Part shown: positions 1-64,000 of the stretch, piece after piece
How positions within the stretch are numbered: position 1 is the stretch's first letter
How the letters are laid out: the number at the start of each line of letters is the position of its first letter
Assembly (NCBI GenBank): GCA_937928005.1
Contig: CALFVD010000013.1
Coordinates: forward strand, 45,665-109,664
From: an uncultured Neomegalonema sp.
Lineage (GTDB): Bacteria; Pseudomonadota; Alphaproteobacteria; Rhodobacterales; Rhodobacteraceae
Reading direction: 5' to 3'
Length of the DNA: 64,000 nt
The notes under the pieces: model-generated
Databases searched by the model: none
Seen by the model: the letters and a program-made list of their open reading frames with translations, nothing else
What the model was told of the DNA's origin: nothing
Program-made: the position numbers and the translations under genes

Positions 1-1792
1 CGGCATTCTTGTCCTCGATGAAATCGCCAAGCTGGCTGTCTTCCTCGTCGCCAATGGGCGTCTCCAGCGAAATCGGCTCCTTGGCGATCTTCATCACCTT
101 GCGCACCTTCTCCAGCGGCATCTGGAGTTTTTCGGCCAGTTCCTCCGGCGTCGGCTCGCGACCGATTTCGTGTAGCATCTGGCGGCCCGTGCGGACCAGC
201 TTGTTGATCGTCTCGATCATGTGGACCGGGATACGAATCGTGCGGGCCTGATCGGCGATGGAGCGGGTAATCGCCTGCCTGATCCACCACGTCGCATAGG
301 TAGAGAACTTGTAACCACGGCGGTATTCAAACTTATCGACGGCCTTCATCAGACCGATATTGCCTTCCTGAATCAGATCGAGGAATTGCAGGCCACGGTT
401 GGTGTATTTCTTGGCAATCGAGATCACGAGGCGCAGGTTGGCCTCGACCATCTCCTGCTTGGCCTGACGTGCTTCCTTTTCGCCCTTCTGGACGGTCTGG
501 ACGATGCGGCGATATTCGGGGATATCGACGCCGACGAGACGCCCGATTTCGGCGATGTCGTCGCGAATTTCGGTAACTTTTTCGCGATCATTCTCGATCA
601 GCTTTGCCCAGCCCTTGCCAGGAAGCTTGGATACGCGCTCGATCCAGCGGGGGTCGAGTTCGGAGCCACGGTATTCGGCGATGAATTCGGGGCGCTTGAC
701 CTTGTGCTTATCAGAGACTTTCACAAGCTGCGTCTCAAGGTTCATCAGGCGTCGGTTGATGCCGTAAAGCTGATCGACCAGCGTTTCGATACGTTGATTG
801 TTCAGGTGCAGGCTATCGACCTTGCGCACGAGTTCGCCGCGTAGGCGCTGGTAGGCGAGTTCCTGCTTGGTTGAGAATTTCGAGGATTTGGAGGTTGCGG
901 CGGCAATGCGCTCCTGCTGCATCTTACGCAAGCCCTGATAGGCTTCGGCAATTTCGCCTAGTGTCTCTAGCGCCTGAGGCTTGAGTTGGGCCTCCATCGC
1001 AGAGAGAGACAAGGTATTATCGTCAAAATCGTCGTCATCCTCGTCATTAGACCCTTCGGCCTTTTCCTCGGAATCTTCACCGTTTTCGGCCTTTTCGGCT
1101 TGCTTTTGTTTCTCTTCTTCTTCGATGCGTTTCTTTTCCGCTTCCTCGGCCTTGGTCTTCTCGGCCTCGATTTTCGCGTTCTCGATTCGCTGCGCTTCAG
1201 GGATTGACCCGGCATTAGGGTCTTCAAAAGTCTTGCCGAAAGTCGCGTCGAGGTCGATCACGTCGCGCAGGAGGATATCCCCCTCGATCAGTTCCTCGCG
1301 CCAGATGGTGATGGCCTGAAAGGTGAGGGGGCTTTCGCATAGCCCGCCAATCATCGTGTTGCGGCCCGCTTCGATGCGCTTGGCGATGGCGATTTCGCCC
1401 TCACGGGACAGCAACTCGACCGATCCCATCTCGCGCAGGTACATGCGCACGGGGTCATCGGTGCGGTCGACCACCTCGGTAGTGCTGGCGGAAGTGGTGA
1501 TCTCGCGGGAGGTCGATTCGCCCATCTTCTCGTCTTTGGGCGCTTCTTCCTCGGAGCCATCATCCTCGACGACATTGACGCCCATCTCAGAGAGCATGGA
1601 CATGACGTCTTCGATTTGGTCGGGAGAGACCTTATCGGAGGGCAATACGCGGTTCAGTTCGTCATAGGTAATGGTCCCACGGGCCTTGGCCTTCTGGATC
1701 ATCTTCTTGACGGATGCCTGACTCATGTCGAGAACTGGAGCCTCGGCTCCGGTATTCGTATCAGGCTCCGCGTTCACGTCTTTAGCAGCCAT
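1..1792 (-). CDS. rpoD: RNA polymerase sigma factor RpoD (sigma-70), truncated by window edge
   Basis: Reverse-strand translation from ATG at 1792 gives [11 protein letters not shown]..., then ..[76 protein letters not shown], the sigma-70 region 2 signature; adjacent to dnaG. Confidence 0.97.
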
Positions 1793-1794
1793 GC

Positions 1795-3771
1795 TCAATC
1801 TCTTGTCCTATCGCCAGCATTCCCTTCGGAAGGTGGCCTGCCACTCGCGCGGCGTTTCTTCTTTTTCCACAGCTCGGCGTCGATGAAGCCCTGAACGCTG
1901 CCCCCATCCTCTTGGGCCAGCGCCGGTACGACCGTTGCCAGCGCCTCGCGATGCGCGTTACGTGCCGCGACCATGCGTTGGAACGCGCGATCGTCACCAT
2001 CTCTCGAAAAGCTGTCCTCCGCGTCTCGTCGTTCCAATTCCCGTGCGCAAATCGCCGTATAGCGATCCATTGCTGACGTTAAATGGTCACCGTCCGGTGA
2101 ATCATCAACAGATAACATCAGCCGCTCAAGGGAAGCGGGTGGTCGGGATGCGAATCTTTGCCGGATCTGCTCATGGAGCTGTGAGACGGACGGGCCTGTC
2201 TCCTGGTCGGCAAGATCGAAGTATGCTGATATTAGCACAGAGCGAATCAAGTCAAGATCACGATTCGCAAATTCTGCCTCAGCAAGCTGTTCGCAACACG
2301 CCGAAACAGTGTCGGGAAGGGCGAGGGCGAGGCGAAGAATTTCGGTTTCGAGGACGCTGCGCAGGTTGGGTGCGCCGGTCGCAACGAGGGCAGAATGGCG
2401 GGTTTCGGTGCGCGGTTGCATGGGCGTATTGCGCTTGGGCCAGCCGTTTTGAGCGCCAAAACCGCCGGTATTCCGGGGCTTTTCGGCGGTTGGGGGCGCG
2501 TTGAAGAGGTCGCGACGCCATTCGCGGAACTGGGCTTCGTAATGGCCGCGCACGCCTGCATCGTCGATGCCACCGAGGAGCGCACGGATGCGTTTGTCGA
2601 AGGCGGCGCGTCGCTCTGGGCTGTCAAGGGATTGGCGCTCTATTTCTATGCGCCACAAGAAGCGGGAGAGGGATTCGGCGCGGTCAAGGACCGAATCAAT
2701 CGCGTCGCGGCCTCCATCGCGAATCAGGTCGTCGGGGTCTTTTCCCTCCGGCATGACCGCGAATAACAACGTTTTGCCGGGTTGCAGGAGGGGTAGGGCG
2801 AGTTGGGCGGTGCGTTCGGCGGCGCGGATGCCCGCTGCATCCCCGTCGAGGGCGATAATTGGCTCATCCACGGCCCGCCACAACAGGGCAAGCTGATCGC
2901 CGGTTAAGGCGGTGCCGAGCGGGGCAACCGCTGCCTCTAGCCCTGCGCGGTGCAAAGCGATGACGTCCATATAGCCCTCAGCGACGACCATGCGCTGGCC
3001 CTTACCCGCCGCCGCGCGCGCGGGACCGAAATTATAGAGGGTGGCGCGTTTCGAGAAGAGGGGGGTCTCCGGCGAGTTGAGATATTTGGCCTTGGCATCG
3101 GCGCGCATGGCCCGTCCACCAAAGGCGATGACGCCGCCGCGTTGGTCGCGAATCGGAAAGAGGATGCGCTCACGAAAAACATCGTAGGTCTGGTCATCGC
3201 GCTGGCCAAGCAATCCGGCTTCGATCAGGATGGCATCAGAGAAGCCTTGGCCCCGCAAGGTTTCATGCAAAGCATTGCCGCTGGGGGCATAGCCGATACC
3301 GAAAGTGTCGATGGTGGCCGCGTTCAGGCCGCGCCCGTCGATATAGCTGCGGGCCTCGCGCGCGGCGGCACCGCCAAACTGGGCGCGATAGAAACGCTGG
3401 GCGGCTTCCATCGCCTCGGCCAGCCCTTTGCGCTTTTCCTGCTTTTCGCGGGCGCGGGCATCGCGGACGGGCGGGTCCATCCCGGCGTCGCGGGCGAGCA
3501 TATCGACGGCCTCAGAAAAGGAGAGGTTGTCGTTCTTCATCACAAAGCCGATCACGTCGCCTTTTTCGTGACAACCGAAGCAATAGAAAAAGCCCTTGCG
3601 ATCCTCGACATGAAAACTGGGCGATTTCTCGCCGTGGAACGGACAACAGGCCCAGTAATCGCCGCGCGCCGGGTTCGATTTGCGTGCGTCCCAGTCCAGC
3701 CGCTTGCCGATGGCCTCCGCAATGGAGGTCCGGGCGCGGAGCTGGTCGAGATATCCGGGTTCGATTGCCAT
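1795..3771 (-). CDS. dnaG: DNA primase
   Basis: Zinc-finger [12 protein letters not shown]...[16 protein letters not shown] and [30 protein letters not shown] motifs; start chosen at [15 protein letters not shown]. Confidence 0.96.
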
Positions 3772-3829
3772 ACGATGACAGATGCGACGTCGGCGGGCGA
3801 TTCGCAAGGCACAGTCGATATGCGCGCCC

Positions 3830-4489
3830 TCAGCGCAAAAGAATCGTCTCGGCTATACTATGCAGGTCGGCCCAGTTTTCCGCCCGGTGCTGCGCCGCTT
3901 CGATCTCGGTGAGGTGTCCGCGTAGGGCTTCGTCGCCGATGAAATGGATGCGCGATACATCAGGGGCGTGTTTTGCTGAGGAGGCAAGCTGCGAGGGGGA
4001 ATCGTCGATGAAGGCTGTGCGCCCAGCCCGTTCATGCAGCCAGCGCAGGGCCGGTCCTTTTGGGCCAGCATTGGCGATAACAGGGAAGTCGATCCCATGG
4101 CCGCGTAGATTTTCGATTCTGTCGGCATGGGCGTAGAAGGGCACATTGGTAAGGATGATGATCTGAATATCGGGCGCAAGGGCGCTTAGTGCCTGCACCA
4201 CACCGGGATAGACGCGCTGGTGAAGGGTCTGTGTCTTGAAAAACCCGCGAAAGAGGGTCTGGAATTCCTCTGCGCTTGCTTCTGTCCCGTCATAGCGCCA
4301 AAGCGCGCCGTCGAGTTTGTAGCTGGTCAGGCGCAGCGAATACCCCTGTTCGGTCGCATATTCGGCCAGATGTCCGGCCAATCCGACGATCACTTCATCG
4401 ACATCGACGGCAAGAAGCGGACGATCCGTATCGAGGGAGAGCGTATCGAGCTGAACCTGCACCTCTTCGGGCGGCTGCTTTACGTCCAT
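3830..4489 (-). CDS. HAD-like hydrolase family protein
   Basis: LAVDVDEVIVG near the N-terminus, IIILTNVP and FIDDSP motifs resemble HAD motifs I-III/IV. Confidence 0.7.
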   Translation of the reverse strand: MDVKQPPEEVQVQLDTLSLDTDRPLLAVDVDEVIVGLAGHLAEYATEQGYSLRLTSYKLDGALWRYDGTEASAEEFQTLFRGFFKTQTLHQRVYPGVVQALSALAPDIQIIILTNVPFYAHADRIENLRGHGIDFPVIANAGPKGPALRWLHERAGRTAFIDDSPSQLASSAKHAPDVSRIHFIGDEALRGHLTEIEAAQHRAENWADLHSIAETILLR

Positions 4490-4782
4490 TCCGGCGTATC
4501 TCCCCCCGGTAGAGCGCGACGGGCCATGGCTACATTTTCGGGCGGCATCTGCTGCGCTCCGGCAAAGGCGATAACCGCCGCGTCATCCTGCAACAGGAAA
4601 TCGAGGACGAAGCCGAGGAAGACCGGATCGCCCGCCCGTGCGCGGATATCGGCGGCATCGGTGCCCGCTTGGTTCAGTAGGCTGCCGAACATATCTTCAT
4701 CTCCCGCAATGAAAGAGAGGGCTTGAAGGCCGATGACGGTGGCCTCGTCTTTCGGTATCGGGATATGTTGCATTAGGGTCAC
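4480..4782 (-). CDS. DUF3572-like small protein
   Basis: 100-aa ORF with ALSFIAGDEDMFGSLLNQAGTDAADIRARAGDPVFLGFVLDFLLQDDAAVIAF, typical of this alphaproteobacterial family; overlaps the downstream gene. Confidence 0.7.
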   Translation of the reverse strand: MTLMQHIPIPKDEATVIGLQALSFIAGDEDMFGSLLNQAGTDAADIRARAGDPVFLGFVLDFLLQDDAAVIAFAGAQQMPPENVAMARRALPGGDTPEWT

Positions 4783-4936
4783 TGTGCCTCAAAGTTGTGC
4801 CTCGACTCATTCAATGGGGTTGGTGATACCATCGACGTGTTCATGGGAAAGGTTTAATTAACGTATTAAGCCCTATCGTTCACGCAGCCGATGCACGGCC
4901 CAGTCTTGGGCCACGAAACCCCATGGAGCGTCCTGC

Positions 4937-5302
4937 ATGTCGAAAACGGTTCTCATTGTCGAAGACAATGAACTCAACATGAAACTCTTCCATGACCTGC
5001 TCGATGCGCAGGGGTATCGTACGCTCCAGACCCAAAATGGTATGGAAGCCCTCGAAATCGCCCGCACCGAAAGTCCAGACCTGATTCTGATGGATATTCA
5101 GCTACCCGAGGTTTCCGGCCTTGAAGTCACGAAATGGCTGAAGGAAGAAGACGAGCTGCGACATATCCCCGTGGTCGCGGTCACGGCCTTCGCGATGAAG
5201 GGCGATGAGGAGAAGATCCGCGATGGCGGATGTGAAGATTATATCGCGAAACCGATTGCGGTTGCCGATTTTCTGGCTACCGTTAAGCGTTTCCTAGACT
5301 AG
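4937..5302 (+). CDS. divK: Single-domain response regulator DivK
   Basis: [35 protein letters not shown] at AKPI; immediately upstream of pleD. Confidence 0.93.
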
Positions 5303-5351
5303 TCGCCTGTAAGAGTCATGCCAGTAGGTTAGACGAGGAAGGGCCGGGATC

Positions 5352-6743
5352 ATGTCAGCGCGTATTTTGGTGGTTGATGACATCTTGCCGAACGTGAAGC
5401 TTCTCGAAGCGAAGCTCATGTCGGAATATTATTCGGTCCTCACGGCCTATAATGGGTTTGAGGCGATTGAGGTCGCCAAGGCCGAGCAACCGGACCTGAT
5501 TTTGCTCGATGTAATGATGCCCAAGATGGATGGGTTCGAGGCGTGTAAGCGCCTGAAATCTGACCCCGAAACCGCTCATATCCCCGTTGTGATGGTCACT
5601 GCCCTCGACCAGCCGACCGACCGCGTGCGCGGCCTTGAAGTTGGTGCCGATGACTTCCTGACCAAACCCGCCAATGATCTGGCCCTTTTTGCCCGCGTTC
5701 GCTCGCTGGTGCGGGTCAAGCAGATGATTGATGAATTGCGCTTGCGTGATGAGACATGTCGCGAGTTGGGCTTCGATGCCGGGTTTTCGGACATCACCGA
5801 TGATATGCTAACGGGTGAGGTTCTGCTGGTTGATGATCGCCCAAATGCCTCGCGCGCCATGGCCGAGACGATCAAAACACGCCTCAATATTGATTGTAGC
5901 GCCGTTGATAACCGCGACGCTGCACTCGAACATGTGCGCCGTGCGCCGCCCGAACTGGTTCTCATCAATTCTGGCCTTGAAAGTTATGATGGTCTGAGGC
6001 TGTGTTCAGAAATCCGATCGCATCCGAATGCGCGGCAATCTGCCATTGTGATGATGGTCGATCATGGGGATTTCAAGACGATTTCCGCCAGTCTCGATCT
6101 GGGCGCGAGCGACTATGTCATGCGGCCCATTGATGAGAATGAGTTGGTCGCCCGTATTCGGTCACAGCTTCGCCGCCTGTCCTATGCCGACCGTCTGCGC
6201 GACAATGTGCATAACAGCCTGAAGCTGGCCGTAACTGATTCGCTGACTGGTCTCTATAACCGCCGTTATGCGATGCCTCACCTTCATGCCCTGATTGAGC
6301 GGGGATCCATTGATGGCAATCCTCTGGCCGTCGCGCTGCTGGACATTGATAATTTCAAGGCCGTCAACGACACCTATGGCCATGCGGTTGGCGATGAAGT
6401 GTTGGTGGAGTTTGCGAACCGTATCCGCCTGAACCTTCGCGGCATGGATATGACGGCCCGTATCGGTGGCGAGGAATTCCTTGGGATTATGCCCGAAACC
6501 GACCTTGCCGGAGCGGGCATCGTGGCCGAGCGCCTGCGCGCGACCATTGCGGGGAAACCGTTCAAGATCACGCATCCTGAAAAAGACGCGCTGGATATCA
6601 CGGTGAGTATCGGTGTGGCGCTGATGTCGCCTTCACTCATGACGCCCGATGCATTGCTGCAAGCGGCGGATGAGGCGCTCTACAGCTCAAAACGCGAAGG
6701 CCGCAACCGCGTGACAATGTCGTCGCCCTCGGTCGCAGCGTAA
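5352..6743 (+). CDS. pleD: Diguanylate cyclase response regulator PleD
   Basis: Two receiver domains plus GGDEF domain with ARIGGEEF and an upstream RGMD (RxxD) I-site 5 residues before GGEEF. Confidence 0.94.
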   Translation: MSARILVVDDILPNVKLLEAKLMSEYYSVLTAYNGFEAIEVAKAEQPDLILLDVMMPKMDGFEACKRLKSDPETAHIPVVMVTALDQPTDRVRGLEVGADDFLTKPANDLALFARVRSLVRVKQMIDELRLRDETCRELGFDAGFSDITDDMLTGEVLLVDDRPNASRAMAETIKTRLNIDCSAVDNRDAALEHVRRAPPELVLINSGLESYDGLRLCSEIRSHPNARQSAIVMMVDHGDFKTISASLDLGASDYVMRPIDENELVARIRSQLRRLSYADRLRDNVHNSLKLAVTDSLTGLYNRRYAMPHLHALIERGSIDGNPLAVALLDIDNFKAVNDTYGHAVGDEVLVEFANRIRLNLRGMDMTARIGGEEFLGIMPETDLAGAGIVAERLRATIAGKPFKITHPEKDALDITVSIGVALMSPSLMTPDALLQAADEALYSSKREGRNRVTMSSPSVAA

Positions 6744-6749
6744 CCAAAG

Positions 6750-7271
6750 TTACTGACCTTTAGCCTCGCGTTTCTGGCGTCTTTCGCGCCAGTATCTCGT
6801 CTGTTCTTCCAGCCGCGAAAGGGCGAGATCGGCAATGGCCGTTCGCTCTTCATGGGTTAGGGTGGCGAGGAAGGTAGCGATTTTGTCGTTGTTCTGGGCG
6901 CGTAGGGTATTGCGGCCCTCGACCTCCCGACTCTGAGCCGCACGAAAGACTTCTGCATCGAAGGGTTCAGCCCTAAGCGCCGCATCTATCTCGCGGCGGA
7001 TAACATTGATACCGCGCCATTTCTGGCCCATGCCCTTGCGGGCATCGGCGTAGAAGGCGCGGATATCTTCGTGCCGATCTTCTGGTAGAGCCTCCATCAT
7101 CACGCGCGGATAGAGCGAATAGCCGCGTGTCGCCTTGGCGCGCTTTACCGCTTCGTCACCGCCGCCGAAGACCTGCCCGCCGACCAAACCGACGAGAAAC
7201 AGGTTGGCCGCCAGCGATGCGCCAAAGGCGATCTTCAGCCATTTTCCACTCGAAGATGAGGTCTGCGTCAA
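6750..7271 (-). CDS. Periplasmic CpxP/Spy-like (heavy-metal sensor-like) protein
   Basis: N-terminal TM then helical region with LTHEERTAIADLALSRLEEQ; overlaps the upstream ORF by 4 bp. Confidence 0.6.
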   Translation of the reverse strand: MTQTSSSSGKWLKIAFGASLAANLFLVGLVGGQVFGGGDEAVKRAKATRGYSLYPRVMMEALPEDRHEDIRAFYADARKGMGQKWRGINVIRREIDAALRAEPFDAEVFRAAQSREVEGRNTLRAQNNDKIATFLATLTHEERTAIADLALSRLEEQTRYWRERRQKREAKGQ

Positions 7272-7789
7272 AGCAGCACCTCCGGCCCAAGCAGAAGATC
7301 GGCATCGTCTTCCATCGCGAAGGCAAAATCGATCACGCCAAACTCCTGCGCCGCTATGTCGGAGTTAGGATTCAGCGCGCTATGCTCAATATTCGTACCG
7401 AACACAAAGCCCAGTGCGAGGCAGGCGGCGAAGGCAAGACCGGGGCGGAACACGGCATTGCCACCGAAGAACCGTTCACGCCATCCCGCACGGATGGGAC
7501 GGGGTGCGGGCGTTGCCACCTTGGCCGTCGCCTCTTCGGACACCATCGCCGCATCGGCCAGCACTCGCGACAATAGCGCATGGGAAGGCTCTGGACCTTC
7601 CCATAGGTCGAGCATGTCGTCGAGCGCGCTGGCCTCAGCGAGCGCCGCACGTGCGGCACCCGATTCGGCAAATAGTTTATGCGCAGCCGCTCGGTCCTCG
7701 ACCGGCCAGCCGTCGATATCGCCACCATAGGCGAGCGCGTGTTCCTCGAAATCTTGTATCGTCATCATGTTATTCGCACTCATAATCAT
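7268..7789 (-). CDS. Putative membrane-anchored anti-sigma-like protein
   Basis: Cytoplasmic N-terminal region, one TM (FAACLALGFVFGTNI), located directly after the ECF sigma gene. Confidence 0.45.
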   Translation of the reverse strand: MIMSANNMMTIQDFEEHALAYGGDIDGWPVEDRAAAHKLFAESGAARAALAEASALDDMLDLWEGPEPSHALLSRVLADAAMVSEEATAKVATPAPRPIRAGWRERFFGGNAVFRPGLAFAACLALGFVFGTNIEHSALNPNSDIAAQEFGVIDFAFAMEDDADLLLGPEVLL

Positions 7790-7795
7790 CGTGCC

Positions 7796-8458
7796 TCATT
7801 CTTCCAACAATAATGCCCGCTGTCCGGCAAGCTTGTCACGTAATGCGCGCCGTCCACGAGAGAGAAGGGATTCGACTGCTTCCACGGTTACACCAAGGAT
7901 TTCCGCCGTTTCGTCATTCCCACGCTCTTCAAAATGGCGCATCTGAATTGCCGCCCGCTGGCGTTCAGGTAGGGTTTCCATCGCATCTTTCAGCAGGGTG
8001 AGTCGTTCTTCGGCCTCCATGCCTTGCTGCGCTGATGCGCGATCATCCATCGGTTCGGCCACCTCTTCGAGTGAGGAGGATTTGCGTTTACGAAGACGAT
8101 CATAACAGAGATTGAGCGCAACCTTGTGTAACCATGTGGAGAACTTGGCTTTACCCGGCTCCCACTTGGCGGCGTTGCGCCATGCGCGTAGCATGGTTTC
8201 CTGCGCCACATCCTCGGCTTCGGCGGTGTCACGTAACATCCTTGTGGCCAGCGCCAGCACGCGCCCGATATGGCGTTCGGTCAGGATGCGCGCCGCCGAT
8301 TGGTCGCCGCCCGCAAATTGGGCGATTAGCGTGTCGTCGTCGCTCTCCGCCGTCGCAGGGCGCATCGCGGTCTCAGCCATATGCGCGCGCTCCTGCCGCC
8401 ATCCGGTACGGTCGGCATCGCGCGATCCGGCGAGGGATGTCATTGCCCCAGCGGTCAT
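7796..8458 (-). CDS. ECF-type RNA polymerase sigma factor
   Basis: Sigma region 2 (RMLRDTAEAEDVAQETMLRAWRNAAKWEPGKAKFSTWLHKVALNLCYDRLRKR) and region 4 (LPERQRAAIQMRHFEERGNDETAEILGVTVEAVESLLSRGRRALRD). Confidence 0.93.
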   Translation of the reverse strand: MTAGAMTSLAGSRDADRTGWRQERAHMAETAMRPATAESDDDTLIAQFAGGDQSAARILTERHIGRVLALATRMLRDTAEAEDVAQETMLRAWRNAAKWEPGKAKFSTWLHKVALNLCYDRLRKRKSSSLEEVAEPMDDRASAQQGMEAEERLTLLKDAMETLPERQRAAIQMRHFEERGNDETAEILGVTVEAVESLLSRGRRALRDKLAGQRALLLEE

Positions 8459-9003
8459 CGGCCTGCCTCCTGCAAGGTGACGATTCCATTGCCATCTACA
8501 TCCGCCCGATCGAACATCGCCATCATTCGCGCGTCAAGATCAGCCAGCGTCATGCTGCTCCGCCCCGCGCCCCCGGCTCGCCTATGTCTTTGCATACCCG
8601 TTCGTATCTCGTCCAGCGAGAGCATTCCGTCACCATTGACATCAAGACGCACCAAGCGGCGGCGGGCGCGTAATTTGGCAACTTCTTCCATCTCACGAAT
8701 ATCGAGTGCACCATTGCCATCGGTATCGGCGCGCTGGAAGCGGATGGCCAGACGGTTTGCGCGGCTATTACCACGCTCATCGGCACTGACACGGCCATCA
8801 CCGTTGATATCGAGTGCGTTGAAACGAGCGGCGGCGGCGCGGCGCATTTCATCCTTCGTGAGCGTACCGCTTGCGTCGAGATCAATTTGCTCAAAAAGGC
8901 GATCAAGCCTATCGAAGCCATCATGCTGATTTGCAAGCGCAATCTGGCTAGCAAACAGTGCAATTGCCGTGACGCCGGCGAGGACTGGCCTTGTTCGTTT
9001 CAT
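8455..9003 (-). CDS. Secreted EF-hand domain protein (five EF-hand loops)
   Basis: Signal peptide plus DLDASGTLTKDE, DINGDGRVSADE, DTDGNGALDIRE, DVNGDGMLSLDE, DVDGNGIVTLQE. Confidence 0.88.
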   Translation of the reverse strand: MKRTRPVLAGVTAIALFASQIALANQHDGFDRLDRLFEQIDLDASGTLTKDEMRRAAAARFNALDINGDGRVSADERGNSRANRLAIRFQRADTDGNGALDIREMEEVAKLRARRRLVRLDVNGDGMLSLDEIRTGMQRHRRAGGAGRSSMTLADLDARMMAMFDRADVDGNGIVTLQEAGR

Positions 9004-9183
9004 GCCCTATGTCTCCGTCTGCCTCGTTTCGATGCCTGTGATACGCGGGCTACCCGCGATTCCGTCGGTTTTGCTACGAAAACTTTTGCAATCGAGCGAC
9101 ATGACGACGCAAGGCGATCAGCGCCGTTCAAAAAAGGGATGCAAAACGGTATCGCTCAAATCGATCTCGTTGAGGAGCGCCGA

Positions 9184-9564
9184 ATGGCCATCGACACCGA
9201 CGAACGCAAATTATCGCCCGCATTAATGAAGGGCGTATCGCGCAAATGCCCTCGTTGTGGCGAGGCTCCTTTGTTCGCGGGTTATCTTGCCGTGCGCGAT
9301 ACGTGTGATTCGTGTAGTCTTGAATTTCATCACCACCGGGCGGATGATATGCATCCATGGATCACGATTCTGATCGTCGGGCATCTGGTGGTGCCGATGA
9401 TGCTGACGGCGATGACGTCGTGGAACTGGCCCGATTGGGTGCATATGACGCTGTGGCCCGCATCGGTCATCGTGCTGTCGTTGGTTATTCTGCCCTTTGC
9501 AAAAGGCTTCGTGATTGCTTTGCAATGGGCGCTGAAAATGCACGGTTTTTCGCGCCCGGGCTAA
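9184..9564 (+). CDS. DUF983 family membrane protein
   Basis: MKGVSRKCPRCGEAPLFAGYLAVRDTCDSCSLEFHHHRADD followed by two TM segments. Confidence 0.85.
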   Translation: MAIDTDERKLSPALMKGVSRKCPRCGEAPLFAGYLAVRDTCDSCSLEFHHHRADDMHPWITILIVGHLVVPMMLTAMTSWNWPDWVHMTLWPASVIVLSLVILPFAKGFVIALQWALKMHGFSRPG

Positions 9565-9634
9565 CGGCACGGCCTTGACCCCCTTGCCGCCCGCAGGTGC
9601 GCCCGCTACGTTTCGCGCAAAGTGGAGATGCCCT

Positions 9635-10054
9635 ATGCGATACTGGCTTTTCAAATCCGAACCCGATGCATGGTCATGGGATGATCAGGTGGCGAAAGGC
9701 GATGCGGGCGAGGAATGGGACGGTATCCGCAACTATCAGGCGCGCAATAACATGCGTGAGATGAAGATCGGCGACCGGGGGTTCTTCTATCATTCGGTGA
9801 AGGAAAAACGGATCGTGGGCATCGTCGAGGTCTGCGCCGAAAGCCACCCGGATTCCAAGACCGATGACGAGCGGTGGGATTGCGTGGATGTCAAGGCGGT
9901 GCGGGCTTTTGAGACGCCGGTAACGCTTGACGATATCAAGGGGAATCCTAAGTTGGGCGAGATTGCACTCACAAGACAATCGCGCCTGTCAGTTGCACCG
10001 ATCACCGCCGATGAATGGAAGATTATCTGCAAAATGGGCGATACGAAACCGTGA
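9635..10054 (+). CDS. EVE domain-containing protein
   Basis: MRYWLFKSEPDAWSWDDQ...WDGIRNYQARNNMREMKIGDRGFFYHS, canonical EVE. Confidence 0.95.
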   Translation: MRYWLFKSEPDAWSWDDQVAKGDAGEEWDGIRNYQARNNMREMKIGDRGFFYHSVKEKRIVGIVEVCAESHPDSKTDDERWDCVDVKAVRAFETPVTLDDIKGNPKLGEIALTRQSRLSVAPITADEWKIICKMGDTKP

Positions 10055-10806
10055 ATGCACCGGTCAATATCGTCTGCATGAAATGGGGTACGCTCTATGG
10101 CCCCGAATACGTGAACAAGCTGTATGCGATGGCCGCGCGGAACATGGCGCGGCCCTTTCGGTTCGTATGCTTTACCGAGGATGCGAACGGGTTGCGCGAC
10201 GAGGTGACGGTGCGCCCGCTGCCACCCATCGAGATTGATGCGCCCTATGAGCGGACGCCGTGGAAGAAGCTGGCGCTCTATAATGCTGATCTGGGGGATG
10301 TAACGGGGACGGCGTTGTTTTTGGATCTTGATTTGGTGATTATCGGATCGCTGGATCGGTTTTTCGATTTTCCGGGGGATTATTGCGTGATCCGCAATTG
10401 GACGCGGCCCAAGGATATCGTGGGAAATACGTCCGTTTTCCGGTTCGAGATCGGCGCGCATACGGATTTGCTGGATACGTTCCATGCGCAATCGACCCAG
10501 CATTGGGTGGATGAGGTGCGGATTGAACAGACGTTTCTGTCGCGTATCCTGCATGAGCAAGGAAAACTGACATTCTGGCCGGATGGATGGTGCGCGTCGT
10601 TTAAGGTTCATGCATTGCCGGGTGGCTGGAAGTTTCCGCGCCTGCTACTCAATTGGTTCCGCCCGTCGCGGGTGCCTGAAGGGGCAAGCATTGTGGTGTT
10701 TCATGGGCATCCAAACCCGGATGACGCGCTGGTCGGGCGCTGGCCGGGGGGGTGGTACAAGCGGTTGCTGCCCGCGCGCTGGATTGCCGAGTATTGGCGC
10801 GAATGA
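10051..10806 (+). CDS. Glycosyltransferase-like protein
   Basis: MKWGTLYGPEYVNKLYAMAARNM..FRFVCFTEDANGL..ALFLDLDLVIIGSLDRFF (DxD-like DLDL); GTG start at 10051 overlaps the EVE stop. Confidence 0.75.
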   Translation: MNAPVNIVCMKWGTLYGPEYVNKLYAMAARNMARPFRFVCFTEDANGLRDEVTVRPLPPIEIDAPYERTPWKKLALYNADLGDVTGTALFLDLDLVIIGSLDRFFDFPGDYCVIRNWTRPKDIVGNTSVFRFEIGAHTDLLDTFHAQSTQHWVDEVRIEQTFLSRILHEQGKLTFWPDGWCASFKVHALPGGWKFPRLLLNWFRPSRVPEGASIVVFHGHPNPDDALVGRWPGGWYKRLLPARWIAEYWRE

Positions 10807-11702
10807 TGGATGCGCCGGTCGTCAGCTTTCTTTCGGCAGTCTATAACAAGGCGACCTATCTGCCTGCGCTGCTGGCGAATCTACGGGCGCAGGGGGGGAA
10901 GGCTGAGTTTATCTTTGCAGATGATGCCTCGACCGATGGATCGGCGGATTGGTTGGAGGCCGAGGCGTCGCATGATCCGCGCATTCGCGTGATCCGCAAT
11001 ACAGTGAATGCGGGTCCGGCGATCCGGTTCAATCAGGCGGCTGCGGTGGCGCGGGGGGAATGGTTGCTGCCCATCGATGCGGATGATCTTTTATCTGATA
11101 ATGCCGCCGAGATGTTCCTGAAGGTGGCGGACGAGCAGGGGGCTGATCTGATTTTTGCGCGTAGCGAGCGAGGGGCGGAGCCGCGCGATCTTTCTGACCC
11201 ATTGGATATTTCCGTCAGCGATAATCCGCTATTGATGGCGGCGACGCGGAAGATTGTGCGGATGGGGTATCTGGCGCGGGCGTCGGTCTGGCGGGATGCG
11301 GGTGGAGCGGATGAACGTGTCTTTGTGCAGGACCAATCTCTGCCGCTGCGGCTCGGTGCGGCGGCGATGCGGGCAGCGTATATCGAACAAACGGCCTATT
11401 GGCTCAGCGTACAGGATACCGGGAGCCTGTCGCGCAATACGCTACAACAACACCATGATCGGTTTTGGGCCATGACATATATGCTGGAGCGTGATTTGCC
11501 CGATGCAGCGCGCAAAGCCATCGAAGCGCAGCGCGTCTCTGCTTGGTGGAAGATGCACCGCGAAGTTGGGGGTGGGCGGACCAATGCATTGCCTGCTTAT
11601 CTGGCCAATCGCGTGACGGGGTGTGCGCTTTCAACCGCGCAGGTTGCATATGCCAGTGCTGCTTTTGCTAGGCTGTCCGGTGTGCGGCGACCTCGTTTGT
11701 GA
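10803..11702 (+). CDS. Glycosyltransferase family 2
   Basis: PVVSFLSAVYNKATYLPALLANL..FADDASTDGSADWL..PIDADDLL; ATGA overlap with upstream gene. Confidence 0.85.
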   Translation: MMDAPVVSFLSAVYNKATYLPALLANLRAQGGKAEFIFADDASTDGSADWLEAEASHDPRIRVIRNTVNAGPAIRFNQAAAVARGEWLLPIDADDLLSDNAAEMFLKVADEQGADLIFARSERGAEPRDLSDPLDISVSDNPLLMAATRKIVRMGYLARASVWRDAGGADERVFVQDQSLPLRLGAAAMRAAYIEQTAYWLSVQDTGSLSRNTLQQHHDRFWAMTYMLERDLPDAARKAIEAQRVSAWWKMHREVGGGRTNALPAYLANRVTGCALSTAQVAYASAAFARLSGVRRPRL

Positions 11703-11730
11703 TATGCTGTCCGTAAAAGGGGAGGATTTC

Positions 11731-12120
11731 ATGGAGTATATTGCCGTTATTGCCGCTGCGATTTCAGGGTTTGCTGTGGGTGGAGTCTGGTATGGTGCGC
11801 TTGGAGCGCAATGGATGCGGGCCGTTGGGCGCACGAAGGAAGATATCGCGGCGGATAAAAGTCCGCTGCCTTTCATCATCGCCTTTCTCGGCGCTTTGCT
11901 TGCGGCGGGGGTGATGCGGCATATGTTTGTGACCGGCGAAATCGTCGGGGCCATGCGTTGCATGGCCTATGGCGCAGGGATCGGGGCTTTTCTAATCGCA
12001 CCATGGATTGTGCTGCATTATGCCTTCGCGGGCAGGCCAGTCGCGTTATGGGTGATCGATGCGGGGCATACGATAATGGCCTTCGCAGCCATGGGTTTGG
12101 TTCTCGGTCTATTTTATTGA
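11731..12120 (+). CDS. DUF1761-like membrane protein
   Basis: MEYIAVIAAAISGFAVGGVWYGALGAQWMRAVGRTKEDI with four TM segments. Confidence 0.7.
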   Translation: MEYIAVIAAAISGFAVGGVWYGALGAQWMRAVGRTKEDIAADKSPLPFIIAFLGALLAAGVMRHMFVTGEIVGAMRCMAYGAGIGAFLIAPWIVLHYAFAGRPVALWVIDAGHTIMAFAAMGLVLGLFY

Positions 12121-12203
12121 TGCTGTAACTGTCACAGGACTTGCTTGACGAATTCCGTCTCTTTCGTCCTATATCGGGACGCAATGCGGCATGGGGTGAC
12201 GGG

Positions 12204-12914
12204 ATGGAAGAAATGACGCTGACCGGGGCAGCCGGGCTGCTTGGAGTCGCGCTATACGTGATTGGCTATGCGGCCATGCAATTGGGTCTCGTGAGGGGAC
12301 AGACATATATTTATGCAGGGTTGAATCTCTTTGCCGCTCTGTTCGTTCTGTACTCGCTTACAGAGAATTACAATCAGTCATCCGCGATGATCCAGATCAT
12401 GTGGATCATCATCAGCGTCGCTGGGATAACTCGGTTACTGATCGTGGATAAGACGCTGCGGTTTAATGATGAAGAGTGGCGTATTCTTGATGCCGTTGCC
12501 CCTGGCCTAGAGAAGAATCAAGCACGTAAGCTGTTGAATCTTGGCGAATGGCGGGATCTTCCCGTAGGATCGACTGTGATTGCCGAAGGGCGCCCAACGG
12601 AGATTTTAGGCTATTTGTCAAAAGGGGCATTCGTCGTCTCGAAAGGCGATATGCCTATCATGTCGCTTGGGCCGGGCGCTGTGATTGGTGAGATGACCTA
12701 TATGGATGGTACGCCAGCCACCGCGCGGATTGATGTGATGGATGATGCGCGACTATTTGCAATCAACGCCGTGAAACTGCGCGCCTTGATTGAGCGGAAT
12801 GACGATATCGCGAATGCAATCGAGCGCAGCGTTGCGCGCACACTACGTGGGAAGCTACAGGCGACATCGCAGGAATTACGCGATGCAACATCCGGATTTT
12901 TGATCACATCTTGA
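12204..12914 (+). CDS. Three-TM protein with C-terminal cyclic-nucleotide-binding-like domain
   Basis: Three hydrophobic helices, then a CNB-like fold (LPVGSTVIAEGRPTEILGYLSKGAFVV..GAVIGEMTYMDGTPATARIDV); no C-terminal HTH. Confidence 0.7.
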   Translation: MEEMTLTGAAGLLGVALYVIGYAAMQLGLVRGQTYIYAGLNLFAALFVLYSLTENYNQSSAMIQIMWIIISVAGITRLLIVDKTLRFNDEEWRILDAVAPGLEKNQARKLLNLGEWRDLPVGSTVIAEGRPTEILGYLSKGAFVVSKGDMPIMSLGPGAVIGEMTYMDGTPATARIDVMDDARLFAINAVKLRALIERNDDIANAIERSVARTLRGKLQATSQELRDATSGFLITS

Positions 12915-12992
12915 TCTGATCCGCTTTTGCGCCCTTCGATTATAAAAATTCATACCGTTTTGTTTGCGGTATTGGCGATCCGAGACGCCACC

Positions 12993-13076
12993 GCAATTTG
13001 CGACAAACGTGAGCCATGTTTCGCGCCAAGACTTGCACGAAACATGGTGCTTTTTGGTTCACGGCAATCGCAACGC
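12993..13076 (+). repeat. Dispersed nested-palindrome repeat, copy A
   Basis: gcaatttgcgacaaacgtgagccatgtttcgcgccaag..cacgaaacatggtgctttttggttcacggcaatcgcaacgc. Confidence 0.7.
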
Positions 13077-13193
13077 ATATCATCGGTACACTTCTTGCCT
13101 CACAGATAATTGTATCATGTGCGCGGGAACACATTCCGCCGCACACGGTTGAGCAATAGTGAACGCTCAAATGATGTGGGTAGGGAGAAAGCT

Positions 13194-13475
13194 ATGAATA
13201 CGAAATTTATCGCTCTTATCGCAACGGCCATCGCCACGATAGCTGTAAGCCTTCCTGCTAATGCACGGTTGCCCGAAGCTTTTTCTAACCTGCCGAAAGA
13301 GATTATTCGTCCTGCGGTTCACCTGCCGACGGGATGCATGGCGCAGGTCACTCTTCTTGATCGTCATATTGTGACCGCGCATATCATTGATCCTGATTGC
13401 CTGCCGAAGGGTGTGAAAGCACGCCCTATACCCGGTCAGAACGCGGATTTCTCGTTCATTGACGGCGCGCGGTAA
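13194..13475 (+). CDS. Small secreted hypothetical protein
   Basis: Signal peptide MNTKFIALIATAIATIAVSLPANA; ATG preceded by gggaga. Confidence 0.5.
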   Translation: MNTKFIALIATAIATIAVSLPANARLPEAFSNLPKEIIRPAVHLPTGCMAQVTLLDRHIVTAHIIDPDCLPKGVKARPIPGQNADFSFIDGAR

Positions 13476-13478
13476 GGG

Positions 13479-13808
13479 CTATTCCGGCTTTTCTGGCATC
13501 TTTGCCGTGATTTCGATGGATGAATACCATTTCGCCAAATCCGAGATATCCTCGTCGGATAGGCCTTTGGCTACGACGGTCATCATCTCATGCTCGCGTT
13601 TGCCCAAGCGAAACGCTTTTAGCTGGGTTTCGAGGTAGACTTGGCTCTCACCGGCGAGGTGTGGAGCGATGGGGATACGTGCGATTCCATCGAGTCCGTG
13701 ACAGGTGCGGCATTGTTTTGCCTTCTCGCGTCCGGCTTCTAAATCGGCTGCGATAGTGGGGGTTGCCACCATTGATAGTAAAAGAATGGTTGAGAAAACT
13801 GGTTTCAA
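13479..13808 (-). CDS. Class I c-type cytochrome
   Basis: Signal peptide, CRTCHG heme motif, MMTVVAKGLSDEDISDLAKWYSS. Confidence 0.88.
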   Translation of the reverse strand: MKPVFSTILLLSMVATPTIAADLEAGREKAKQCRTCHGLDGIARIPIAPHLAGESQVYLETQLKAFRLGKREHEMMTVVAKGLSDEDISDLAKWYSSIEITAKMPEKPE

Positions 13809-13883
13809 TTTGCGACTCGCGGCTTTTGAGGGAAGGGTCAGATGTGACGCCCGGACAGGCCGGACGCCACGGTGAGCTTTCCG

Positions 13884-15134
13884 TCACTCGTAGCTGATGC
13901 GGTAGATTGCACCGGCCAGATCGTCGGAGACGAGCAGCGAGCCATCGCGAAGCTGCGCCGTATCGACCGGACGACCAAGGTATTCGCCAGTTTCCGCGTC
14001 GAGCCAACCTTCAGCGAAAGGTTTCATCTCCGCCGTGCCGTCTTCAGCGATATGCGTGACCATGACGCGCGCGCCGACCGGCTCGGTACGGTTCCATGAG
14101 CCGTGCTGTGCCGAGAAGATAGCGTTCTTGTATTTGGCGGGGAACATGCGGCCCGTATAGAATGACATGCCTAGATCGGCAGCATGGGCCACTGTCTCAA
14201 CAGCGGGCATTACGATATCATCCGGCGGGGTATCGTCCTTGAACTCGTCGGTGCGCACGTCGCCGCCACCGTACCATGGATGGCCGAAATGCTGACCTGC
14301 TTTGGTCTGGTGGTTCAATTCGCCGGGCGGAATATCGTCACCCATGCCGTCGACCTGATTATCGGTCCACCATAGTTCACCGGTTTCGGGGTGGAAGTCT
14401 TGGCCAACAGAGTTACGCACGCCGTAGGTATAGACCTCGCGGTTCTTGCCGTCGCGATCCATGCGGATGATGCCGCCGATGCCCGTTTCCTTGTATAGTT
14501 CCATCTTCTCCTGTGGGGCCACGTTGAAGGGTTGGCCCAGTGAGATGTAGAGCTTGTTATCCGGGCCAATATCGCAGACGCGGGCGGTGTGGTTATAGCT
14601 GGCTTCTGCTGGCGGAATTAATTCGCCTTCGGCAACAACCTCAAACGCCGCAACATCCGGGCCTTCATAGAAGAACTCGGCGGCGGGGAAGAGGAGGACG
14701 CGGTTCTGTTCAGCAATGAACAGGAAGCCGTCTTTCGAGAAGCATACGCCATTCGGGATGGTGAAATCGATGGAGGGCGCAAATTCCTTCACGTCATCGG
14801 CCACGCGATCCTTGTCGCGGTCGGTGACGACATAGACTTCGTTCTTGCGGGTGCCGACGAAGGTTGCCACACCCTGTGGGCCAACGGCCATATGGCGCGC
14901 ATCGGGCACCACGGCATAGAGTTCGATTTTGAACCCGTCTGGAACGGTTACGTTTTCCAGCACTTTGCGGATCGCGTCAGCGCGTTTTCCTTCCTGCGGG
15001 ATCGGCTCCATCATCGGCGTGCCGGTCTGCTGGAAAGCGGAGAGTTTGTTGAGATTGCCAGCGTTCTGTGCCAGCGCGGGCAGTGCCGCCGCCATTGCGA
15101 CCACAGCGGCCATGGTAGAAAAGCGTTTGAGCAT
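13884..15134 (-). CDS. L-sorbosone dehydrogenase-like PQQ/beta-propeller protein
   Basis: Signal peptide; GFKIELYAVVPDARHMAVGPQG, VYVVTDRDKDRVADDVKEF, YGVRNSVGQDFHPETGELWWTDNQVDGMGDDIPPGELN, FSAQHGSWNR. Confidence 0.82.
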   Translation of the reverse strand: MLKRFSTMAAVVAMAAALPALAQNAGNLNKLSAFQQTGTPMMEPIPQEGKRADAIRKVLENVTVPDGFKIELYAVVPDARHMAVGPQGVATFVGTRKNEVYVVTDRDKDRVADDVKEFAPSIDFTIPNGVCFSKDGFLFIAEQNRVLLFPAAEFFYEGPDVAAFEVVAEGELIPPAEASYNHTARVCDIGPDNKLYISLGQPFNVAPQEKMELYKETGIGGIIRMDRDGKNREVYTYGVRNSVGQDFHPETGELWWTDNQVDGMGDDIPPGELNHQTKAGQHFGHPWYGGGDVRTDEFKDDTPPDDIVMPAVETVAHAADLGMSFYTGRMFPAKYKNAIFSAQHGSWNRTEPVGARVMVTHIAEDGTAEMKPFAEGWLDAETGEYLGRPVDTAQLRDGSLLVSDDLAGAIYRISYE

Positions 15135-15240
15135 ATCAGTCTCCCTATACCGAAAGATCTATCGTCTTTCCGTGTATGAGACTGGTACACCAGTGACGCA
15201 GCGTCAATACTCTACGCCCGGTTGCGCATTCGGCATTCTG

Positions 15241-16122
15241 TCATGTGAGATGATTTTCGGCTGCGAGAATTGCCGCCAGACCCTCGCGATAGGTGGGGTA
15301 GGCGAGGGTTACACCGAGGTCGTGTTTGATGCGTTCGTTCGATACGCGCTTGTTCTCACCGTAGAAACTGCGCGCCATTGCGGACATTTCTGCCCCCTCA
15401 AAAGGCACCAATGGCGGACGGGGCAGGCCGAGAAGGTCGGCGGCATGGCCGATTACATCTTGTGGCGGACAGGTAAGATCGTCGGTGACGTTATAGGCTG
15501 TACCGGGGGCGGCGTTGGCCATTGATGCTTGTAGGACGGTCGCAATATCCTCGACATGGATGCGCCCAAATACTTGCCCCGGCTTGTCGATGCGCTGGGC
15601 GGTGCCGCGCCGGATTTTCTCGAACGGGCCGCGACCGGGGCCATAGATTCCCGCGAGGCGGAAGGTGTGGGTGGGTAAGGAATCGCCGAGTGCGAGCCAA
15701 TTGCGTTCGGCACTCACCCGCCGTTTTCCACGTTCGCTGGCGGGGGTGAGGTCGGAGGTTTCGTCCACCCAACCGCCTTGTCGGTCGCCGTAAACGGCGG
15801 TGGTGGAGAGATAGCCAATCCATTCGATCTTGTCGCGCTGGGTGAGGAGCGTGTCGCGATATTGGGCGAGGAACGGGTCGCCATCTTCGCCGGGGGGCGC
15901 GGAAATCAGGAGATGGGTGCGCTTTGGCAAGGCCGTGATCAGGTCGGCGGCGGGCCAGACATGGGCCTCGATGTCTTGCGCGTGCAGTGCATCGACCTTC
16001 TCGGCATCGCGCGCGGTGGCGGCAATGTGCCAGCCCTGCGCCCGCAACCGTTCGGCCAAGACGCGGGCGCAAAAACCGTATCCGATACAGACAAGTGTGG
16101 CGGGGGCTTGCAAATCGTTCAT
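15241..16122 (-). CDS. NAD(P)-dependent epimerase/SDR family protein
   Basis: N-terminal VCIGYGFCARVLAERL, YLSTTAVYGDRQGGWVDE, FRLAGIYGPGR. Confidence 0.85.
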   Translation of the reverse strand: MNDLQAPATLVCIGYGFCARVLAERLRAQGWHIAATARDAEKVDALHAQDIEAHVWPAADLITALPKRTHLLISAPPGEDGDPFLAQYRDTLLTQRDKIEWIGYLSTTAVYGDRQGGWVDETSDLTPASERGKRRVSAERNWLALGDSLPTHTFRLAGIYGPGRGPFEKIRRGTAQRIDKPGQVFGRIHVEDIATVLQASMANAAPGTAYNVTDDLTCPPQDVIGHAADLLGLPRPPLVPFEGAEMSAMARSFYGENKRVSNERIKHDLGVTLAYPTYREGLAAILAAENHLT

Positions 16123-16175
16123 ATTCGCGCCTTATCCGCATGTGACCTTTCGCGCAAGCATCACTGGAGACCGCC

Positions 16176-16892
16176 ATGCGCCTGACGCCCTTTATCGCCG
16201 CCACTTTTCTTGCCACGCCCGCGTTGGCACAGGTGACGACCTATGACGATTGTATCCAGACTGCATTGAACCAGCCATCGACGGGCCTATCGGTTGCGCA
16301 GAACTGGCAGGCGCAGGGTGGAGGCGCCGCCGCCAGTCATTGCCGCGCCATGGCCCTTGCCGCGCTCGGCTCCTATGCGGAAGCGGCCCGTGCATTGGAG
16401 GCGCTGGCGCTGATAACGCTCGATACGCTGGCACAGGCGGACCTATATATGCAGGCCGGGGATTTTCAGATCTCGGCGGGTAATGCGCCTGCGGCTCGTG
16501 CGTTCTTTGACAAGGCAATAGCCGCCGATCCGCAGTCGATTGGCGCGCTGGATGGACGCGCGCGAACCATGGCGGCAATGGGCGATTTTGCCGGGGCGAT
16601 TGCCGATATCAACCGATTGCTGTGGCTGGCCCCGAATGATGCGGAGGCGCTGGCCTTACGGGCGGCGGCACGCCGTAAATCGGATGATCCATCGGGGGCG
16701 CTGGCCGATGCGGAGGCGGCGATTGCCGCCGATCCATCTTCGGCAGTCGCGTATTTTGAGCGAGGAGCAGCGCGGGCCGTGACTGGCGACCGCGCAGGTG
16801 CAAGGGCCGATTGGCAGGAGGTCGAGCGCCTCGATCCGGGTGGTGAGTTTGGGCAGCTAGCCGCGACGAACCGGGCGCGATTGCCGCTGTAG
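16176..16892 (+). CDS. Secreted tetratricopeptide-repeat protein
   Basis: Signal peptide and TPR-like repeats (AIADINRLLWLAPNDAEALALRAAARR..GALADAEAAIAADPSSAVAYFERGAAR). Confidence 0.8.
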   Translation: MRLTPFIAATFLATPALAQVTTYDDCIQTALNQPSTGLSVAQNWQAQGGGAAASHCRAMALAALGSYAEAARALEALALITLDTLAQADLYMQAGDFQISAGNAPAARAFFDKAIAADPQSIGALDGRARTMAAMGDFAGAIADINRLLWLAPNDAEALALRAAARRKSDDPSGALADAEAAIAADPSSAVAYFERGAARAVTGDRAGARADWQEVERLDPGGEFGQLAATNRARLPL

Positions 16893-16893
16893 C

Positions 16894-17328
16894 TCAATAC
16901 TGTGTGAGGTATTCGTTTGGCAGTGTCGCGACGTTCATCCAATAGCGCATCGCCGTCTTGGTGATATCAATAAGCTGGGCGTAGGTATCGGGCTTGCTGA
17001 TGAGGGAAGCACCGCGCAAGGCGTAGAATTCCTCCACTAAAGCTTCGCTTTTACTGAAGCTGAAACCAAGCACGGGGATGTTTTTCCAGCCATCGGTTGA
17101 TTTCAAGGTGCCGAGGATTGCGCGCCAGTCTTTATCCTGGTCGTCGAGATTCATAACCAGGACCTTTGGATAGGCCTTTTTTGCGTGCGATAATTGGGCA
17201 TGAAACACGCTGATATCATCAGGTGTCGCATCGTCGAAATAGCGGACATGGTCACTTATCTCGACCTCGATTGCCGCTTTTTTGAACAATGCCGTTTCTA
17301 GTTCGGAAAACGAAATCAAGACGATCAT
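16894..17328 (-). CDS. Divergent response-regulator receiver-like protein
   Basis: 144-aa alpha/beta ORF with VLVMNLDDQDKDW and PVLGFSFSKSEALVEEFYALRGASLISKP, receiver-like pattern. Confidence 0.5.
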   Translation of the reverse strand: MIVLISFSELETALFKKAAIEVEISDHVRYFDDATPDDISVFHAQLSHAKKAYPKVLVMNLDDQDKDWRAILGTLKSTDGWKNIPVLGFSFSKSEALVEEFYALRGASLISKPDTYAQLIDITKTAMRYWMNVATLPNEYLTQY

Positions 17329-17425
17329 TGAACCCTCCAGAGCTGTGGCTTGAGAGTCTAATCGTAGGATCGAAACAAAGTCCTAAACTGCAAAATAACT
17401 TTGATTCGCCGGATCGTCTGGCCCT

Positions 17426-18397
17426 TCAATCCGGGTAGCGTACTGCTGTTGCTAGCCCCGGAGCATTCTTGGCAAGCAAGATAGGCAAAGCGGTGGGCAG
17501 GTCGGCGAAGGTCACTTCCTGTGTGATGATGGCTTCAAAGCGATCATCGAGGAGCATCGTGAGGGCGGCGCGCATTCGTCGCGAATAATCCCAGCGAGGG
17601 CGACGGCTCTGCGAGACATGACCTACCTGTGATGAGATCAGTCGTAGGCGTTGGCTGTGAAAGGCACCGCCAAGCGAAATCTGGGGGCGGTCGGTGCCGT
17701 ACCAGCTCATCTCGATTATTGTTCCTTCAAACCCTGTACACAGAATCGCTGTATCCAAACCACTCGCGCTAGAGGAGGTGTGAAATACGATATCGCACCC
17801 TGTGGGTGCATCATTGGGATGAGCAAAGTTCACGTTCATGTCATCGGCCAGCGAGCGGCGCGTCGGATCAAGGTCTATTAGCGTGACATCCGTACCCGGA
17901 ATTGCACCACAGATACCCGCCACCAGCGCACCGAGTATGCCGCCGCCGGCGATGGCAACCCGATCCCCCGGTCCCACGCCACCATCCCAAACGGCATTGA
18001 GCGCCGTTTCCATATTTGCCGCGAGGATCGCCCGTCGAGGGGGGAGGTTGTCTGGTAGGACGGTTAGGGCATCCACGGGAACGACGAACCGGGATTGATG
18101 AGGGTAGAGTGAAAAAACTGTTTTACCAACAATATGTTGCGGTCCATCCACAACTTCGCCCACCATCGAATAACCGTAGATGACCGGGAATGAGAAGTCG
18201 CCTCGCTGGTGCGGCGCGCGCATCCGTTCGTATTCGGATTTTGGCACTTTGCCGGTGAAAACCAATCGCTCCGTTCCCCGGCTTAACCCCGACCAAAGTG
18301 CCCGTACGACGGCATGACACGGTTTCGTGATGATGGGTGAGGAAACGGGAACCAGCGCAGCGGTTCCTACCTTCTCAAAGGAGAGCGCATGGTCCAA
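17426..18397 (-). CDS. Zinc-type alcohol dehydrogenase-like (MDR) protein
   Basis: ALWSGLSRGTERLVFTGKVP, PVIYGYSMVGEVV, Rossmann GDRVAIAGGGILGALVAGI; start uncertain (ORF open to 18505). Confidence 0.78.
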   Translation of the reverse strand: MDHALSFEKVGTAALVPVSSPIITKPCHAVVRALWSGLSRGTERLVFTGKVPKSEYERMRAPHQRGDFSFPVIYGYSMVGEVVDGPQHIVGKTVFSLYPHQSRFVVPVDALTVLPDNLPPRRAILAANMETALNAVWDGGVGPGDRVAIAGGGILGALVAGICGAIPGTDVTLIDLDPTRRSLADDMNVNFAHPNDAPTGCDIVFHTSSSASGLDTAILCTGFEGTIIEMSWYGTDRPQISLGGAFHSQRLRLISSQVGHVSQSRRPRWDYSRRMRAALTMLLDDRFEAIITQEVTFADLPTALPILLAKNAPGLATAVRYPD

Positions 18398-18487
18398 TTT
18401 AAGACTCCTTTCTCGACATGCTTCGCGTCTACACCAATTCTGCATGGCATGATCACGATGACGACCGCATACGGGGATAGAGCGACG

Positions 18488-20296
18488 ATGACCGACCAGA
18501 CGCAAGACCCCGTGACATTTGTTGCGCTCGGTCAGGCCGATAGCACCCTTACACCAGCAAGCCTACAGGCGACAAAGACGTTGACGTATCGTCGGCTGAT
18601 TGCGCTTGGATTATGTGGTGCGACCTTGATTGCTGTGCTGGCCGGAGTGGCGCGGGTCTTCTCGGCAGGGGGGCTGGATGCTCTGGAATATGCGCTGCTT
18701 GCGTGCATTACACTGAGCGCGCCTTGGACGATACTTGGGTTCTGGAATTCGCTGTTGGGCCTATTCCTCGCCCGTCGTGGAGGGGGTGCATTGCCGTTTT
18801 CGGAGGCGATGGAGAGTAATGCGCCGATCCGGTCGCGGGTGGCCGTGGCGATGGCGGTACGAAACGAAGATCCGCAGCGGGCAATCGACCGGTTGCTTGC
18901 CACCCGGCGTAGCCTCGATCAAACGGGGCAGGGGCATCGCGTCGATCTGCATATTATCAGCGATACGAATGATGCGGATGTGGCGGCAGCAGAGGAGCGG
19001 TTGTTCGCGCTACACCGCGATGCACTCGATGGTTTGGGCGTTGCTGGCTATCGCCGTCGTACATCGAACGAAGGCTATAAGGCCGGGAATGTATGGCAAT
19101 TCCTGCATGATCAAGGCAGTCGCTACGACCTGTTCGTGCCCCTTGATGCCGATAGCCTGATGTCGGGTGAGGCGATCATGGATCTCGTGCGTATCGCGGA
19201 GGCGAACCCGCGCATTGGCATCGTGCAGAGCCTCGCGGTGGGCGCGCCCGCCGAAAGCCCGTTTGGACGTATTTTTCAGTTCGGGATGCGTCATGGGATG
19301 CGCGCCTTCACGCTGGGTAGTGCGTGGTGGCAGGGCGATTGCGGGCCGTTCTGGGGACATAATGCGGTGATCCGCGTGGCGGCGTTCAAGGCGCATTGCG
19401 AGCTGCCAAAGCTGGGTGGACGGCCTCCGCTGGGCGGCGATATTCTGTCTCACGACCAGGTCGAAGCGACATTGATGCGACGCGGTGGGTATGAGGTACG
19501 GGTAGTGCCGGTCGAGTGCGAAAGCTTTGAGGAAAACCCCGTCACCATCCTCGATTTCATGACCCGTGAGCAACGCTGGTGTAACGGAAACATGCAATAT
19601 TGGCGGTTGCTCGGAATGAAAGGGCTAACCCCGACGAGCCGGTTCCAGCTTTTTCAGGCCATCATGATGTATCTGAGCGCGCCCGCATGGATGATTCTGA
19701 CGGCGCTGGGCGCGGTAAAGGCGGTGATTGATCCGACGATGACCTTCAACGCGCCGCTTGCCCTTGGCCTGTTCGTGTTGATGGTCGGCATGAGCTTGAC
19801 GCCGAAGATCGTGGGCGCAATCCACGTTATGCTTCAGCCGGGCGGCATGGCTCGCTATGGCGGGGCAAGGCGGTTTGTTGTCGGGCTGGGGATCGAACTG
19901 GTGTTTTCGGTGCTGATGTCGCCGGTCGTGGCCGTGCATCTGACCGTCTTTCTGATCGGGTTGGCCTTTGGTCGCAAGGTTGGTTGGAATGGACAGGTTA
20001 GGGATGCCTACGGGCTGAACTGGTCGACAGCACTGCGCGCGCTCTGGCCGCAGATGGTGTTTGGCGTGACGGTTCTTGCGACGCTGACAATCCATACGCC
20101 CGCCGCTGTTATCTGGGTGTTGCCGGTGGTGCTGGGCCTGCTGTTGGCTGTGCCGTTTGCGGTGTTTACGGCATCGCCCGTTTTGGGGCGGGTGCTGGCG
20201 AAGCGGCGTATTTGTGCGATCCCGGAGGAATTCGAGACCCCGGCGATCCTCACGGATCTGGCTGAGCCGGTGCCTGTGCGTGACCTAGCCGCCTGA
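18488..20296 (+). CDS. mdoH: Glucans biosynthesis glucosyltransferase MdoH/OpgH
   Basis: AVAMAVRNEDPQRAIDRL, FVPLDADSLMSGEAI, GHNAVIRVAAF, REQRWCNGNMQYWRLL with multiple TM helices; start uncertain (ORF opens at 18389). Confidence 0.9.
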   Translation: MTDQTQDPVTFVALGQADSTLTPASLQATKTLTYRRLIALGLCGATLIAVLAGVARVFSAGGLDALEYALLACITLSAPWTILGFWNSLLGLFLARRGGGALPFSEAMESNAPIRSRVAVAMAVRNEDPQRAIDRLLATRRSLDQTGQGHRVDLHIISDTNDADVAAAEERLFALHRDALDGLGVAGYRRRTSNEGYKAGNVWQFLHDQGSRYDLFVPLDADSLMSGEAIMDLVRIAEANPRIGIVQSLAVGAPAESPFGRIFQFGMRHGMRAFTLGSAWWQGDCGPFWGHNAVIRVAAFKAHCELPKLGGRPPLGGDILSHDQVEATLMRRGGYEVRVVPVECESFEENPVTILDFMTREQRWCNGNMQYWRLLGMKGLTPTSRFQLFQAIMMYLSAPAWMILTALGAVKAVIDPTMTFNAPLALGLFVLMVGMSLTPKIVGAIHVMLQPGGMARYGGARRFVVGLGIELVFSVLMSPVVAVHLTVFLIGLAFGRKVGWNGQVRDAYGLNWSTALRALWPQMVFGVTVLATLTIHTPAAVIWVLPVVLGLLLAVPFAVFTASPVLGRVLAKRRICAIPEEFETPAILTDLAEPVPVRDLAA

Positions 20297-21442
20297 CGCG
20301 GGGCGGGGGTCCATGCCGATACGTTCGCGCATCCATATCCCGGCCATGCTGCCCGTCCAGCCCCAGAGCAACCACCACCAGCCATGCAGGCTGCCCGATG
20401 CAATTCCGCCCACTAATCCGCCGATATTGCAGCCATAGGCGAGGCGCGCGCCGTAACCCATCAGGATACCGCCTACGACCGCCGTTGCCACGTCTCGCGC
20501 GCTCAACCGCGCCGTAGGGGCGAACCTTCCGGCTAACCCCGCCGCGACCAATGCACCGAGCATGACGCCGAAATTCATCACAGAAGTCGAGTGATCAAAG
20601 ACTGAGCGCGCGACAGCCTTGTCGCTCCAACCATTCCACGCCTGAATTGGCACACCGAGGCCGTCGAGTGCCTTGACTCCCCAAAGTGGAAAGGCGGATG
20701 TCACACCCCAAGGACGGCCCAGCACGGCAAAAGTTGCCAGAACGACCGCCGCCAGCGCCATTGCGCCGAGCATCAGTGACCACCGACCGCGCAGGACGGA
20801 CTCGGTTGCCGTAAACCGCTCGATATCGCCGCATCGTCGCCGTTCGCGCCATGAAACAAGTATCCATAGCGCAGTGAGCGCCGTTAGCGAGACGATGATT
20901 GCCATTCCTGTGCCGAGTTCGCGTATGGCCGATACGCCGCTAATCCGAGGCAAGCCCTGCCATGCCGATGCGGTCCCTGTCCATAAAACCGACCCCGCGA
21001 CGAAGGCCGTCAGCGTCAGCACCATGCGTGTTGAGCCGCCGCCAACGGTGAATAGCGTGCCGGAGCCACATCCGCCGCCAAGCTGCATTCCAAAGCCGAA
21101 TATCGTCGCCCCTATGGCCGAGGCAACACCGACGGGAAACACCCAGCCATTCGCCTTTACGCCAATTATTTCGCCATGTGCAATCAGCGGGTAGGCCAGT
21201 ACGACCAATAGGGCGAGCAGTAGAATCTGTGCCCGCAAGCCCGCGCCGCGCCCCTCTCGCACAAAGCGCCGCCATGCACCCGTGAAGCCAAAAGCGGCAT
21301 GGTATAGCGAAACCCCAGCGACCCCACCGATCAATGCTGCAAGCGCGAATTTTGTTCCGCCATACCCGTATGAGGCGATCATTACAGCTCCTAAGCCGAT
21401 TAAACCGCCCGCCACCACGATTTTTTGCATCGCTTTCTCCAA
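20285..21442 (-). CDS. YeeE/YedE (TsuA-like) family inner-membrane transporter
   Basis: Multiple TMs, conserved QLGGGCGSGTLFTVGGGS and YGCNIGGLVGGIASGSLHGW motifs. Confidence 0.88.
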   Translation of the reverse strand: MEKAMQKIVVAGGLIGLGAVMIASYGYGGTKFALAALIGGVAGVSLYHAAFGFTGAWRRFVREGRGAGLRAQILLLALLVVLAYPLIAHGEIIGVKANGWVFPVGVASAIGATIFGFGMQLGGGCGSGTLFTVGGGSTRMVLTLTAFVAGSVLWTGTASAWQGLPRISGVSAIRELGTGMAIIVSLTALTALWILVSWRERRRCGDIERFTATESVLRGRWSLMLGAMALAAVVLATFAVLGRPWGVTSAFPLWGVKALDGLGVPIQAWNGWSDKAVARSVFDHSTSVMNFGVMLGALVAAGLAGRFAPTARLSARDVATAVVGGILMGYGARLAYGCNIGGLVGGIASGSLHGWWWLLWGWTGSMAGIWMRERIGMDPRPASGG

Positions 21443-21548
21443 ATGTTTCGGGATTTCGCCCTATTTTCACGCGATTGGGAAGACACATTTGGGGCAAACG
21501 TTGCGAATTGCCCTATAGTAATAGCTAGCATCTTATAACGGAGGGGTC

Positions 21549-22901
21549 ATGGCCCACACTGACGCATTCGGATACGATCTGACGACTGACAGTCCCGATG
21601 CCGTAGTGGCGTGGGACAAAACAGTTTCCGCTTTCTTTGCCCATGCCGCCGCGACCCCGAACCATCTCGCCGATACGCTAACGGCGGATGCGGATTTTGC
21701 GATGGCGCATCTGGCGAAGGGGTTCTTCATGCTGCTGCTGGGGCGGCGTGAATTGGTCGATACTGCCCGTGATGCCCATGCTACCGCCGCTGGAATTATC
21801 GCCAATGGGGGGACGGCGCGGGAGCGGGGCTATATGGAGGCGCTGGCCCTGTATCTGGCGGGTGATATGCGCGCTGCCGCCGAGCGACTTGATGCGGTGT
21901 TGCGCAGTTTTCCCCGTGATGGTTTCGCGCTGAAATTGGGCCAGTCGATCCGTTTCGTGATGGGCGATAGTGTGGGGATGCGCCGCTCCATCGAGGCGGT
22001 GCATGATGCCTATGGCGCGGACCATCCCGCCGTCGCTTATGTGAACGGCTGCTACGCCTTCACGCTAGAGGAAACCGGCGATTACCGGGCGGCGGAAGCG
22101 CGGGGGCGTGATGCTGTGTTGCGCGCCGCCGATGATGCTTGGGGCGTCCATGCCGTCGCGCATGTTTTCGATATGACGAACCGGGCGCGCGAGGGCGTGA
22201 CATGGCTCGCCAATCAGCCGGAGACATGGGCGCATTGTAACAATTTTCGCTACCATGTGTGGTGGCATCTGGCGTTGTTTCATCTCGACCGGGGCGACCA
22301 TGCCGAGGTGCTGCGCCTCTATGACACCGAAATCCGGGCCGAACATACGGATGATTATCGCGATATCTCCAACGCTGCCTCGCTGCTCGTTCGGCTTGAA
22401 CTTGACGGAGCCGATGTAGGGGAACGGTGGCAGGAACTCGCCGATCTGTGTGCGGAGCGAACCGATGATGGCTGTGTCGTTTTTGCCGACCTGCATTATG
22501 TGCTTGCACTGGGACAGGGTGATGCGCATGGGCAGGCGTGCAAACTGCTCCAGTCGATGAAGAAGAATGCGATGCTCGATACGACGATGGGCGCTGTGGC
22601 CGCCGATGCGGGGGTTGATGCTGCGACCGGGTTAATCCGTTTTGCCCATGGGGATTATGCCGCCGCGCATACTGCGCTTGCCGCTGCACGACCGAAGATG
22701 CAGGCCGTGGGGGGCAGCCATGCGCAGCGTGACGTGTTCGAGCGGCTGACCATCGATGCGGCCCTGCGCGCAGGGAAACTGGGCGAGGCCCGCGCTTTGC
22801 TGGATGACCGAACCCGCGCGCGTGGGGCGCTCGACGGCTATGCGGAAAGGCGGCTATCGCGGATTGGTAGTTTTGAATCTGAGATGGCAGCGAACCTGTG
22901 A
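21549..22901 (+). CDS. Tetratricopeptide-repeat (TTC38-like) protein
   Basis: 450 aa; ERGYMEALALYLAGDMRAAAERLDAVLRSFPRD, HAVAHVFDMTNRAREGVTWL.., YHVWWHLALFHLDRGDHAEVLRLYD. Confidence 0.8.
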   Translation: MAHTDAFGYDLTTDSPDAVVAWDKTVSAFFAHAAATPNHLADTLTADADFAMAHLAKGFFMLLLGRRELVDTARDAHATAAGIIANGGTARERGYMEALALYLAGDMRAAAERLDAVLRSFPRDGFALKLGQSIRFVMGDSVGMRRSIEAVHDAYGADHPAVAYVNGCYAFTLEETGDYRAAEARGRDAVLRAADDAWGVHAVAHVFDMTNRAREGVTWLANQPETWAHCNNFRYHVWWHLALFHLDRGDHAEVLRLYDTEIRAEHTDDYRDISNAASLLVRLELDGADVGERWQELADLCAERTDDGCVVFADLHYVLALGQGDAHGQACKLLQSMKKNAMLDTTMGAVAADAGVDAATGLIRFAHGDYAAAHTALAAARPKMQAVGGSHAQRDVFERLTIDAALRAGKLGEARALLDDRTRARGALDGYAERRLSRIGSFESEMAANL

Positions 22902-24142
22902 CACCTGCCGAAGCGGCGAAGCTACGTGAGGCAAAGCGTGATCCGCGTCTTGATTTCTTTCGCGGTTTGGGGATGTTTATCATCCTGATCGCGCATGTGC
23001 CGTGGAATACGTGGAATAACTGGATTCCTGCGCGGTTTGGCTATTCCGACGCGACCGAAATCTTCGTTTTTTGCTCCGGCGCGGCCTCGGCCATCGCGTT
23101 TTACAAGGTGTTCGAGGCGCGGGGGTGGTGGATCGGTACGGCGCGCGTGGCTTTTCGGATATGGCAACTTTACTGGTGCCATATCGCCGTGTTTTTCACG
23201 GTTCTAGTGACGCTGATGATGGTTATGCGGTGGTTGCCGAACCCGGAACGCGATTACGTGACGGTGTTGAATCTCACCCGTTTCGTGAACAATCCCGAAG
23301 GCTTTCTGCCGCCGCTGTTCTGGCTTGGCTATGTGCCGAACTATTTCGATATCCTCGTGATGTACATGGTGATTTTGGCGCTGATGCCGGTGGTCGTATG
23401 GCTGGCCGGGTTTCGCAAGCCGGGCGCGCGGCCATGGCTGGCGATTGGGTTTTGCGTGGCGCTCTGGGCGCTGGCCGGGCAGCCTTGGTTGGCGGTATTG
23501 GACGTGCCGGTCTTTACCGGATTAAACCTTCCCGCCGAGCCGGTTGGCAGGGACAGGACGTGGTTTTTCAACCCGTTTTGCTGGCAACTCATTTTCTTCA
23601 CCGGTTTTGCGCTGTCATTGGGATGGTTGCCTACGCCGCCCGTAAAATGGTGGTTGATCCTGATCTGTCTTGCGGTGGTTCTCGTCTCAATCCCGCTGGA
23701 CCCGGACGGTGTACCCGCGCGGCGGTTCTTTGCGGCACGGCCTGAGCTTGCGCCGATATGGGATCAGATACGCGCGTTTCAGGCGTCGGTTGGCCCGCTG
23801 CAATCGAAGACATTCTTCGGGTTGTTCCGCTACCTGCATTTCCTCGCACTGGCCTATCTGGTCTGGGTTGCGGCGGGGGAGAATGGGCGGCGATTGCCGC
23901 GTACCGGCCTGCTTGGTGGATTGGTTACAGTGATCCGGCGGGTGGGGCAGCAGGCGTTGGCGGTCTTTATCTTCAGCCTCGTGATCGCGCGGTTGCTGGG
24001 CGTTGTGATCCATGAATTTGACAAGGATATCTGGGTGGTTGCGCTGGTGAACCTAAGCGGTTTTGCGATGCTGATCGGCGTCGCCTATACGGCCCGTTGG
24101 TTCAAGGGCAATCCATGGCGGGTGACGCCGAAAGCGGCCTGA
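22898..24142 (+). CDS. opgC: OpgC family acyltransferase-like membrane protein
   Basis: KRDPRLDFFRGLGMFIILIAHVPWN..RFGYSDATEIFVFCSGAASAIAFYKVFEARG; ATGA-type overlap with upstream gene. Confidence 0.9.
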   Translation: MTPAEAAKLREAKRDPRLDFFRGLGMFIILIAHVPWNTWNNWIPARFGYSDATEIFVFCSGAASAIAFYKVFEARGWWIGTARVAFRIWQLYWCHIAVFFTVLVTLMMVMRWLPNPERDYVTVLNLTRFVNNPEGFLPPLFWLGYVPNYFDILVMYMVILALMPVVVWLAGFRKPGARPWLAIGFCVALWALAGQPWLAVLDVPVFTGLNLPAEPVGRDRTWFFNPFCWQLIFFTGFALSLGWLPTPPVKWWLILICLAVVLVSIPLDPDGVPARRFFAARPELAPIWDQIRAFQASVGPLQSKTFFGLFRYLHFLALAYLVWVAAGENGRRLPRTGLLGGLVTVIRRVGQQALAVFIFSLVIARLLGVVIHEFDKDIWVVALVNLSGFAMLIGVAYTARWFKGNPWRVTPKAA

Positions 24143-24208
24143 ATTTTCCTGTCCTAACGGCAGGTAATGCGCTATCATGCCGCATCCGTAAATCTGCCGG
24201 AGACAGTC

Positions 24209-25045
24209 ATGCGCGCTAAGACCCTTTCGATTGCCGTTGCTCTTGCCCTTCTTGGAACGTCCGCATTTGCGGCGGGATCTATCGGTCCCTCCGCTGGAAT
24301 GGAGACCGATAGTTGGGCAGATTTGCGCGATGAGGTCTATGGCGAACGGGCCATTGAGGATGCACCCGCCGGGGTTGTGACGCTCGACGTGCCGTATCGT
24401 GCCACCGATGATCGGCGGGTGCCGGTCAGTGCATCGGCGCAGTTTGACGATGGGCGCATGGTGAAATCGCTGACACTGATCATTGATGAGAACCCGGTGC
24501 CGATTTCGGCGGCGTTCGATATGGTCGCGCCGCGTGAGGCGTTTTCGACTACCGTGGCGATGCGGCTGAATGGGCCGTCAAACGTGCGCGCCTTGGTGGA
24601 GGCGAGCGATGGGACGCTCTACATGACCAGCGCGTTTATCAAGACATCTGGCCTTGGTGCCTGTGCCGCGCCGCCCATTACTGGGGTCGAGGAGGCGTTG
24701 GCATCGCTAGGCGAGATGGACCTGAGAGGCGTAGGCAGCGGCAGCGCGCTTGATCGGGTCAAGGCGGCGGGGTCTGGCGAGGCGACTCTTGATATCCTGC
24801 ATCCGCAACATTCGGGAATGCAGATGGATCAGATTTCGCTGCTTTACATCCCCGCCCGGTATATCGAGACGGTCGAGGCATGGGGCGATGATGAGAAGCT
24901 GTTCACAATGACCGGGTCGATCTCGCTGAGCGAAGACCCATCCATCGCGTTTTCCTCGCCGGATGGTGCGAACGAAATGCGTATTCGCATGACCGATACG
25001 GATGAAGCGGTGTTCGAGAAGCGGTTCCCGATGGGCGGCGCGTAA
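24209..25045 (+). CDS. Quinoprotein dehydrogenase-associated SoxYZ-like carrier
   Basis: Signal peptide, VTLDVPYRATDDRRVPVSASAQFDDGRMVKSLTLIIDENPVPISAAF, conserved GACAAPP Cys; convergent with the xox cluster. Confidence 0.88.
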   Translation: MRAKTLSIAVALALLGTSAFAAGSIGPSAGMETDSWADLRDEVYGERAIEDAPAGVVTLDVPYRATDDRRVPVSASAQFDDGRMVKSLTLIIDENPVPISAAFDMVAPREAFSTTVAMRLNGPSNVRALVEASDGTLYMTSAFIKTSGLGACAAPPITGVEEALASLGEMDLRGVGSGSALDRVKAAGSGEATLDILHPQHSGMQMDQISLLYIPARYIETVEAWGDDEKLFTMTGSISLSEDPSIAFSSPDGANEMRIRMTDTDEAVFEKRFPMGGA

Positions 25046-25049
25046 CGCT

Positions 25050-25589
25050 TTACTTTGCCCGCTCGACCTTTTCGAGCGGGTAGTCCTGAAAATCCCAACC
25101 ATCGGTGCCGAGCGGATACCAGAAGACGCGGGTGTAGCCGTATTCTTCACGGACGCGCTTGGCCGCATTCCATGACATCCAGCATTCTTCGAGGCAGAAG
25201 ATCAGGACGGGTGCGTTCTTGTCGTCTTTGGTCGCCGCCTTGAGGTGATCGCGGAAATAGGTATCCGTCACATCCGCTAGCCGTCCATAACCGACATTGG
25301 GTAGCCAGATGGCCCCCGGAATACTACGGCGGGGTTTCTCGCGGTAGATCGTGCCTTCAGGTAGTTTTGGCTTGGGTGGGCGAGGCAACACGTCGATGAA
25401 GACGACCGCGCCAGTCTTCCATAGGGCGTAAGCCGCATCGTCATCGACGACCGTTACGCCTTCTAGTGTTTCGGGCACAGGAGCGCGGTAATGGTCTTGG
25501 CGATATTCAGCGGGTTCGGCCTCCTGCGCACCCGCATATCCATAGGCCGCGCCGGTCATCGCAAGGGCGAAGAGGAAGGCGCGGCCCAT
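25050..25589 (-). CDS. PQQ-dependent catabolism-associated CXXCW-motif (rhodanese-like) protein
   Basis: FIDVLPRPPKP..REKPRRSIPGAIWLPNVGYG..LIFCLEECWMSWNAAKRV. Confidence 0.9.
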   Translation of the reverse strand: MGRAFLFALAMTGAAYGYAGAQEAEPAEYRQDHYRAPVPETLEGVTVVDDDAAYALWKTGAVVFIDVLPRPPKPKLPEGTIYREKPRRSIPGAIWLPNVGYGRLADVTDTYFRDHLKAATKDDKNAPVLIFCLEECWMSWNAAKRVREEYGYTRVFWYPLGTDGWDFQDYPLEKVERAK

Positions 25590-25590
25590 G

Positions 25591-26424
25591 CTATTGCGCC
25601 TCCGCCGTAAGCGGTTCGCCATATTCATCAACCAATGGCACGCCGTATTCGCGCAGGATCGCGTCGATCTCATCCTGATTGCGCCGGATCAGGGAGTTTA
25701 GCTTGCGCTTCCAAACCAACTCACCCTGTCGTACGCCCATGGTGATGCGGTAGAAGAGCTTGGGTACGTTTTTTTCGGCGGTGAGGGGGATGACCTTCAT
25801 CTCGCGCCCGCCCTGTGTGGCGAGGTAGCCGCCGACCGGCCCCCACATGAGCGCGCCATCGGTCTCGCCCGCGCGCAGGTCGGCAAGCATGTCACCGGCG
25901 GGGTTCTCGACGCGGCGATCAACCATCAAATTATAGGGTTTTGCCTTGCCGATCAGGCCGTTCTTGGCCGCATGGGTCGCCACCGGACTGCCCGCGACAA
26001 CGCCAAGACGGGCATCTTTCAGGGCGGGGTCGGCGAGTGTTTTCACATCGGCCAACGGACCTTTAGGGTCAACGATTAAGACGTGTGTTGAGACGTAATA
26101 ATGATTGCTGTTGAGCACCAGTTCGTGCCCTTGGGCGTAACCGATCACTACGTCGCAGCGGTTCTCGCGCAGGGTACGGCGGATGAAGCCAGTCGCCATG
26201 GGGAACCATGTGTATTGCAGCGGCAGGCCCAGCTTATCGGCAAACAGTTCTGCGATTTTGTTTTCGTAGCCTTCGCCCGCCTTGTTTGAGAAAGGCATGT
26301 TCGCCGGGTCGGCGCAGACGCGCAGCGCCGATTTTGAAACGAGGTCAGAGGTTTGCGCCTGTGCGCCATGGGTTAGGAGCGCCGCAAGCAGCAGCGCCCC
26401 CCCGATGAGTGTTGAACGGATCAT
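25591..26424 (-). CDS. xoxJ: Quinoprotein dehydrogenase-associated periplasmic binding protein (XoxJ/MxaJ-like)
   Basis: Signal peptide, LRVCADPANMPFSNKAGEGYENKIAELFADKLGLPLQYTWFPMATGFIRRTLRENRCDVVIGY. Confidence 0.92.
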   Translation of the reverse strand: MIRSTLIGGALLLAALLTHGAQAQTSDLVSKSALRVCADPANMPFSNKAGEGYENKIAELFADKLGLPLQYTWFPMATGFIRRTLRENRCDVVIGYAQGHELVLNSNHYYVSTHVLIVDPKGPLADVKTLADPALKDARLGVVAGSPVATHAAKNGLIGKAKPYNLMVDRRVENPAGDMLADLRAGETDGALMWGPVGGYLATQGGREMKVIPLTAEKNVPKLFYRITMGVRQGELVWKRKLNSLIRRNQDEIDAILREYGVPLVDEYGEPLTAEAQ

Positions 26425-26428
26425 CCGA

Positions 26429-27142
26429 TCATCCCATACATGCGTTTTCATTCTCGCGATATGCGTCGGTCTTCTTTTCCTTCTTGGGTGGGCGCCCTCG
26501 ACCAACGGCTTCGGTCCCACGCGCTTTTAAGTAGACATAGATATCATCGACATAGCACATGACGTTCTTGTTATCGCCAAAGGCGGGCATGACGCTGTTG
26601 GTATCGGCGCCGATATGTTTGCGCCCGTTCACAATCACATCGACGAAGTCGTAGTAATCCATATCCAGCGCGGATTTCTTGAGGGCGGGGGCATAGGTCG
26701 AGCCTTCACCATCTGGACCGTGACAGACATGGCATTCGGAATGGTAGCGCCGGAAACCGGAGAAAGCGTACCAGTCGATCGTGCCATCGGCGGAGACTTT
26801 GTAGGTGGGGACATCGTCTTCGGTGAAATACTTGCCGTCTTCCTCGTAGGATACTTTGATATTGTCGGGTGCGTCGCCCTCGGATTCTGCCGCTTCGGCG
26901 GTTTCTTCTGGTTCTTCGCTGGCTTCAGGCTTTGCCGCTGCTGCGGCGAGCTTCTCCGCCTCGGCTTTTGCGGCCTCAAGCATCGTTTGGGCTTCCGCCG
27001 CCATGGCATCGGCCTTGGCACGCATCTCCGCCGCTTGTTCCATCATAGCTTCGGCTTTTGCAATCGCCTCGTTCGCCATGGCGGCGATGGGGGCCGTGGC
27101 CAGCATTAATGCAGCCGTCGCACTCCATAGAACTCGTTTCAT
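26429..27142 (-). CDS. xoxG: Methanol-oxidation-associated c-type cytochrome (XoxG-like)
   Basis: ECHVCHGPDGEGSTYAPALKKSALDMDYYDFVDVIVNGRKHIGADTNSVMPAFGDNKNVMCYVDDIYVYLKAR; located between xoxF and xoxJ. Confidence 0.9.
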   Translation of the reverse strand: MKRVLWSATAALMLATAPIAAMANEAIAKAEAMMEQAAEMRAKADAMAAEAQTMLEAAKAEAEKLAAAAAKPEASEEPEETAEAAESEGDAPDNIKVSYEEDGKYFTEDDVPTYKVSADGTIDWYAFSGFRRYHSECHVCHGPDGEGSTYAPALKKSALDMDYYDFVDVIVNGRKHIGADTNSVMPAFGDNKNVMCYVDDIYVYLKARGTEAVGRGRPPKKEKKTDAYRENENACMG

Positions 27143-27182
27143 TAGTCGTCCTCCCTGTCCCGTTATACCGGGCATCTTGTCG

Positions 27183-27221
27183 AAAAAAGGCCCGGCGAAG
27201 GATTCCTCCATCGCCGGGCCT
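27183..27221 (-). terminator. Intrinsic terminator downstream of xoxF
   Basis: Perfect 11-bp inverted repeat aggcccggcga / tcgccgggcct followed on the minus strand by TTTTTT. Confidence 0.85.
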
Positions 27222-27249
27222 CCGCAGTCAGATCATGCGAGCCAAAGTC

Positions 27250-29052
27250 TTAGTTAGGCAGAGCGAAGACCGTGAGCTGTCCACCAAGCGCGGTGTAGTT
27301 GCTGAGAGCGGCATAACCACCCACGGCACCCAGACCGTCATTCGGGTTGACGAGACCAGCCGCGAGGCCGATGCCTGCCCAGCCGCCGACACCGGACAGG
27401 ATGCCGATGTATTGCTTGCCGCCATGGCTGTAGGTCATCACGTTACCGATGATGCCCGATGGAGTCTTGAACTTGTAGAGTTCCTGACCCGACCGCGCGT
27501 CAACGGCTTTCAGATAGCCTTCGAGCGTGCCGTAGAAGACCACGTCACCAGCGGTTGCGAGCGCACCCGACCAGACGGAGAACTTCTCAGGCAGCGACCA
27601 GACGATCTCACCCTTGATGTTGTCCCATGCGATGAAGTTGCCCATGCCACCGTGGCTGTTAGGCGCAGGGTACATCGCGAGCGTTGCGCCGACATATGGC
27701 TGACCAGCGGTATAGCTGACGCGGAACGGCTCGTAATCCATGCAGACGTGGTTGGTCGGCACGTAGAACAGTTCGGTGCGTGGGCTGTAAGCCGCAGGCT
27801 GTTGGTCTTTCGAGCCGAGCGCCGCTGGGCAGATACCGACGGAGTTGACGTCTTCGCCGTTCTGTTCCGTGGACATTTCGGCGACGACAGCCGGACGGCC
27901 ATAGGTGTCGCTATCAGGGTCCATATCAACGCCGGTCGTCCAGTTGACCACGGGGTCATACTTTTCGGCGACGAGCAGCTCGCCCGTTTCGCGGTCGAGG
28001 GTATAGCCCAGACCATTACGGTCGAAATGCGTCAGGAGCTTACGCTCTTTGCCATCGATTTCCTGATCCGTGAGGATCATTTCGTTGATGCCATCATAAT
28101 CCCACTCGTCGTGGGGGGTCATCTGATAGACCCATTTGGCAACGCCAGTATCCGCGTCACGAGCGAAGATGGTCATGGACCAACGGTTATCACCGGGGCG
28201 CTGGGCTGGGTTCCAAGTGGAGGGGTTGCCTGAGCCGTAATAAACAAGGTTCAGATCAGGGTCGTAGGAATACCAACCCCAGGTCGCGCCACCACCGATT
28301 TTCCACTGGTCGCCTTCCCAAGTGTCAAGCGAGGAGTTTTCACCGACGGGCTTGCCGAGCGACGTGGTCTTCTCTGGATCGAAGAGCAACATGTCGTCTG
28401 GACCCTGAGAATAGGCACGCCAGACTTTCTCGCCGGAACTGATGTCATAGGCGGTGACGTGGCCCTGAATGCCGAACTCGCCGCCGGAGATGCCTACGAT
28501 GACTTTGTCATTGACGGGCAGCACGGTCGCCGTGTTCGTTTCGCCAATCGAAGGGTCGCCGTTGACGACGGACCATTCGACTTCACCGGAATCAGCGTTC
28601 AGCGCGACGAGTGTGGTGTCGGCTTGGTGCAGGAAGATCTTGCCGTCTGCGAAAGCCAGACCACGGTTGACCGTGTCACAGCACATGACCGGAATAACGT
28701 CCGGGTCTTGCTTTGGTTCGTATTTCCACTTGATCGCGCCATCATTGTTCAGGTCGAGCGCGTAAACGATGTTCGGGAAAGGTGTGTGAACATACATCGT
28801 GTCGTTGATGACGAGGGGCGACCCCTCGTGACCGCGCAATACGCCGGTCGAGAAGGTCCATGCAACCTGTAGATTCTTTACATTGTGGCGGTTGATCTGG
28901 TTGAGTTTGGAATAGCGGGTGTTTGCGTAGTCACCCGTCTGTAGAACCTGAACACTCGGGTTCTTGGTGTTGGTCAGAACGCTCTGGTTCGCTGAAGCCA
29001 TACCCGCGCACATCGCAAGGGCGGCAACACCAGAGACAAGCAGTTTCTTCAT
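27250..29052 (-). CDS. xoxF: Lanthanide-type PQQ-dependent methanol dehydrogenase XoxF
   Basis: Signal peptide; vicinal Cys [50 protein letters not shown], i.e. DYD motif characteristic of XoxF rather than MxaF (DYA). Confidence 0.96.
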
Positions 29053-29404
29053 TCTGGTCACTCCCATAAGTAATAAGGACGGTGTTATCAGGGCAGGCGC
29101 CCATCTCACCGGTATCCAGTCGGCGGAGTTTATCCCCCGCGCATCATTCTCATAGAGTTCTTAGCGTTGCCGACAGATTGGATGTGGTCAACCCCAAATA
29201 GGGTACAGCGTTCCGCATTGTGGAACATAATCAAATGCTGCAATGCAGCAAGATAGCGGTGATATAGGCGTAGTCTTGCTTTGGTGCGGTTCTATGTCAT
29301 TATTCTGAAATGCAGAAGGTGCGATAAGAGAATACTATCAAGGGTTTTGATGTGTGATGTATTCAATGAGCAGAATGTATAAAAGGGCTTATTTATGCCC
29401 TATG

Positions 29405-29455
29405 GCGATTTGCGATAAACTTGGCACTTGGTGATTCAGGGTAATCGCAATTCGC
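29405..29455 (+). repeat. Dispersed nested-palindrome repeat, copy B (short form)
   Basis: gcgatttgcgataaacttggcacttggtgattcagggtaatcgcaattcgc; outer arms match copies A and C, inner hairpin lost. Confidence 0.7.
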
Positions 29456-29510
29456 TTTATAGCTATCATTGCCGTGAAATTCTCTTTTGAGTTGTGTGTT
29501 TGGCGTATGA

Positions 29511-29587
29511 TGGTGTCCCCGGCGCGATTCGAACGCGCGGCCCCCGGATTAGGAATCCGATGCTCTATCCGGCTGAGCTACGGGGAC
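29511..29587 (-). tRNA. tRNA-Arg (anticodon CCT), CCA encoded
   Basis: Minus strand GTCCCCGTAGCTCAGCCGGATAGAGCATCGGATTCCTAATCCGGGGGCC..GGTTCGAATC-type cloverleaf ending CGGGGACACCA; anticodon loop TTCCTAA. Confidence 0.95.
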
Positions 29588-29801
29588 ACTATGGGAGAAG
29601 ATAGCCGATTCTGGATTGCCGTCCAACCCTTCGCGCATCGCATGTTTCACGTCTTGGCGACGAGTAAGCACCGTTTTGACGGGCGCGATATGTTAGAAAT
29701 AGGCTCGAATCCATAACCCTGCAACTTGCGCATTTGGCGTGTCCCCGATAGGAGGAGCGCGACTTTTATAGGGGAGGCGGGTGCAGGCCCGGATCAGATT
29801 C

Positions 29802-31019
29802 ATGGCCATTTTGGTGATGAAATTCGGCGGTACGTCCGTCGCGGACCTTGAATGCATTCACAATGCTGCGCTCAAGGTGAAGCGCGAGGTGGAAGCGGGC
29901 TGGCAAGTGGCGGTCGTCGTCTCGGCCATGTCGGGCGAGACGAACCGGCTGGTGAAGCTCGTGCGTGACGTCTCGACGCTCTACGACGCGCGCGAATACG
30001 ATGCCATTGTTGCGTCGGGTGAGCAGGTGACGAGCGGGCTGATGGCGCTGACCCTACAATCGCTTGGTGTGCCCGCCCGCTCGTGGCAAGGGTGGCAGAT
30101 TGCGCTGAAGACCGATGCCAGCCATGGGGCCGCGCGGATCGAGGATATAGATACCGGGCCGATGCTGGCGAAATTCGACGAGGGATTGCACGCGGTCTGT
30201 GCCGGGTTTCAGGGTGTCGGCCCCGATAACCGCATCGCGACGCTGGGCCGGGGCGGGTCGGATACCAGCGCGGTGGCGTTGGCGGCGGCTTTGGGTGCGG
30301 AACGCTGTGATATCTATACTGATGTGGAGGGGGTCTATACAACCGATCCACGCATCGAGCCGGATGCCCGCAAGATCGAGCGTATCGCCTTTGAGGAAAT
30401 GCTCGAACTCGCAAGCCAAGGGGCGAAAGTCCTGCAAACCCGCTCGGTCGAACTGGCCATGCGTTACAAGGTGCCGCTACAGGTGCGCTCCAGCTTTTCG
30501 GATGCGCCGGGAACCATCGTCTGCGACGAGGAGGAAATCGTGGAAAGCAATGTCGTCACCGGGGTCGCGTTTCAACGCGAAGAAGCCAAGATCACGCTCC
30601 AGAACGTCTCCGACCGCCCCGGCGTGGCCGCCGCCATATTCGGGCCACTGGCCAGCGCCAACGTCAATGTCGATATGATCGTGCAGAATATCTCGGATGA
30701 CGGACGCACCGACATGACCTTTACGGTCGGTTCGGATGATTTTGAGCGCGCGAAAGCAACCATCGAGGCGGCCCGTGACGATATCGGCTATGAGGGGCTG
30801 GTGGCGGATCGTGACGTGGCCAAAGTATCGGTCGTTGGGATCGGGATGCGTAGCCATACGGGCGTCGCGCAGCGCATGTTTGCCGCGCTGGCCGAGGAAG
30901 GCGTGAATATTCAGGTGATTACCACGTCTGAGATTAAAGTCTCGGTGCTGGTGCAGCGGAAATATATGGAACTGGCGGTTCGGTCGCTGCACGCGGCGTT
31001 TGGGTTGGAACAGGTGTGA
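29802..31019 (+). CDS. lysC: Aspartate kinase
   Basis: MAILVMKFGGTSVADLE, TLGRGGSDTSAVALAAAL, YTDVEGVYTTDPRI, C-terminal ACT repeats. Confidence 0.96.
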   Translation: MAILVMKFGGTSVADLECIHNAALKVKREVEAGWQVAVVVSAMSGETNRLVKLVRDVSTLYDAREYDAIVASGEQVTSGLMALTLQSLGVPARSWQGWQIALKTDASHGAARIEDIDTGPMLAKFDEGLHAVCAGFQGVGPDNRIATLGRGGSDTSAVALAAALGAERCDIYTDVEGVYTTDPRIEPDARKIERIAFEEMLELASQGAKVLQTRSVELAMRYKVPLQVRSSFSDAPGTIVCDEEEIVESNVVTGVAFQREEAKITLQNVSDRPGVAAAIFGPLASANVNVDMIVQNISDDGRTDMTFTVGSDDFERAKATIEAARDDIGYEGLVADRDVAKVSVVGIGMRSHTGVAQRMFAALAEEGVNIQVITTSEIKVSVLVQRKYMELAVRSLHAAFGLEQV

Positions 31020-31094
31020 TGACCTCCCCGCTAAGCGCCTTCTGCCCCCTCCCCCCCCCGTGGAGGAGGGCCGGAGTGGGGGGGCTTCAGACAG

Positions 31095-33386
31095 ATGAGT
31101 GACCCCTTCGCCAGCGGGTGGGGCGCGGGGCCGAAGCCCGGACCGGGGGCGGCGGCGTCACCGCGCCTGTTGCTGCGGCGCTTGCGACAGGCGCTGGCCG
31201 CGCCGGGGGATGGGCAACAACGGTTAGACCAGATCGTGACGTTGATTGCCCATTCGATGGCCGCCGAGGTCTGTTCGGTTTACCTGATCCGGGGGCAGGA
31301 CACGCTGCAACTATCGGCGACCGAGGGTCTGAAAGCCGAGGCGGTGCATGAGGCGCGGCTGAAAATCGGCGAGGGACTCGTAGGCGTTATTGCGCGGGAC
31401 GGTCGCCCCGTTGTCACCGCCAAGGCCCGCGAACATCCTGAGTTTCGTTATCTGCCGGAGACGGGCGAGGAACGCTATTCGTCGTTCCTGGGCGTACCGA
31501 TACAAAAGCTAGGGCGGACGATGGGTGTGCTGGTCGTACAGAACGAGCGGCCCCTGAATTACTCCGAGGAGGAAAGCGAGGCGCTATCCCTCGTCGCAAT
31601 GGTCATCGCGGAAATGGCCGAAGCGGGGACGCTGCTGACCAATGCGACTGGCGAAGGCGAGCACCATAGCCGTGAGCCGATTCATATTCAGGCGCAAGGG
31701 GCCGCCGATGGTGTGGCCATCGGTCCCGCCCATCTGCATGAGCCGAAGTTGTTGTTGCCCAATCCCATCGCCGAAGATCCCGCACATGAACGGGCACGGT
31801 TGCAGGATGCGTTGGGGCGGCTGCGTGCCGATATTGATGCGATGCTCGACGGGGATGGCGTGGCCGATGAGGGTGAGCATCGCGAGGTGCTGGAAACCTA
31901 TCGCATGTTTGCCAATGATCGGGGCTGGGTGCGCAAGCTGAACGAATATATCGTCTCTGGCCTGACGGCGGAGGCGGCGGTGGATGCGGCCCGCACCGAG
32001 GCACGGGCCAAGCTGCGCGGGGCACATGATGCCTACCTGCGCGAGCGGTTCGACGATATGGACGATATCGCGCAACGGCTGATGCGGCGACTGATTACGC
32101 CCGATGCGGATGCGGCAATGCCCGCAACCGGGGCGATCCTTGTCGCGCGCACGCTTGGCCCCGGCGAGATCATGGATTATCCGCGTGGCTTGCTGGGTGG
32201 GATCGTGCTGGAGGAGGGGGCGATTTCCTCCCATGCCGCCATTGTCGCGCGGGCAATGGACGTACCGCTGATCGTGCAGGCGGGCGGCATAACGCGCGAG
32301 GCGGAGACGGGCGACCCGATGATCGTCAATGGCGATCAAGGGCATGTGCATATCCGCCCGCGTGAGGATGTGGTCACGGCCTATGAGGAAAAGCTGTCAC
32401 TACGGGCGCAGGAAAAGGCGACGTTTGCGGCGCTGCGCGATTTGCCCTCCCGCACGCTCGATGGCTGTGATGTGACGCTCTATATGAATGGCGGTTTGGT
32501 CGCTGACCTGCCGAGCCTTGATGAAAGCGGGGCCGAGGGGGTGGGGCTGTTGCGGACCGAGCTACACTTCATGCTCAACAAGGCAATGCCGACGCGCGAG
32601 GATCAGGCGCGGTTTTATGGGCATGTGCTAGACAAGGCCGATGGGCGGCTGGTCAATTTTCGCACCCTCGATATCGGGTCAGACAAGGTGCTGCCGTATC
32701 TCAAACAACCGCGCGAGGAGAACCCGGCGCTGGGCTGGCGGGCGATCCGGGTGGGGCTAGACCGGCCCGTAGTGCTGCGAATGCAATTGCAGGCGATGCT
32801 GCGCGCCGCCGCCGGGCGACCTCTGCGGGTGATGTTCCCGATGGTGGCCGCGTTTGCCGAATTTGAGAAAGCGCGGGGGATGCTGCTGGAGGAGGCCGAG
32901 AAGGTCGATGCGGAGATGCGGCCCGAAAGCCTGAAAATCGGGGCGATGCTGGAGACGCCGAGCCTTGCCTTTGCACAGCGGCGGTTCTTTGAGATGGCGG
33001 ATTTCGTGTCGATTGGGGGGAATGATCTGGTGCAGTTCTTCTTTGCCGCCGACCGCACGAATGAGCGCACGGCGGGGCGGTATGAGGTAACGCATCCGGC
33101 GTTTCTGTCGCTGGTGCGGATGATCGTTGAGCGATGCGGCGAGGCGGGGACGGAGCTGAGCTTTTGTGGCGAGGCGGCGGGGCGGCCCCTCGATGCGCTG
33201 GCGCTATCGGCAATGGGGATACGCGCGCTGTCGATGCGCCCAGCCTCCATCGGGCCGGTCAAACGCGCCCTGCGCGCCGCCGACCTCGCCGCCCTCTACG
33301 CCGTGGCCGAGGATGCCGAGGCGAGCGGACAGCGGGTGCGCGATGCCCTGATCCAGCATTGCCACGAGAATATGGTGCCGATCTGA
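31095..33386 (+). CDS. ptsP: Phosphoenolpyruvate-protein phosphotransferase PtsP (GAF + EI)
   Basis: N-terminal GAF domain, GGIVLEEGAISSHAAIVARAMDVPLIV (phospho-His), GVGLLRTELHFM, SLAFAQRRFFEMADFVSIGGNDLVQFFFAADR. Confidence 0.95.
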   Translation: MSDPFASGWGAGPKPGPGAAASPRLLLRRLRQALAAPGDGQQRLDQIVTLIAHSMAAEVCSVYLIRGQDTLQLSATEGLKAEAVHEARLKIGEGLVGVIARDGRPVVTAKAREHPEFRYLPETGEERYSSFLGVPIQKLGRTMGVLVVQNERPLNYSEEESEALSLVAMVIAEMAEAGTLLTNATGEGEHHSREPIHIQAQGAADGVAIGPAHLHEPKLLLPNPIAEDPAHERARLQDALGRLRADIDAMLDGDGVADEGEHREVLETYRMFANDRGWVRKLNEYIVSGLTAEAAVDAARTEARAKLRGAHDAYLRERFDDMDDIAQRLMRRLITPDADAAMPATGAILVARTLGPGEIMDYPRGLLGGIVLEEGAISSHAAIVARAMDVPLIVQAGGITREAETGDPMIVNGDQGHVHIRPREDVVTAYEEKLSLRAQEKATFAALRDLPSRTLDGCDVTLYMNGGLVADLPSLDESGAEGVGLLRTELHFMLNKAMPTREDQARFYGHVLDKADGRLVNFRTLDIGSDKVLPYLKQPREENPALGWRAIRVGLDRPVVLRMQLQAMLRAAAGRPLRVMFPMVAAFAEFEKARGMLLEEAEKVDAEMRPESLKIGAMLETPSLAFAQRRFFEMADFVSIGGNDLVQFFFAADRTNERTAGRYEVTHPAFLSLVRMIVERCGEAGTELSFCGEAAGRPLDALALSAMGIRALSMRPASIGPVKRALRAADLAALYAVAEDAEASGQRVRDALIQHCHENMVPI

Positions 33387-33470
33387 TCGTCCTATAGATT
33401 TGTGCATTGAGCTTACCATCACTCATTTTTAACTGAATCCAGAGAGCTTCCAATCTCTCAGGGGGAGCAG

Positions 33471-33604
33471 CACAGTACACGACGCTCAGCTTTTGCGGGA
33501 AAAGTTTGCCAACTTCGCCCCTTGTAAAGCCAAGCATTTTCGGGCCTTCCAAAATCAACGATCAGGCAAAAACTCGCCGGAAATCATTTGTGTCGTGTAC
33601 CGTG
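33471..33604. mobile_element. 134-bp MITE-like element with ~13-bp TIRs and 9-bp flanking direct repeat
   Basis: Left end CACAGTACACGAC (33471), right end GTCGTGTACCGTG (33592-33604), 12/13 complementary; flanked by ggggagcag at 33462-33470 and 33605-33613. Confidence 0.55.
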
Positions 33605-33685
33605 GGGGAGCAGCAACCTCATGATGCGTGTACGAGATGTATAAGCTGATTTATCAAACAAATATTTGATTAGTTCATTGCGCCA

Positions 33686-35188
33686 TCAACAATTCAGCGT
33701 TTCACGCCAATTACTTACTAATCGCTTTGCGAGCATGTTTGAAACTGCGGGATTTGAGCTTTCGCGATTCAGGATGAAAAATGCGATCTGGTCTGTATTT
33801 CCTTCGATTAGATGCAGCATAATCAGATGATGGCCGAGGGTTAGTGTTGTCTCTTGCAGTGTTTCATCGCCAAGCAATCGCATCATCCGAATATCGGTGT
33901 CAATAACAGCCGAGAATATCTCGATGCATTCTTCGGCTTTAATTGTGTCTTCGGCAAAGCATGTGATCAGTTCTTTTGTACTGGCATTCATTACACCCGC
34001 CGTTTTAAGGCCGGTCATCTCCGCTATCGAACGCTTCAGCGTTTCGGCGGGGGTTTCCGGTACGGGCTCGGGGGTAATCGGCGCTGGTTCGGGTTCAGGT
34101 TCGACATATCGCGTTGTCACTTCCTCGATCGGCGCTTCTGGTGCCGAATCCGGGGCAGGCATAGCAACGCGATCAACGATTGGCGCAGCGGCGTCATCAA
34201 CATTGCCTCGGCGTCCAAAAGATTTGGGCACAGTTCTATTTTTAAAGAATGTTGACTCGATCAACGGCGCTTGCGTTTTCGCCTCTTCCTGAGCCGCAAT
34301 TTCATTCAAGGTTGCATCCATTTCCGATTCGCGCTTTGGCATCATCGGTGCAGGCGAAACTATCGCATCGGCGGGTAAGCCTTCACCGATTTGGTCGCCC
34401 CCGCGTCGGCCAAATTTGGGATCATCGAACGCCGATAGAAGGTCATCATCGGCAAAGCTCAGATCACCGAGCAAATCCTGCGCAATCTCGACCAGAGCCT
34501 GCCCGCCGGTCTCCGCCCATAGCTTATCGCTGGTCTGACAATCATTAAGCCGCTGTGTGGAGGCTTGCATGAAGACGATTTCGGTAAAGAAATCAGCGGC
34601 CTCACGCTGAAGGCGCGTTTCGATTTTGTCCAGATCCTCCGCCGAGCGCAATTTATCCGCGCGTGAGATCGCCAGAACGGAGCGTTTTGCGATGTCTTTG
34701 GGCAATGTCTGTATGATCGATTTCTCTGACAGCCGCCATGTCTGCGATGCGATTGTCACCCAGACGAGCAAGTTCGCCTCGCGCATGATGGCGCTATGTT
34801 TGGGGTCGATGCCATTCGTGGGATTGAAGGGCACCTCGATGATTTCGACGGCTTCGAGGCCCGGCATCGGCGTATGGATCACGATGTTTGCCACATCATC
34901 GCGCTCCACCACGTCCTCAAAGGAATCAAGCTCGTAGGATGCGCCATTGACCAGTTCAGCAACCAATACCGTCTTGGATGCATGGCGGATGCGCACGAGC
35001 GGGCGGCTGAAGAATCCCGGATCATTGGGCAGAAACGGGCGGCGCATGATGGCGTTCACGACGCTTGATTTGCCGACCTCGAATTCCCCACATACCACAA
35101 TCGTTTCTCGCTCGATTGCGTGCTTTGCCACCGTGCCGGAGGTCGTTTGAAGAGCCAAATTCATTGCCTGTATCCTCTCTTGGCTCAT
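33686..35188 (-). CDS. Dynamin-like/TRAFAC GTPase B
   Basis: P-loop GEFEVGKSSVVNAIM; ISRAD at the G4 position; G3 position reads EVPFNPTNG instead of DxPG; Pro/Glu-rich linker then helical C-terminus; 4-bp overlap with upstream gene. Confidence 0.75.
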   Translation of the reverse strand: MSQERIQAMNLALQTTSGTVAKHAIERETIVVCGEFEVGKSSVVNAIMRRPFLPNDPGFFSRPLVRIRHASKTVLVAELVNGASYELDSFEDVVERDDVANIVIHTPMPGLEAVEIIEVPFNPTNGIDPKHSAIMREANLLVWVTIASQTWRLSEKSIIQTLPKDIAKRSVLAISRADKLRSAEDLDKIETRLQREAADFFTEIVFMQASTQRLNDCQTSDKLWAETGGQALVEIAQDLLGDLSFADDDLLSAFDDPKFGRRGGDQIGEGLPADAIVSPAPMMPKRESEMDATLNEIAAQEEAKTQAPLIESTFFKNRTVPKSFGRRGNVDDAAAPIVDRVAMPAPDSAPEAPIEEVTTRYVEPEPEPAPITPEPVPETPAETLKRSIAEMTGLKTAGVMNASTKELITCFAEDTIKAEECIEIFSAVIDTDIRMMRLLGDETLQETTLTLGHHLIMLHLIEGNTDQIAFFILNRESSNPAVSNMLAKRLVSNWRETLNC

Positions 35189-37296
35189 GCCGCCGCTTTC
35201 ATCGCTTCCGATAGGAGATAATTCTCTTTGGCGGCGATGATCCGAAGACGGTGATCAATCACTTCGATGTCGCTTTGCAGGCGGTTCAGCATCTTCTCCC
35301 GATGCGCATCGCTGGCATTGTCACTCAGCGCCAGTTGATCGGCGCGCGACTGCTCATGGCGGTTATCAAGGGATTGCTCGACGATCTTTTTGATCAGGCT
35401 AAGTCGTTGTTTCCCGGACAAAACGCGATTGGTCATCGTTTCGGTATATGCTTCGATCATTTTTGTTGTTGCGGGATACACCTCGGCGGCAATGACTTTT
35501 TTCAGTGCTTCGATGGTTTTGGACATGTCGACATTCGTGTTCTTCTTCCAAAACGACCAATTGCGTTTTGAGACGAAATTCAGCGACAGCATCTTGCGTG
35601 ATGTTGTGAAGGTCACGGCTACGGTTTCTCCGGGCAGCAAATCCATCGAAATCCGAGACTCTAGACCCTCGGTGATCTGTTTTCCGGTTTGCAACGCGCG
35701 ATTCAGGCCATTCTGAAGAATATCATCGATACGATTGCGCACGGCTTCATATTGAACCGCTACACAATCCTCCATCGCGACGCGCAGGGGGAGGAGTTCA
35801 ATGCTCAAGTCTTCATCGATATCGGCATTGCCATTGAAAATCTCTTCGATCTTGGCGCTTTGATCCCGGATGAATTTTCCTGTTTCCACATCCATCTCTT
35901 GCTGGATCGCAACCCATGCATCGTTGATGATCGCATCAAGCTTATCATCCACATTGGAGAGTAGTTTTTCGAGGGCATTATCGACTTCACTGGCAATCAG
36001 TAGGTCGTCCTCGATGGTTTCCTTGTATTCCGAGATTCGGCCCGCGCCATAGCTTTCGATTTGATCCATGAGTTGATACCGCTTCCGTTGTGAAACGGCT
36101 TTGACGGCGGAGATTTGCGTGATGGCTTCAATTTTGGCGCGGTCGATAAAGCGCGCCCCGGATCCATTCGTAATTGCCATGGAGATCGCGTTCTTGACCT
36201 CTTCCAAACCAGAGGCGGCATAGAGTTTTTCGCGCGCGGTCTGGCCCGATGATGTGCGGTGCTCGCTCAGGAATATCTCAAAATTTGGATCATCAAGAAC
36301 TTCGGCGATATCCGCGTCCTTGGCATCTTCATTGATGGCCAATTCGGCCCAGCGCGCACTACCAAAGATAATCGAAAACTGCCCTTCGGGGATGGCATTC
36401 GTCAGGCGGTTTGTGATGTCCCGGACGACCCGCGCGATTCGCTTTGGATAGTTTTCAAGCTCATCAATGCGATTGATGTAGATGATGATATCCTTGTCGC
36501 CCTGCATGGCCACCATGCGGATCAACGCGATATCCACCTCGGTCAATGCCTGATGCGCCGATAGGGTCATCAAAAAGATGTCTGACTGATCCAAACTCTG
36601 ACAGGTAAATTCGTCCCGCACGAGGAACGGATCATTCACGCCGGGGGTGTCCGTGATGATCGTCGGGACGGCATAATCATCCGACCGCATAAACAGGTTC
36701 GCGGCTCGGGTGATGGATGCATAGCGCCCTAATGATTCGCGCTCAAGGCCCGCATCTGCGCCCGGTCCAGCACAGACATACCGTTGCAACAGATCGGCGG
36801 ACAGCATGTCGTATTCGTGTTTGGAGCCGAGCAGCGCATGGTAATAGCGGCCAAGGCGTCTCTCCGCATCGCGCCGCATTCCTTCGGTTTGTTCACGCAG
36901 CACTTCTGAGTCAAAGCCGGGCAGATTCTCTTCTGCCGCATCGCGCAAGCGCGTATCGCCATTGATGATACGGTCCCAATCTTCCTCGTTGAAAAAGTCG
37001 AAACGAGCGCCGCATTCCGGGTCTTCGGGAATGTTGATCCTCATGCTCGTGACAACGGAAGTCCACGGGTTCACATCCGATGGCAGGAACCCGATATTGC
37101 CGATCAAAGCATTGAGCGTCGATGATTTACCCGCTTTGACCTGACCGATGGCCGCAATCCGCGCCTTCCAGTCATTGAGGTCTTCGAGTTGCTTCTCGAA
37201 TGCCCCGACGAATTCGCCCGTTGATACCTCGACAAGATCGCCAAGCACTTTGCGAAGTCCATGGAGTTGAGCGTGATGTGATTGACCAATTCGCAT
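35185..37296 (-). CDS. Dynamin-like GTPase A
   Basis: P-loop GQVKAGKSSTLNALIG, switch II ITDTPGVNDPF, G4 INRIDELE; long helical C-terminus with NWSFWKK segment. Confidence 0.88.
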   Translation of the reverse strand: MRIGQSHHAQLHGLRKVLGDLVEVSTGEFVGAFEKQLEDLNDWKARIAAIGQVKAGKSSTLNALIGNIGFLPSDVNPWTSVVTSMRINIPEDPECGARFDFFNEEDWDRIINGDTRLRDAAEENLPGFDSEVLREQTEGMRRDAERRLGRYYHALLGSKHEYDMLSADLLQRYVCAGPGADAGLERESLGRYASITRAANLFMRSDDYAVPTIITDTPGVNDPFLVRDEFTCQSLDQSDIFLMTLSAHQALTEVDIALIRMVAMQGDKDIIIYINRIDELENYPKRIARVVRDITNRLTNAIPEGQFSIIFGSARWAELAINEDAKDADIAEVLDDPNFEIFLSEHRTSSGQTAREKLYAASGLEEVKNAISMAITNGSGARFIDRAKIEAITQISAVKAVSQRKRYQLMDQIESYGAGRISEYKETIEDDLLIASEVDNALEKLLSNVDDKLDAIINDAWVAIQQEMDVETGKFIRDQSAKIEEIFNGNADIDEDLSIELLPLRVAMEDCVAVQYEAVRNRIDDILQNGLNRALQTGKQITEGLESRISMDLLPGETVAVTFTTSRKMLSLNFVSKRNWSFWKKNTNVDMSKTIEALKKVIAAEVYPATTKMIEAYTETMTNRVLSGKQRLSLIKKIVEQSLDNRHEQSRADQLALSDNASDAHREKMLNRLQSDIEVIDHRLRIIAAKENYLLSEAMKAAA

Positions 37297-37403
37297 ATCG
37301 ACCGTTCTTCGTTTAAGGGACGCGGGTGGTGGGCTACCAATGTGGAAAGAGTATATTTTAACTGCTCAAGAAATCGTTCAGAGCCGTCGAGAGATTGCTT
37401 GGT

Positions 37404-38312
37404 TCAGCGCATTATCGCCTCACAAATCTGGACAATTTTCTTGGCCGTAGGTCGTTCTTCACGGCGCGGGCACAGGGCTTTCGATATGCTCGACAGGAAA
37501 AGCGCGGGGAAGCGGTCTGCATTTCGCAGCAATGGCTCGTTCTCTTCCGCTTGGTTCAACCGCTTGTTGGCGGGTTCCGGTGCGGTGCCTGAAACCATAT
37601 GATACAAGGTTGCGCCGAATGAATAGATATCACATTCATCCGTCGGATGAAGACGGCGGTTATAGAGTTCCGGTGCCGAATATCCGTCTTTAACGGCGCG
37701 TAGCCTGTTCGGTGGACGCCGGGTCGCTTCGCTTCCATCATTGAACAATGATGAACCAAAATCGATCAGCACAGGATCGACCGCCCCCCGCATGATGATG
37801 TTATCCGGCGCGATATCGCCATGGACCACCCCATTCGAGTGCAGGTAGGCAAGGGCGCTGGCGATACGTGATGCGATCTGAACGATTTGCCCCGGCTCCA
37901 GCCATTCCGGGTTATGCGCCATGATATCCTGCAAATCCGCGCCTTCGATGTATTCGAGAACGATGTACCCCGTTTCATTTTCCTCAAAGAAATCCAGCAC
38001 GCGCATAAGATTCGGGTGGCTCATTAGACCCGGCCACCATCCTTCTTCATTGAATAAAATGCGGAGTTCTCTGATTTCATTGTGAAATTCTGAAGGGCAC
38101 TGAACTGACAAATCCGTGCCGCGTCGTGAAAAGCCCTCTACGAAAAACTCCTTAATCGCATAGGTCTTCCCCGCCGCATTGTACGCTTTGTACACGATCC
38201 CAAAGCCGCCATTGCTAAGCGCCGACTCGATAATGAACGTACCGCCGCGCAATATTGTGCCGCCGCGCAGATCGTCATTCAGTTCGAGCAGGCTTTCTGC
38301 GGTGGCGCCCAA
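37404..38312 (-). CDS. Soluble eukaryotic-type Ser/Thr protein kinase
   Basis: LSNGGFGIVYKA, YAIKEF, HGDIAPDNI, DFGSSLF, GYSAPE, DIYSFGATLYHMVSG; no TM segment. Confidence 0.93.
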   Translation of the reverse strand: MGATAESLLELNDDLRGGTILRGGTFIIESALSNGGFGIVYKAYNAAGKTYAIKEFFVEGFSRRGTDLSVQCPSEFHNEIRELRILFNEEGWWPGLMSHPNLMRVLDFFEENETGYIVLEYIEGADLQDIMAHNPEWLEPGQIVQIASRIASALAYLHSNGVVHGDIAPDNIIMRGAVDPVLIDFGSSLFNDGSEATRRPPNRLRAVKDGYSAPELYNRRLHPTDECDIYSFGATLYHMVSGTAPEPANKRLNQAEENEPLLRNADRFPALFLSSISKALCPRREERPTAKKIVQICEAIMR

Positions 38313-38351
38313 AGTTTATCTCCTCACGTCGCGTAATCGACGGTGGTTGGG

Positions 38352-39128
38352 TCAGAGTCGCTCGCGTAGCGCACTGAGCCGCAATTCCAGTTCATCGAAT
38401 TGATCCGGGTATTCAGACATAACCAAACACCCTTCTCCGCCGAGCCAGGCCATTGCCGCCCCCCGGCAATCCCCGCCATCAACAACGATGAAGCGCAGAT
38501 CGGTGTCTTTACCGTTCAATTCCTCGCGCAGCGCGGCGACGCATCCATCGATCCATGCCGGGTCAATATTGGATGTTGCGGGGATATCGATTTCATCGGC
38601 GCTACCAAAACGCGCGCGCGGGTGGTCGGGAAACGTATCGTAGAATCCCTGAATCACCGCCGCATCCCCCTCATCATTCTGAGAGAGGGAGACATGATCG
38701 CAGAGCATCGATGCAGGATACCCCGAATGGGTAATGGTGCCGAGCGCATGGGGCAGGAATGTCTGTTCGATTATAATCCGCTTATCGGCAACGATCTTGA
38801 GCAACACCGAGGTAAAGGCCCGCGCAAATGAATCGTAATCCCCCTCGCAGACCGTCGCTTGCGGGGATTGCTGCCCTTCCCACAGGTTTTGTGGGTGGAC
38901 ATCGGCGACCTTGATGACGCGGCGGTTACGCGCAATCACCGACAGGCGCACACCATCCTCCGAGCGGATCGTGATCCGCCGTGGTAGGACCGTGTTGACG
39001 AGGGTGGCCTCCAGTTCGGCACAGGCGGTTTCCGTATCCATCTCTCTAAAGCCGGACGGACCACCATCACCATCGATAAGCGCGGTGATACTGTCGAAGG
39101 AGGCATGAAGTTTAGCGGAACTTGGCAC
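38352..39128 (-). CDS. Hypothetical protein (cassette component, family not recognised)
   Basis: 258-aa ORF in tight co-directional arrangement (3-bp gap to upstream ORF, 39 bp to kinase). Confidence 0.65.
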   Translation of the reverse strand: MPSSAKLHASFDSITALIDGDGGPSGFREMDTETACAELEATLVNTVLPRRITIRSEDGVRLSVIARNRRVIKVADVHPQNLWEGQQSPQATVCEGDYDSFARAFTSVLLKIVADKRIIIEQTFLPHALGTITHSGYPASMLCDHVSLSQNDEGDAAVIQGFYDTFPDHPRARFGSADEIDIPATSNIDPAWIDGCVAALREELNGKDTDLRFIVVDGGDCRGAAMAWLGGEGCLVMSEYPDQFDELELRLSALRERL

Positions 39129-39131
39129 GAT

Positions 39132-39530
39132 CTACGCCGCCTCCATCGTCATGGGAAGTTGAAAGATTTCCGAAGCGATTTCCATGAGATAGCTCCGGCT
39201 TGGGGATTTGCTGAATAGGCAAACCAAGGCATCATCCCCCTTGCGTAGGTCTTGAATGACGACCAGCACATCTCTTTTACGGACCCGCGTAATCGACACG
39301 AGTTGCGGTTCATTGGCGGATGCGCGAAAGGCCATTGCCGACGGGGATTTCAACGCCTCAATGGCATCCGCACCGACCTGCTGTACGATTGATTGCGACG
39401 TGGGCGACGCAGAGCTTTTCGAGAAGACAAGACCGGTCTCTTGATCGATTAGCATTGCAAGTTTGCAATCCTTGAATCGCTCATGCAAAGCATCGATCAT
39501 ATCGAGCGTCTTTTGCCTAAGATCATCCAT
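39132..39530 (-). CDS. Roadblock/LC7-like protein
   Basis: CKLAMLIDQETGLVFSKSS..LVSITRVRKRDVLVVIQDLRKGDDALVCLFSKSPSRSYLMEIASEIF; beta-strand/DxxTGL pattern parallels the 42825-43181 protein. Confidence 0.5.
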   Translation of the reverse strand: MDDLRQKTLDMIDALHERFKDCKLAMLIDQETGLVFSKSSASPTSQSIVQQVGADAIEALKSPSAMAFRASANEPQLVSITRVRKRDVLVVIQDLRKGDDALVCLFSKSPSRSYLMEIASEIFQLPMTMEAA

Positions 39531-39656
39531 CGTATTGACCGCCTCAATTGCCTTATGATTCAGTAATTTTACAGTAACTTGAATAAAAAACTAATTAATA
39601 ACTTTGCCTCTGCATTGGAAATCAATCTGTGCATTGAATTACCCATGTTCTGATAT

Positions 39657-41054
39657 TTAAGCGACACTCACCTGAGTATTAGTTGGTTCGTCCTCGATGA
39701 TATCATTGAGCTCCAGCGTTTCCTCGTCTTCAATGGGCAGGCGCCGCCAAAAATCGATGGTCATTTGTTTTACGATATCGGCGGCGTCTTGTGCTGATCG
39801 CTCATCGGATTCATAGCCCAGCAATCCAATCAGTTCTTCTGCTTCCCTGATTTGGATGGCAACTTGATGATGTTCCGATGTAAGTTTTAACCCGGATTTC
39901 ATATAATTGTTTAGGGTGTTGAGAGATTTCAACATCTCTTCAAACAGTGGCGCATATCCCTCTACGCCCACATGATCAATTACGTCTTTACAGGCTTGTA
40001 TATGGCTCAAGAGTGTCGTTTTTACTTCGCTCACACTTGGTGCATGGATGAAGCGATCCGAGCCGCCCTCTTGTTCCGGTGCAGGGCCGCCGCCGTCTTC
40101 ATACGCACCCTCATCTTCACCATCGTCATCTAATAACAGACGCTCGAATTCTGAGGCAGATGCGCGGATATCGGCGGTTTGTTTACGTTTGGCTTCCGTT
40201 TCCTGAATCGTATCAAGTTCACCGAGAAGATATTGAGCCTGCGCAATCAGGGATGCTTCATGTTCCGATGTCTTTGCGATCAGCGTTTTCAACAGGGTGC
40301 CGCCGCCACTCGCCGCAAAGCCATCAACGTCGATCACTGATCCGTCCGGGGCCGACAGGCGCGCGGTATCCACGGAAATACTGACCATCGCATCGAAATA
40401 CTCGCAGGCTGTGGCGCATTTTTCTTCAAAGATCTGATTTTCTTGGTCAGTGATAACGAAATCTGCGCCCGTTAGGATCAGAATGCTTCGCTCTTTCTGA
40501 CGTTCAGGTATGCTCTTCCAAAGGCGCAATTCATCGGCGCTCCATGGCGTTTTTGCATTTGAACACCAAGCCACGATATCGGCGCTTCGTATCATCTGAA
40601 ACAGTTGATGCGTCCGGCGTTCTTCACCATCGTAACTTGGATAGATCAGGAACCCGATTTCCATCAGGATTGGGCGCGGCAATTCGAGGTCGATCAAGGT
40701 GGCATCCGCATATGCCGCCGCAATATCGCATCCCTCATATTCTGTCCGGGACGAGCCGGAAACAGCCAAAGTCCGCGCCTCTCGGCCATAGCGTACCCGT
40801 ATCGGCGGGCATGTATCTATATCATGGGGCGCGGCGAATAGGTCGGTTCCGAGTAGGAATTCCGCCAGCATCCCATGCTCAGACCCTTTTGGTCCGGCAA
40901 TGACTACCCGTATTGGCGCGGATAATTGGTCGATGGTCGTGGATAGCAGCGCCCGGTGCTCTGACTTCACCAAAGATGCATCATCGCCAAAAGTATCGCG
41001 AACGGCTTGTAAGCGACTGAGCAGGGATGTCTTTTCATTTTCGAGCGGCATCAC
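39657..41054 (-). CDS. Dynamin-like pseudo-GTPase (degenerate P-loop)
   Basis: IRVVIAGPKGSEHGMLAEFLLGTDLFAA..DTCPPIRVRYG aligns in position with the P-loop region of GTPase B but lacks GK[ST]; ILILTGADFV at the G4 position. Confidence 0.6.
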   Translation of the reverse strand: MMPLENEKTSLLSRLQAVRDTFGDDASLVKSEHRALLSTTIDQLSAPIRVVIAGPKGSEHGMLAEFLLGTDLFAAPHDIDTCPPIRVRYGREARTLAVSGSSRTEYEGCDIAAAYADATLIDLELPRPILMEIGFLIYPSYDGEERRTHQLFQMIRSADIVAWCSNAKTPWSADELRLWKSIPERQKERSILILTGADFVITDQENQIFEEKCATACEYFDAMVSISVDTARLSAPDGSVIDVDGFAASGGGTLLKTLIAKTSEHEASLIAQAQYLLGELDTIQETEAKRKQTADIRASASEFERLLLDDDGEDEGAYEDGGGPAPEQEGGSDRFIHAPSVSEVKTTLLSHIQACKDVIDHVGVEGYAPLFEEMLKSLNTLNNYMKSGLKLTSEHHQVAIQIREAEELIGLLGYESDERSAQDAADIVKQMTIDFWRRLPIEDEETLELNDIIEDEPTNTQVSVA

Positions 41055-41824
41055 GCTAGAACCTTCACTATGGACATCGAAACATTGTCCTGCTCATCGT
41101 GGGCGAGGTGATCGATTGCTGATTTAAACTGGTGAGCGATGATCTGACTGGGGGCATCAATGAAACCGTTGATGATCTCGATGATTTCTTGCTGCGATAG
41201 GTATTCCAGACCATCGCTGGCCACGATCAACACATCGCCGGGCAGCAGCGTCAAACCGTCTTCCGTACAATCGAGCTTGTTAATGCGCTGGCCAGTTAAC
41301 GCAGAGGTCAGCACGCTACGATCTGGGTGATCTTCGGCTTCGCAAGGCGACAGCTTTCCTTGCATGACCATCGCATCAATCTCTGCCGCCATCGAATGAT
41401 CGGCATTGAGACGAAAAATCTTCTGGTCCCGATAGAGCAGTAGCAGCGAATCGCCCACCGATGCCCAGTAGAGATGTTGGTCAAAATTCACCGCGCCGAT
41501 GACGGTCGCGCCCATGCCCTGATATTCTGGCATTTCGCTGATATGCGTACCAATGGCCGCATTGGCCTTTTCGACGGCGCGTTTCAGGACGCTATAGGTG
41601 CGTCCCTTGAATTCTGGTAGGTTGCATGTGCTTTCGAGTAAGGTTTCCTGCACCGCGCTAACGCAAATCTTGCTGGCGATATCGCCGCCCGCATGGCCGC
41701 CCATCCCATCGGACAGAATCGTAAAGCCGAATTCCGCACCGACCGGATAGCATGAGACAACCGCATCTTCTTGATAAGTGCGCTGTCCCTGCATCAATAA
41801 TGTGGCGGAATCGAAATGCGGCAT
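41051..41824 (-). CDS. PP2C-type Ser/Thr protein phosphatase
   Basis: RTYQEDAVV, ILSDGMGGHAGGDIAS, YQGMGATVIG, ASVGDSLLLLYR, IVASDGLEYLS, DEQDNVSMSIV. Confidence 0.93.
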   Translation of the reverse strand: MPHFDSATLLMQGQRTYQEDAVVSCYPVGAEFGFTILSDGMGGHAGGDIASKICVSAVQETLLESTCNLPEFKGRTYSVLKRAVEKANAAIGTHISEMPEYQGMGATVIGAVNFDQHLYWASVGDSLLLLYRDQKIFRLNADHSMAAEIDAMVMQGKLSPCEAEDHPDRSVLTSALTGQRINKLDCTEDGLTLLPGDVLIVASDGLEYLSQQEIIEIINGFIDAPSQIIAHQFKSAIDHLAHDEQDNVSMSIVKVLA

Positions 41825-41831
41825 CGACGGA

Positions 41832-42704
41832 TTATCCCGCAAACAGAACATCGTCGTCCTGTGTTCCATCGGTCCAATTGAATGTCTCATCGCACAGGAT
41901 GGTCAGTCGCAGGCTCGTCTCGCCCATGCTGATAATATCGCCATCACTCAATTGTTCTGTCGTCAGCAGCGGCTTGCTATTCAGGCGCACGATATTCGCC
42001 TTACCACCATGGCCGACATAGAACAGATGGCTGTCAGGATCATAAGCGATTGAGGCATGATTAGAGCGCGAGATGCTCAGATCACCGAAATCGAGGGCAA
42101 CCGTTTCTTCGGCATCACGCCCAATCTGCGACACGCCAGAGCGCAGCGCAAAGCATGTTCCGCGCCCTGGACCTTTGGTAACAACCAGCCAACCAACGGG
42201 GAAAGTCACCCGCGCAGATGGCATAGCAGGGGCCGTGTTTTCCATCACGCGGTGCTGAGCATCGGCATCATCATTCGCGTTCAGCAGCCGGGTCTTCACC
42301 CGACCGGCGCTCTTGCGCGAAGGCATGGGCACGGGTTTTACGGGCTGAGGATTATCCAGCTCATCGGCGGTTCGCCACATTGATGCGGCACCGGGTGCCA
42401 CAGGTTTCGGCTCACTCGCCGCATCGTCCAAAAAGGCGGCGATTGCGGCATCTTCATCATCGTCCAATTCGGCCACAAGGCTTTCGAGCGATGGATCAAG
42501 ACTGCGCCGAGCAGAGGCGGCCTGTGGACGTTTTGGTATGGGCAGTGCGCGCCGCCGTTCCGGCTGTGCCGGAGCCGCCGGAACATCAATAGCGGCCTTA
42601 AGGTCGCGGTGACGCGCGGAAGGATCAAGGCTACGTGTTACCGGTGGATTCTCATCCTCCCGAGAAGTTTTTACAATTTCTGCGAGATTCGAGAATAATT
42701 TCAT
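41832..42704 (-). CDS. FHA domain protein
   Basis: C-terminal FHA: GRGTCFALRSGVSQIGRDAEETVALDFGDLSISRSNHASIAYD..VRLNSKPLLTTEQLSDGDIISMGETSLRL. Confidence 0.9.
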   Translation of the reverse strand: MKLFSNLAEIVKTSREDENPPVTRSLDPSARHRDLKAAIDVPAAPAQPERRRALPIPKRPQAASARRSLDPSLESLVAELDDDEDAAIAAFLDDAASEPKPVAPGAASMWRTADELDNPQPVKPVPMPSRKSAGRVKTRLLNANDDADAQHRVMENTAPAMPSARVTFPVGWLVVTKGPGRGTCFALRSGVSQIGRDAEETVALDFGDLSISRSNHASIAYDPDSHLFYVGHGGKANIVRLNSKPLLTTEQLSDGDIISMGETSLRLTILCDETFNWTDGTQDDDVLFAG

Positions 42705-42824
42705 CGCTCGATATCCTTGGTCGATAATGCTTCAGAAGTCGGGTTGTCTGCGGGCGATGTGAAGGCAGGCTGATGCCGTTCCCACACCGCCCCGGAGCTT
42801 TATGCCCAATCCATCGTGAGTGGA

Positions 42825-43181
42825 TTAGACGCTGACAGAGCTTTCAACAGTCTTCACGGCGAGGCGTGCCATGCCGAGATTGGCCGATTTCTTTTCGAGA
42901 GCGACATACATGAAGATCGCAGGGTTGCTCGCGAGCGGACGGATCAGGTGATACTGCGTGCCCAGCGTGATCAGGATATCCTCGATGGCATCTTTGAGGT
43001 TCAGAGCGGCCATGGCGGCGTTCTTCGCACGAACGACTTCGGTGTTAGCAGCGCCAGCCGCTTCGAGGTCGAAACGCGCGCTACCGCCTTCGGAGGCGAG
43101 CATCAGGCCGGATTCACTGTCGACGAGGCAGGCGCCGATGAAGCCAGCAATATTGTTCAGTGCAGAAATGTCAGTAGACAT
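42825..43181 (-). CDS. Roadblock/LC7-domain-like protein
   Basis: GFIGACLVDSESGLMLASEGGSARFDLEAAGAANTEVVRAKNAAMAALNLKDAIEDILITLGTQYHLIRPL. Confidence 0.8.
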   Translation of the reverse strand: MSTDISALNNIAGFIGACLVDSESGLMLASEGGSARFDLEAAGAANTEVVRAKNAAMAALNLKDAIEDILITLGTQYHLIRPLASNPAIFMYVALEKKSANLGMARLAVKTVESSVSV

Positions 43182-43586
43182 GGATCGCTCCCAGGAAAAT
43201 GTGATGCGTGAGCCTGTTTGCCCACCTCGTCCTGTTGACCATGCAGGGCTGTATTTTTGGTTAAGACCCGTTGGTTATAAAGGGCCACATTGCCAGTATC
43301 TGGACCGTAAAATGCGGCGACACCCTCGATAAGATGGCGAGACGCGCGCGTTATTTTGCGCATTAGATTATGCCCGGAGGAGCGTTAAGAACTGGTAGGA
43401 ATGGAGCTGACTCATTTATAAGTTTCAAATAACAATCGAAGAAATAAACTCTATAACAACAATATCTTGAGTGGAAATCTCTCACTGTTTTGAGGGTAAT
43501 AACCGAGATTGGACAACGAACTGGCGTCCCCATTGCATTCCCAAAATATGAGTCGCCGGATGGCCCGTTGAAATAATCGAGGTGAT

Positions 43587-44357
43587 ATGATGGACAGCGT
43601 TCTGGAGTACGAGATTGTCGAAAAAATCACTGCAAAAAATGCAACCACATTCCGCGCCAATATCGACGTACAATTACTCCAGCGCCTCTCACAGAGCTTC
43701 GATGCCGGTGCGGCGTCCTTCTGGTTTCGATTCTTCGGTGAGGTCAATTTTCATGCGCAACGATTCGACGGCCTGACCGATGTGACATTTCACATCGCGC
43801 TGACGGATGAAGCGCGGGAGCAACGATCACTTGCCGCCCCGGTCATCACCCGGTTGAGTAAGCGCGAGGCATGGGGTGATCATGTGCCACTGCTCGATTC
43901 CCCCAATGTCGATGCCATCTACATCACATCCGAGAATTTGAAGGCCGATGAGGTGCCCCGTATCCCGACCAAACCCGAAGCCGAACGATTGGCGGCAATC
44001 CGCGCCGCATTCGCTGATATGCTGGATGCGGATAATCTCGACGAGGGTATGCAGGCCGATCTGGCAACCCGGATCGTGTCGGACTTGCTGATCGGTGAAT
44101 TCGATTCCGATGCGCGCGGGGCGATGGCAACGGTCGTGGGTGTGTGGGTGGGGGATAGGGTGTCCGAGCTTACCGGACTAAAATGGCATTGCATTGATGA
44201 GGCGGAAACCGTCTCCTATTGCATCCATGATCCGGTCAGGAAAGTTTCGTGCTTCCCCTTCGATGCGATGAACAAGCGCCTGAATGCGCGCGAAGCATTT
44301 CAACCGCACCTGCTCGCCGAAACTTTTGCTAAGGCTTTGAAGTCGATGCCAAATTGA
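43587..44357 (+). CDS. Hypothetical protein with DUF3806-like C-terminus, divergent from cassette
   Basis: ARGAMATVVGVWVGDRVSELTGLKWHCIDEAETVSYCIHDPVRKVSCFPFDAMNKRL pattern. Confidence 0.55.
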   Translation: MMDSVLEYEIVEKITAKNATTFRANIDVQLLQRLSQSFDAGAASFWFRFFGEVNFHAQRFDGLTDVTFHIALTDEAREQRSLAAPVITRLSKREAWGDHVPLLDSPNVDAIYITSENLKADEVPRIPTKPEAERLAAIRAAFADMLDADNLDEGMQADLATRIVSDLLIGEFDSDARGAMATVVGVWVGDRVSELTGLKWHCIDEAETVSYCIHDPVRKVSCFPFDAMNKRLNAREAFQPHLLAETFAKALKSMPN

Positions 44358-44519
44358 AGCGGGTAGGGCGATGCTTCATGGTTGCTATTCGCCATTGGAT
44401 GAGATCGCACCGCCGTCGAATTTTGAGCTTGCCCCCAAACCCCTGATCAGGTCCAAATTGAGGGAGGTAACGTCGTGTACTGTGCTCCGGGCCTATGCGA
44501 CGGTCTCAGAGTCAGAGGC

Positions 44520-44646
44520 AGAGGCAAGCACGGCATCGGGCTGGTATCTGCAGTTCTATAATGGCCGCAGACCGCATTCATCACTTGAAGAGTAGCCCGA
44601 TCAGGCATACCTCAAAACGCAGCAGCCAATCCCGGCAGCGGCATAA
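44520..44646 (+). pseudogene. IS3-family transposase (OrfB) C-terminal remnant with internal stop
   Basis: GWYLQFYNGRRPHSSLEE*PDQAYLKTQQPIPAAA*, typical IS3 OrfB C-terminal sequence; N-terminal part absent. Confidence 0.75.
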
Positions 44647-44652
44647 ACAGAG

Positions 44653-44689
44653 TGTCAGGAAATGCGCTCTCTAAGCGCAATTCCTGACA
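44653..44689. repeat. Hairpin, 15-bp stem (1 mismatch)
   Basis: tgtcaggaaatgcgc-tctctaa-gcgcaattcctgaca. Confidence 0.7.
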
Positions 44690-44720
44690 TAACGTGATCG
44701 CGTATTGCTCTAAAGCCGCT

Positions 44721-45347
44721 TTACCCGCCCGTGCGGCGTACATCTTCTTCGGGATAGCCGAGCCAGTCTGACCCTTCATATCCGCTGTGGCATTCGTTGC
44801 ATGCTTTGAAGACGTTCACGGCGAGTGGTTTGCCGTTTGGTTGAACGGCCATGTAGTACCAGTCGTTCGTCTTGGGCGAGGTGCCCGCTGCAACCTTCTG
44901 CATAAAGTAGAGGGGGCCGTGCTTGGTTTTACCATTGTCACCAACGCTAAAGCTTTCCTTGGCGATCACGGTGCCCACTGGCATTTTCGCGCCTTCATCC
45001 TTGAACTTCAAGTATTCAGCCGCCCCTACCGAATTGACATAAGTGAAGAGGAAGCGGTCGCCATGGGCGCCCGGATTGGCGGGTAAGGTGCTGGCGGGGG
45101 TCCAGGTGCGGAATTTTTCGACGAATTCCAGCGGCACCCAGCGTTTTGGCCCGGTCAGATAGCCTGTACCCATATCATCGGCGATACACAGATAAACTTC
45201 ATGCGCGTCGGCATTGGTCATCGCATCGCGCGGAACGGTCAGATTACAGTTCGCGTCCACATGGCCACTGCCTGCTGCATTGAGTATTCCGGCGGTGCCG
45301 AGGATACCGCCGATAGCGGCCAATCCGATCAAGAATGTGCGTTTCAA
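44721..45347 (-). CDS. Cytochrome P460 family protein
   Basis: Signal peptide; RWVPLEFVEKFRTWTPASTLPANPG, GPLYFMQKVAAG, FKACNECHSGYEGSDWLGYPE (CxxCH). Confidence 0.8.
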   Translation of the reverse strand: MKRTFLIGLAAIGGILGTAGILNAAGSGHVDANCNLTVPRDAMTNADAHEVYLCIADDMGTGYLTGPKRWVPLEFVEKFRTWTPASTLPANPGAHGDRFLFTYVNSVGAAEYLKFKDEGAKMPVGTVIAKESFSVGDNGKTKHGPLYFMQKVAAGTSPKTNDWYYMAVQPNGKPLAVNVFKACNECHSGYEGSDWLGYPEEDVRRTGG

Positions 45348-45533
45348 CTTCTTACTCCCCTAATTGGTTGTGTGAGACGCACCGTATACGGCATGGGAGG
45401 CGGATAAAGACAAGATGTCGCACTTTCTTGTGAAGACGATGTATCTTTGTCGATGTGGCGTATCTGCAAGTTCACTGGACGGCACCGTCAAAATGCCTTT
45501 TATGACGCTCCAGACACGTATGAAGGATCGAAG

Positions 45534-47270
45534 ATGGATATCTTTGCCGAATTTCGGGACACAGTGCTGGCGGCGCTGGACACGATGGACCTGCCCGATG
45601 GGTTGAAGACTGCTGGTGTTAGCGCCGAGCCGCCCCGCGATGCTTCCCATGGCGATGTCGCCTCGAATGTTGCGATGGTTATTGCGAAACAGGCGGGGGT
45701 GAAACCGCGTGATCTCGCCGAAGGGTTGGCCGCAAAGCTATCGGATGATCCCCGGATTGAGGCCGTCGAAGTGGCCGGGCCGGGCTTTCTCAATATGCGC
45801 TTGTCGCGTGAATTCTGGCAATCACGGGTCGCCGAAGCCCTGCGCGCGGGCGATGCCTATGGGCGCTCTGATATGGGCGCTGGCAAGACGATGAATGTCG
45901 AATATGTCTCGGCCAATCCGACCGGCCCCTTGCATGTGGGCCATACGCGCGGCGCGGTCTTTGGCGATGCGCTGGCCTCCTTGCTTGAATTTGCGGGTTA
46001 TACGGTCACGCGCGAATACTACATCAATGATGGCGGTTCTCAGGTGGATACCCTCGCCCGTTCCGCCTTCGCCCGCTATCAGCAGGCCCATGGACAGGAC
46101 GTTGAGATCGCTGAGGGTCTCTATCCCGGCGATTACATGCGCCCCATCGGCGAAAAGATGAAGGCCGAATTCGGGGATCGCTTCCTCGACATGCCCGAGG
46201 AACAGTGGCTCCCAGAAGTCCGTCCTTTCGCCACCGATGCGATGATGGACCTGATCCGCGCCGATCTGGCCAGTCTCGGTGTCGTCATGGACGTCTTTTT
46301 CTCGGAAAAATCGCTCTATGGCACGGGTTTGATCGAAAAAGCTATCGGCGAGCTTGATGCCAAGGGTTTGATCTACACCGGCGTACTGGAGCCGCCCAAA
46401 GGCAAGAAGCCCGATGATTGGGAGCCGCGCGAGCAGACCTTGTTCAAATCGACCGAATACGGCGATGATGTTGACCGGCCCATTAAGAAGTCGAACGGCG
46501 ATTGGACCTATTTTGCCCCCGACATCGCCTATCACTACGACAAGCTGCAACGCGCCGACGAACTCATCAACGTCTTCGGTGCGGATCACAGCGGTTATAT
46601 CAAGCGTATGAAGGCGGCGTGCATGGCGCTAGGCGACGGCACCGACCGCCTCGACATCAAGATCACCCAGCTCGTGCGCCTGATGAAGGGCGGCGAGGAA
46701 TTGAAGATGTCCAAACGTTCGGGCACCTTCGTCACCCTTGCCGAACTGATCGAGGAGGTCGGCTCCGATGTTGTCCGCTTCGTTATGCTCACCCGCAAGA
46801 ACGACGCATCCTTCGATTTCGACTTCGACAAGGCGCTTGAGCAGTCGAAGGATAACCCCGTCTTCTACGTGCAATACGCCCATGCGCGGGTTTGCTCATT
46901 GCTGCGCCGGGCGCGCGATGAGGCGGGGTTGACGGTGCCTGATGATGCCACGCTGGCCGATGCTGATTTGTCGCGCCTAACCCATGAGGCCGATCTGGCG
47001 CTGATTACAAAGCTCGTCGAATGGCCGCGTCAGATGCGTCTGGCGGCGGAATCGCATGAGCCGCATCGTGTTGCTTTCTACCTCTACGACCTTGCTAGTA
47101 CGTTCCATTCATTATGGAATCGCGGGAATGCCGACTTATCGCTGCGCTTTGTTAAGGACGATGACGAGGCCGAAACGCTGGCCCGTCTGGCCCTCGCGCG
47201 GGCCTGTGCATTAACTATTTCTAACGGTCTGCGAATCTTGGGCGTGACGCCGATGCAGGAAATGCGTTAA
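45534..47270 (+). CDS. argS: Arginyl-tRNA synthetase
   Basis: [58 protein letters not shown]. Confidence 0.97.
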
Positions 47271-47358
47271 GGTTGACAAAATAATGCTTTGTCAGAAAAG
47301 CGCGTCGAATCGGGCGGGTCGGCGTGCGGTGTACAGATAATAACCGCCGGGCAGGACC

Positions 47359-48603
47359 ATGAATACAGATCGAGACAGCTACGACGACATCGAAGATGAC
47401 CGGGGTGCCGTGGCCACCAGCGGCAGTGGCGGGGCCATTCTTGGCGTGCTGATGACGCTGGTGATTGGGTGCGGTCTTGTCTTCGCAGCGTATAAACTGG
47501 GCCAACGCACCAGCGTTGATGACCCCCCCCTCCTGCGCGCTGATGCACAGGAAGCGAAGATGGTGCCCCTCGACGAGGGCGGCACCCCCATCGCCAATCA
47601 GGATAATGACGCTTATGCGATGGTTGATCAGGCACGCCGTGACCGCGTGCCTTCCGGTGAAGTGGATGGCGTACTCGTCACCGACCAACTGCCTGCGCGG
47701 GAACTGGACCCCGCCAGCACATTGGCCGTGACGGCGGCGCAGCAGGACGCTTTACGCATCGACGAATTGCAGCCCGCGCCCTCCCTCAGCGGTCAACCAT
47801 CGCTCACCGATAATGCCGCCCCCGACCGAACCGCTGAATTGCAGCTTTCGGGCGGTGCGGGTGTTACGCAGGCGACGGAAGATGCCGTACTGCGCGCGAA
47901 TACCATCGACCCGAACGCTGCTACTACTGGAAATGCAAGTGTTTCAGCGGGCGGCACGCCGCAAGTTGCTGGGCTGAATGTACCATCGGCGACGGGTCTG
48001 CCTTCCACGACTGGTCTGTCTGGTAATGCGAACGCACCGACGACTGGCCTGCAACTGCCAAATGTCAGTGTTCCGCCGCTTGTCCGCGCTCCCGATACGG
48101 CGATTGTGGTTGCTCCGGCTATCACACCCGGCCCGCTTACCGAGGATAGTTTTGGTGATGGCATCGTTGCGCCTATGCCGCGTATCAAGCCCGACCTTGG
48201 CCCGTCGATTACATCCGCAGGGCGTAGCGCGTTGACGCAGCCGCGCACGGGTCCCCTTGCTCCGGCGGCGGCGGTGGCAACCACGATTATTCCATCACAG
48301 CCTGCTGGAGCCGGGCTTGTCGCGCCCGCTGGCTTGCCTCCGCAGCCCAGAGGCGATGCACAGGTACAGCTTGGCGCAATGCCTTCACCCGATCAGGTGC
48401 GTGGCCGTTGGCGTGAATTGCAATCACAGCATTCCGATCTGTTGGGCCGCCTTGGGCTTCAGGTGCTACCCGTGCGTACGGCACAGGGGGCGGAGCTTCA
48501 TCGCCTGCGCGTCGGACCTTTGCCGACCACTCAATCGGCGGCGCAGCTTTGTGCCCAGCTTCGCGGACGAGGCGTCGATTGCTTCGTGCCCACGCGGCGC
48601 TGA
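47359..48603 (+). CDS. SPOR domain-containing protein
   Basis: N-terminal TM, Pro/Thr/Ala-rich linker, C-terminal VQLGAMPSPDQVRGRWRELQSQHSDLLGRLGLQVLPV..LRVGPLPTTQSAAQLCAQLRGRGVDCFV. Confidence 0.9.
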   Translation: MNTDRDSYDDIEDDRGAVATSGSGGAILGVLMTLVIGCGLVFAAYKLGQRTSVDDPPLLRADAQEAKMVPLDEGGTPIANQDNDAYAMVDQARRDRVPSGEVDGVLVTDQLPARELDPASTLAVTAAQQDALRIDELQPAPSLSGQPSLTDNAAPDRTAELQLSGGAGVTQATEDAVLRANTIDPNAATTGNASVSAGGTPQVAGLNVPSATGLPSTTGLSGNANAPTTGLQLPNVSVPPLVRAPDTAIVVAPAITPGPLTEDSFGDGIVAPMPRIKPDLGPSITSAGRSALTQPRTGPLAPAAAVATTIIPSQPAGAGLVAPAGLPPQPRGDAQVQLGAMPSPDQVRGRWRELQSQHSDLLGRLGLQVLPVRTAQGAELHRLRVGPLPTTQSAAQLCAQLRGRGVDCFVPTRR

Positions 48604-48613
48604 CGTAGCGCCC

Positions 48614-49624
48614 GTGACCGCCGCCGCGATCTTCGGATGCGCCGGTCCCGTTCTGTCCGGGGCTGAGCGCTCGTTCTTCCGCGAGGTGGACCCGTGGGGA
48701 TTCATCCTATTCGCGCGCAATATAGACACGCCCGATCAAGTACGCGCCCTCACCGCCGCCCTGCGCGAAGCGGTCGGGCGCGACGCTCCCATCCTTATCG
48801 ATCAGGAAGGCGGACGGGTTGCGCGCCTGCGCCCGCCCCATTGGCGCGGTTGGGGGCCAGCCCTCGACACCGCCGAAGCCGCCACCCTGACCGAAGACGA
48901 ACGCTGCGAGGCTCTGCGCCTGCGCTATGCTCTCATCGGGGCTGAACTTGCGGATGTTGGTATTGATGTAAACTGCGCCCCGCTCCTCGATATCCGCGCG
49001 CCGGGTGCCCATGATATCATTGGCGACCGTGCGCTTGGAACTGATGCAGATGCCGTCATCCGGCGGGGCAGGGCGGTCCATGACGGCCTGCTTGATGCGG
49101 GTGTCTTGCCCGTTATCAAGCATGTCCCCGGCCACGGACGCGCGGGCGCAGACAGCCATCTCGACCTCCCCGTGGTCGATACGCCCCTCGCCGAACTGAT
49201 CGAGACAGATTTCCGCCCCTTCGCCGCCCTCGCTGATGCCCCGCTCGCCATGACAGCCCATATCGTCTACCCGGCGCTAGACCTCGATGCCTGCGCGACC
49301 CTGTCGCCCATCGTGATCAGTTATATCCGCCAGACGCTCGGCCTAACCGGTCTGCTGATGAGCGATGATCTATCGATGCACGCCCTTACCGGCGATTTCG
49401 GCGAGCGTACGACCCGCACCCTCGATGCCGGATGTGATCTCGTCCTCCATTGCAATGGCGATATGGACGAGATGCAATCCATCGCCGACGCCCTGCGTCC
49501 CCTGACCACCGCCGCCGAGAAGCGCGCCGCTATTGCCCTCGCATTGCGCAAAGGCAATGCGGATATTCCTGCTTCTGAGGCTCGCTACGCCGCCCTCGCC
49601 GATAAGGGTGGCATCCATGCCTGA
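48614..49624 (+). CDS. nagZ: Beta-N-acetylhexosaminidase NagZ
   Basis: LIDQEGGRVARLRPPHW, VIKHVPGHGRAGADSHLDLPVVDT, LLMSDDLSMHAL; GTG start inferred. Confidence 0.94.
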   Translation: MTAAAIFGCAGPVLSGAERSFFREVDPWGFILFARNIDTPDQVRALTAALREAVGRDAPILIDQEGGRVARLRPPHWRGWGPALDTAEAATLTEDERCEALRLRYALIGAELADVGIDVNCAPLLDIRAPGAHDIIGDRALGTDADAVIRRGRAVHDGLLDAGVLPVIKHVPGHGRAGADSHLDLPVVDTPLAELIETDFRPFAALADAPLAMTAHIVYPALDLDACATLSPIVISYIRQTLGLTGLLMSDDLSMHALTGDFGERTTRTLDAGCDLVLHCNGDMDEMQSIADALRPLTTAAEKRAAIALALRKGNADIPASEARYAALADKGGIHA

Positions 49625-50378
49625 TGCCCCTGAGGCCGAAATCGCGGAAGGCTCACTCCTCCTCGATATCGACGGCTTCGAGGGACCGCTCGACCTGCTC
49701 CTCACGCTTGCACGCCAGCAGAAGGTTGATCTGCGCCACGTTTCGATCCTGCAACTTGCCGAAAGCTATCTCGCCTTCATTGATGCCGCCCGCGACCTGC
49801 GCCTTGAGATTGCCGCCGATTATCTTGTCACCGCCGCATGGCTCGCCTACCTCAAGTCGCGCCTGTTGCTGCCGCCTGACCCCGCCGATGAAGACGCGCC
49901 CGACGCTGATGAGATGGCTCGCCGCCTCGCGTTTCAGCTTCAGCGGTTGGAAGCAATGCGCGCCGCCGCCGCTCGTCTCATGGCGCGTGATCGGCTAGGC
50001 CAAGACATCTTCGCGCGTGGGGCACCGGACCCCATGACGATTGACCGCCAGACCGAATGGCGTGCGACCCTCCTTGACCTGTTGCAGGGCTACGCTCGCT
50101 GCAAAACCAAGGCGGCTTATACCCCGCTCCATGTCGAACGCCCGAAGATCTACGCGATGGAAGACGCCCTGCGCCGCCTCGGTGTCACCCTCGGCACGGC
50201 CCTCGACTGGACGACGCTTGAAGCCTTCCTGCCCGACGATTGGCGCGAGCCGCGTCTCATGCGCTCCGCCATGGCCAGTACCTTCGCTGCGACCCTCGAA
50301 TTGGCCCGCGACGGTGTTGTCGCCCTTCGCCAGACCGAGGCGTTTGGTCCCATCGAACTGCGCAAGACCGCCCCATGA
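49617..50378 (+). CDS. scpA: Segregation and condensation protein A
   Basis: LLLDIDGFEGPLDLLLTLARQQKVDLRHVSILQLAESYLAFI. Confidence 0.94.
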   Translation: MPDAPEAEIAEGSLLLDIDGFEGPLDLLLTLARQQKVDLRHVSILQLAESYLAFIDAARDLRLEIAADYLVTAAWLAYLKSRLLLPPDPADEDAPDADEMARRLAFQLQRLEAMRAAAARLMARDRLGQDIFARGAPDPMTIDRQTEWRATLLDLLQGYARCKTKAAYTPLHVERPKIYAMEDALRRLGVTLGTALDWTTLEAFLPDDWREPRLMRSAMASTFAATLELARDGVVALRQTEAFGPIELRKTAP

Positions 50379-51022
50379 GCGCCGAAGAAACCCTCCAATT
50401 CGCTCCCCCATCGCTCGATGAGCAAGAACGGATGGTCGAGGCAATGTTATTCTCTTCCGTTGAGCCGTTATCAGCCGAAGCGATGGAACGGCGAATGCCG
50501 CGTGGTGCAAACGCCGCCGAGGCGCTACGCCGTCTGGAGGCGCATTATCAGGGGCGGGGCGTCACCCTCATTCGCGTTGCTGGAAAATGGGCGTTCCGCA
50601 CCGCCTCAGACCTCAGCTTCCTATTGCGCAGCGAGGAAACAGCGACGAAAAAGCTGTCCCGCGCGGCTATCGAGACGCTCTCGATCATCGCCTATCACCA
50701 ACCTGCCACCCGCGCCGAGATCGAGGAAGTACGCGGCGTCGCCGTCTCGCGCGGCACGCTCGACCTGTTGCTCGACATGGAATGGATCAGACTGGGCCGA
50801 CGCCGCGAATCGCCCGGTCGCCCCGTCACCTTCGTCACGACCGATGCCTTTCTCGACCATTTCGGGTTGGAAAGCGTGCGCGACCTGCCGGGCATCGAAG
50901 AACTGAAAGCCGCCGGTCTTCTTGATGCCCAACCCAAAGGCGGTTTCGCCGTCCGGGAGGCTCCCGAAGATGACGAAGACGACGATGATGCGCCAGACGT
51001 AGATCAGGCCGATCTGTTCTGA
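50375..51022 (+). CDS. scpB: Segregation and condensation protein B
   Basis: MVEAMLFSSVEPLSAEAM, ALETLSIIAYHQPATRAEIEEVRGVAVSRGTLDLLLDMEWIRLGRRRESPGRPVTFVTT. Confidence 0.94.
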   Translation: MSAEETLQFAPPSLDEQERMVEAMLFSSVEPLSAEAMERRMPRGANAAEALRRLEAHYQGRGVTLIRVAGKWAFRTASDLSFLLRSEETATKKLSRAAIETLSIIAYHQPATRAEIEEVRGVAVSRGTLDLLLDMEWIRLGRRRESPGRPVTFVTTDAFLDHFGLESVRDLPGIEELKAAGLLDAQPKGGFAVREAPEDDEDDDDAPDVDQADLF

Positions 51023-51080
51023 GAAAGAAGAAATGCATCCCCGGATTTGATCTGGGATCTCAATGTGCGATGCGCAGGTA

Positions 51081-52196
51081 TCAGGCGCTGAAATGCTTCG
51101 ACAGCTTCAGCCCTTGCCCTTGATAATTCGATTTCACCGGCCCCCCACCATATAGGATATCCGGCTCCGCCTGCATCGGTTCATACAACAACCGTCCCAC
51201 AACCTGTCCATGTTCCAGCACGAAAGGCGTCTCGTAACATCTCACTTCAAGCACCCCGCGCGCCCCGCTGCCCCCCACCGCCGCATGGCCGAAACCGGGA
51301 TCGAAGAAGCCTGCGTAATGCACGCGAAATTCCCCGACGAGCGCCGAATACGGCACCATCTCGGCGGCGGCACAGGGCGGCACATGCACCGCTTCACGCG
51401 ACGCAAGGATGTAGAATGCCCCCGGATCAAGGATCAGGCGGCCCTTCTTATCGGTATAAAGCGTGTCCCAGAACTCGCCCGGATCATACGCCCCGATCCG
51501 TTCCAGATCGATCAACGCCGAGTGCCGTTTTGCCCGATATCCCACTGGCCCGCCTTCATGGCCCAGCAGGTCAACGCTAAAACTAACCCCACTTTCGGCG
51601 GGATCACGGCCCATCGACAGCGGTGCGCCATCGAGCTGCACGAGGCTATGTTCAGCATGAAGCGCCGCCAGATCACTGGCGTTATAAGCGGCATCGCCCG
51701 CCCGGAACCGGATTTGGTTTAACCGCACCCCCGTACGCGCCAACACGCTGAAAGTACGCGGCGAAATCTCGGCATAGAGTGGCCCAGTATACCCCGCATC
51801 GAGCCGGTCAAACTCCGTCGCCCCATCCCCGATCAGCCGTGTGAACAGGTCGAGTCGCCCGGTCGAACTTTTAGCATTTGCAGCGGCGCTGATATCGGCG
51901 GGTAGGGCAAGCCGTTCCTGCAATGGAACGAGATAAACGCACCCGGTTTCCAATACCGCCCCGGCGGTCAGATCGATCTCATGCATCGAAAAATCAGCGA
52001 GGCGATCAACGACCCGATTCCCACCACCGGGTAGAAAGCTGGCCCGGATGCGATAGGCGACCGTGCCAAGGCGTAGGTCGAGGCTGGCGGGTTGAATCTG
52101 ACCGTCCGCAAAGGGTGTATCGGCGGTAATCGCGCCGATTTCGGTCAGGGACCGGATTGCTTGGGATGGAAGAACACCGAAACCGCCGTCCTGCAT
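51081..52196 (-). CDS. dcd: 2'-deoxycytidine 5'-triphosphate deaminase (long, duplicated-domain form)
   Basis: GVLPSQAIRSLTEIGAI, FADGQIQPASLDLRLG, KSSTGRLDLFTRLI, AGFFDPGFGHAAVGGSGARGVLEVR. Confidence 0.88.
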   Translation of the reverse strand: MQDGGFGVLPSQAIRSLTEIGAITADTPFADGQIQPASLDLRLGTVAYRIRASFLPGGGNRVVDRLADFSMHEIDLTAGAVLETGCVYLVPLQERLALPADISAAANAKSSTGRLDLFTRLIGDGATEFDRLDAGYTGPLYAEISPRTFSVLARTGVRLNQIRFRAGDAAYNASDLAALHAEHSLVQLDGAPLSMGRDPAESGVSFSVDLLGHEGGPVGYRAKRHSALIDLERIGAYDPGEFWDTLYTDKKGRLILDPGAFYILASREAVHVPPCAAAEMVPYSALVGEFRVHYAGFFDPGFGHAAVGGSGARGVLEVRCYETPFVLEHGQVVGRLLYEPMQAEPDILYGGGPVKSNYQGQGLKLSKHFSA

Positions 52197-52323
52197 CTCA
52201 AAACCCAGTTACTAGAGCATTTTCCAGCCAAGCCGGAACGATTTGGCGTCGCGGAAATGCGACAGAATAAAACTAGAGGCTTTGGAACGATCAATGACCG
52301 TGAAAAAGACTCTAGGTGGGAAA

Positions 52324-52400
52324 TGGTCGGGCTAGCAGGATTTGAACCTACGACCTTTCGTCCCCCAGACGAACGCGCTACCAAGCTGCGCTATAGCCCG
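52324..52400 (-). tRNA. tRNA-Pro (anticodon GGG), CCA encoded
   Basis: Minus strand CGGGCTATAGCGCAGCTTGGTAGCGCGTTCGTCTGGGGGACGAAAGGTCGTAGGTTCAAATCCTGCTAGCCCGACCA. Confidence 0.95.
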
Positions 52401-52445
52401 AATAAAGGTGTCTTAGCGCCCTGCGCTGCGGAGCGCAATGGCCGA

Positions 52446-52898
52446 TCACGCCGCTGCGCGACCATTTGCGATGAGGTTTTCGCGCAACGTTACCAGCGCG
52501 TCGAGCGCCTTGCGTAGAGCCTTCCGCTCGGCGGCAGACATAGGCAAAGCGCCATCCGCCCGCGCTGTCGCCACGGCAACCGCCTCGATTGGAACATCTT
52601 GCTGTACAATCGACGTCGCAACCGGCACACCATCTGAACGATCGGCAATAGCGCGAACGCCTTGTTCTTTCAGAGCTTTTTGGACACCCTTGATTGAAAA
52701 CCCATCGACATGAAGCATCTCGCGAACGCCGCGAAGCAGTGAGATATCCTCCGGTCGATAATACCGGCGTCCGCCACCGCGCTTCATCGGTTTGACCTGA
52801 GGAAACTTCGTTTCCCAGAACCGCAGCACATGGGCGGGTACATCCAGTTCCTTCGACACTTCGCTGATCGTGCGAAACGCTTTCTCGGATTTCGTCAT
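52446..52898 (-). CDS. MerR-family transcriptional regulator
   Basis: [50 protein letters not shown]. Confidence 0.92.
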
Positions 52899-52962
52899 TC
52901 AGTCGCTCCAGCCACCCGTTGCCCCGTTTCCAATCCCAGCCCGGCCCCCCGACCGGACACGC

Positions 52963-53271
52963 TCATTCGGCGTTTGTCGTCTCGCCGTTAATCTTGTCTT
53001 TCAGTACATGCGAAGGCCGAAAGACCAGCACTCTACGCGGGTGAATCGGTGCTTCCTCGCCCGTTTTCGGGTTTCGCCCGATCCGCCCGGCCTTCTCGCG
53101 CACACTAAAGGTGCCGAAGGACGAAATCTTGACCTTCTCCCCCTTCGTCAGCACGTCAGAAATATGATCCAGTACCGATTCGACCATCTGCGCAGATTCG
53201 TTCCGCGAGAGACCTAACTCACGATATACAGCTTCACTGAGATCAGCACGCGTGATCGTTTTCGACGCCAT
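52963..53271 (-). CDS. ihfA: Integration host factor subunit alpha
   Basis: [87 protein letters not shown]. Confidence 0.95.
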
Positions 53272-53388
53272 AATGACACTCGCCTCCCCCATTAGTCCAA
53301 TCAAACTATTCGTGAAGTCAGAAAAGAGTCAATGGCCAAAGGCATTTAGTGCGCAGCTATCGTATCGCACGACAGGAGTGTCGCCTCG

Positions 53389-54378
53389 TTACCACCGAAT
53401 GGTGGCGCCACCCCAAGTGAACCCGCCGCCCATCGCTTCGAGCAGCAGCAGGTCTCCGGGCTTGATACGCCCGTCCCGGACCGCAACGTCCATCGCCAGC
53501 GGGATTGATGCGGCGGAGGTATTGGCATGGTCCTGAACGGTGACGATCACTTGTTCCATCGGAATACCGATTTTCTGCGCGGTGCTGGTAATGATCCGCG
53601 CATTCGCCTGATGTGGAATGACCCAGGTCACATCATCCGCCGTTAATCCGGCCCCGGCCAGCGCCGCCTCCCCGATTTCGGCCAGATTGCGCACGGCATG
53701 TTTAAAAACCTCGCGCCCATTCATGCGTAGGTGCCCGGCAACCCCCGTCGTCGACGGCCCGCCATCGACATAGAGCGAGGCGTTATGTTGCCCGTCCGAC
53801 CGTAATTCCGTGCTGAGAACACCCCGGTCGGCGGTCGTGCCTGTGCCATCCTCGCCGCGTAGCACGACCGCTCCGGCACCATCGCCAAACAGGACGCAGG
53901 TTGAGCGATCCGACCAATCCAAGATTCGTGAAAACGTCTCGGCCCCGATCACCAGCGCGCCTCGCGCCTTACCGGTTTCGATGAACTGCGCCGCAACCGT
54001 CAGCGCATAGACAAACCCGGAGCATACCGCCTGCACATCAAAGGCGCAGCCGTGGCTCATCCCCAAATTATGTTGCACGCGGGTCGCGGTGGCGGGAAAA
54101 GTCTGGTCTGGCGTGGCTGTGGCCAACACGATCAGGTCAATATCGCCCACATCCATTCCCGCCATTGTCAGCGCGGCGCGGGCGGCATCGGTTGCCAGGT
54201 CAGAGGTCATTTGCCCTTCGGCGGCGATATGGCGCTGGTGGATGCCTGTGCGTTCGACGATCCAGTCGTGGGTTGTATCGACGGTTTTCGCCAATTCTTC
54301 ATTCGTCAAGATGCGCGAGGGTAGGGCCGAGCCGACGCCTAATGCTACCGCCCGGCGTATCGCAGAGCGGGCACTCAT
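53389..54378 (-). CDS. fabH: Beta-ketoacyl-ACP synthase III
   Basis: [72 protein letters not shown]. Confidence 0.96.
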
Positions 54379-55457
54379 TGTCTGGCTCCGTCGCTATCCG
54401 TCGAATCCGTAACCGCATTGATCGATTCGAGTGAGAATTCGAGTTGCCCGGCGATGCGTTTGATAACATCGGCGCGCGACATGGTGGCGGCCAGTTCGAC
54501 AGCGGCGGCAAAACCCGTCGCATCGGCGGAACCATGGCTCTTAACGGCCAAGCCATCCAGCCCAAGGAACACACCGCCATTCACCCGGCGCGGATCGATT
54601 CGCCGCTTCAGCCGTCGCAAGGATGCCATCGCGAAGAGGGCGGCAAGGCGGCTTGACCAGTCATGCTCGAATGCGCCGCGCAGATGACCGCTGATGAATT
54701 GAGCGGTGCCCTCGGCGGCTTTCAGCGCGACATTGCCGGTAAAACCATCTGTAACGATCACATCGGCCTCGCCTGTCGGAATCGCGTTCGCCTCGATAAA
54801 CCCATTAAACGTAAAGCCACAATCGCTGTGCCCTGCCATTTCGCGTAGGATTTCAGCGGCTTCCTTGACCTCCGGTCGCCCCTTCGTCTCTTCAACGCCA
54901 ACATTCAGGACCGCGACGCGCGGTGTATCGGCCCCAAGTGCAATGCGGGCATATTCGCTGCCCATCACGGCATATTTGGCGAGATCTGCTGCATCGGCGC
55001 GCACATCGGCGCCCATATCGAGCACAATACAATGCTCGCGCATCCCCCGTGTCGGCCATAACGCCGCAATTGCAGGGCGGTCTACGCCCGTTGCTCGGCG
55101 TAGGCAAAACAGCGCCATCGCCATCATTGCCCCGGTATTCCCAGCGGAAACCATTGCGGAAGCCTCGCCATCGCGCACCGATTCGAGCGCCCGCCACAAG
55201 CTGGATTGCCGCCCCCGCCGTACGGCGACAGCGGGCTTTGCATCCATCTCGATCACATCATCGGTGTGGCGGATATCAGTACGACCTTCGAGAATCTTGC
55301 GCTTGGCAAGCAAAGGCTCGATTACGGCGGTGTCGCCGTGCAGCAGGAACCGGGTATCGGGGTCGCGTTTCGCCTGCATCGCGATGCCGTCTATGACGCT
55401 CGCGGGGGCATTATCCCCGCCCATAGCATCAATCGAGAGGGTGATTTCATGGCCCAT
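54375..55457 (-). CDS. plsX: Phosphate acyltransferase PlsX
   Basis: [68 protein letters not shown]-type motifs. Confidence 0.96.
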
Positions 55458-55523
55458 CGACGGGTCTTCTCTCTCGCTCGCGGGCCATGGACACCTGATC
55501 TGTCAGGTCGGGGAAAGCGCGGC

Positions 55524-55730
55524 TTACGCCGCTTCGTCGTCGTCGTAATCCGGCTCGGCGGCCACGATTACTTCGCGGTCACGGTAATGTCCGCATGCAC
55601 CACAAACATGGTGCGGGCGTTTCAATTCGCCACAATTATCACATTCGTGATGCGCCTGAGGTTTCAGGGCATCATGCGAGCGACGCATGCCGCGCCGGGA
55701 GCGCGTGATTTTTGACTTAGGGACAGCCAT
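55524..55730 (-). CDS. rpmF: 50S ribosomal protein L32
   Basis: [50 protein letters not shown]. Confidence 0.97.
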
Positions 55731-55844
55731 ATTGAATTCCTTGTTGCCGAGTTGCCCGGACCTGCCGCAGATAGCGGGCATGAAGGCAGCGCATTTGAGG
55801 TCGCGAAAATAGCGATTTCCGCCCTGAAAACAACCTTTTTTGCG

Positions 55845-56432
55845 TTAGCTCTCGTTGTTTGATGATTCCATCTTTTTTTTGAGATCAGCAAGCGAGGCAA
55901 AAGGCTTGATATCGGCCTCTTTAATAGGCACCGCGCCCTTGGGAATCGACGAATAAACGGCCTCCTCCACCCCTTCCTTACGGGGATACGGGTCGAGGGC
56001 AATGCCCAATTCTTCGGTGATAACCTCCAAAAGATCGAACGGATCGGTCAACGGCTCTGGAATTTCGCCTAATTCCGAATCGGCCACGATTTCGTGTTCC
56101 GACCCCGCTTTTTCCTCACCATAAAGCCGTTCCAGTGGCAGGAAGCCCCGGTCGAACGGTTCGTCGATGGTCGCGGGCATCGGCTCCAGCGTGACCACAC
56201 ATTCCTGTGTAACATTCGCCCGAATACGCCCCGACAGCCGTAATCCAGCTCGCCACGGCATGCTCTGCACCTGCCATGACAGCGCATCGAGGGCGTACAG
56301 CCCGAATCGCTCGCGGATCACCTCACGCTCGGCCTCGGTCGCCTTGCCGTCGTGCTGCTCGGCCCCGTTGCGCAGATCGGAAACGGGAATACGGCGTGGG
56401 CCGCCCCCGCCGGATAGTGCTGAAACTGCCAT
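55845..56432 (-). CDS. DUF177 (YceD-like) protein
   Basis: Position upstream of rpmF; LSGRIRANVTQECVVTLEPMPATIDEPFDRGFL and acidic region. Confidence 0.85.
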   Translation of the reverse strand: MAVSALSGGGGPRRIPVSDLRNGAEQHDGKATEAEREVIRERFGLYALDALSWQVQSMPWRAGLRLSGRIRANVTQECVVTLEPMPATIDEPFDRGFLPLERLYGEEKAGSEHEIVADSELGEIPEPLTDPFDLLEVITEELGIALDPYPRKEGVEEAVYSSIPKGAVPIKEADIKPFASLADLKKKMESSNNES

Positions 56433-56525
56433 AAACCCGTGCCTTTGCTTGAAAAATGCGCCGCAAGGCGGTAGCCATCGAAAAATCGCCGTTTACGGCC
56501 CCCGATGCGGCCTAGGAGTACCAGC

Positions 56526-57014
56526 ATGGACCGACCGAACTCAAGACCCACGCAGACCCGCGCCCTTATCCCCGCGCTCCTGATCGCCGGGTTGGCCGTC
56601 GCGGCCTGTGAGCCGATCCGACAAACCCACGGCTACGTTCCCGCAGAAGCCTACGTCAAGCGCATCAAGGTTGGCGAGGATGGTCGTGCCGATATTATCA
56701 GCAAGATAGGGCGGCCTAGCACCACGGGCACCTTTGAGGCGGATGAAGAATGGTACTATATCTCGCGTTCTACCGAAACACGGGCCTTCTTCGCGCCAAA
56801 GGCAGTCAATCAGAACGTCATGGTCCTATCCTTTAATGCGGATGGGGTAGTGACGGATCTCAATCGTTATTCGCTGGAGGATGGGCAAGTCATTGATCTC
56901 GTGACCCGCACGACGCCCACACGCGGCAAACGCCTGACATTCCTGCAACAACTGCTCGGTAATCTCGGCAAGTTCTCGCCCGCTCAGATCCTAGGCGAAG
57001 AGTCTATATTCTAA
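56526..57014 (+). CDS. bamE: Outer-membrane assembly lipoprotein BamE-like
   Basis: Lipobox-like LAVAACEPIRQTHGYVP, GRADIISKIGRPSTTGTFEADEEWYYISRS. Confidence 0.88.
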   Translation: MDRPNSRPTQTRALIPALLIAGLAVAACEPIRQTHGYVPAEAYVKRIKVGEDGRADIISKIGRPSTTGTFEADEEWYYISRSTETRAFFAPKAVNQNVMVLSFNADGVVTDLNRYSLEDGQVIDLVTRTTPTRGKRLTFLQQLLGNLGKFSPAQILGEESIF

Positions 57015-57015
57015 G

Positions 57016-57411
57016 ATGGCGACCGTTGCCCTGTTATCGGATGAAGACCTGTCGCCCGAAGTGGCGGCGGTCTTTGCAGATATTCGGGCGGTGCGCGGCA
57101 CAGATTATGTCAATAATTTCTGGCGCGCCCTTGCCAACGATCCATCGCTCCTAAAGGCGACATGGGGGCGATTGAAGGATGTCATGGCACCCGGCGCACT
57201 CGATCCGCTGATAAAGGAAATGCTCTACGTTGCGGTTTCGACTGCCAATGGCTGCGAATATTGCACCCACTCCCATACGGCGGGGGCGAGGGCGAAGGGG
57301 ATGACCGACGCTCAATACGGCGAATTGCTCGCCGTGATTGGCATGGCGATGCAAACCAATGGCCTCGTCAACGCGATGCAGGTGCCTGTCGATGAGGCGT
57401 TTGAGGTTTAG
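57016..57411 (+). CDS. Carboxymuconolactone decarboxylase family protein
   Basis: IKEMLYVAVSTANGCEYCTHSHTAGARAKGMTDAQYGELLAVIGMA. Confidence 0.92.
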   Translation: MATVALLSDEDLSPEVAAVFADIRAVRGTDYVNNFWRALANDPSLLKATWGRLKDVMAPGALDPLIKEMLYVAVSTANGCEYCTHSHTAGARAKGMTDAQYGELLAVIGMAMQTNGLVNAMQVPVDEAFEV

Positions 57412-57418
57412 GTTTACA

Positions 57419-57504
57419 GCGATTTGCGATTACCCTGAAGCATCAAGCGCCATGTTTCGCGCGGCCCTTGGCGCAAAATATGGCTCAGGTTTATCGCATA
57501 TCGC
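57419..57504 (-). repeat. Dispersed nested-palindrome repeat, copy C
   Basis: Reverse complement: gcgatatgcgataaacctgagccatattttgcgccaagggccgcgcgaaacatggcgcttgatgcttcagggtaatcgcaaatcgc. Confidence 0.75.
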
Positions 57505-57602
57505 TATAAATCGAACTGCGCTAACATTGATCCACCAAAGGTCAGGTTTTACGCGAGTCTTTGCGGGAAACCTGATTCAAAAAATGCGCCTAATAGCTAT
57601 TA

Positions 57603-58250
57603 GGGTCTGTGGACATTTATCGTAGTTCGATGGTGGTTGCGGTTAGATACCAGTTGGCATCGAAGGCCTTTTCTGCGACAAGGGCGTCGAATGAGACGTC
57701 TTCGATCAGCGGTGCGACCTTTCAGATCATGGCATGGGCCTGACCGGGAAGGAGAACGAAATCGGCGAGGTTGCCGAGCGCATCGACCAGCGCGACAATT
57801 TTTGTCGTCAACCCCCCGCGTGAGCGTCCGATGGCGTGATTCTGACGCCCCCTTTTGCGCCTGCCGCCTTCTGGTGGACCTGAGTAATCGTGCCATCGAT
57901 CAAGGCGTATTCAAAATCAGAAGCGCCGAGCACCTCTTTGAAAAGACACTCGAAAATCCCATTTTCTGTCCATCGGTGAAATCGACGGAAGACACTGTTC
58001 CACTTACCGAAAACCGGCGGAAGATCGCGGCACGGCAACCCTGTCCGAATATGCCAGAGCACGGCTTCCATGAAAAGGCGATTGTCTTGCGCCGTCACGC
58101 CACTGTCGCCTTTCTTGCCCGGCAACTTCGGGGCAATCTTCATTCATGCATCGTCGGAAAGCACAAAACGCTGATGGTCCATTCAAGGCTCCTCTTTGAA
58201 GTTTGAAACAAATTTCAGAACCTTTGGGAATCCCGTATGTCCACAAGCCC
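57603..58250 (-). mobile_element. Degenerate IS5-family insertion sequence (internally deleted)
   Basis: TIRs gggtctgtggacat / atgtccacaagccc (13/14); transposase text MKIAPKLPGKKGDSGVTAQDNRLFMEAVLWHIRTGLPCRDLPPVFGKWNSVFRRFHRW then frameshift, stop and truncated C-terminus. Confidence 0.88.
57808..58182 (-). pseudogene. IS5-family transposase N-terminal part, with nonsense codon
   Basis: MDHQRFVLSDDA* then MKIAPKLPGKK..; TGA at 58144-58146 sits where a Trp is expected. Confidence 0.8.
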
Positions 58251-60020
58251 TAGCAGGAACAACATCCCCATCCCTGCCCCCCCAAGCACCACCCTCCGGC
58301 CTGCCCTACCCGGCGCGATGAGGGCGTGGCTCACCAGTCCCAACCCCAACCCCACCTGCACCATCGTCAACACCGCCCGCACCGGCGTCTCCGCCATGGC
58401 GATGAGGGCGGGGTTGGCGATCATGGCGAGGGGGATGAGATAGAGGCCGACGCCCAGCGCCATCGCGGTCAGGGCGACCTTTAGCCAGTCTTCGCCAATC
58501 ATCCCGGCGGCGATAAAAACGGCGCCGCAGACCGGGGGCGTGATGGTCGAGAGCAGCGCGAACCAGAAGACGAAAAGATGGGCGAGCAGCGGCTCGACAC
58601 CGAGTTTTTGCAATGCGGGTCCGGCCACCGAGATACAGATGACGTAGGCGGCGGTGGTCGGCACTTCCATCCCCAACAGCAAGCAGGCCAATGCGGTGAG
58701 CAGGAGCGCGGGCCACAGGCGGTCGCCCCCCGCCGAGAGGATCAGCGAGGTGATCTTCACGCCAAGGCCCGTCTGCCCCAGCACCGAGACGATCAGGCCA
58801 GCGCAGAGGATGATGGCGGCGATGACGGCGATTTGCTCTCCGGCGGCCAGCGCGGCGGCCTTGGCGCGGGTGACGAAGCGGCGGGCCGAGGGGCGCAAAC
58901 TGGTATCGAAGGCCAGTAGCGCGGTGGCCGCGAGGATGGCGCTGGCGGCGGCGTATTGGGGGGTGAAGCCGCCCCGGAACATCCGCTCCAGCAGCACGGC
59001 GAAGGGGACGAGAAAGAAGGCTCCGGTTGTAGCGACCGTGCGGATAGTGGGCAGGTTTTCGCGCGGGATAGGCTTGAGGTCGTGGCGGGCGGCATAGGCG
59101 TCGATGCCGATCCAAACGGTGGCAAAAAACAGGATCGCGGGCAGCAGCGCGGCGGCCATGATCGAGGTGTAGGGAATACCGGTCAGCTCGACCATAACGA
59201 AGGCTCCCGCCCCCATCAGCGGCGGCATGATCTGGCCGCCGGATGACGCAACGGCCTCGACCGCCCCGGCGAGGCGCTTGGGGTAACCAAGGTCGCGCAT
59301 GGCGGGCAGGGTTATCGCGCCAGTGGATGCGACATTGGCACTGGCTGAGCCGCTAATCGAGCCGAACAGGGCCGATGAAAGGACAGAGACTTTAGCCGCG
59401 CCGCCCGTCAGGCGTCCGGCGGCGGCAGAGGCGAGGTTCATGAAGCCCTGCCCCGCCTCACCCGCATTCAGCACCGCACCCATGATGACGAAGATTGCGA
59501 TGATGGAGACGGAGACGCCCGTGAGGCTACCCCATAATCCGCCCTCGGCGACGATGATGGTGCCGAGAAAGCTGCCCACCGGCAGGCCGGGATGACCGAA
59601 TTCGCCGGGGAGGTGCTGGCCGTAGAGGCCGTAGGCAAGCGCGATTGCGGCGATGATGGGCAGGGGCCAACCTATCGCACGGCGGGCCATCTCTAGCGTG
59701 ATCAACACAAGGGCGACAGCGAGCCATAGCTGAAAATCGCCTTCGAGATAGCCGTATTGGTCGGCGAGGGTTGCCTCGTTCAGCGCAATCCACAGGCAAG
59801 ATGCGATGCCGATAGCGGCGAGGACCGCACCAGTCGCTTTCGCCGTCGGGGTGTTGGCGAGATAGATGAACACCCATGGAAGCGCGAGCGCCATGTGGAG
59901 AGGGCGGGTGATGAGGTTGGGGATCAGCCCGCTGAAAATCAGGTACAGGTGAAAAGCGATGGAGAGGATGCCAAGGGCGATCCATGCGGGGTGGGAGAAT
60001 TTGATATCTTCTGTCGTCAT
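58215..60020 (-). CDS. TRAP transporter fused 4TM/12TM permease
   Basis: Many TMs; SALFGSISGSASANVASTGAITLPAMRDLGYPKRLAGAVEAVASSGGQIMPPLMGAGAFVMVELTG. Confidence 0.93.
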   Translation of the reverse strand: MTTEDIKFSHPAWIALGILSIAFHLYLIFSGLIPNLITRPLHMALALPWVFIYLANTPTAKATGAVLAAIGIASCLWIALNEATLADQYGYLEGDFQLWLAVALVLITLEMARRAIGWPLPIIAAIALAYGLYGQHLPGEFGHPGLPVGSFLGTIIVAEGGLWGSLTGVSVSIIAIFVIMGAVLNAGEAGQGFMNLASAAAGRLTGGAAKVSVLSSALFGSISGSASANVASTGAITLPAMRDLGYPKRLAGAVEAVASSGGQIMPPLMGAGAFVMVELTGIPYTSIMAAALLPAILFFATVWIGIDAYAARHDLKPIPRENLPTIRTVATTGAFFLVPFAVLLERMFRGGFTPQYAAASAILAATALLAFDTSLRPSARRFVTRAKAAALAAGEQIAVIAAIILCAGLIVSVLGQTGLGVKITSLILSAGGDRLWPALLLTALACLLLGMEVPTTAAYVICISVAGPALQKLGVEPLLAHLFVFWFALLSTITPPVCGAVFIAAGMIGEDWLKVALTAMALGVGLYLIPLAMIANPALIAMAETPVRAVLTMVQVGLGLGLVSHALIAPGRAGRRVVLGGAGMGMLFLLGLVDIRDSQRF

Positions 60021-60150
60021 ACTTGCCGCCCCGCCCTCGATGCGGAGCCTCCTCCGCTCATAAAGCGGTATTGGTTGAAAGGAGACCCCGTATCGAGTGC
60101 GGGGCAGCGCTATCTAATGCCAGCGGAGGTAATTGCCGACCTTTTCAGGC

Positions 60151-60189
60151 GCTGCCCCGGACCTGATCCGGGTCTTCGCCCGGGGCAGC
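60151..60189. repeat. Intercistronic palindrome in TRAP operon
   Basis: gctgccccgg acctgatccgggtcttcgcc cggggcagc. Confidence 0.65.
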
Positions 60190-60229
60190 GGTGAAAAGTG
60201 TCGTCAATCTCCGCCCTTGGTATAATGCC

Positions 60230-61186
60230 TCAACGCAGGGCGTCAGGGATATCAATCTTGGCTTCGTCGTAGTAGCGGACCGCGCCGGGATGCAGCTTGC
60301 CGTAGACATTCTCCAGCATCTCGCCGGATACCGCATTCCACCACGCGGCGTCCTCGCCCATCGTATCCTTCTGAGACCAATATGCTTTCACCAACTCATA
60401 GGCGGTGTCGTCGCTCATCTCGGTGGTGGTGTGGGCAATAACGGGTAGCGAGGTGGTAACGGTGTCAGCATCGACGCCCGCATAGGTGCTCGCCGGAATA
60501 ACAAGGCGCGTGCGCTTGGTCATCTTCACTTGCTCGTCGGTCATGGAGAGCAGCGTGATGCCGGTGCCTGCGGCGGCCTCGATCACGTTGGGCGCGGGGT
60601 ATGACCCGGCGGTGACGAAACCGTCGATCTGCTTGTTCTTCATGGCAGCAACGGCGGCGTTCAATTCGACATTGGCCAGCTCAACCGAGCCATCGAGGCC
60701 GAAAAGACCAAGATATTTCGCGCCCTCCTTCGCACCGAACGACCCCTTGCCAATCAAGATGGTTTTGCCCTTGAGGTCAGCAAATTCCTTCACGCCGCTA
60801 TCGTCGCGCAAGACAAAATGCATGGTCAGCGAGGGGATAGGGAAGAGTGCGCGGATCTCGGCGAATTTGGGGTTTTCCTTACCCTCGAACATCGCCTTGC
60901 CGTTCTGGGCGAGTTTGACGAGGACGGGGGGCGTGGTGAAGACGTAATTGCCGCTGCGCTTGCCGGATTCCATGACGTTCTGGACCGAGCCTTGGGATTC
61001 CTCGACGGTCACGACGATATCGCCATCGGTGCCCGCCTTGACGGCTTCGGCGATCTGTACGGCCATCTGGTAGTAGGACGAGGTGGTCTTGGCGGATTTG
61101 AAGGTCACGCGCTCCTCGGCTGTGGCGAGGCTGGGCGCGAATGCCGCGAGGGTGAGAATGGCGGCGGCGTGCAGGGTCTTGCGCAT
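60230..61186 (-). CDS. TAXI-family TRAP transporter solute-binding protein
   Basis: Signal peptide; VTFKSAKTTSSYYQMAVQIAEAVKAG, VVTVEESQGSVQNV, DGFVTAGSYPAPNVIEAAAGTGITLLSM. Confidence 0.93.
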   Translation of the reverse strand: MRKTLHAAAILTLAAFAPSLATAEERVTFKSAKTTSSYYQMAVQIAEAVKAGTDGDIVVTVEESQGSVQNVMESGKRSGNYVFTTPPVLVKLAQNGKAMFEGKENPKFAEIRALFPIPSLTMHFVLRDDSGVKEFADLKGKTILIGKGSFGAKEGAKYLGLFGLDGSVELANVELNAAVAAMKNKQIDGFVTAGSYPAPNVIEAAAGTGITLLSMTDEQVKMTKRTRLVIPASTYAGVDADTVTTSLPVIAHTTTEMSDDTAYELVKAYWSQKDTMGEDAAWWNAVSGEMLENVYGKLHPGAVRYYDEAKIDIPDALR

Positions 61187-61261
61187 GGATCGTCTCCCGA
61201 AACTGATTTTCAGGCTCGACTATGGAGATAGTTGGACATTTGGTCCAGCGCACAAAATGCA

Positions 61262-61291
61262 ATCGGGGCGGCTGTTGCCAGCCGCCCCGAT
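61262..61291 (-). terminator. Intrinsic terminator of cold-shock gene
   Basis: atcggggcggct-gttgcc-agccgccccgat, perfect 12-bp stem; followed on minus strand by tgcatttt. Confidence 0.8.
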
Positions 61292-61312
61292 GCTTATTCT
61301 GAATCGATACTG

Positions 61313-61522
61313 TTAGTCTACGAGTTCGATATTAGTCGCGGATTCGCGTCCATCGCGACCTGCCTCGATGTCGTAGGTCACTTTCTGACCGTCATCGAGC
61401 GAGTTCAAACCCGCGCGTTCAAGGGCGCTGATGTGGACGAAAACGTCCTTCGATCCGCCTTCGGGCTGGATGAAGCCGAAACCCTTGGTTGGGTTGAACC
61501 ATTTAACGGTGCCGTTAGCCAT
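61313..61522 (-). CDS. Cold-shock protein (CspA family)
   Basis: [53 protein letters not shown]. Confidence 0.97.
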
Positions 61523-62164
61523 TGTAGTAGTCTCCTAAAGTCATAACCACCCGCACATGCGGGAAGCTGCGGCGCAGTCATAGTGAGTCATGCGACTGAA
61601 GCCTTTGGAAGGAGACAGCGGACAAACTTAGATAACATCGCAAGGATTAGCTGGGGTAGTGGGGCTACATTTTCAAGTGAATATGAGATTCATGTCGATA
61701 ATTGTGATGAGTGGCGGTCAGTATATCACCGCGAACGAAGGATCAGCACCCGTTCCGACAAGCCCTTGTCAGACGCGACCTTGAACAAGCTGGTTCGTGA
61801 GCTTGGCTATGATGTGGACACCGCTGCTATTGATCGCTCTGGGGATAGAAATCTGGACCCGACGCCCTGTAAGCCGTCGTGCATCTGGCCAATGACCGCC
61901 ATCCGTGCCACGCTCCCCCCATGCGCATCCTTGCCATTCTCCTCCCGCTGATGCCCCTGCCCGCGCGGGCCAGCGAGTGCGTTCTCGCGCTGGTGCGCCC
62001 TCTGAGGCTAACCAGATACATCGGCACCATACCTATCGCCGGTGCCCGCTATCACTTGGATTGTCTCGCGTATCGGTGACTTGCTTTGGGTGACCTTGAC
62101 CCGTTGTGATACGTTCTAAGTCTTGCTAGGTTTTGAGTGAACACATTGATGGGCGGAGCGAGAC

Positions 62165-64000
62165 GTGGCCGGGGATACTGAAGAACGGGCGAAGAGTCGC
62201 AATATCTCGCTGCTACGACGGTTATTGCCGTTTTTTCGGCCCTATAAGCTACAGGTCGTGGCGGCGGCCATCGCGCTGTTGGCCGCTGCTGGGTTCATGC
62301 TGATGATGCCTATCGCCCTGCGCCGGGTGATCGATCTGGGCTTTGACCCGGACAAAGCCGAGTATATCGACAAGTATTTCGTCGCCTTAATCGGGGTGGC
62401 CGGGGCGCTGGCCATCGCCACGGCGCTACGTTTTTACTTCGTGTCGCGACTAGGCGAGCGGGTGGTGACGGATTTGCGCCGAGCCGTCTATAACCATGCC
62501 ATCGGCATGTCACCGCGTTTTTTCGAGGATATCCGCACAGGCGAGACGCTGTCGCGTATCACGACCGACACCACGCTGATCCAAAGCCTTGTATCATCCT
62601 CCGTCTCCATCGCGCTGCGCAACATGCTGCTGCTGGTTGGCGGCATTATCATGCTGTTTTTTACCAGCGCCAAGCTGACGGGTCTCGTTCTGCTGACCGT
62701 GCCGCTGGTGATCGTGCCCATCGTCATCGCGGGGCGCAAGGTGCGGGGGTATTCGCGCGAGGCGCAGGATCGGTTGGCCGAAAGCTCGGCTATCGCGGGG
62801 GAAACGTTGCTGAACATCCGCGATGTGCAAAGCTATGTGCAAGAAGACACGGTACGTGGGCAATTCGGCGTCGCGACCGAAGGATCATATGAGGCGGCGC
62901 GCAAGCGGATTGTGGCGCGCTCGGCCCTGACGGCGGTGGTGATCTTTCTGATTTTCACCGGCATCGTCAGCGTGATGTGGATTGGCGCGCGGGACGTGAT
63001 CTCCGGCGCGATGACGGCGGGCGAATTGGGGCAGTTTATCCTCTATGCCGTGCTGCTGGCCGGGGCGGTGGGCGCATTGACCGAGATTTGGACGCAGGCG
63101 CAACAGGCGGCAGGGGCGACCGAACGACTGGTCGAAATCCTCGATGCGGAGGCGGATATCGCCGCGCCCGCAAATCCCGTTGCCCTGCCCGATACGGTAA
63201 AGGGCGATATCGCCTTTGAGAATGTGTCGTTCAGCTTTCCTAGCCGCCCCGATGAGCAGGCGTTGGCTGACCTATCAATCCATGTGGCGCCCGGTGAGAC
63301 GGTGGCCGTTGTTGGGCCATCGGGAGCGGGGAAAACGACCCTGTTCCATTTGCTGCAACGCTTTTATGACCCCGCCGAAGGGCGCATTACAATGGATGGT
63401 GTGGCGCTGTCCGAGGCCGATCCGCAGGCTGTACGCGCGCGTATTGCTGTGGTGCCGCAGGAACCGGCGATCTTTGCTGCAAGCGTGCTGGATAATATCC
63501 GGTTTAGCCGACCCGATGCCAGCGCCGAAGACGTGCGCGAGGCGGCAATGGCGGCGGCGGCGCATGACTTTGTTATGGCTCTGCCCAACGGTTACGATAC
63601 CTATGTCGGCGAGCGGGGCGTGATGCTGTCGGGGGGACAGAAACAACGCATCGCTATCGCACGCGCCATTCTGCGCGATGCGCCTGTGCTACTGTTGGAC
63701 GAGGCGACATCGGCGCTGGATGCCGAAAGCGAGCGGGCGGTGCAGGATGCGTTTGAGATTCTGTCGAAAGGCCGCACCACCTTGGTCATTGCCCACCGCC
63801 TCGCCACCGTGAAAAGCGCCGACCGGATCGTCGTGATGGAAGCGGGCCGCGTGGTTGCCACCGGCACCCATGATGAATTGGTCGATCAAGGCGGCCTCTA
63901 TGCCCGCCTCGCCCGCCTACAATTCACCGACCTGCGCGCGGTCGAGCCTAGCGAAGAGATCGAGGCGGTCGCGGTAGAACCGGGGGTAGTTTCGGCGTAA
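62165..64000 (+). CDS. ABC transporter, fused permease/ATPase (MsbA-type exporter)
   Basis: Six TMs; Walker A GPSGAGKTTL, signature LSGGQKQRIAIARAIL, Walker B VLLLDEATSALD; stop at window end. Confidence 0.95.
   Translation: MAGDTEERAKSRNISLLRRLLPFFRPYKLQVVAAAIALLAAAGFMLMMPIALRRVIDLGFDPDKAEYIDKYFVALIGVAGALAIATALRFYFVSRLGERVVTDLRRAVYNHAIGMSPRFFEDIRTGETLSRITTDTTLIQSLVSSSVSIALRNMLLLVGGIIMLFFTSAKLTGLVLLTVPLVIVPIVIAGRKVRGYSREAQDRLAESSAIAGETLLNIRDVQSYVQEDTVRGQFGVATEGSYEAARKRIVARSALTAVVIFLIFTGIVSVMWIGARDVISGAMTAGELGQFILYAVLLAGAVGALTEIWTQAQQAAGATERLVEILDAEADIAAPANPVALPDTVKGDIAFENVSFSFPSRPDEQALADLSIHVAPGETVAVVGPSGAGKTTLFHLLQRFYDPAEGRITMDGVALSEADPQAVRARIAVVPQEPAIFAASVLDNIRFSRPDASAEDVREAAMAAAAHDFVMALPNGYDTYVGERGVMLSGGQKQRIAIARAILRDAPVLLLDEATSALDAESERAVQDAFEILSKGRTTLVIAHRLATVKSADRIVVMEAGRVVATGTHDELVDQGGLYARLARLQFTDLRAVEPSEEIEAVAVEPGVVSA

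Follow-up and report, generated by a model that had tools for sequence, protein, structure and literature searches.

Gene content of the locus

The window, by which we mean the whole 64,000-nucleotide stretch analysed here from an uncultured Neomegalonema sp., carries nine co-directional minus-strand ORFs at 33686–43181. A previous sequence-only reading of this DNA had described nine such genes, and both the ORF list and codon usage, by which all nine are coding, bear it out. In order of transcription, the genes are as follows:

42825–43181, minus strand: RB1, roadblock-type protein, 118 aa, the first gene (profiles)
41832–42704, minus strand: FHA-domain protein, 290 aa, with an invariant Thr138 (RVKTRLL) in its linker (Pfam FHA, 9.8e-6)
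41051–41890, minus strand: PP2C-type Ser/Thr phosphatase, 279 aa (Pfam PP2C, 7.6e-11)
39657–41054, minus strand: g6, a degenerate GTPase-fold protein of the dynamin-partner family, 465 aa, lacking the P-loop (family profile and alignment)
39132–39530, minus strand: RB2, roadblock protein, 132 aa (hhalign, AlphaFold, Foldseek)
38352–39128, minus strand: O4, conserved 'orphan', 258 aa (sequence cluster of RB2 neighbours)
37404–38312, minus strand: Hanks-type Ser/Thr kinase, 302 aa (Pfam Pkinase, 8.2e-36)
35185–37296, minus strand: GTPase A, dynamin-like GTPase, 703 aa (Dynamin_N, 1.1e-11, and complete G motifs)
33686–35188, minus strand: GTPase B, dynamin partner, 500 aa (Dynamin_N, 3.8e-10)

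The Pfam matches agree with the kinase, PP2C and FHA assignments made earlier. The tight packing claimed for the genes is not uniform, as gaps of about 107, 126 and 120 nt precede the GTPase A, RB2 and FHA genes, respectively, and the overlap between the FHA and PP2C genes may be a start-codon artefact; the probable start of the phosphatase is a later in-frame ATG (MPHFD...), located downstream of the FHA stop codon. The G+C content of the cassette is approximately 0.52–0.55, against mostly 0.56–0.63 around it, and it is flanked by what we take to be an aspartate kinase / phosphotransferase-enzyme pair and, at the opposite end, an arginyl-tRNA synthetase. A scan of the locus for promoters and terminators gave signal no better than that of shuffles.

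Kinase, phosphatase and FHA protein

The kinase of the window retains its motifs (VVHGDIAPDN, DFG and APE), is short and has no predicted transmembrane segment. Such a segment is predicted in 38 of the 77 members of its family, typically near residue 340–400, and because this predicted helix is followed by a C-terminal domain, the kinases of those relatives can, on prediction, act as receptors. The phosphatase retains DGMGG, SDG and DN motifs, and matches the Stp1 family model at 6.8e-42, a score below that model's own cut-off. Related kinase–FHA–PP2C sets that lack GTPase A adjoin OmpA/PBP and PilJ-domain proteins, neighbours which point to envelope cues.

The FHA protein is matched by the OdhI model (5.5e-7) and resembles the GarA/OdhI switches in being a single FHA protein whose FHA domain is preceded by an invariant threonine. 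Its linker is otherwise poorly conserved and holds one conserved island, R-x-K-T-R-L-L-G-F, whose threonine (Thr138 in the window) does not vary among the 29 aligned homologues, and neither do the phosphothreonine-binding residues of the FHA domain (R196, S212, H216 and N237). A loose form of this motif occurs in 72 of 74 family members, as opposed to 0.5% of shuffles, and is positioned 31–53 residues before the FHA glycine-arginine. This spacing of the RxKTRLLGF motif from the FHA fold (~31–53 residues) sets the protein apart from GarA and OdhI, in which the phospho-motif is N-terminal and of the ETTS type; nor did anything observed here point to metabolic enzymes as its targets. Thr138 is the obvious and likely candidate for a phospho-switch site because the kinase and PP2C share an operon with the FHA protein.

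Dynamin-type proteins

Bacterial dynamins are usually encoded in pairs within an operon and function as hetero-oligomers, and GTPases A and B, like DLP1/DLP2 of Campylobacter jejuni, are large Dynamin_N GTPases encoded adjacently (PMC6104087); this A–B pairing recurs among the loci of relatives. Relative to such pairs, the present locus adds kinase, PP2C, FHA, pseudo-GTPase and roadblock genes, and the G3 and G4 motifs of partner B are diverged. GTPase A has GQVKAGKS, DTPG and NRID motifs, all conserved across 122 homologues, while the GTPase B family has the P-loop in 85 of 85 members, DxPG in 19 of 85 and an NKxD-like motif in 12 of 85. The third protein, g6, has no significant Pfam match, and profiles and alignment assign it to the same dynamin-partner family as GTPase B; its P-loop is intact in 77 of 97 family members and lost in 20, including the copy in the window.

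The sequence-only reading had counted three dynamin-type GTPase-fold proteins. All three do belong to dynamin or dynamin-partner families, but GTPase A is the only one with every motif: B keeps the P-loop with diverged G3/G4, and g6 is a pseudo-GTPase in the window. We read the set as one putatively catalytic GTPase (A) with progressively degenerate partners. Hydropathy analysis of GTPase A for a membrane paddle or transmembrane segment revealed no hydrophobic segment standing out outside the G domain.

Roadblock proteins and O4

RB1 and RB2 of the window have no Pfam match themselves, and when RB1, RB2 and O4 profiles were compared with PDB sequences, nothing meaningful was retrieved. In hhalign comparisons with canonical roadblocks, RB2 scored 94% (1.5e-7) and RB1 60% (8.9e-5), compared with at most 0.4% for O4 and g6 as controls. 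The AlphaFold model of RB2 (pLDDT 91.7) has roadblock topology, and its best PDB matches in Foldseek are Roadblock3 and MglB (probability 1.00). RB1 is 59–77% identical to nine homologues and is found in relatives within dynamin-pair operons and also alone; two of ten RB1 homologues match Robl_LC7, the best at 0.0016, below the Pfam cut-off. A protein of another genome does pass the Robl_LC7 cut-off and is matched by both the RB2 profile (3e-15) and the RB1 profile (3.9e-8); the ORFs adjoining it are presumably MglB-like and MglA-like. The two roadblock-like proteins first proposed are thus both retained, RB2 by profile and a confident model, and RB1 as a probable roadblock by profile only. 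In known bacterial systems, the partner of roadblocks is a small Ras-like GTPase.

The 62 proteins adjoining RB2 across loci form one sequence cluster (O4), and the window's 'orphan' is, by this clustering, a member of that conserved family. Its model (pLDDT 87) has Mon1-Ccz1 and roadblocks as top folds, none at E<=0.001, and profile comparison with roadblocks was negative for O4 as well as for its two halves taken separately. The model offers a hint that O4 may possibly have a tandem longin/roadblock-like fold.

Conservation and co-inheritance

Separate searches of 246 genomes of the order, one with GTPase A and one with the FHA profile, located GTPase A in 83 (roughly a third) and the FHA protein in 79; 76 genomes have both, seven GTPase A alone, three FHA alone and 160 neither, and the Fisher p-values for this co-occurrence are descriptive only, as they ignore the relatedness of the genomes. 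The 83 genomes come from a whole-genome search; the search of a genome-contig set with GTPase A gave no match. Moreover, of the 100 places with an FHA match, 76 are no more than 14 kb away from GTPase A. A sample of 349 genomes of the phylum yielded no GTPase A (E<=1e-10) and no O4 (E<=0.001) beyond the family.

To define loci, we used 20-kb neighbourhoods of nearly all GTPase A matches together with four annotated plasmid regions, from which the family profiles were built; gene calling was codon-scored, naive ORF picking having been misled by antisense ORFs. Among the 99 loci with GTPase A, 98 are fully co-directional, and the other families are represented as follows (kinase in 76, FHA in 77, PP2C in 80, roadblock in 94 and O4 in 82). 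Kinase, FHA, PP2C and dynamin genes occur within one locus in 70 cases from 27 genera, and the eight-gene order kinase–FHA–PP2C–g6–A–B–RB2–O4 is found in 52 loci from 22 genera, among them that of Leisingera aquaemixtae S166 (K3718_RS20745 to RS20710). With this order, and with 76 genomes having both the FHA protein and GTPase A, the genes do travel together. The relatives of this genome are Rhodobacterales, and the closest annotated plasmid matches are from Rhodobacter, Ruegeria and Leisingera; plasmid-borne copies exist. Where relatives are annotated, the genes around the cassette have metabolic or regulatory roles and do not form defence islands.

Locus variants

The exact gene order of the window is unique among the 99 loci, a rearranged variant of the common order. 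Loci of a second type, RB1–A–B–A–B without phospho-genes, occur in four genera, with A–B–RB1 loci in others; in all, 18 loci keep dynamin pairs while the phospho-genes are absent, suggesting that the dynamins can function without the phospho-module. In the GTPase A tree, the window's protein is a fully supported neighbour of the A that takes the second position in the RB1–A–B–A–B loci. From this placement the window locus is, on sequence relationships, a hybrid of the two types: RB1 and the A/B pair are of the phospho-free type, whereas the common type accounts for the phospho-module, g6, RB2 and O4. Another locus of this genome, on contig C144, has the order g6–A–B–RB2–O4–A–B and no kinase, FHA or PP2C.

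Relation to known systems

Several known systems share parts of this gene set. The Mgl system (MglA/MglB) and the actinobacterial conservons also combine a GTPase with a roadblock protein, the conservons with kinase-like input (PMC13343842). In contrast, the nine genes here include none for a Ras-like small GTPase, a histidine kinase or a DUF742 protein; dynamins replace the small GTPase, and a Hanks kinase replaces the histidine kinase. The threonine phosphorylation pathway of type VI secretion systems (PpkA/PppA/Fha) has the same kinase, PP2C and FHA set, whereas here no T6SS structural gene lies nearby and the available own genome, 87% complete, has no VipB. In some GAP1-N2 GTPase-centric conflict systems, too, a GTPase is linked with a kinase and a PP2C, but those systems use GAP1 and vWA components and belong to other phyla, and neither dynamin nor roadblock appears in their description (PMC7159879).

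The locus is not named in annotated relatives or in the open-access papers searched. The suggestion that such a module had not been formally described thus agrees with the open-access papers searched. Provisionally, and with respect to open-access literature only, the gene combination is new as a system, although every part is a known fold.

Proposed working of the operon

The locus belongs to a recurrent gene unit in which the kinase, the phosphatase and GTPase A have complete catalytic motifs and at least one roadblock protein is confirmed. A conserved phospho-controlled dynamin–roadblock module is thus partly supported, namely in its genome organisation and protein families, from which we infer function. 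The interpretation to which we lean, if only modestly, is a conserved signalling-to-GTPase operon in which a phospho-switch would govern a dynamin hetero-oligomer, with the roadblocks as platform or regulator and with a membrane output. Specifically, the kinase (often membrane-anchored in relatives) would phosphorylate the FHA protein at linker residue Thr138, and phospho-Thr138 would then engage an FHA domain, whether intramolecularly, as in GarA/OdhI, or between molecules. This phosphothreonine engagement would switch the partner held by the FHA hub, with PP2C resetting the system, and the switch would govern hetero-oligomer assembly of active GTPase A, P-loop-bearing B and pseudo-GTPase g6. 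The roadblock proteins, perhaps with O4, might serve as a dimeric platform or as a GTPase regulator. As the likely output, the inner membrane would be tethered or remodelled in the manner of dynamins upon an envelope cue; we infer a membrane output because of dynamin family membership and the behaviour of the Campylobacter pair (PMC6104087). Several observations weigh against this reading: the window's own kinase has no membrane segment, no hydrophobic paddle stands out in GTPase A, 18 loci have dynamin pairs but no phospho-genes, the small Ras-like GTPase that partners roadblocks in known bacterial systems is missing here, and the fold match of O4 falls short of significance.

Alternatively, the GTPases might constitute a signalling switch, a polarity or regulatory device similar to the conservons or Mgl, in place of a membrane machine. 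The kinase module and roadblocks would then tune nucleotide state, and the output would be protein localization or gene regulation. The confirmed roadblocks are in keeping with such a device, as are the conservons, which likewise join sensor kinase, roadblock and GTPase, and the hydropathy of GTPase A, in which no membrane-inserting segment stood out. However, the GTPases here are large Dynamin_N proteins encoded in tandem pairs, just as membrane-active bacterial dynamins are (PMC6104087), and we consider a pure signalling role unlikely, if still a serious contender.

It is more doubtful that the operon is a phage defence or abortive system, in which the kinase would sense infection and free a dynamin to damage the membrane or to seal it again. 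Such a role might be expected from the patchy spread (83 of 246 genomes), low G+C and plasmid-borne copies of the cassette, and from weak similarity to the Leo and mad kinase models in PADLOC. These weak matches, however, reflect generic dynamin and kinase similarity: the other cassette genes have no PADLOC match, the PADLOC 2023 anti-phage models gave no full-length system match for the cassette, and the annotated surroundings in relatives are, as noted, not those of defence islands.

Still less probable, to the point that we reject it, is that the locus controls a type VI secretion system from a distance, or once controlled one, through the threonine phosphorylation pathway. The kinase, PP2C and FHA genes are indeed a T6SS control set, and VipB, present in 66 of the 246 genomes of the order, shows a weak genome-level association with GTPase A (29/83 versus 37/163, p=0.048, a descriptive value that ignores relatedness). 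Yet the own genome, 87% complete, has no VipB, VipB places are never near GTPase A places in relatives, and 54 of the 83 GTPase A-positive genomes have no T6SS. Finally, that the genes are chance neighbours without joint function is scarcely credible, as the window's unique order is outweighed by the 70 loci from 27 genera in which the same families recur together and by the co-directional genes of 98 of 99 loci.

Significance

Returning to the phospho-switched dynamin operon, we suggest, tentatively, that it may represent a class of bacterial system not described before. In such a system, an FHA protein would read reversible threonine phosphorylation and so switch the assembly of a heteromeric dynamin machine with a roadblock regulator or platform. 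We know of no established trigger for most bacterial dynamins. Here, a likely controller (kinase, phosphatase and phospho-reader with a named threonine) is encoded in the dynamin's own operon, which makes the switching of a bacterial dynamin directly testable. If the proposed working is true, this would be the first partnership of roadblocks with dynamins in place of Ras-like GTPases, as far as found in open-access literature, and a bacterial counterpart of the kinase- and adaptor-controlled membrane traffic of eukaryotes. The family that carries the operon lives in seawater and soil, and an eight-gene unit conserved in 22 genera should carry a selectable function in these ecologically important bacteria.

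Relatives of the cassette and its components

Relatives of the kinase/FHA/PP2C set from which GTPase A is absent were found at L203, L204, L205, L209 and L213, and these loci would represent a version of the module with an alternative output. Three of them (L203, L204 and L213) retain the dynamin-partner protein g6 and the conserved ‘orphan’ O4; at L205 and L209 the set adjoins proteins of periplasmic type (OmpA+PBP_like_2) and one with a PilJ domain. A single genus, g8, carries additional FHA–PP2C–FHA genes (L214–L217; PP2C of 511–914 aa), in some genomes ~32 kb away from the dynamin cassette.

The genome that contains the window also encodes a second dynamin cassette:

L031 (G000:C144), 6201-14649: g6-A-B-RB2-O4-A-B

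Here kinase, FHA and PP2C are all missing, and this cassette and that of the window may act jointly in trans. The latter is bordered upstream by a divergent gene:

43587-44357, plus strand: 256-aa gene, weak DUF3806 match

This gene was not found as a member of the cassette's conserved gene set.

Both roadblock families also occur elsewhere. In a different genome of the same phylum (L184, 9209-10815), an RB2-like roadblock is neighboured by an ORF that looks MglB-like and by a fragment of a small GTPase resembling MglA, an arrangement that apparently bridges the RB2 family and Mgl polarity systems. Strongly conserved RB1 copies stand alone, with no dynamin nearby, at L179–L183, in two cases adjoining what look like two-component regulators; RB1 may have a role that extends beyond the dynamin cassette.

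What the first reader, a model, noticed from the sequence alone, without database searches (positions are those of the whole stretch)
33686..41054. Three GTPase-fold paralogs at graded stages of catalytic decay
GTPase A has intact motifs (GQVKAGKSS, DTPG, NRID). GTPase B keeps the P-loop (GEFEVGKSS) but reads EVPFNPTNG where DxPG is expected, and SRAD at G4. The 39657-41054 protein has GPKGSEHG instead of GxxxxGK[ST] and TGAD at G4, so it probably does not bind nucleotide normally. One active, one binding-competent and one dead paralog in a single operon suggests an obligate hetero-oligomer with regulatory subunits.
Basis: partly seen in the sequence, partly recalled or inferred. Interest (0 to 1): 0.75.

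Follow-up and report, generated by a model that had tools for sequence, protein, structure and literature searches.

The report
Bacterial dynamin operon with pseudo-GTPases
This stretch encodes a bacterial dynamin-type membrane GTPase together with two related partner proteins that have lost parts of the GTP-hydrolysing machinery in a way that is conserved across many marine and sludge bacteria, which points to a built-in mix of working and 'dead' GTPases controlled by a kinase and a phosphatase.

Summary
GTPase A (35185-37296, -) is a full bacterial dynamin. GTPase B (33686-35188) and the 39657-41054 protein (here GC) are related, mostly stalkless dynamin G domains. Profile searches match A to subunit DLP1, and B/GC to subunit DLP2, of the Campylobacter dynamin heterotetramer. 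The defects are inherited, not recent decay. B belongs to a 33-member clade with the P-loop intact in 33/33 but DxPG in 0/33; its partner GA forms an exactly matching clade with intact motifs. GC-type proteins lack DxPG in 54/54. The seven-member Neomegalonema GC clade containing the window protein lost G1, G3 and G4, while relatives with the same C-terminal domain keep intact motifs. Corrections: this is a dynamin system; A is only a distant relative of B and GC; SRAD in B is not a defect; the window is an unusual locus joining an A-B pair of one module type to the FHA-PP2C-GC-kinase set of another. Relatives are nearly all Rhodobacteraceae (35 of 150 sampled genomes). A hetero-oligomer with pseudo-GTPase subunits under phospho-control is the best reading; no interaction or enzymology was tested. 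New variant of a known kind.

The parts
35185..37296 (-). GA (GA1 type): full bacterial dynamin-like protein, 703 aa, intact G1 GQVKAGKS, G3 DTPGVND, G4 NRID; predicted long helices after the G domain with a low-confidence tip at about residues 540-590, possibly a membrane-binding paddle
   Evidence: G1, G3 and G4 residues invariant in 47 homologs; 5OWV chain A and BDLP; model; Foldseek best hit BDLP 1.2e-16; 160 of 161 GA-assigned proteins keep G1 and G3
33686..35188 (-). GB (GB1 type): G-domain partner, 500 aa; P-loop and G4 kept, G3 DxPG replaced (EVPFNPTNG). P/E-rich linker and a C-terminal region without a known relative. Start overlaps the GA stop by 4 bp
   Evidence: 5OWV chain C, 1e-26; clade; G1 33/33, G3 0/33, G4 32/33
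39657..41054 (-). GC (GCw clade): pseudo-GTPase, 465 aa; no P-loop, no DxPG, degenerate G4; dynamin-type G domain flanked by helices, plus a C-terminal helical domain. Start overlaps the PP2C stop by 4 bp
   Evidence: 5OWV chain C 7.5e-13; G1, G3, G4 all 0/7 in its clade; C-terminal domain shared with intact relatives
41051..41890 (-). PP2C/PPM-type Ser/Thr phosphatase (Stp1-like)
   Evidence: NF033484 6.8e-42, below the curated cut-off; 51 of 52 loci with this PP2C also have a GC-type gene
41832..42704 (-). FHA-domain protein (phosphothreonine reader)
37404..38312 (-). Hanks-type Ser/Thr protein kinase, 302 aa; AIKEF, HGDIAPDN and DFG present
   Evidence: (Pkinase 8e-36)
38352..39128 (-). conserved module protein of unknown function, 258 aa; recognised relatives only in Neomegalonema-type modules. 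A separate cluster of about 260-aa proteins occupies a similar place in 23 other modules
42825..43181 (-). 118-aa protein ('RB118'), much more conserved than the GTPases (45-80% identity in 23 relatives), found at dynamin loci

Best explanation
The operon encodes a phospho-regulated, hetero-oligomeric bacterial dynamin. GA is the catalytic, membrane-acting subunit (G domain plus long stalk). GB is a G-domain partner that can probably still bind nucleotide but, lacking the DxPG switch-II motif, probably cannot couple binding to normal hydrolysis; it would pair with GA across the nucleotide pocket, as dynamin G domains do, and stimulate or gate GA. GC is a pseudo-GTPase that has kept the fold and protein-contact surfaces, not the nucleotide site, and would serve as scaffold or adaptor between the dynamin pair and the kinase / PP2C / FHA switch. 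SHOWN here: the motifs, their conservation by clade, the dynamin folds, the matching of GA and GB/GC to different subunits of a solved heterotetramer, matching GA1 and GB1 clades, and operon linkage. INFERRED: physical complex, nucleotide binding and hydrolysis status, membrane action, and phosphorylation as the control.
For: Homology: profile GA matches 5OWV chain A (732 aa, taken as Cj-DLP1) 2e-16; profiles GB and GC match 5OWV chain C (614 aa, taken as Cj-DLP2) 1e-26 and 7.5e-13. Chains are named from the subunit masses in PMC6104087, which shows a 2:2 heterotetramer with assembly-stimulated GTP turnover. Fold: GC model against IniA, BDLP and Mfn1, E about 1e-12 to 1e-10; GA model against BDLP 1e-16. 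Conserved state, 209 G domains: GB2 G3 102/102; GB1 G1 33/33, G3 0/33, G4 32/33; GC plus GCw G3 0/54; GCw G1 0/7. GA keeps G1 and G3 in 160/161. The GA1 clade (SH-aLRT 100) and the GB1 clade (97) contain exactly the same six gene pairs. An element after G3 (Trp in 208 of 209, followed by W/F and E) persists even where nucleotide motifs are gone. GC and its intact relatives GCi share the C-terminal domain, E down to 6e-20. PP2C and GC-type genes co-occur in 51 of 52 loci. The same 35 of 150 family genomes hit with GC and with GA queries.
Against: No interaction, nucleotide-binding or hydrolysis data exist. GB and many relatives have no stalk, so the Campylobacter tetramer geometry, which relies on the DLP2 stalk for its central dimer, cannot apply directly, and the paper states that the DLP1 domain that holds DLP2 is specific to Campylobacter. 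Proteins can bind nucleotide through non-canonical sites, so motif loss is not proof of inactivity. In most GC proteins outside the window's clade the P-loop is intact (37/47), so GC function cannot in general depend on loss of nucleotide binding. The trees were quick searches with long branches, and GC is not strictly one clade in them.
Confidence: 0.6

Rival explanations
1. GB1 and GC are not subunits of one complex with GA. GC works only with the kinase/PP2C/FHA set as a signalling adaptor, and GB1 with GA1 as a separate dynamin pair; the window merely has both side by side.
For: The window is the only one of the dynamin loci examined in which GA1 occurs with PP2C; elsewhere GA1-GB1 usually sits next to GA2-GB2 or alone, and GC sits with KIN-FHA-PPM-GA2-GB2. 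GC-type genes are present in 51/52 PP2C loci.
Against: GC is also next to dynamin pairs lacking PP2C nearby in Neomegalonema-type loci (L039, L040, L117, L119, L121-L123); GC shares its C-terminal domain with GCi proteins, several of which still sit beside a GA of their own.
Confidence: 0.25
2. GB1 and GC are active nucleotide-binding enzymes whose catalytic residues moved elsewhere (for example the Asp-to-Glu change at G3), so the system is a set of divergent but working GTPases.
For: GB1 keeps G1 in 33/33 and G4 in 32/33, and places Glu where the G3 Asp would be; most non-window GC proteins keep G1 and a TKxD-like G4.
Against: The window GC clade lacks a canonical G1, G3 and G4 (0/7 each); one GC (L059) lacks the P-loop altogether. 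The Gly of DxPG is missing throughout GB1 and GC.
Confidence: 0.12
3. Random, recent decay of redundant paralogs (pseudogenisation).
For: The genome holds a second related module on contig 144, so redundancy exists.
Against: All ORFs are open and full-length; the same losses are shared across seven GCw and 33 GB1 orthologs from many genera; the fold, Trp element and C-terminal domain stay conserved.
Confidence: 0.03

Closest known systems
Campylobacter jejuni Cj-DLP1/Cj-DLP2 heterotetramer (PDB 5OWV/5OXF; PMC6104087)
   Same: Adjacent dynamin genes; GA resembles the DLP1 subunit and GB/GC the DLP2 subunit by profile search.
   Different: In Cj-DLP2 the DTPG motif is intact (VDTPG in the alignment); GB and many relatives have only a G domain; a third subunit without a nucleotide site and a kinase/PP2C/FHA set are added here.
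Nostoc BDLP1 and mycobacterial IniA (bacterial dynamins)
   Same: GA and GC models hit these folds best.
   Different: Those are stalked GTPases with working nucleotide sites (own knowledge and PMC6715688 abstract); GC has lost its site.
LeoA/LeoB/LeoC of enterotoxigenic E. coli
   Same: GA matches PADLOC LeoBC and LeoA profiles (1.6e-10, 1.5e-8); multi-gene dynamin set.
   Different: Weak similarity; no kinase/PP2C/FHA or pseudo-GTPase series known to me there.
Pseudo-GTPase domains of p190RhoGAP (PMC10211241) and catalytically inactive septin groups (own knowledge)
   Same: Mix of GTP-binding but non-hydrolysing and non-binding GTPase folds kept as protein-interaction parts.
   Different: Unrelated families; only the working principle is shared.

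Membership tests
Dynamin superfamily (GA) | Dynamin-type G domain with G1, G3, G4 | tested here: met
   Dynamin_N 1.1e-11; motif residues invariant in 47 homologs
Dynamin superfamily (GA) | Long helical neck/trunk after the G domain | tested here: met
   Model pLDDT 85.5, helices 379-538 and 591-702; Foldseek BDLP 1.2e-16
Dynamin superfamily (GA) | Membrane binding and assembly-stimulated GTPase | not testable with these tools
   Requires biochemistry; a possible paddle at about residues 540-590 is inference only
Dynamin superfamily (GB) | Dynamin-type G domain | tested here: met
   Dynamin_N 3.8e-10; 5OWV chain C 1.1e-26
Dynamin superfamily (GB) | Intact G3 DxPG | tested here: not met
   EVPFNPTNG; 0/33 in its clade
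Dynamin superfamily (GB) | Long stalk/trunk | tested here: not met
   Clade members are as short as 249-250 aa; the window's extra C-terminus is P/E-rich linker plus a region without a match. Judged by length and sequence; no model of GB was made
Dynamin superfamily fold (GC) | Dynamin-type G-domain fold | tested here: met
   HHalign to GB 6e-43; Foldseek top hits all dynamin superfamily
Functional GTPase (GC) | P-loop GxxxxGK[ST], DxPG, [NT]KxD | tested here: not met
   All three absent in the window protein and in 7/7 of its clade
Paired bacterial DLP of the Cj-DLP1/2 kind | Two different adjacent DLP subunits matching DLP1 and DLP2 | tested here: met
   4-bp gene overlap
Paired bacterial DLP of the Cj-DLP1/2 kind | Stable hetero-oligomer | not testable with these tools
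   No complex prediction or assay available; matching clades are indirect
Roadblock/LC7 proteins (132 aa and 118 aa) | Robl_LC7 profile match | tested here: inconclusive
   No Robl_LC7 hit in 29 members, none in 21 related genomes; HHalign probability 18% and 5% against a small Robl set
PADLOC-catalogued anti-phage defence systems | Strong match of system-specific proteins | tested here: not met
   Only the kinase domain and distant Leo/mad8 hits for GA; GB, GC, PP2C, FHA none

The most novel reading that the evidence does not exclude
A Rhodobacteraceae-wide dynamin machine built from one catalytic dynamin, a G-domain partner that has lost its switch-II motif and acts as a non-hydrolysing GTP-bound activator, and a nucleotide-free pseudo-GTPase hub that couples it to Ser/Thr phosphorylation: a bacterial dynamin controlled by dedicated dead GTPase subunits.
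Probability: 0.4. Interest if true: 0.8.

Novelty: new variant of a known kind. Interest (0 to 1): 0.62.

Why it matters
Bacterial dynamins usually come in pairs, but why the partner is needed is not settled. Here nature has made the separation-of-function mutants: partners that lost G3 only (GB1), G3 with or without G1 (GC), or everything (GCw), alongside sister lineages with intact motifs (GB2, GCi) and nearly always an intact GA. That makes the role of each G domain in a hetero-dynamin directly testable, and it links bacterial dynamins to Hanks-kinase / PP2C / FHA signalling, a connection for which I found no paper in the searchable open-access library.

Tried and rejected
Pseudogene or recent decay: rejected by ortholog conservation. 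GC not a GTPase fold: rejected. SRAD as a defect in GB: rejected, it is a common family form. Small proteins as roadblock/LC7: not supported. Known defence system: not supported. C-terminal region of GB1 related to that of GC: no (HHalign probability 0.3%). L051 ORF at 18506-19768 as a missed GC: no, it looks like a secreted LysM/solute-binding protein. A first genome-contig scan with window GC alone found nothing, because GC is too divergent; the GA alignment worked. A class-wide GC profile search gave many P-loop-only chance hits outside the family, not relatives. Literature searches for bacterial dynamin with FHA/PP2C/kinase, pseudo-GTPase, or Rhodobacterales returned nothing on this system; phage-shock neighbourhoods checked, no dynamin mentioned.

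Full report
OBSERVATION. The three ORFs and motifs are as described. Genes on the - strand run 118-aa protein (43181-42825), FHA (42704-41832), PP2C (41890-41051), GC (41054-39657), 132-aa protein (39530-39132), 258-aa protein (39128-38352), kinase (38312-37404), GA (37296-35185), GB (35188-33686). PP2C/GC and GA/GB overlap by 4 bp, so the set looks like an operon. Pfam finds Dynamin_N in GA and GB, Pkinase, PP2C and FHA, and nothing convincing in GC or the small proteins.

WHAT THE THREE ARE. GC is homologous to GB: phmmer about 1e-5 in both directions, profile-profile E = 6e-43 over 232 columns. GC and GA share only a P-loop-region match at profile level (probability 90%). The AlphaFold model of GC (30-sequence alignment, pLDDT 87) shows a G domain flanked by helices and a C-terminal helical domain; Foldseek top hits are IniA, BDLP, mitofusin-1 and Cj-DLP (TM-scores 0.3-0.5 and large rmsd because whole multi-domain chains were compared). 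GA models as a full dynamin with long helices after the G domain and hits BDLP at 1e-16. Profile searches of the PDB send GA to 5OWV chain A and GB and GC to chain C, the two different subunits of the Campylobacter dynamin heterotetramer; I assign chain A (732 aa) to DLP1 and chain C (614 aa) to DLP2 from the masses given in PMC6104087.

ARE THE DEFECTS CONSERVED? Genes were assigned by iterated profile searches, G domains aligned and motifs counted. Four patterns appear. GB2, the ordinary partner: G1 101/102, G3 102/102, G4 101/102. GB1, the window's GB type: G1 33/33, G3 0/33, G4 32/33, with Glu where the G3 Asp should be. GC: G1 37/47, G3 0/47. GCw, the window's GC and six Neomegalonema-type orthologs: 0/7 for each of G1, G3, G4. 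A further group, GCi, largely carries the GC C-terminal domain (E down to 6e-20) but keeps G1 in 20/20 and G3 in 15/20, and in the Ruegeria-type loci sits beside a GA gene of its own. As Cj-DLP2 also has DTPG, intact motifs are the likely ancestral state and the losses are derived. GA keeps G1 and G3 in 160 of 161. Counts treat related sequences as separate; some are close relatives.

PARTNERSHIP. On trees built separately, the six GB1 proteins of the first set form one clade (SH-aLRT 97) and their six neighbouring GA proteins form one clade (100), with the same members. This matches co-inheritance as a pair but is not proof of contact. The trees were quick searches with some long branches. 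A short element after G3 (Trp in 208/209 sequences, then Trp/Phe and Glu) is kept even when the nucleotide motifs are not; I take it as a candidate interface, by inference.

MODULE TYPES. (i) kinase-FHA-PP2C-GC-GA2-GB2-small proteins (Yoonia, Loktanella and others); (ii) GA2-GB2-GA1-GB1, often with the 118-aa protein (Thioclava, Roseivivax and others); (iii) GA2-GB2-small protein-GA-GCi (Ruegeria); (iv) GCw-GA2-GB2-132 aa-258 aa-GA1-GB1 in Neomegalonema-type genomes, including a second locus in the window's own genome (contig 144; L039). The window is the only locus examined in which a GA1 pair occurs with PP2C; it looks like a merger of types i and ii/iv. PP2C loci contain a GC-type gene in 51 of 52 cases.

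DISTRIBUTION. 35 of 150 sampled genomes of the same family have the system, the same 35 with a GC query and a GA profile. In a class sample of 289, full matches occur only in that family. Among GTDB-species contigs at least 498 stretches encode GA relatives; the best 80 are almost all Rhodobacteraceae or related. Plasmid-borne relatives exist in Leisingera, Ruegeria and Rhodobacter.

MECHANISM (committed view, about 0.6). GA hydrolyses and acts on membrane; GB pairs with GA through its G domain, binds but probably does not turn over GTP, and gates GA; GC is a pseudo-GTPase scaffold that ties the pair to the phospho-switch. All steps beyond sequence, fold and gene linkage are inferred.

LIMITS. 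No complex prediction and no biochemistry; GB was not modelled (two structure jobs were available and went to GC and GA); the 132-, 258- and 118-aa proteins are unassigned; roadblock identity was tested and not supported. The paper library lacks most subscription journals, so absence of a prior description is weak evidence.

Noticed in passing
42825-43181 (-): A 118-aa protein far more conserved (45-80% identity in 23 relatives) than the neighbouring GTPases, and found beside dynamin pairs in many Rhodobacteraceae; no Pfam match, fold unknown.
   Followed up: partly
L039 (contig 144 of the window's genome), 6201-14649: A second module of the same genome with GC, GA2-GB2, the 132- and 258-aa proteins and GA1-GB1, but no kinase, FHA or PP2C gene nearby, suggesting the window's kinase/phosphatase may serve both.
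   Followed up: partly
L059 5349-6275 (+): A GC ortholog in which the P-loop region appears missing outright while the rest of the G domain and the C-terminal domain remain.
   Followed up: partly
L193 (Filomicrobium MAG), L177, L166: GA-like dynamins in records not named as Rhodobacteraceae; possible transfer or misbinning.
   Followed up: no
43587-44357 (+): Divergently oriented 256-aa gene with a weak DUF3806 match (E 0.009) next to the operon.
   Followed up: no
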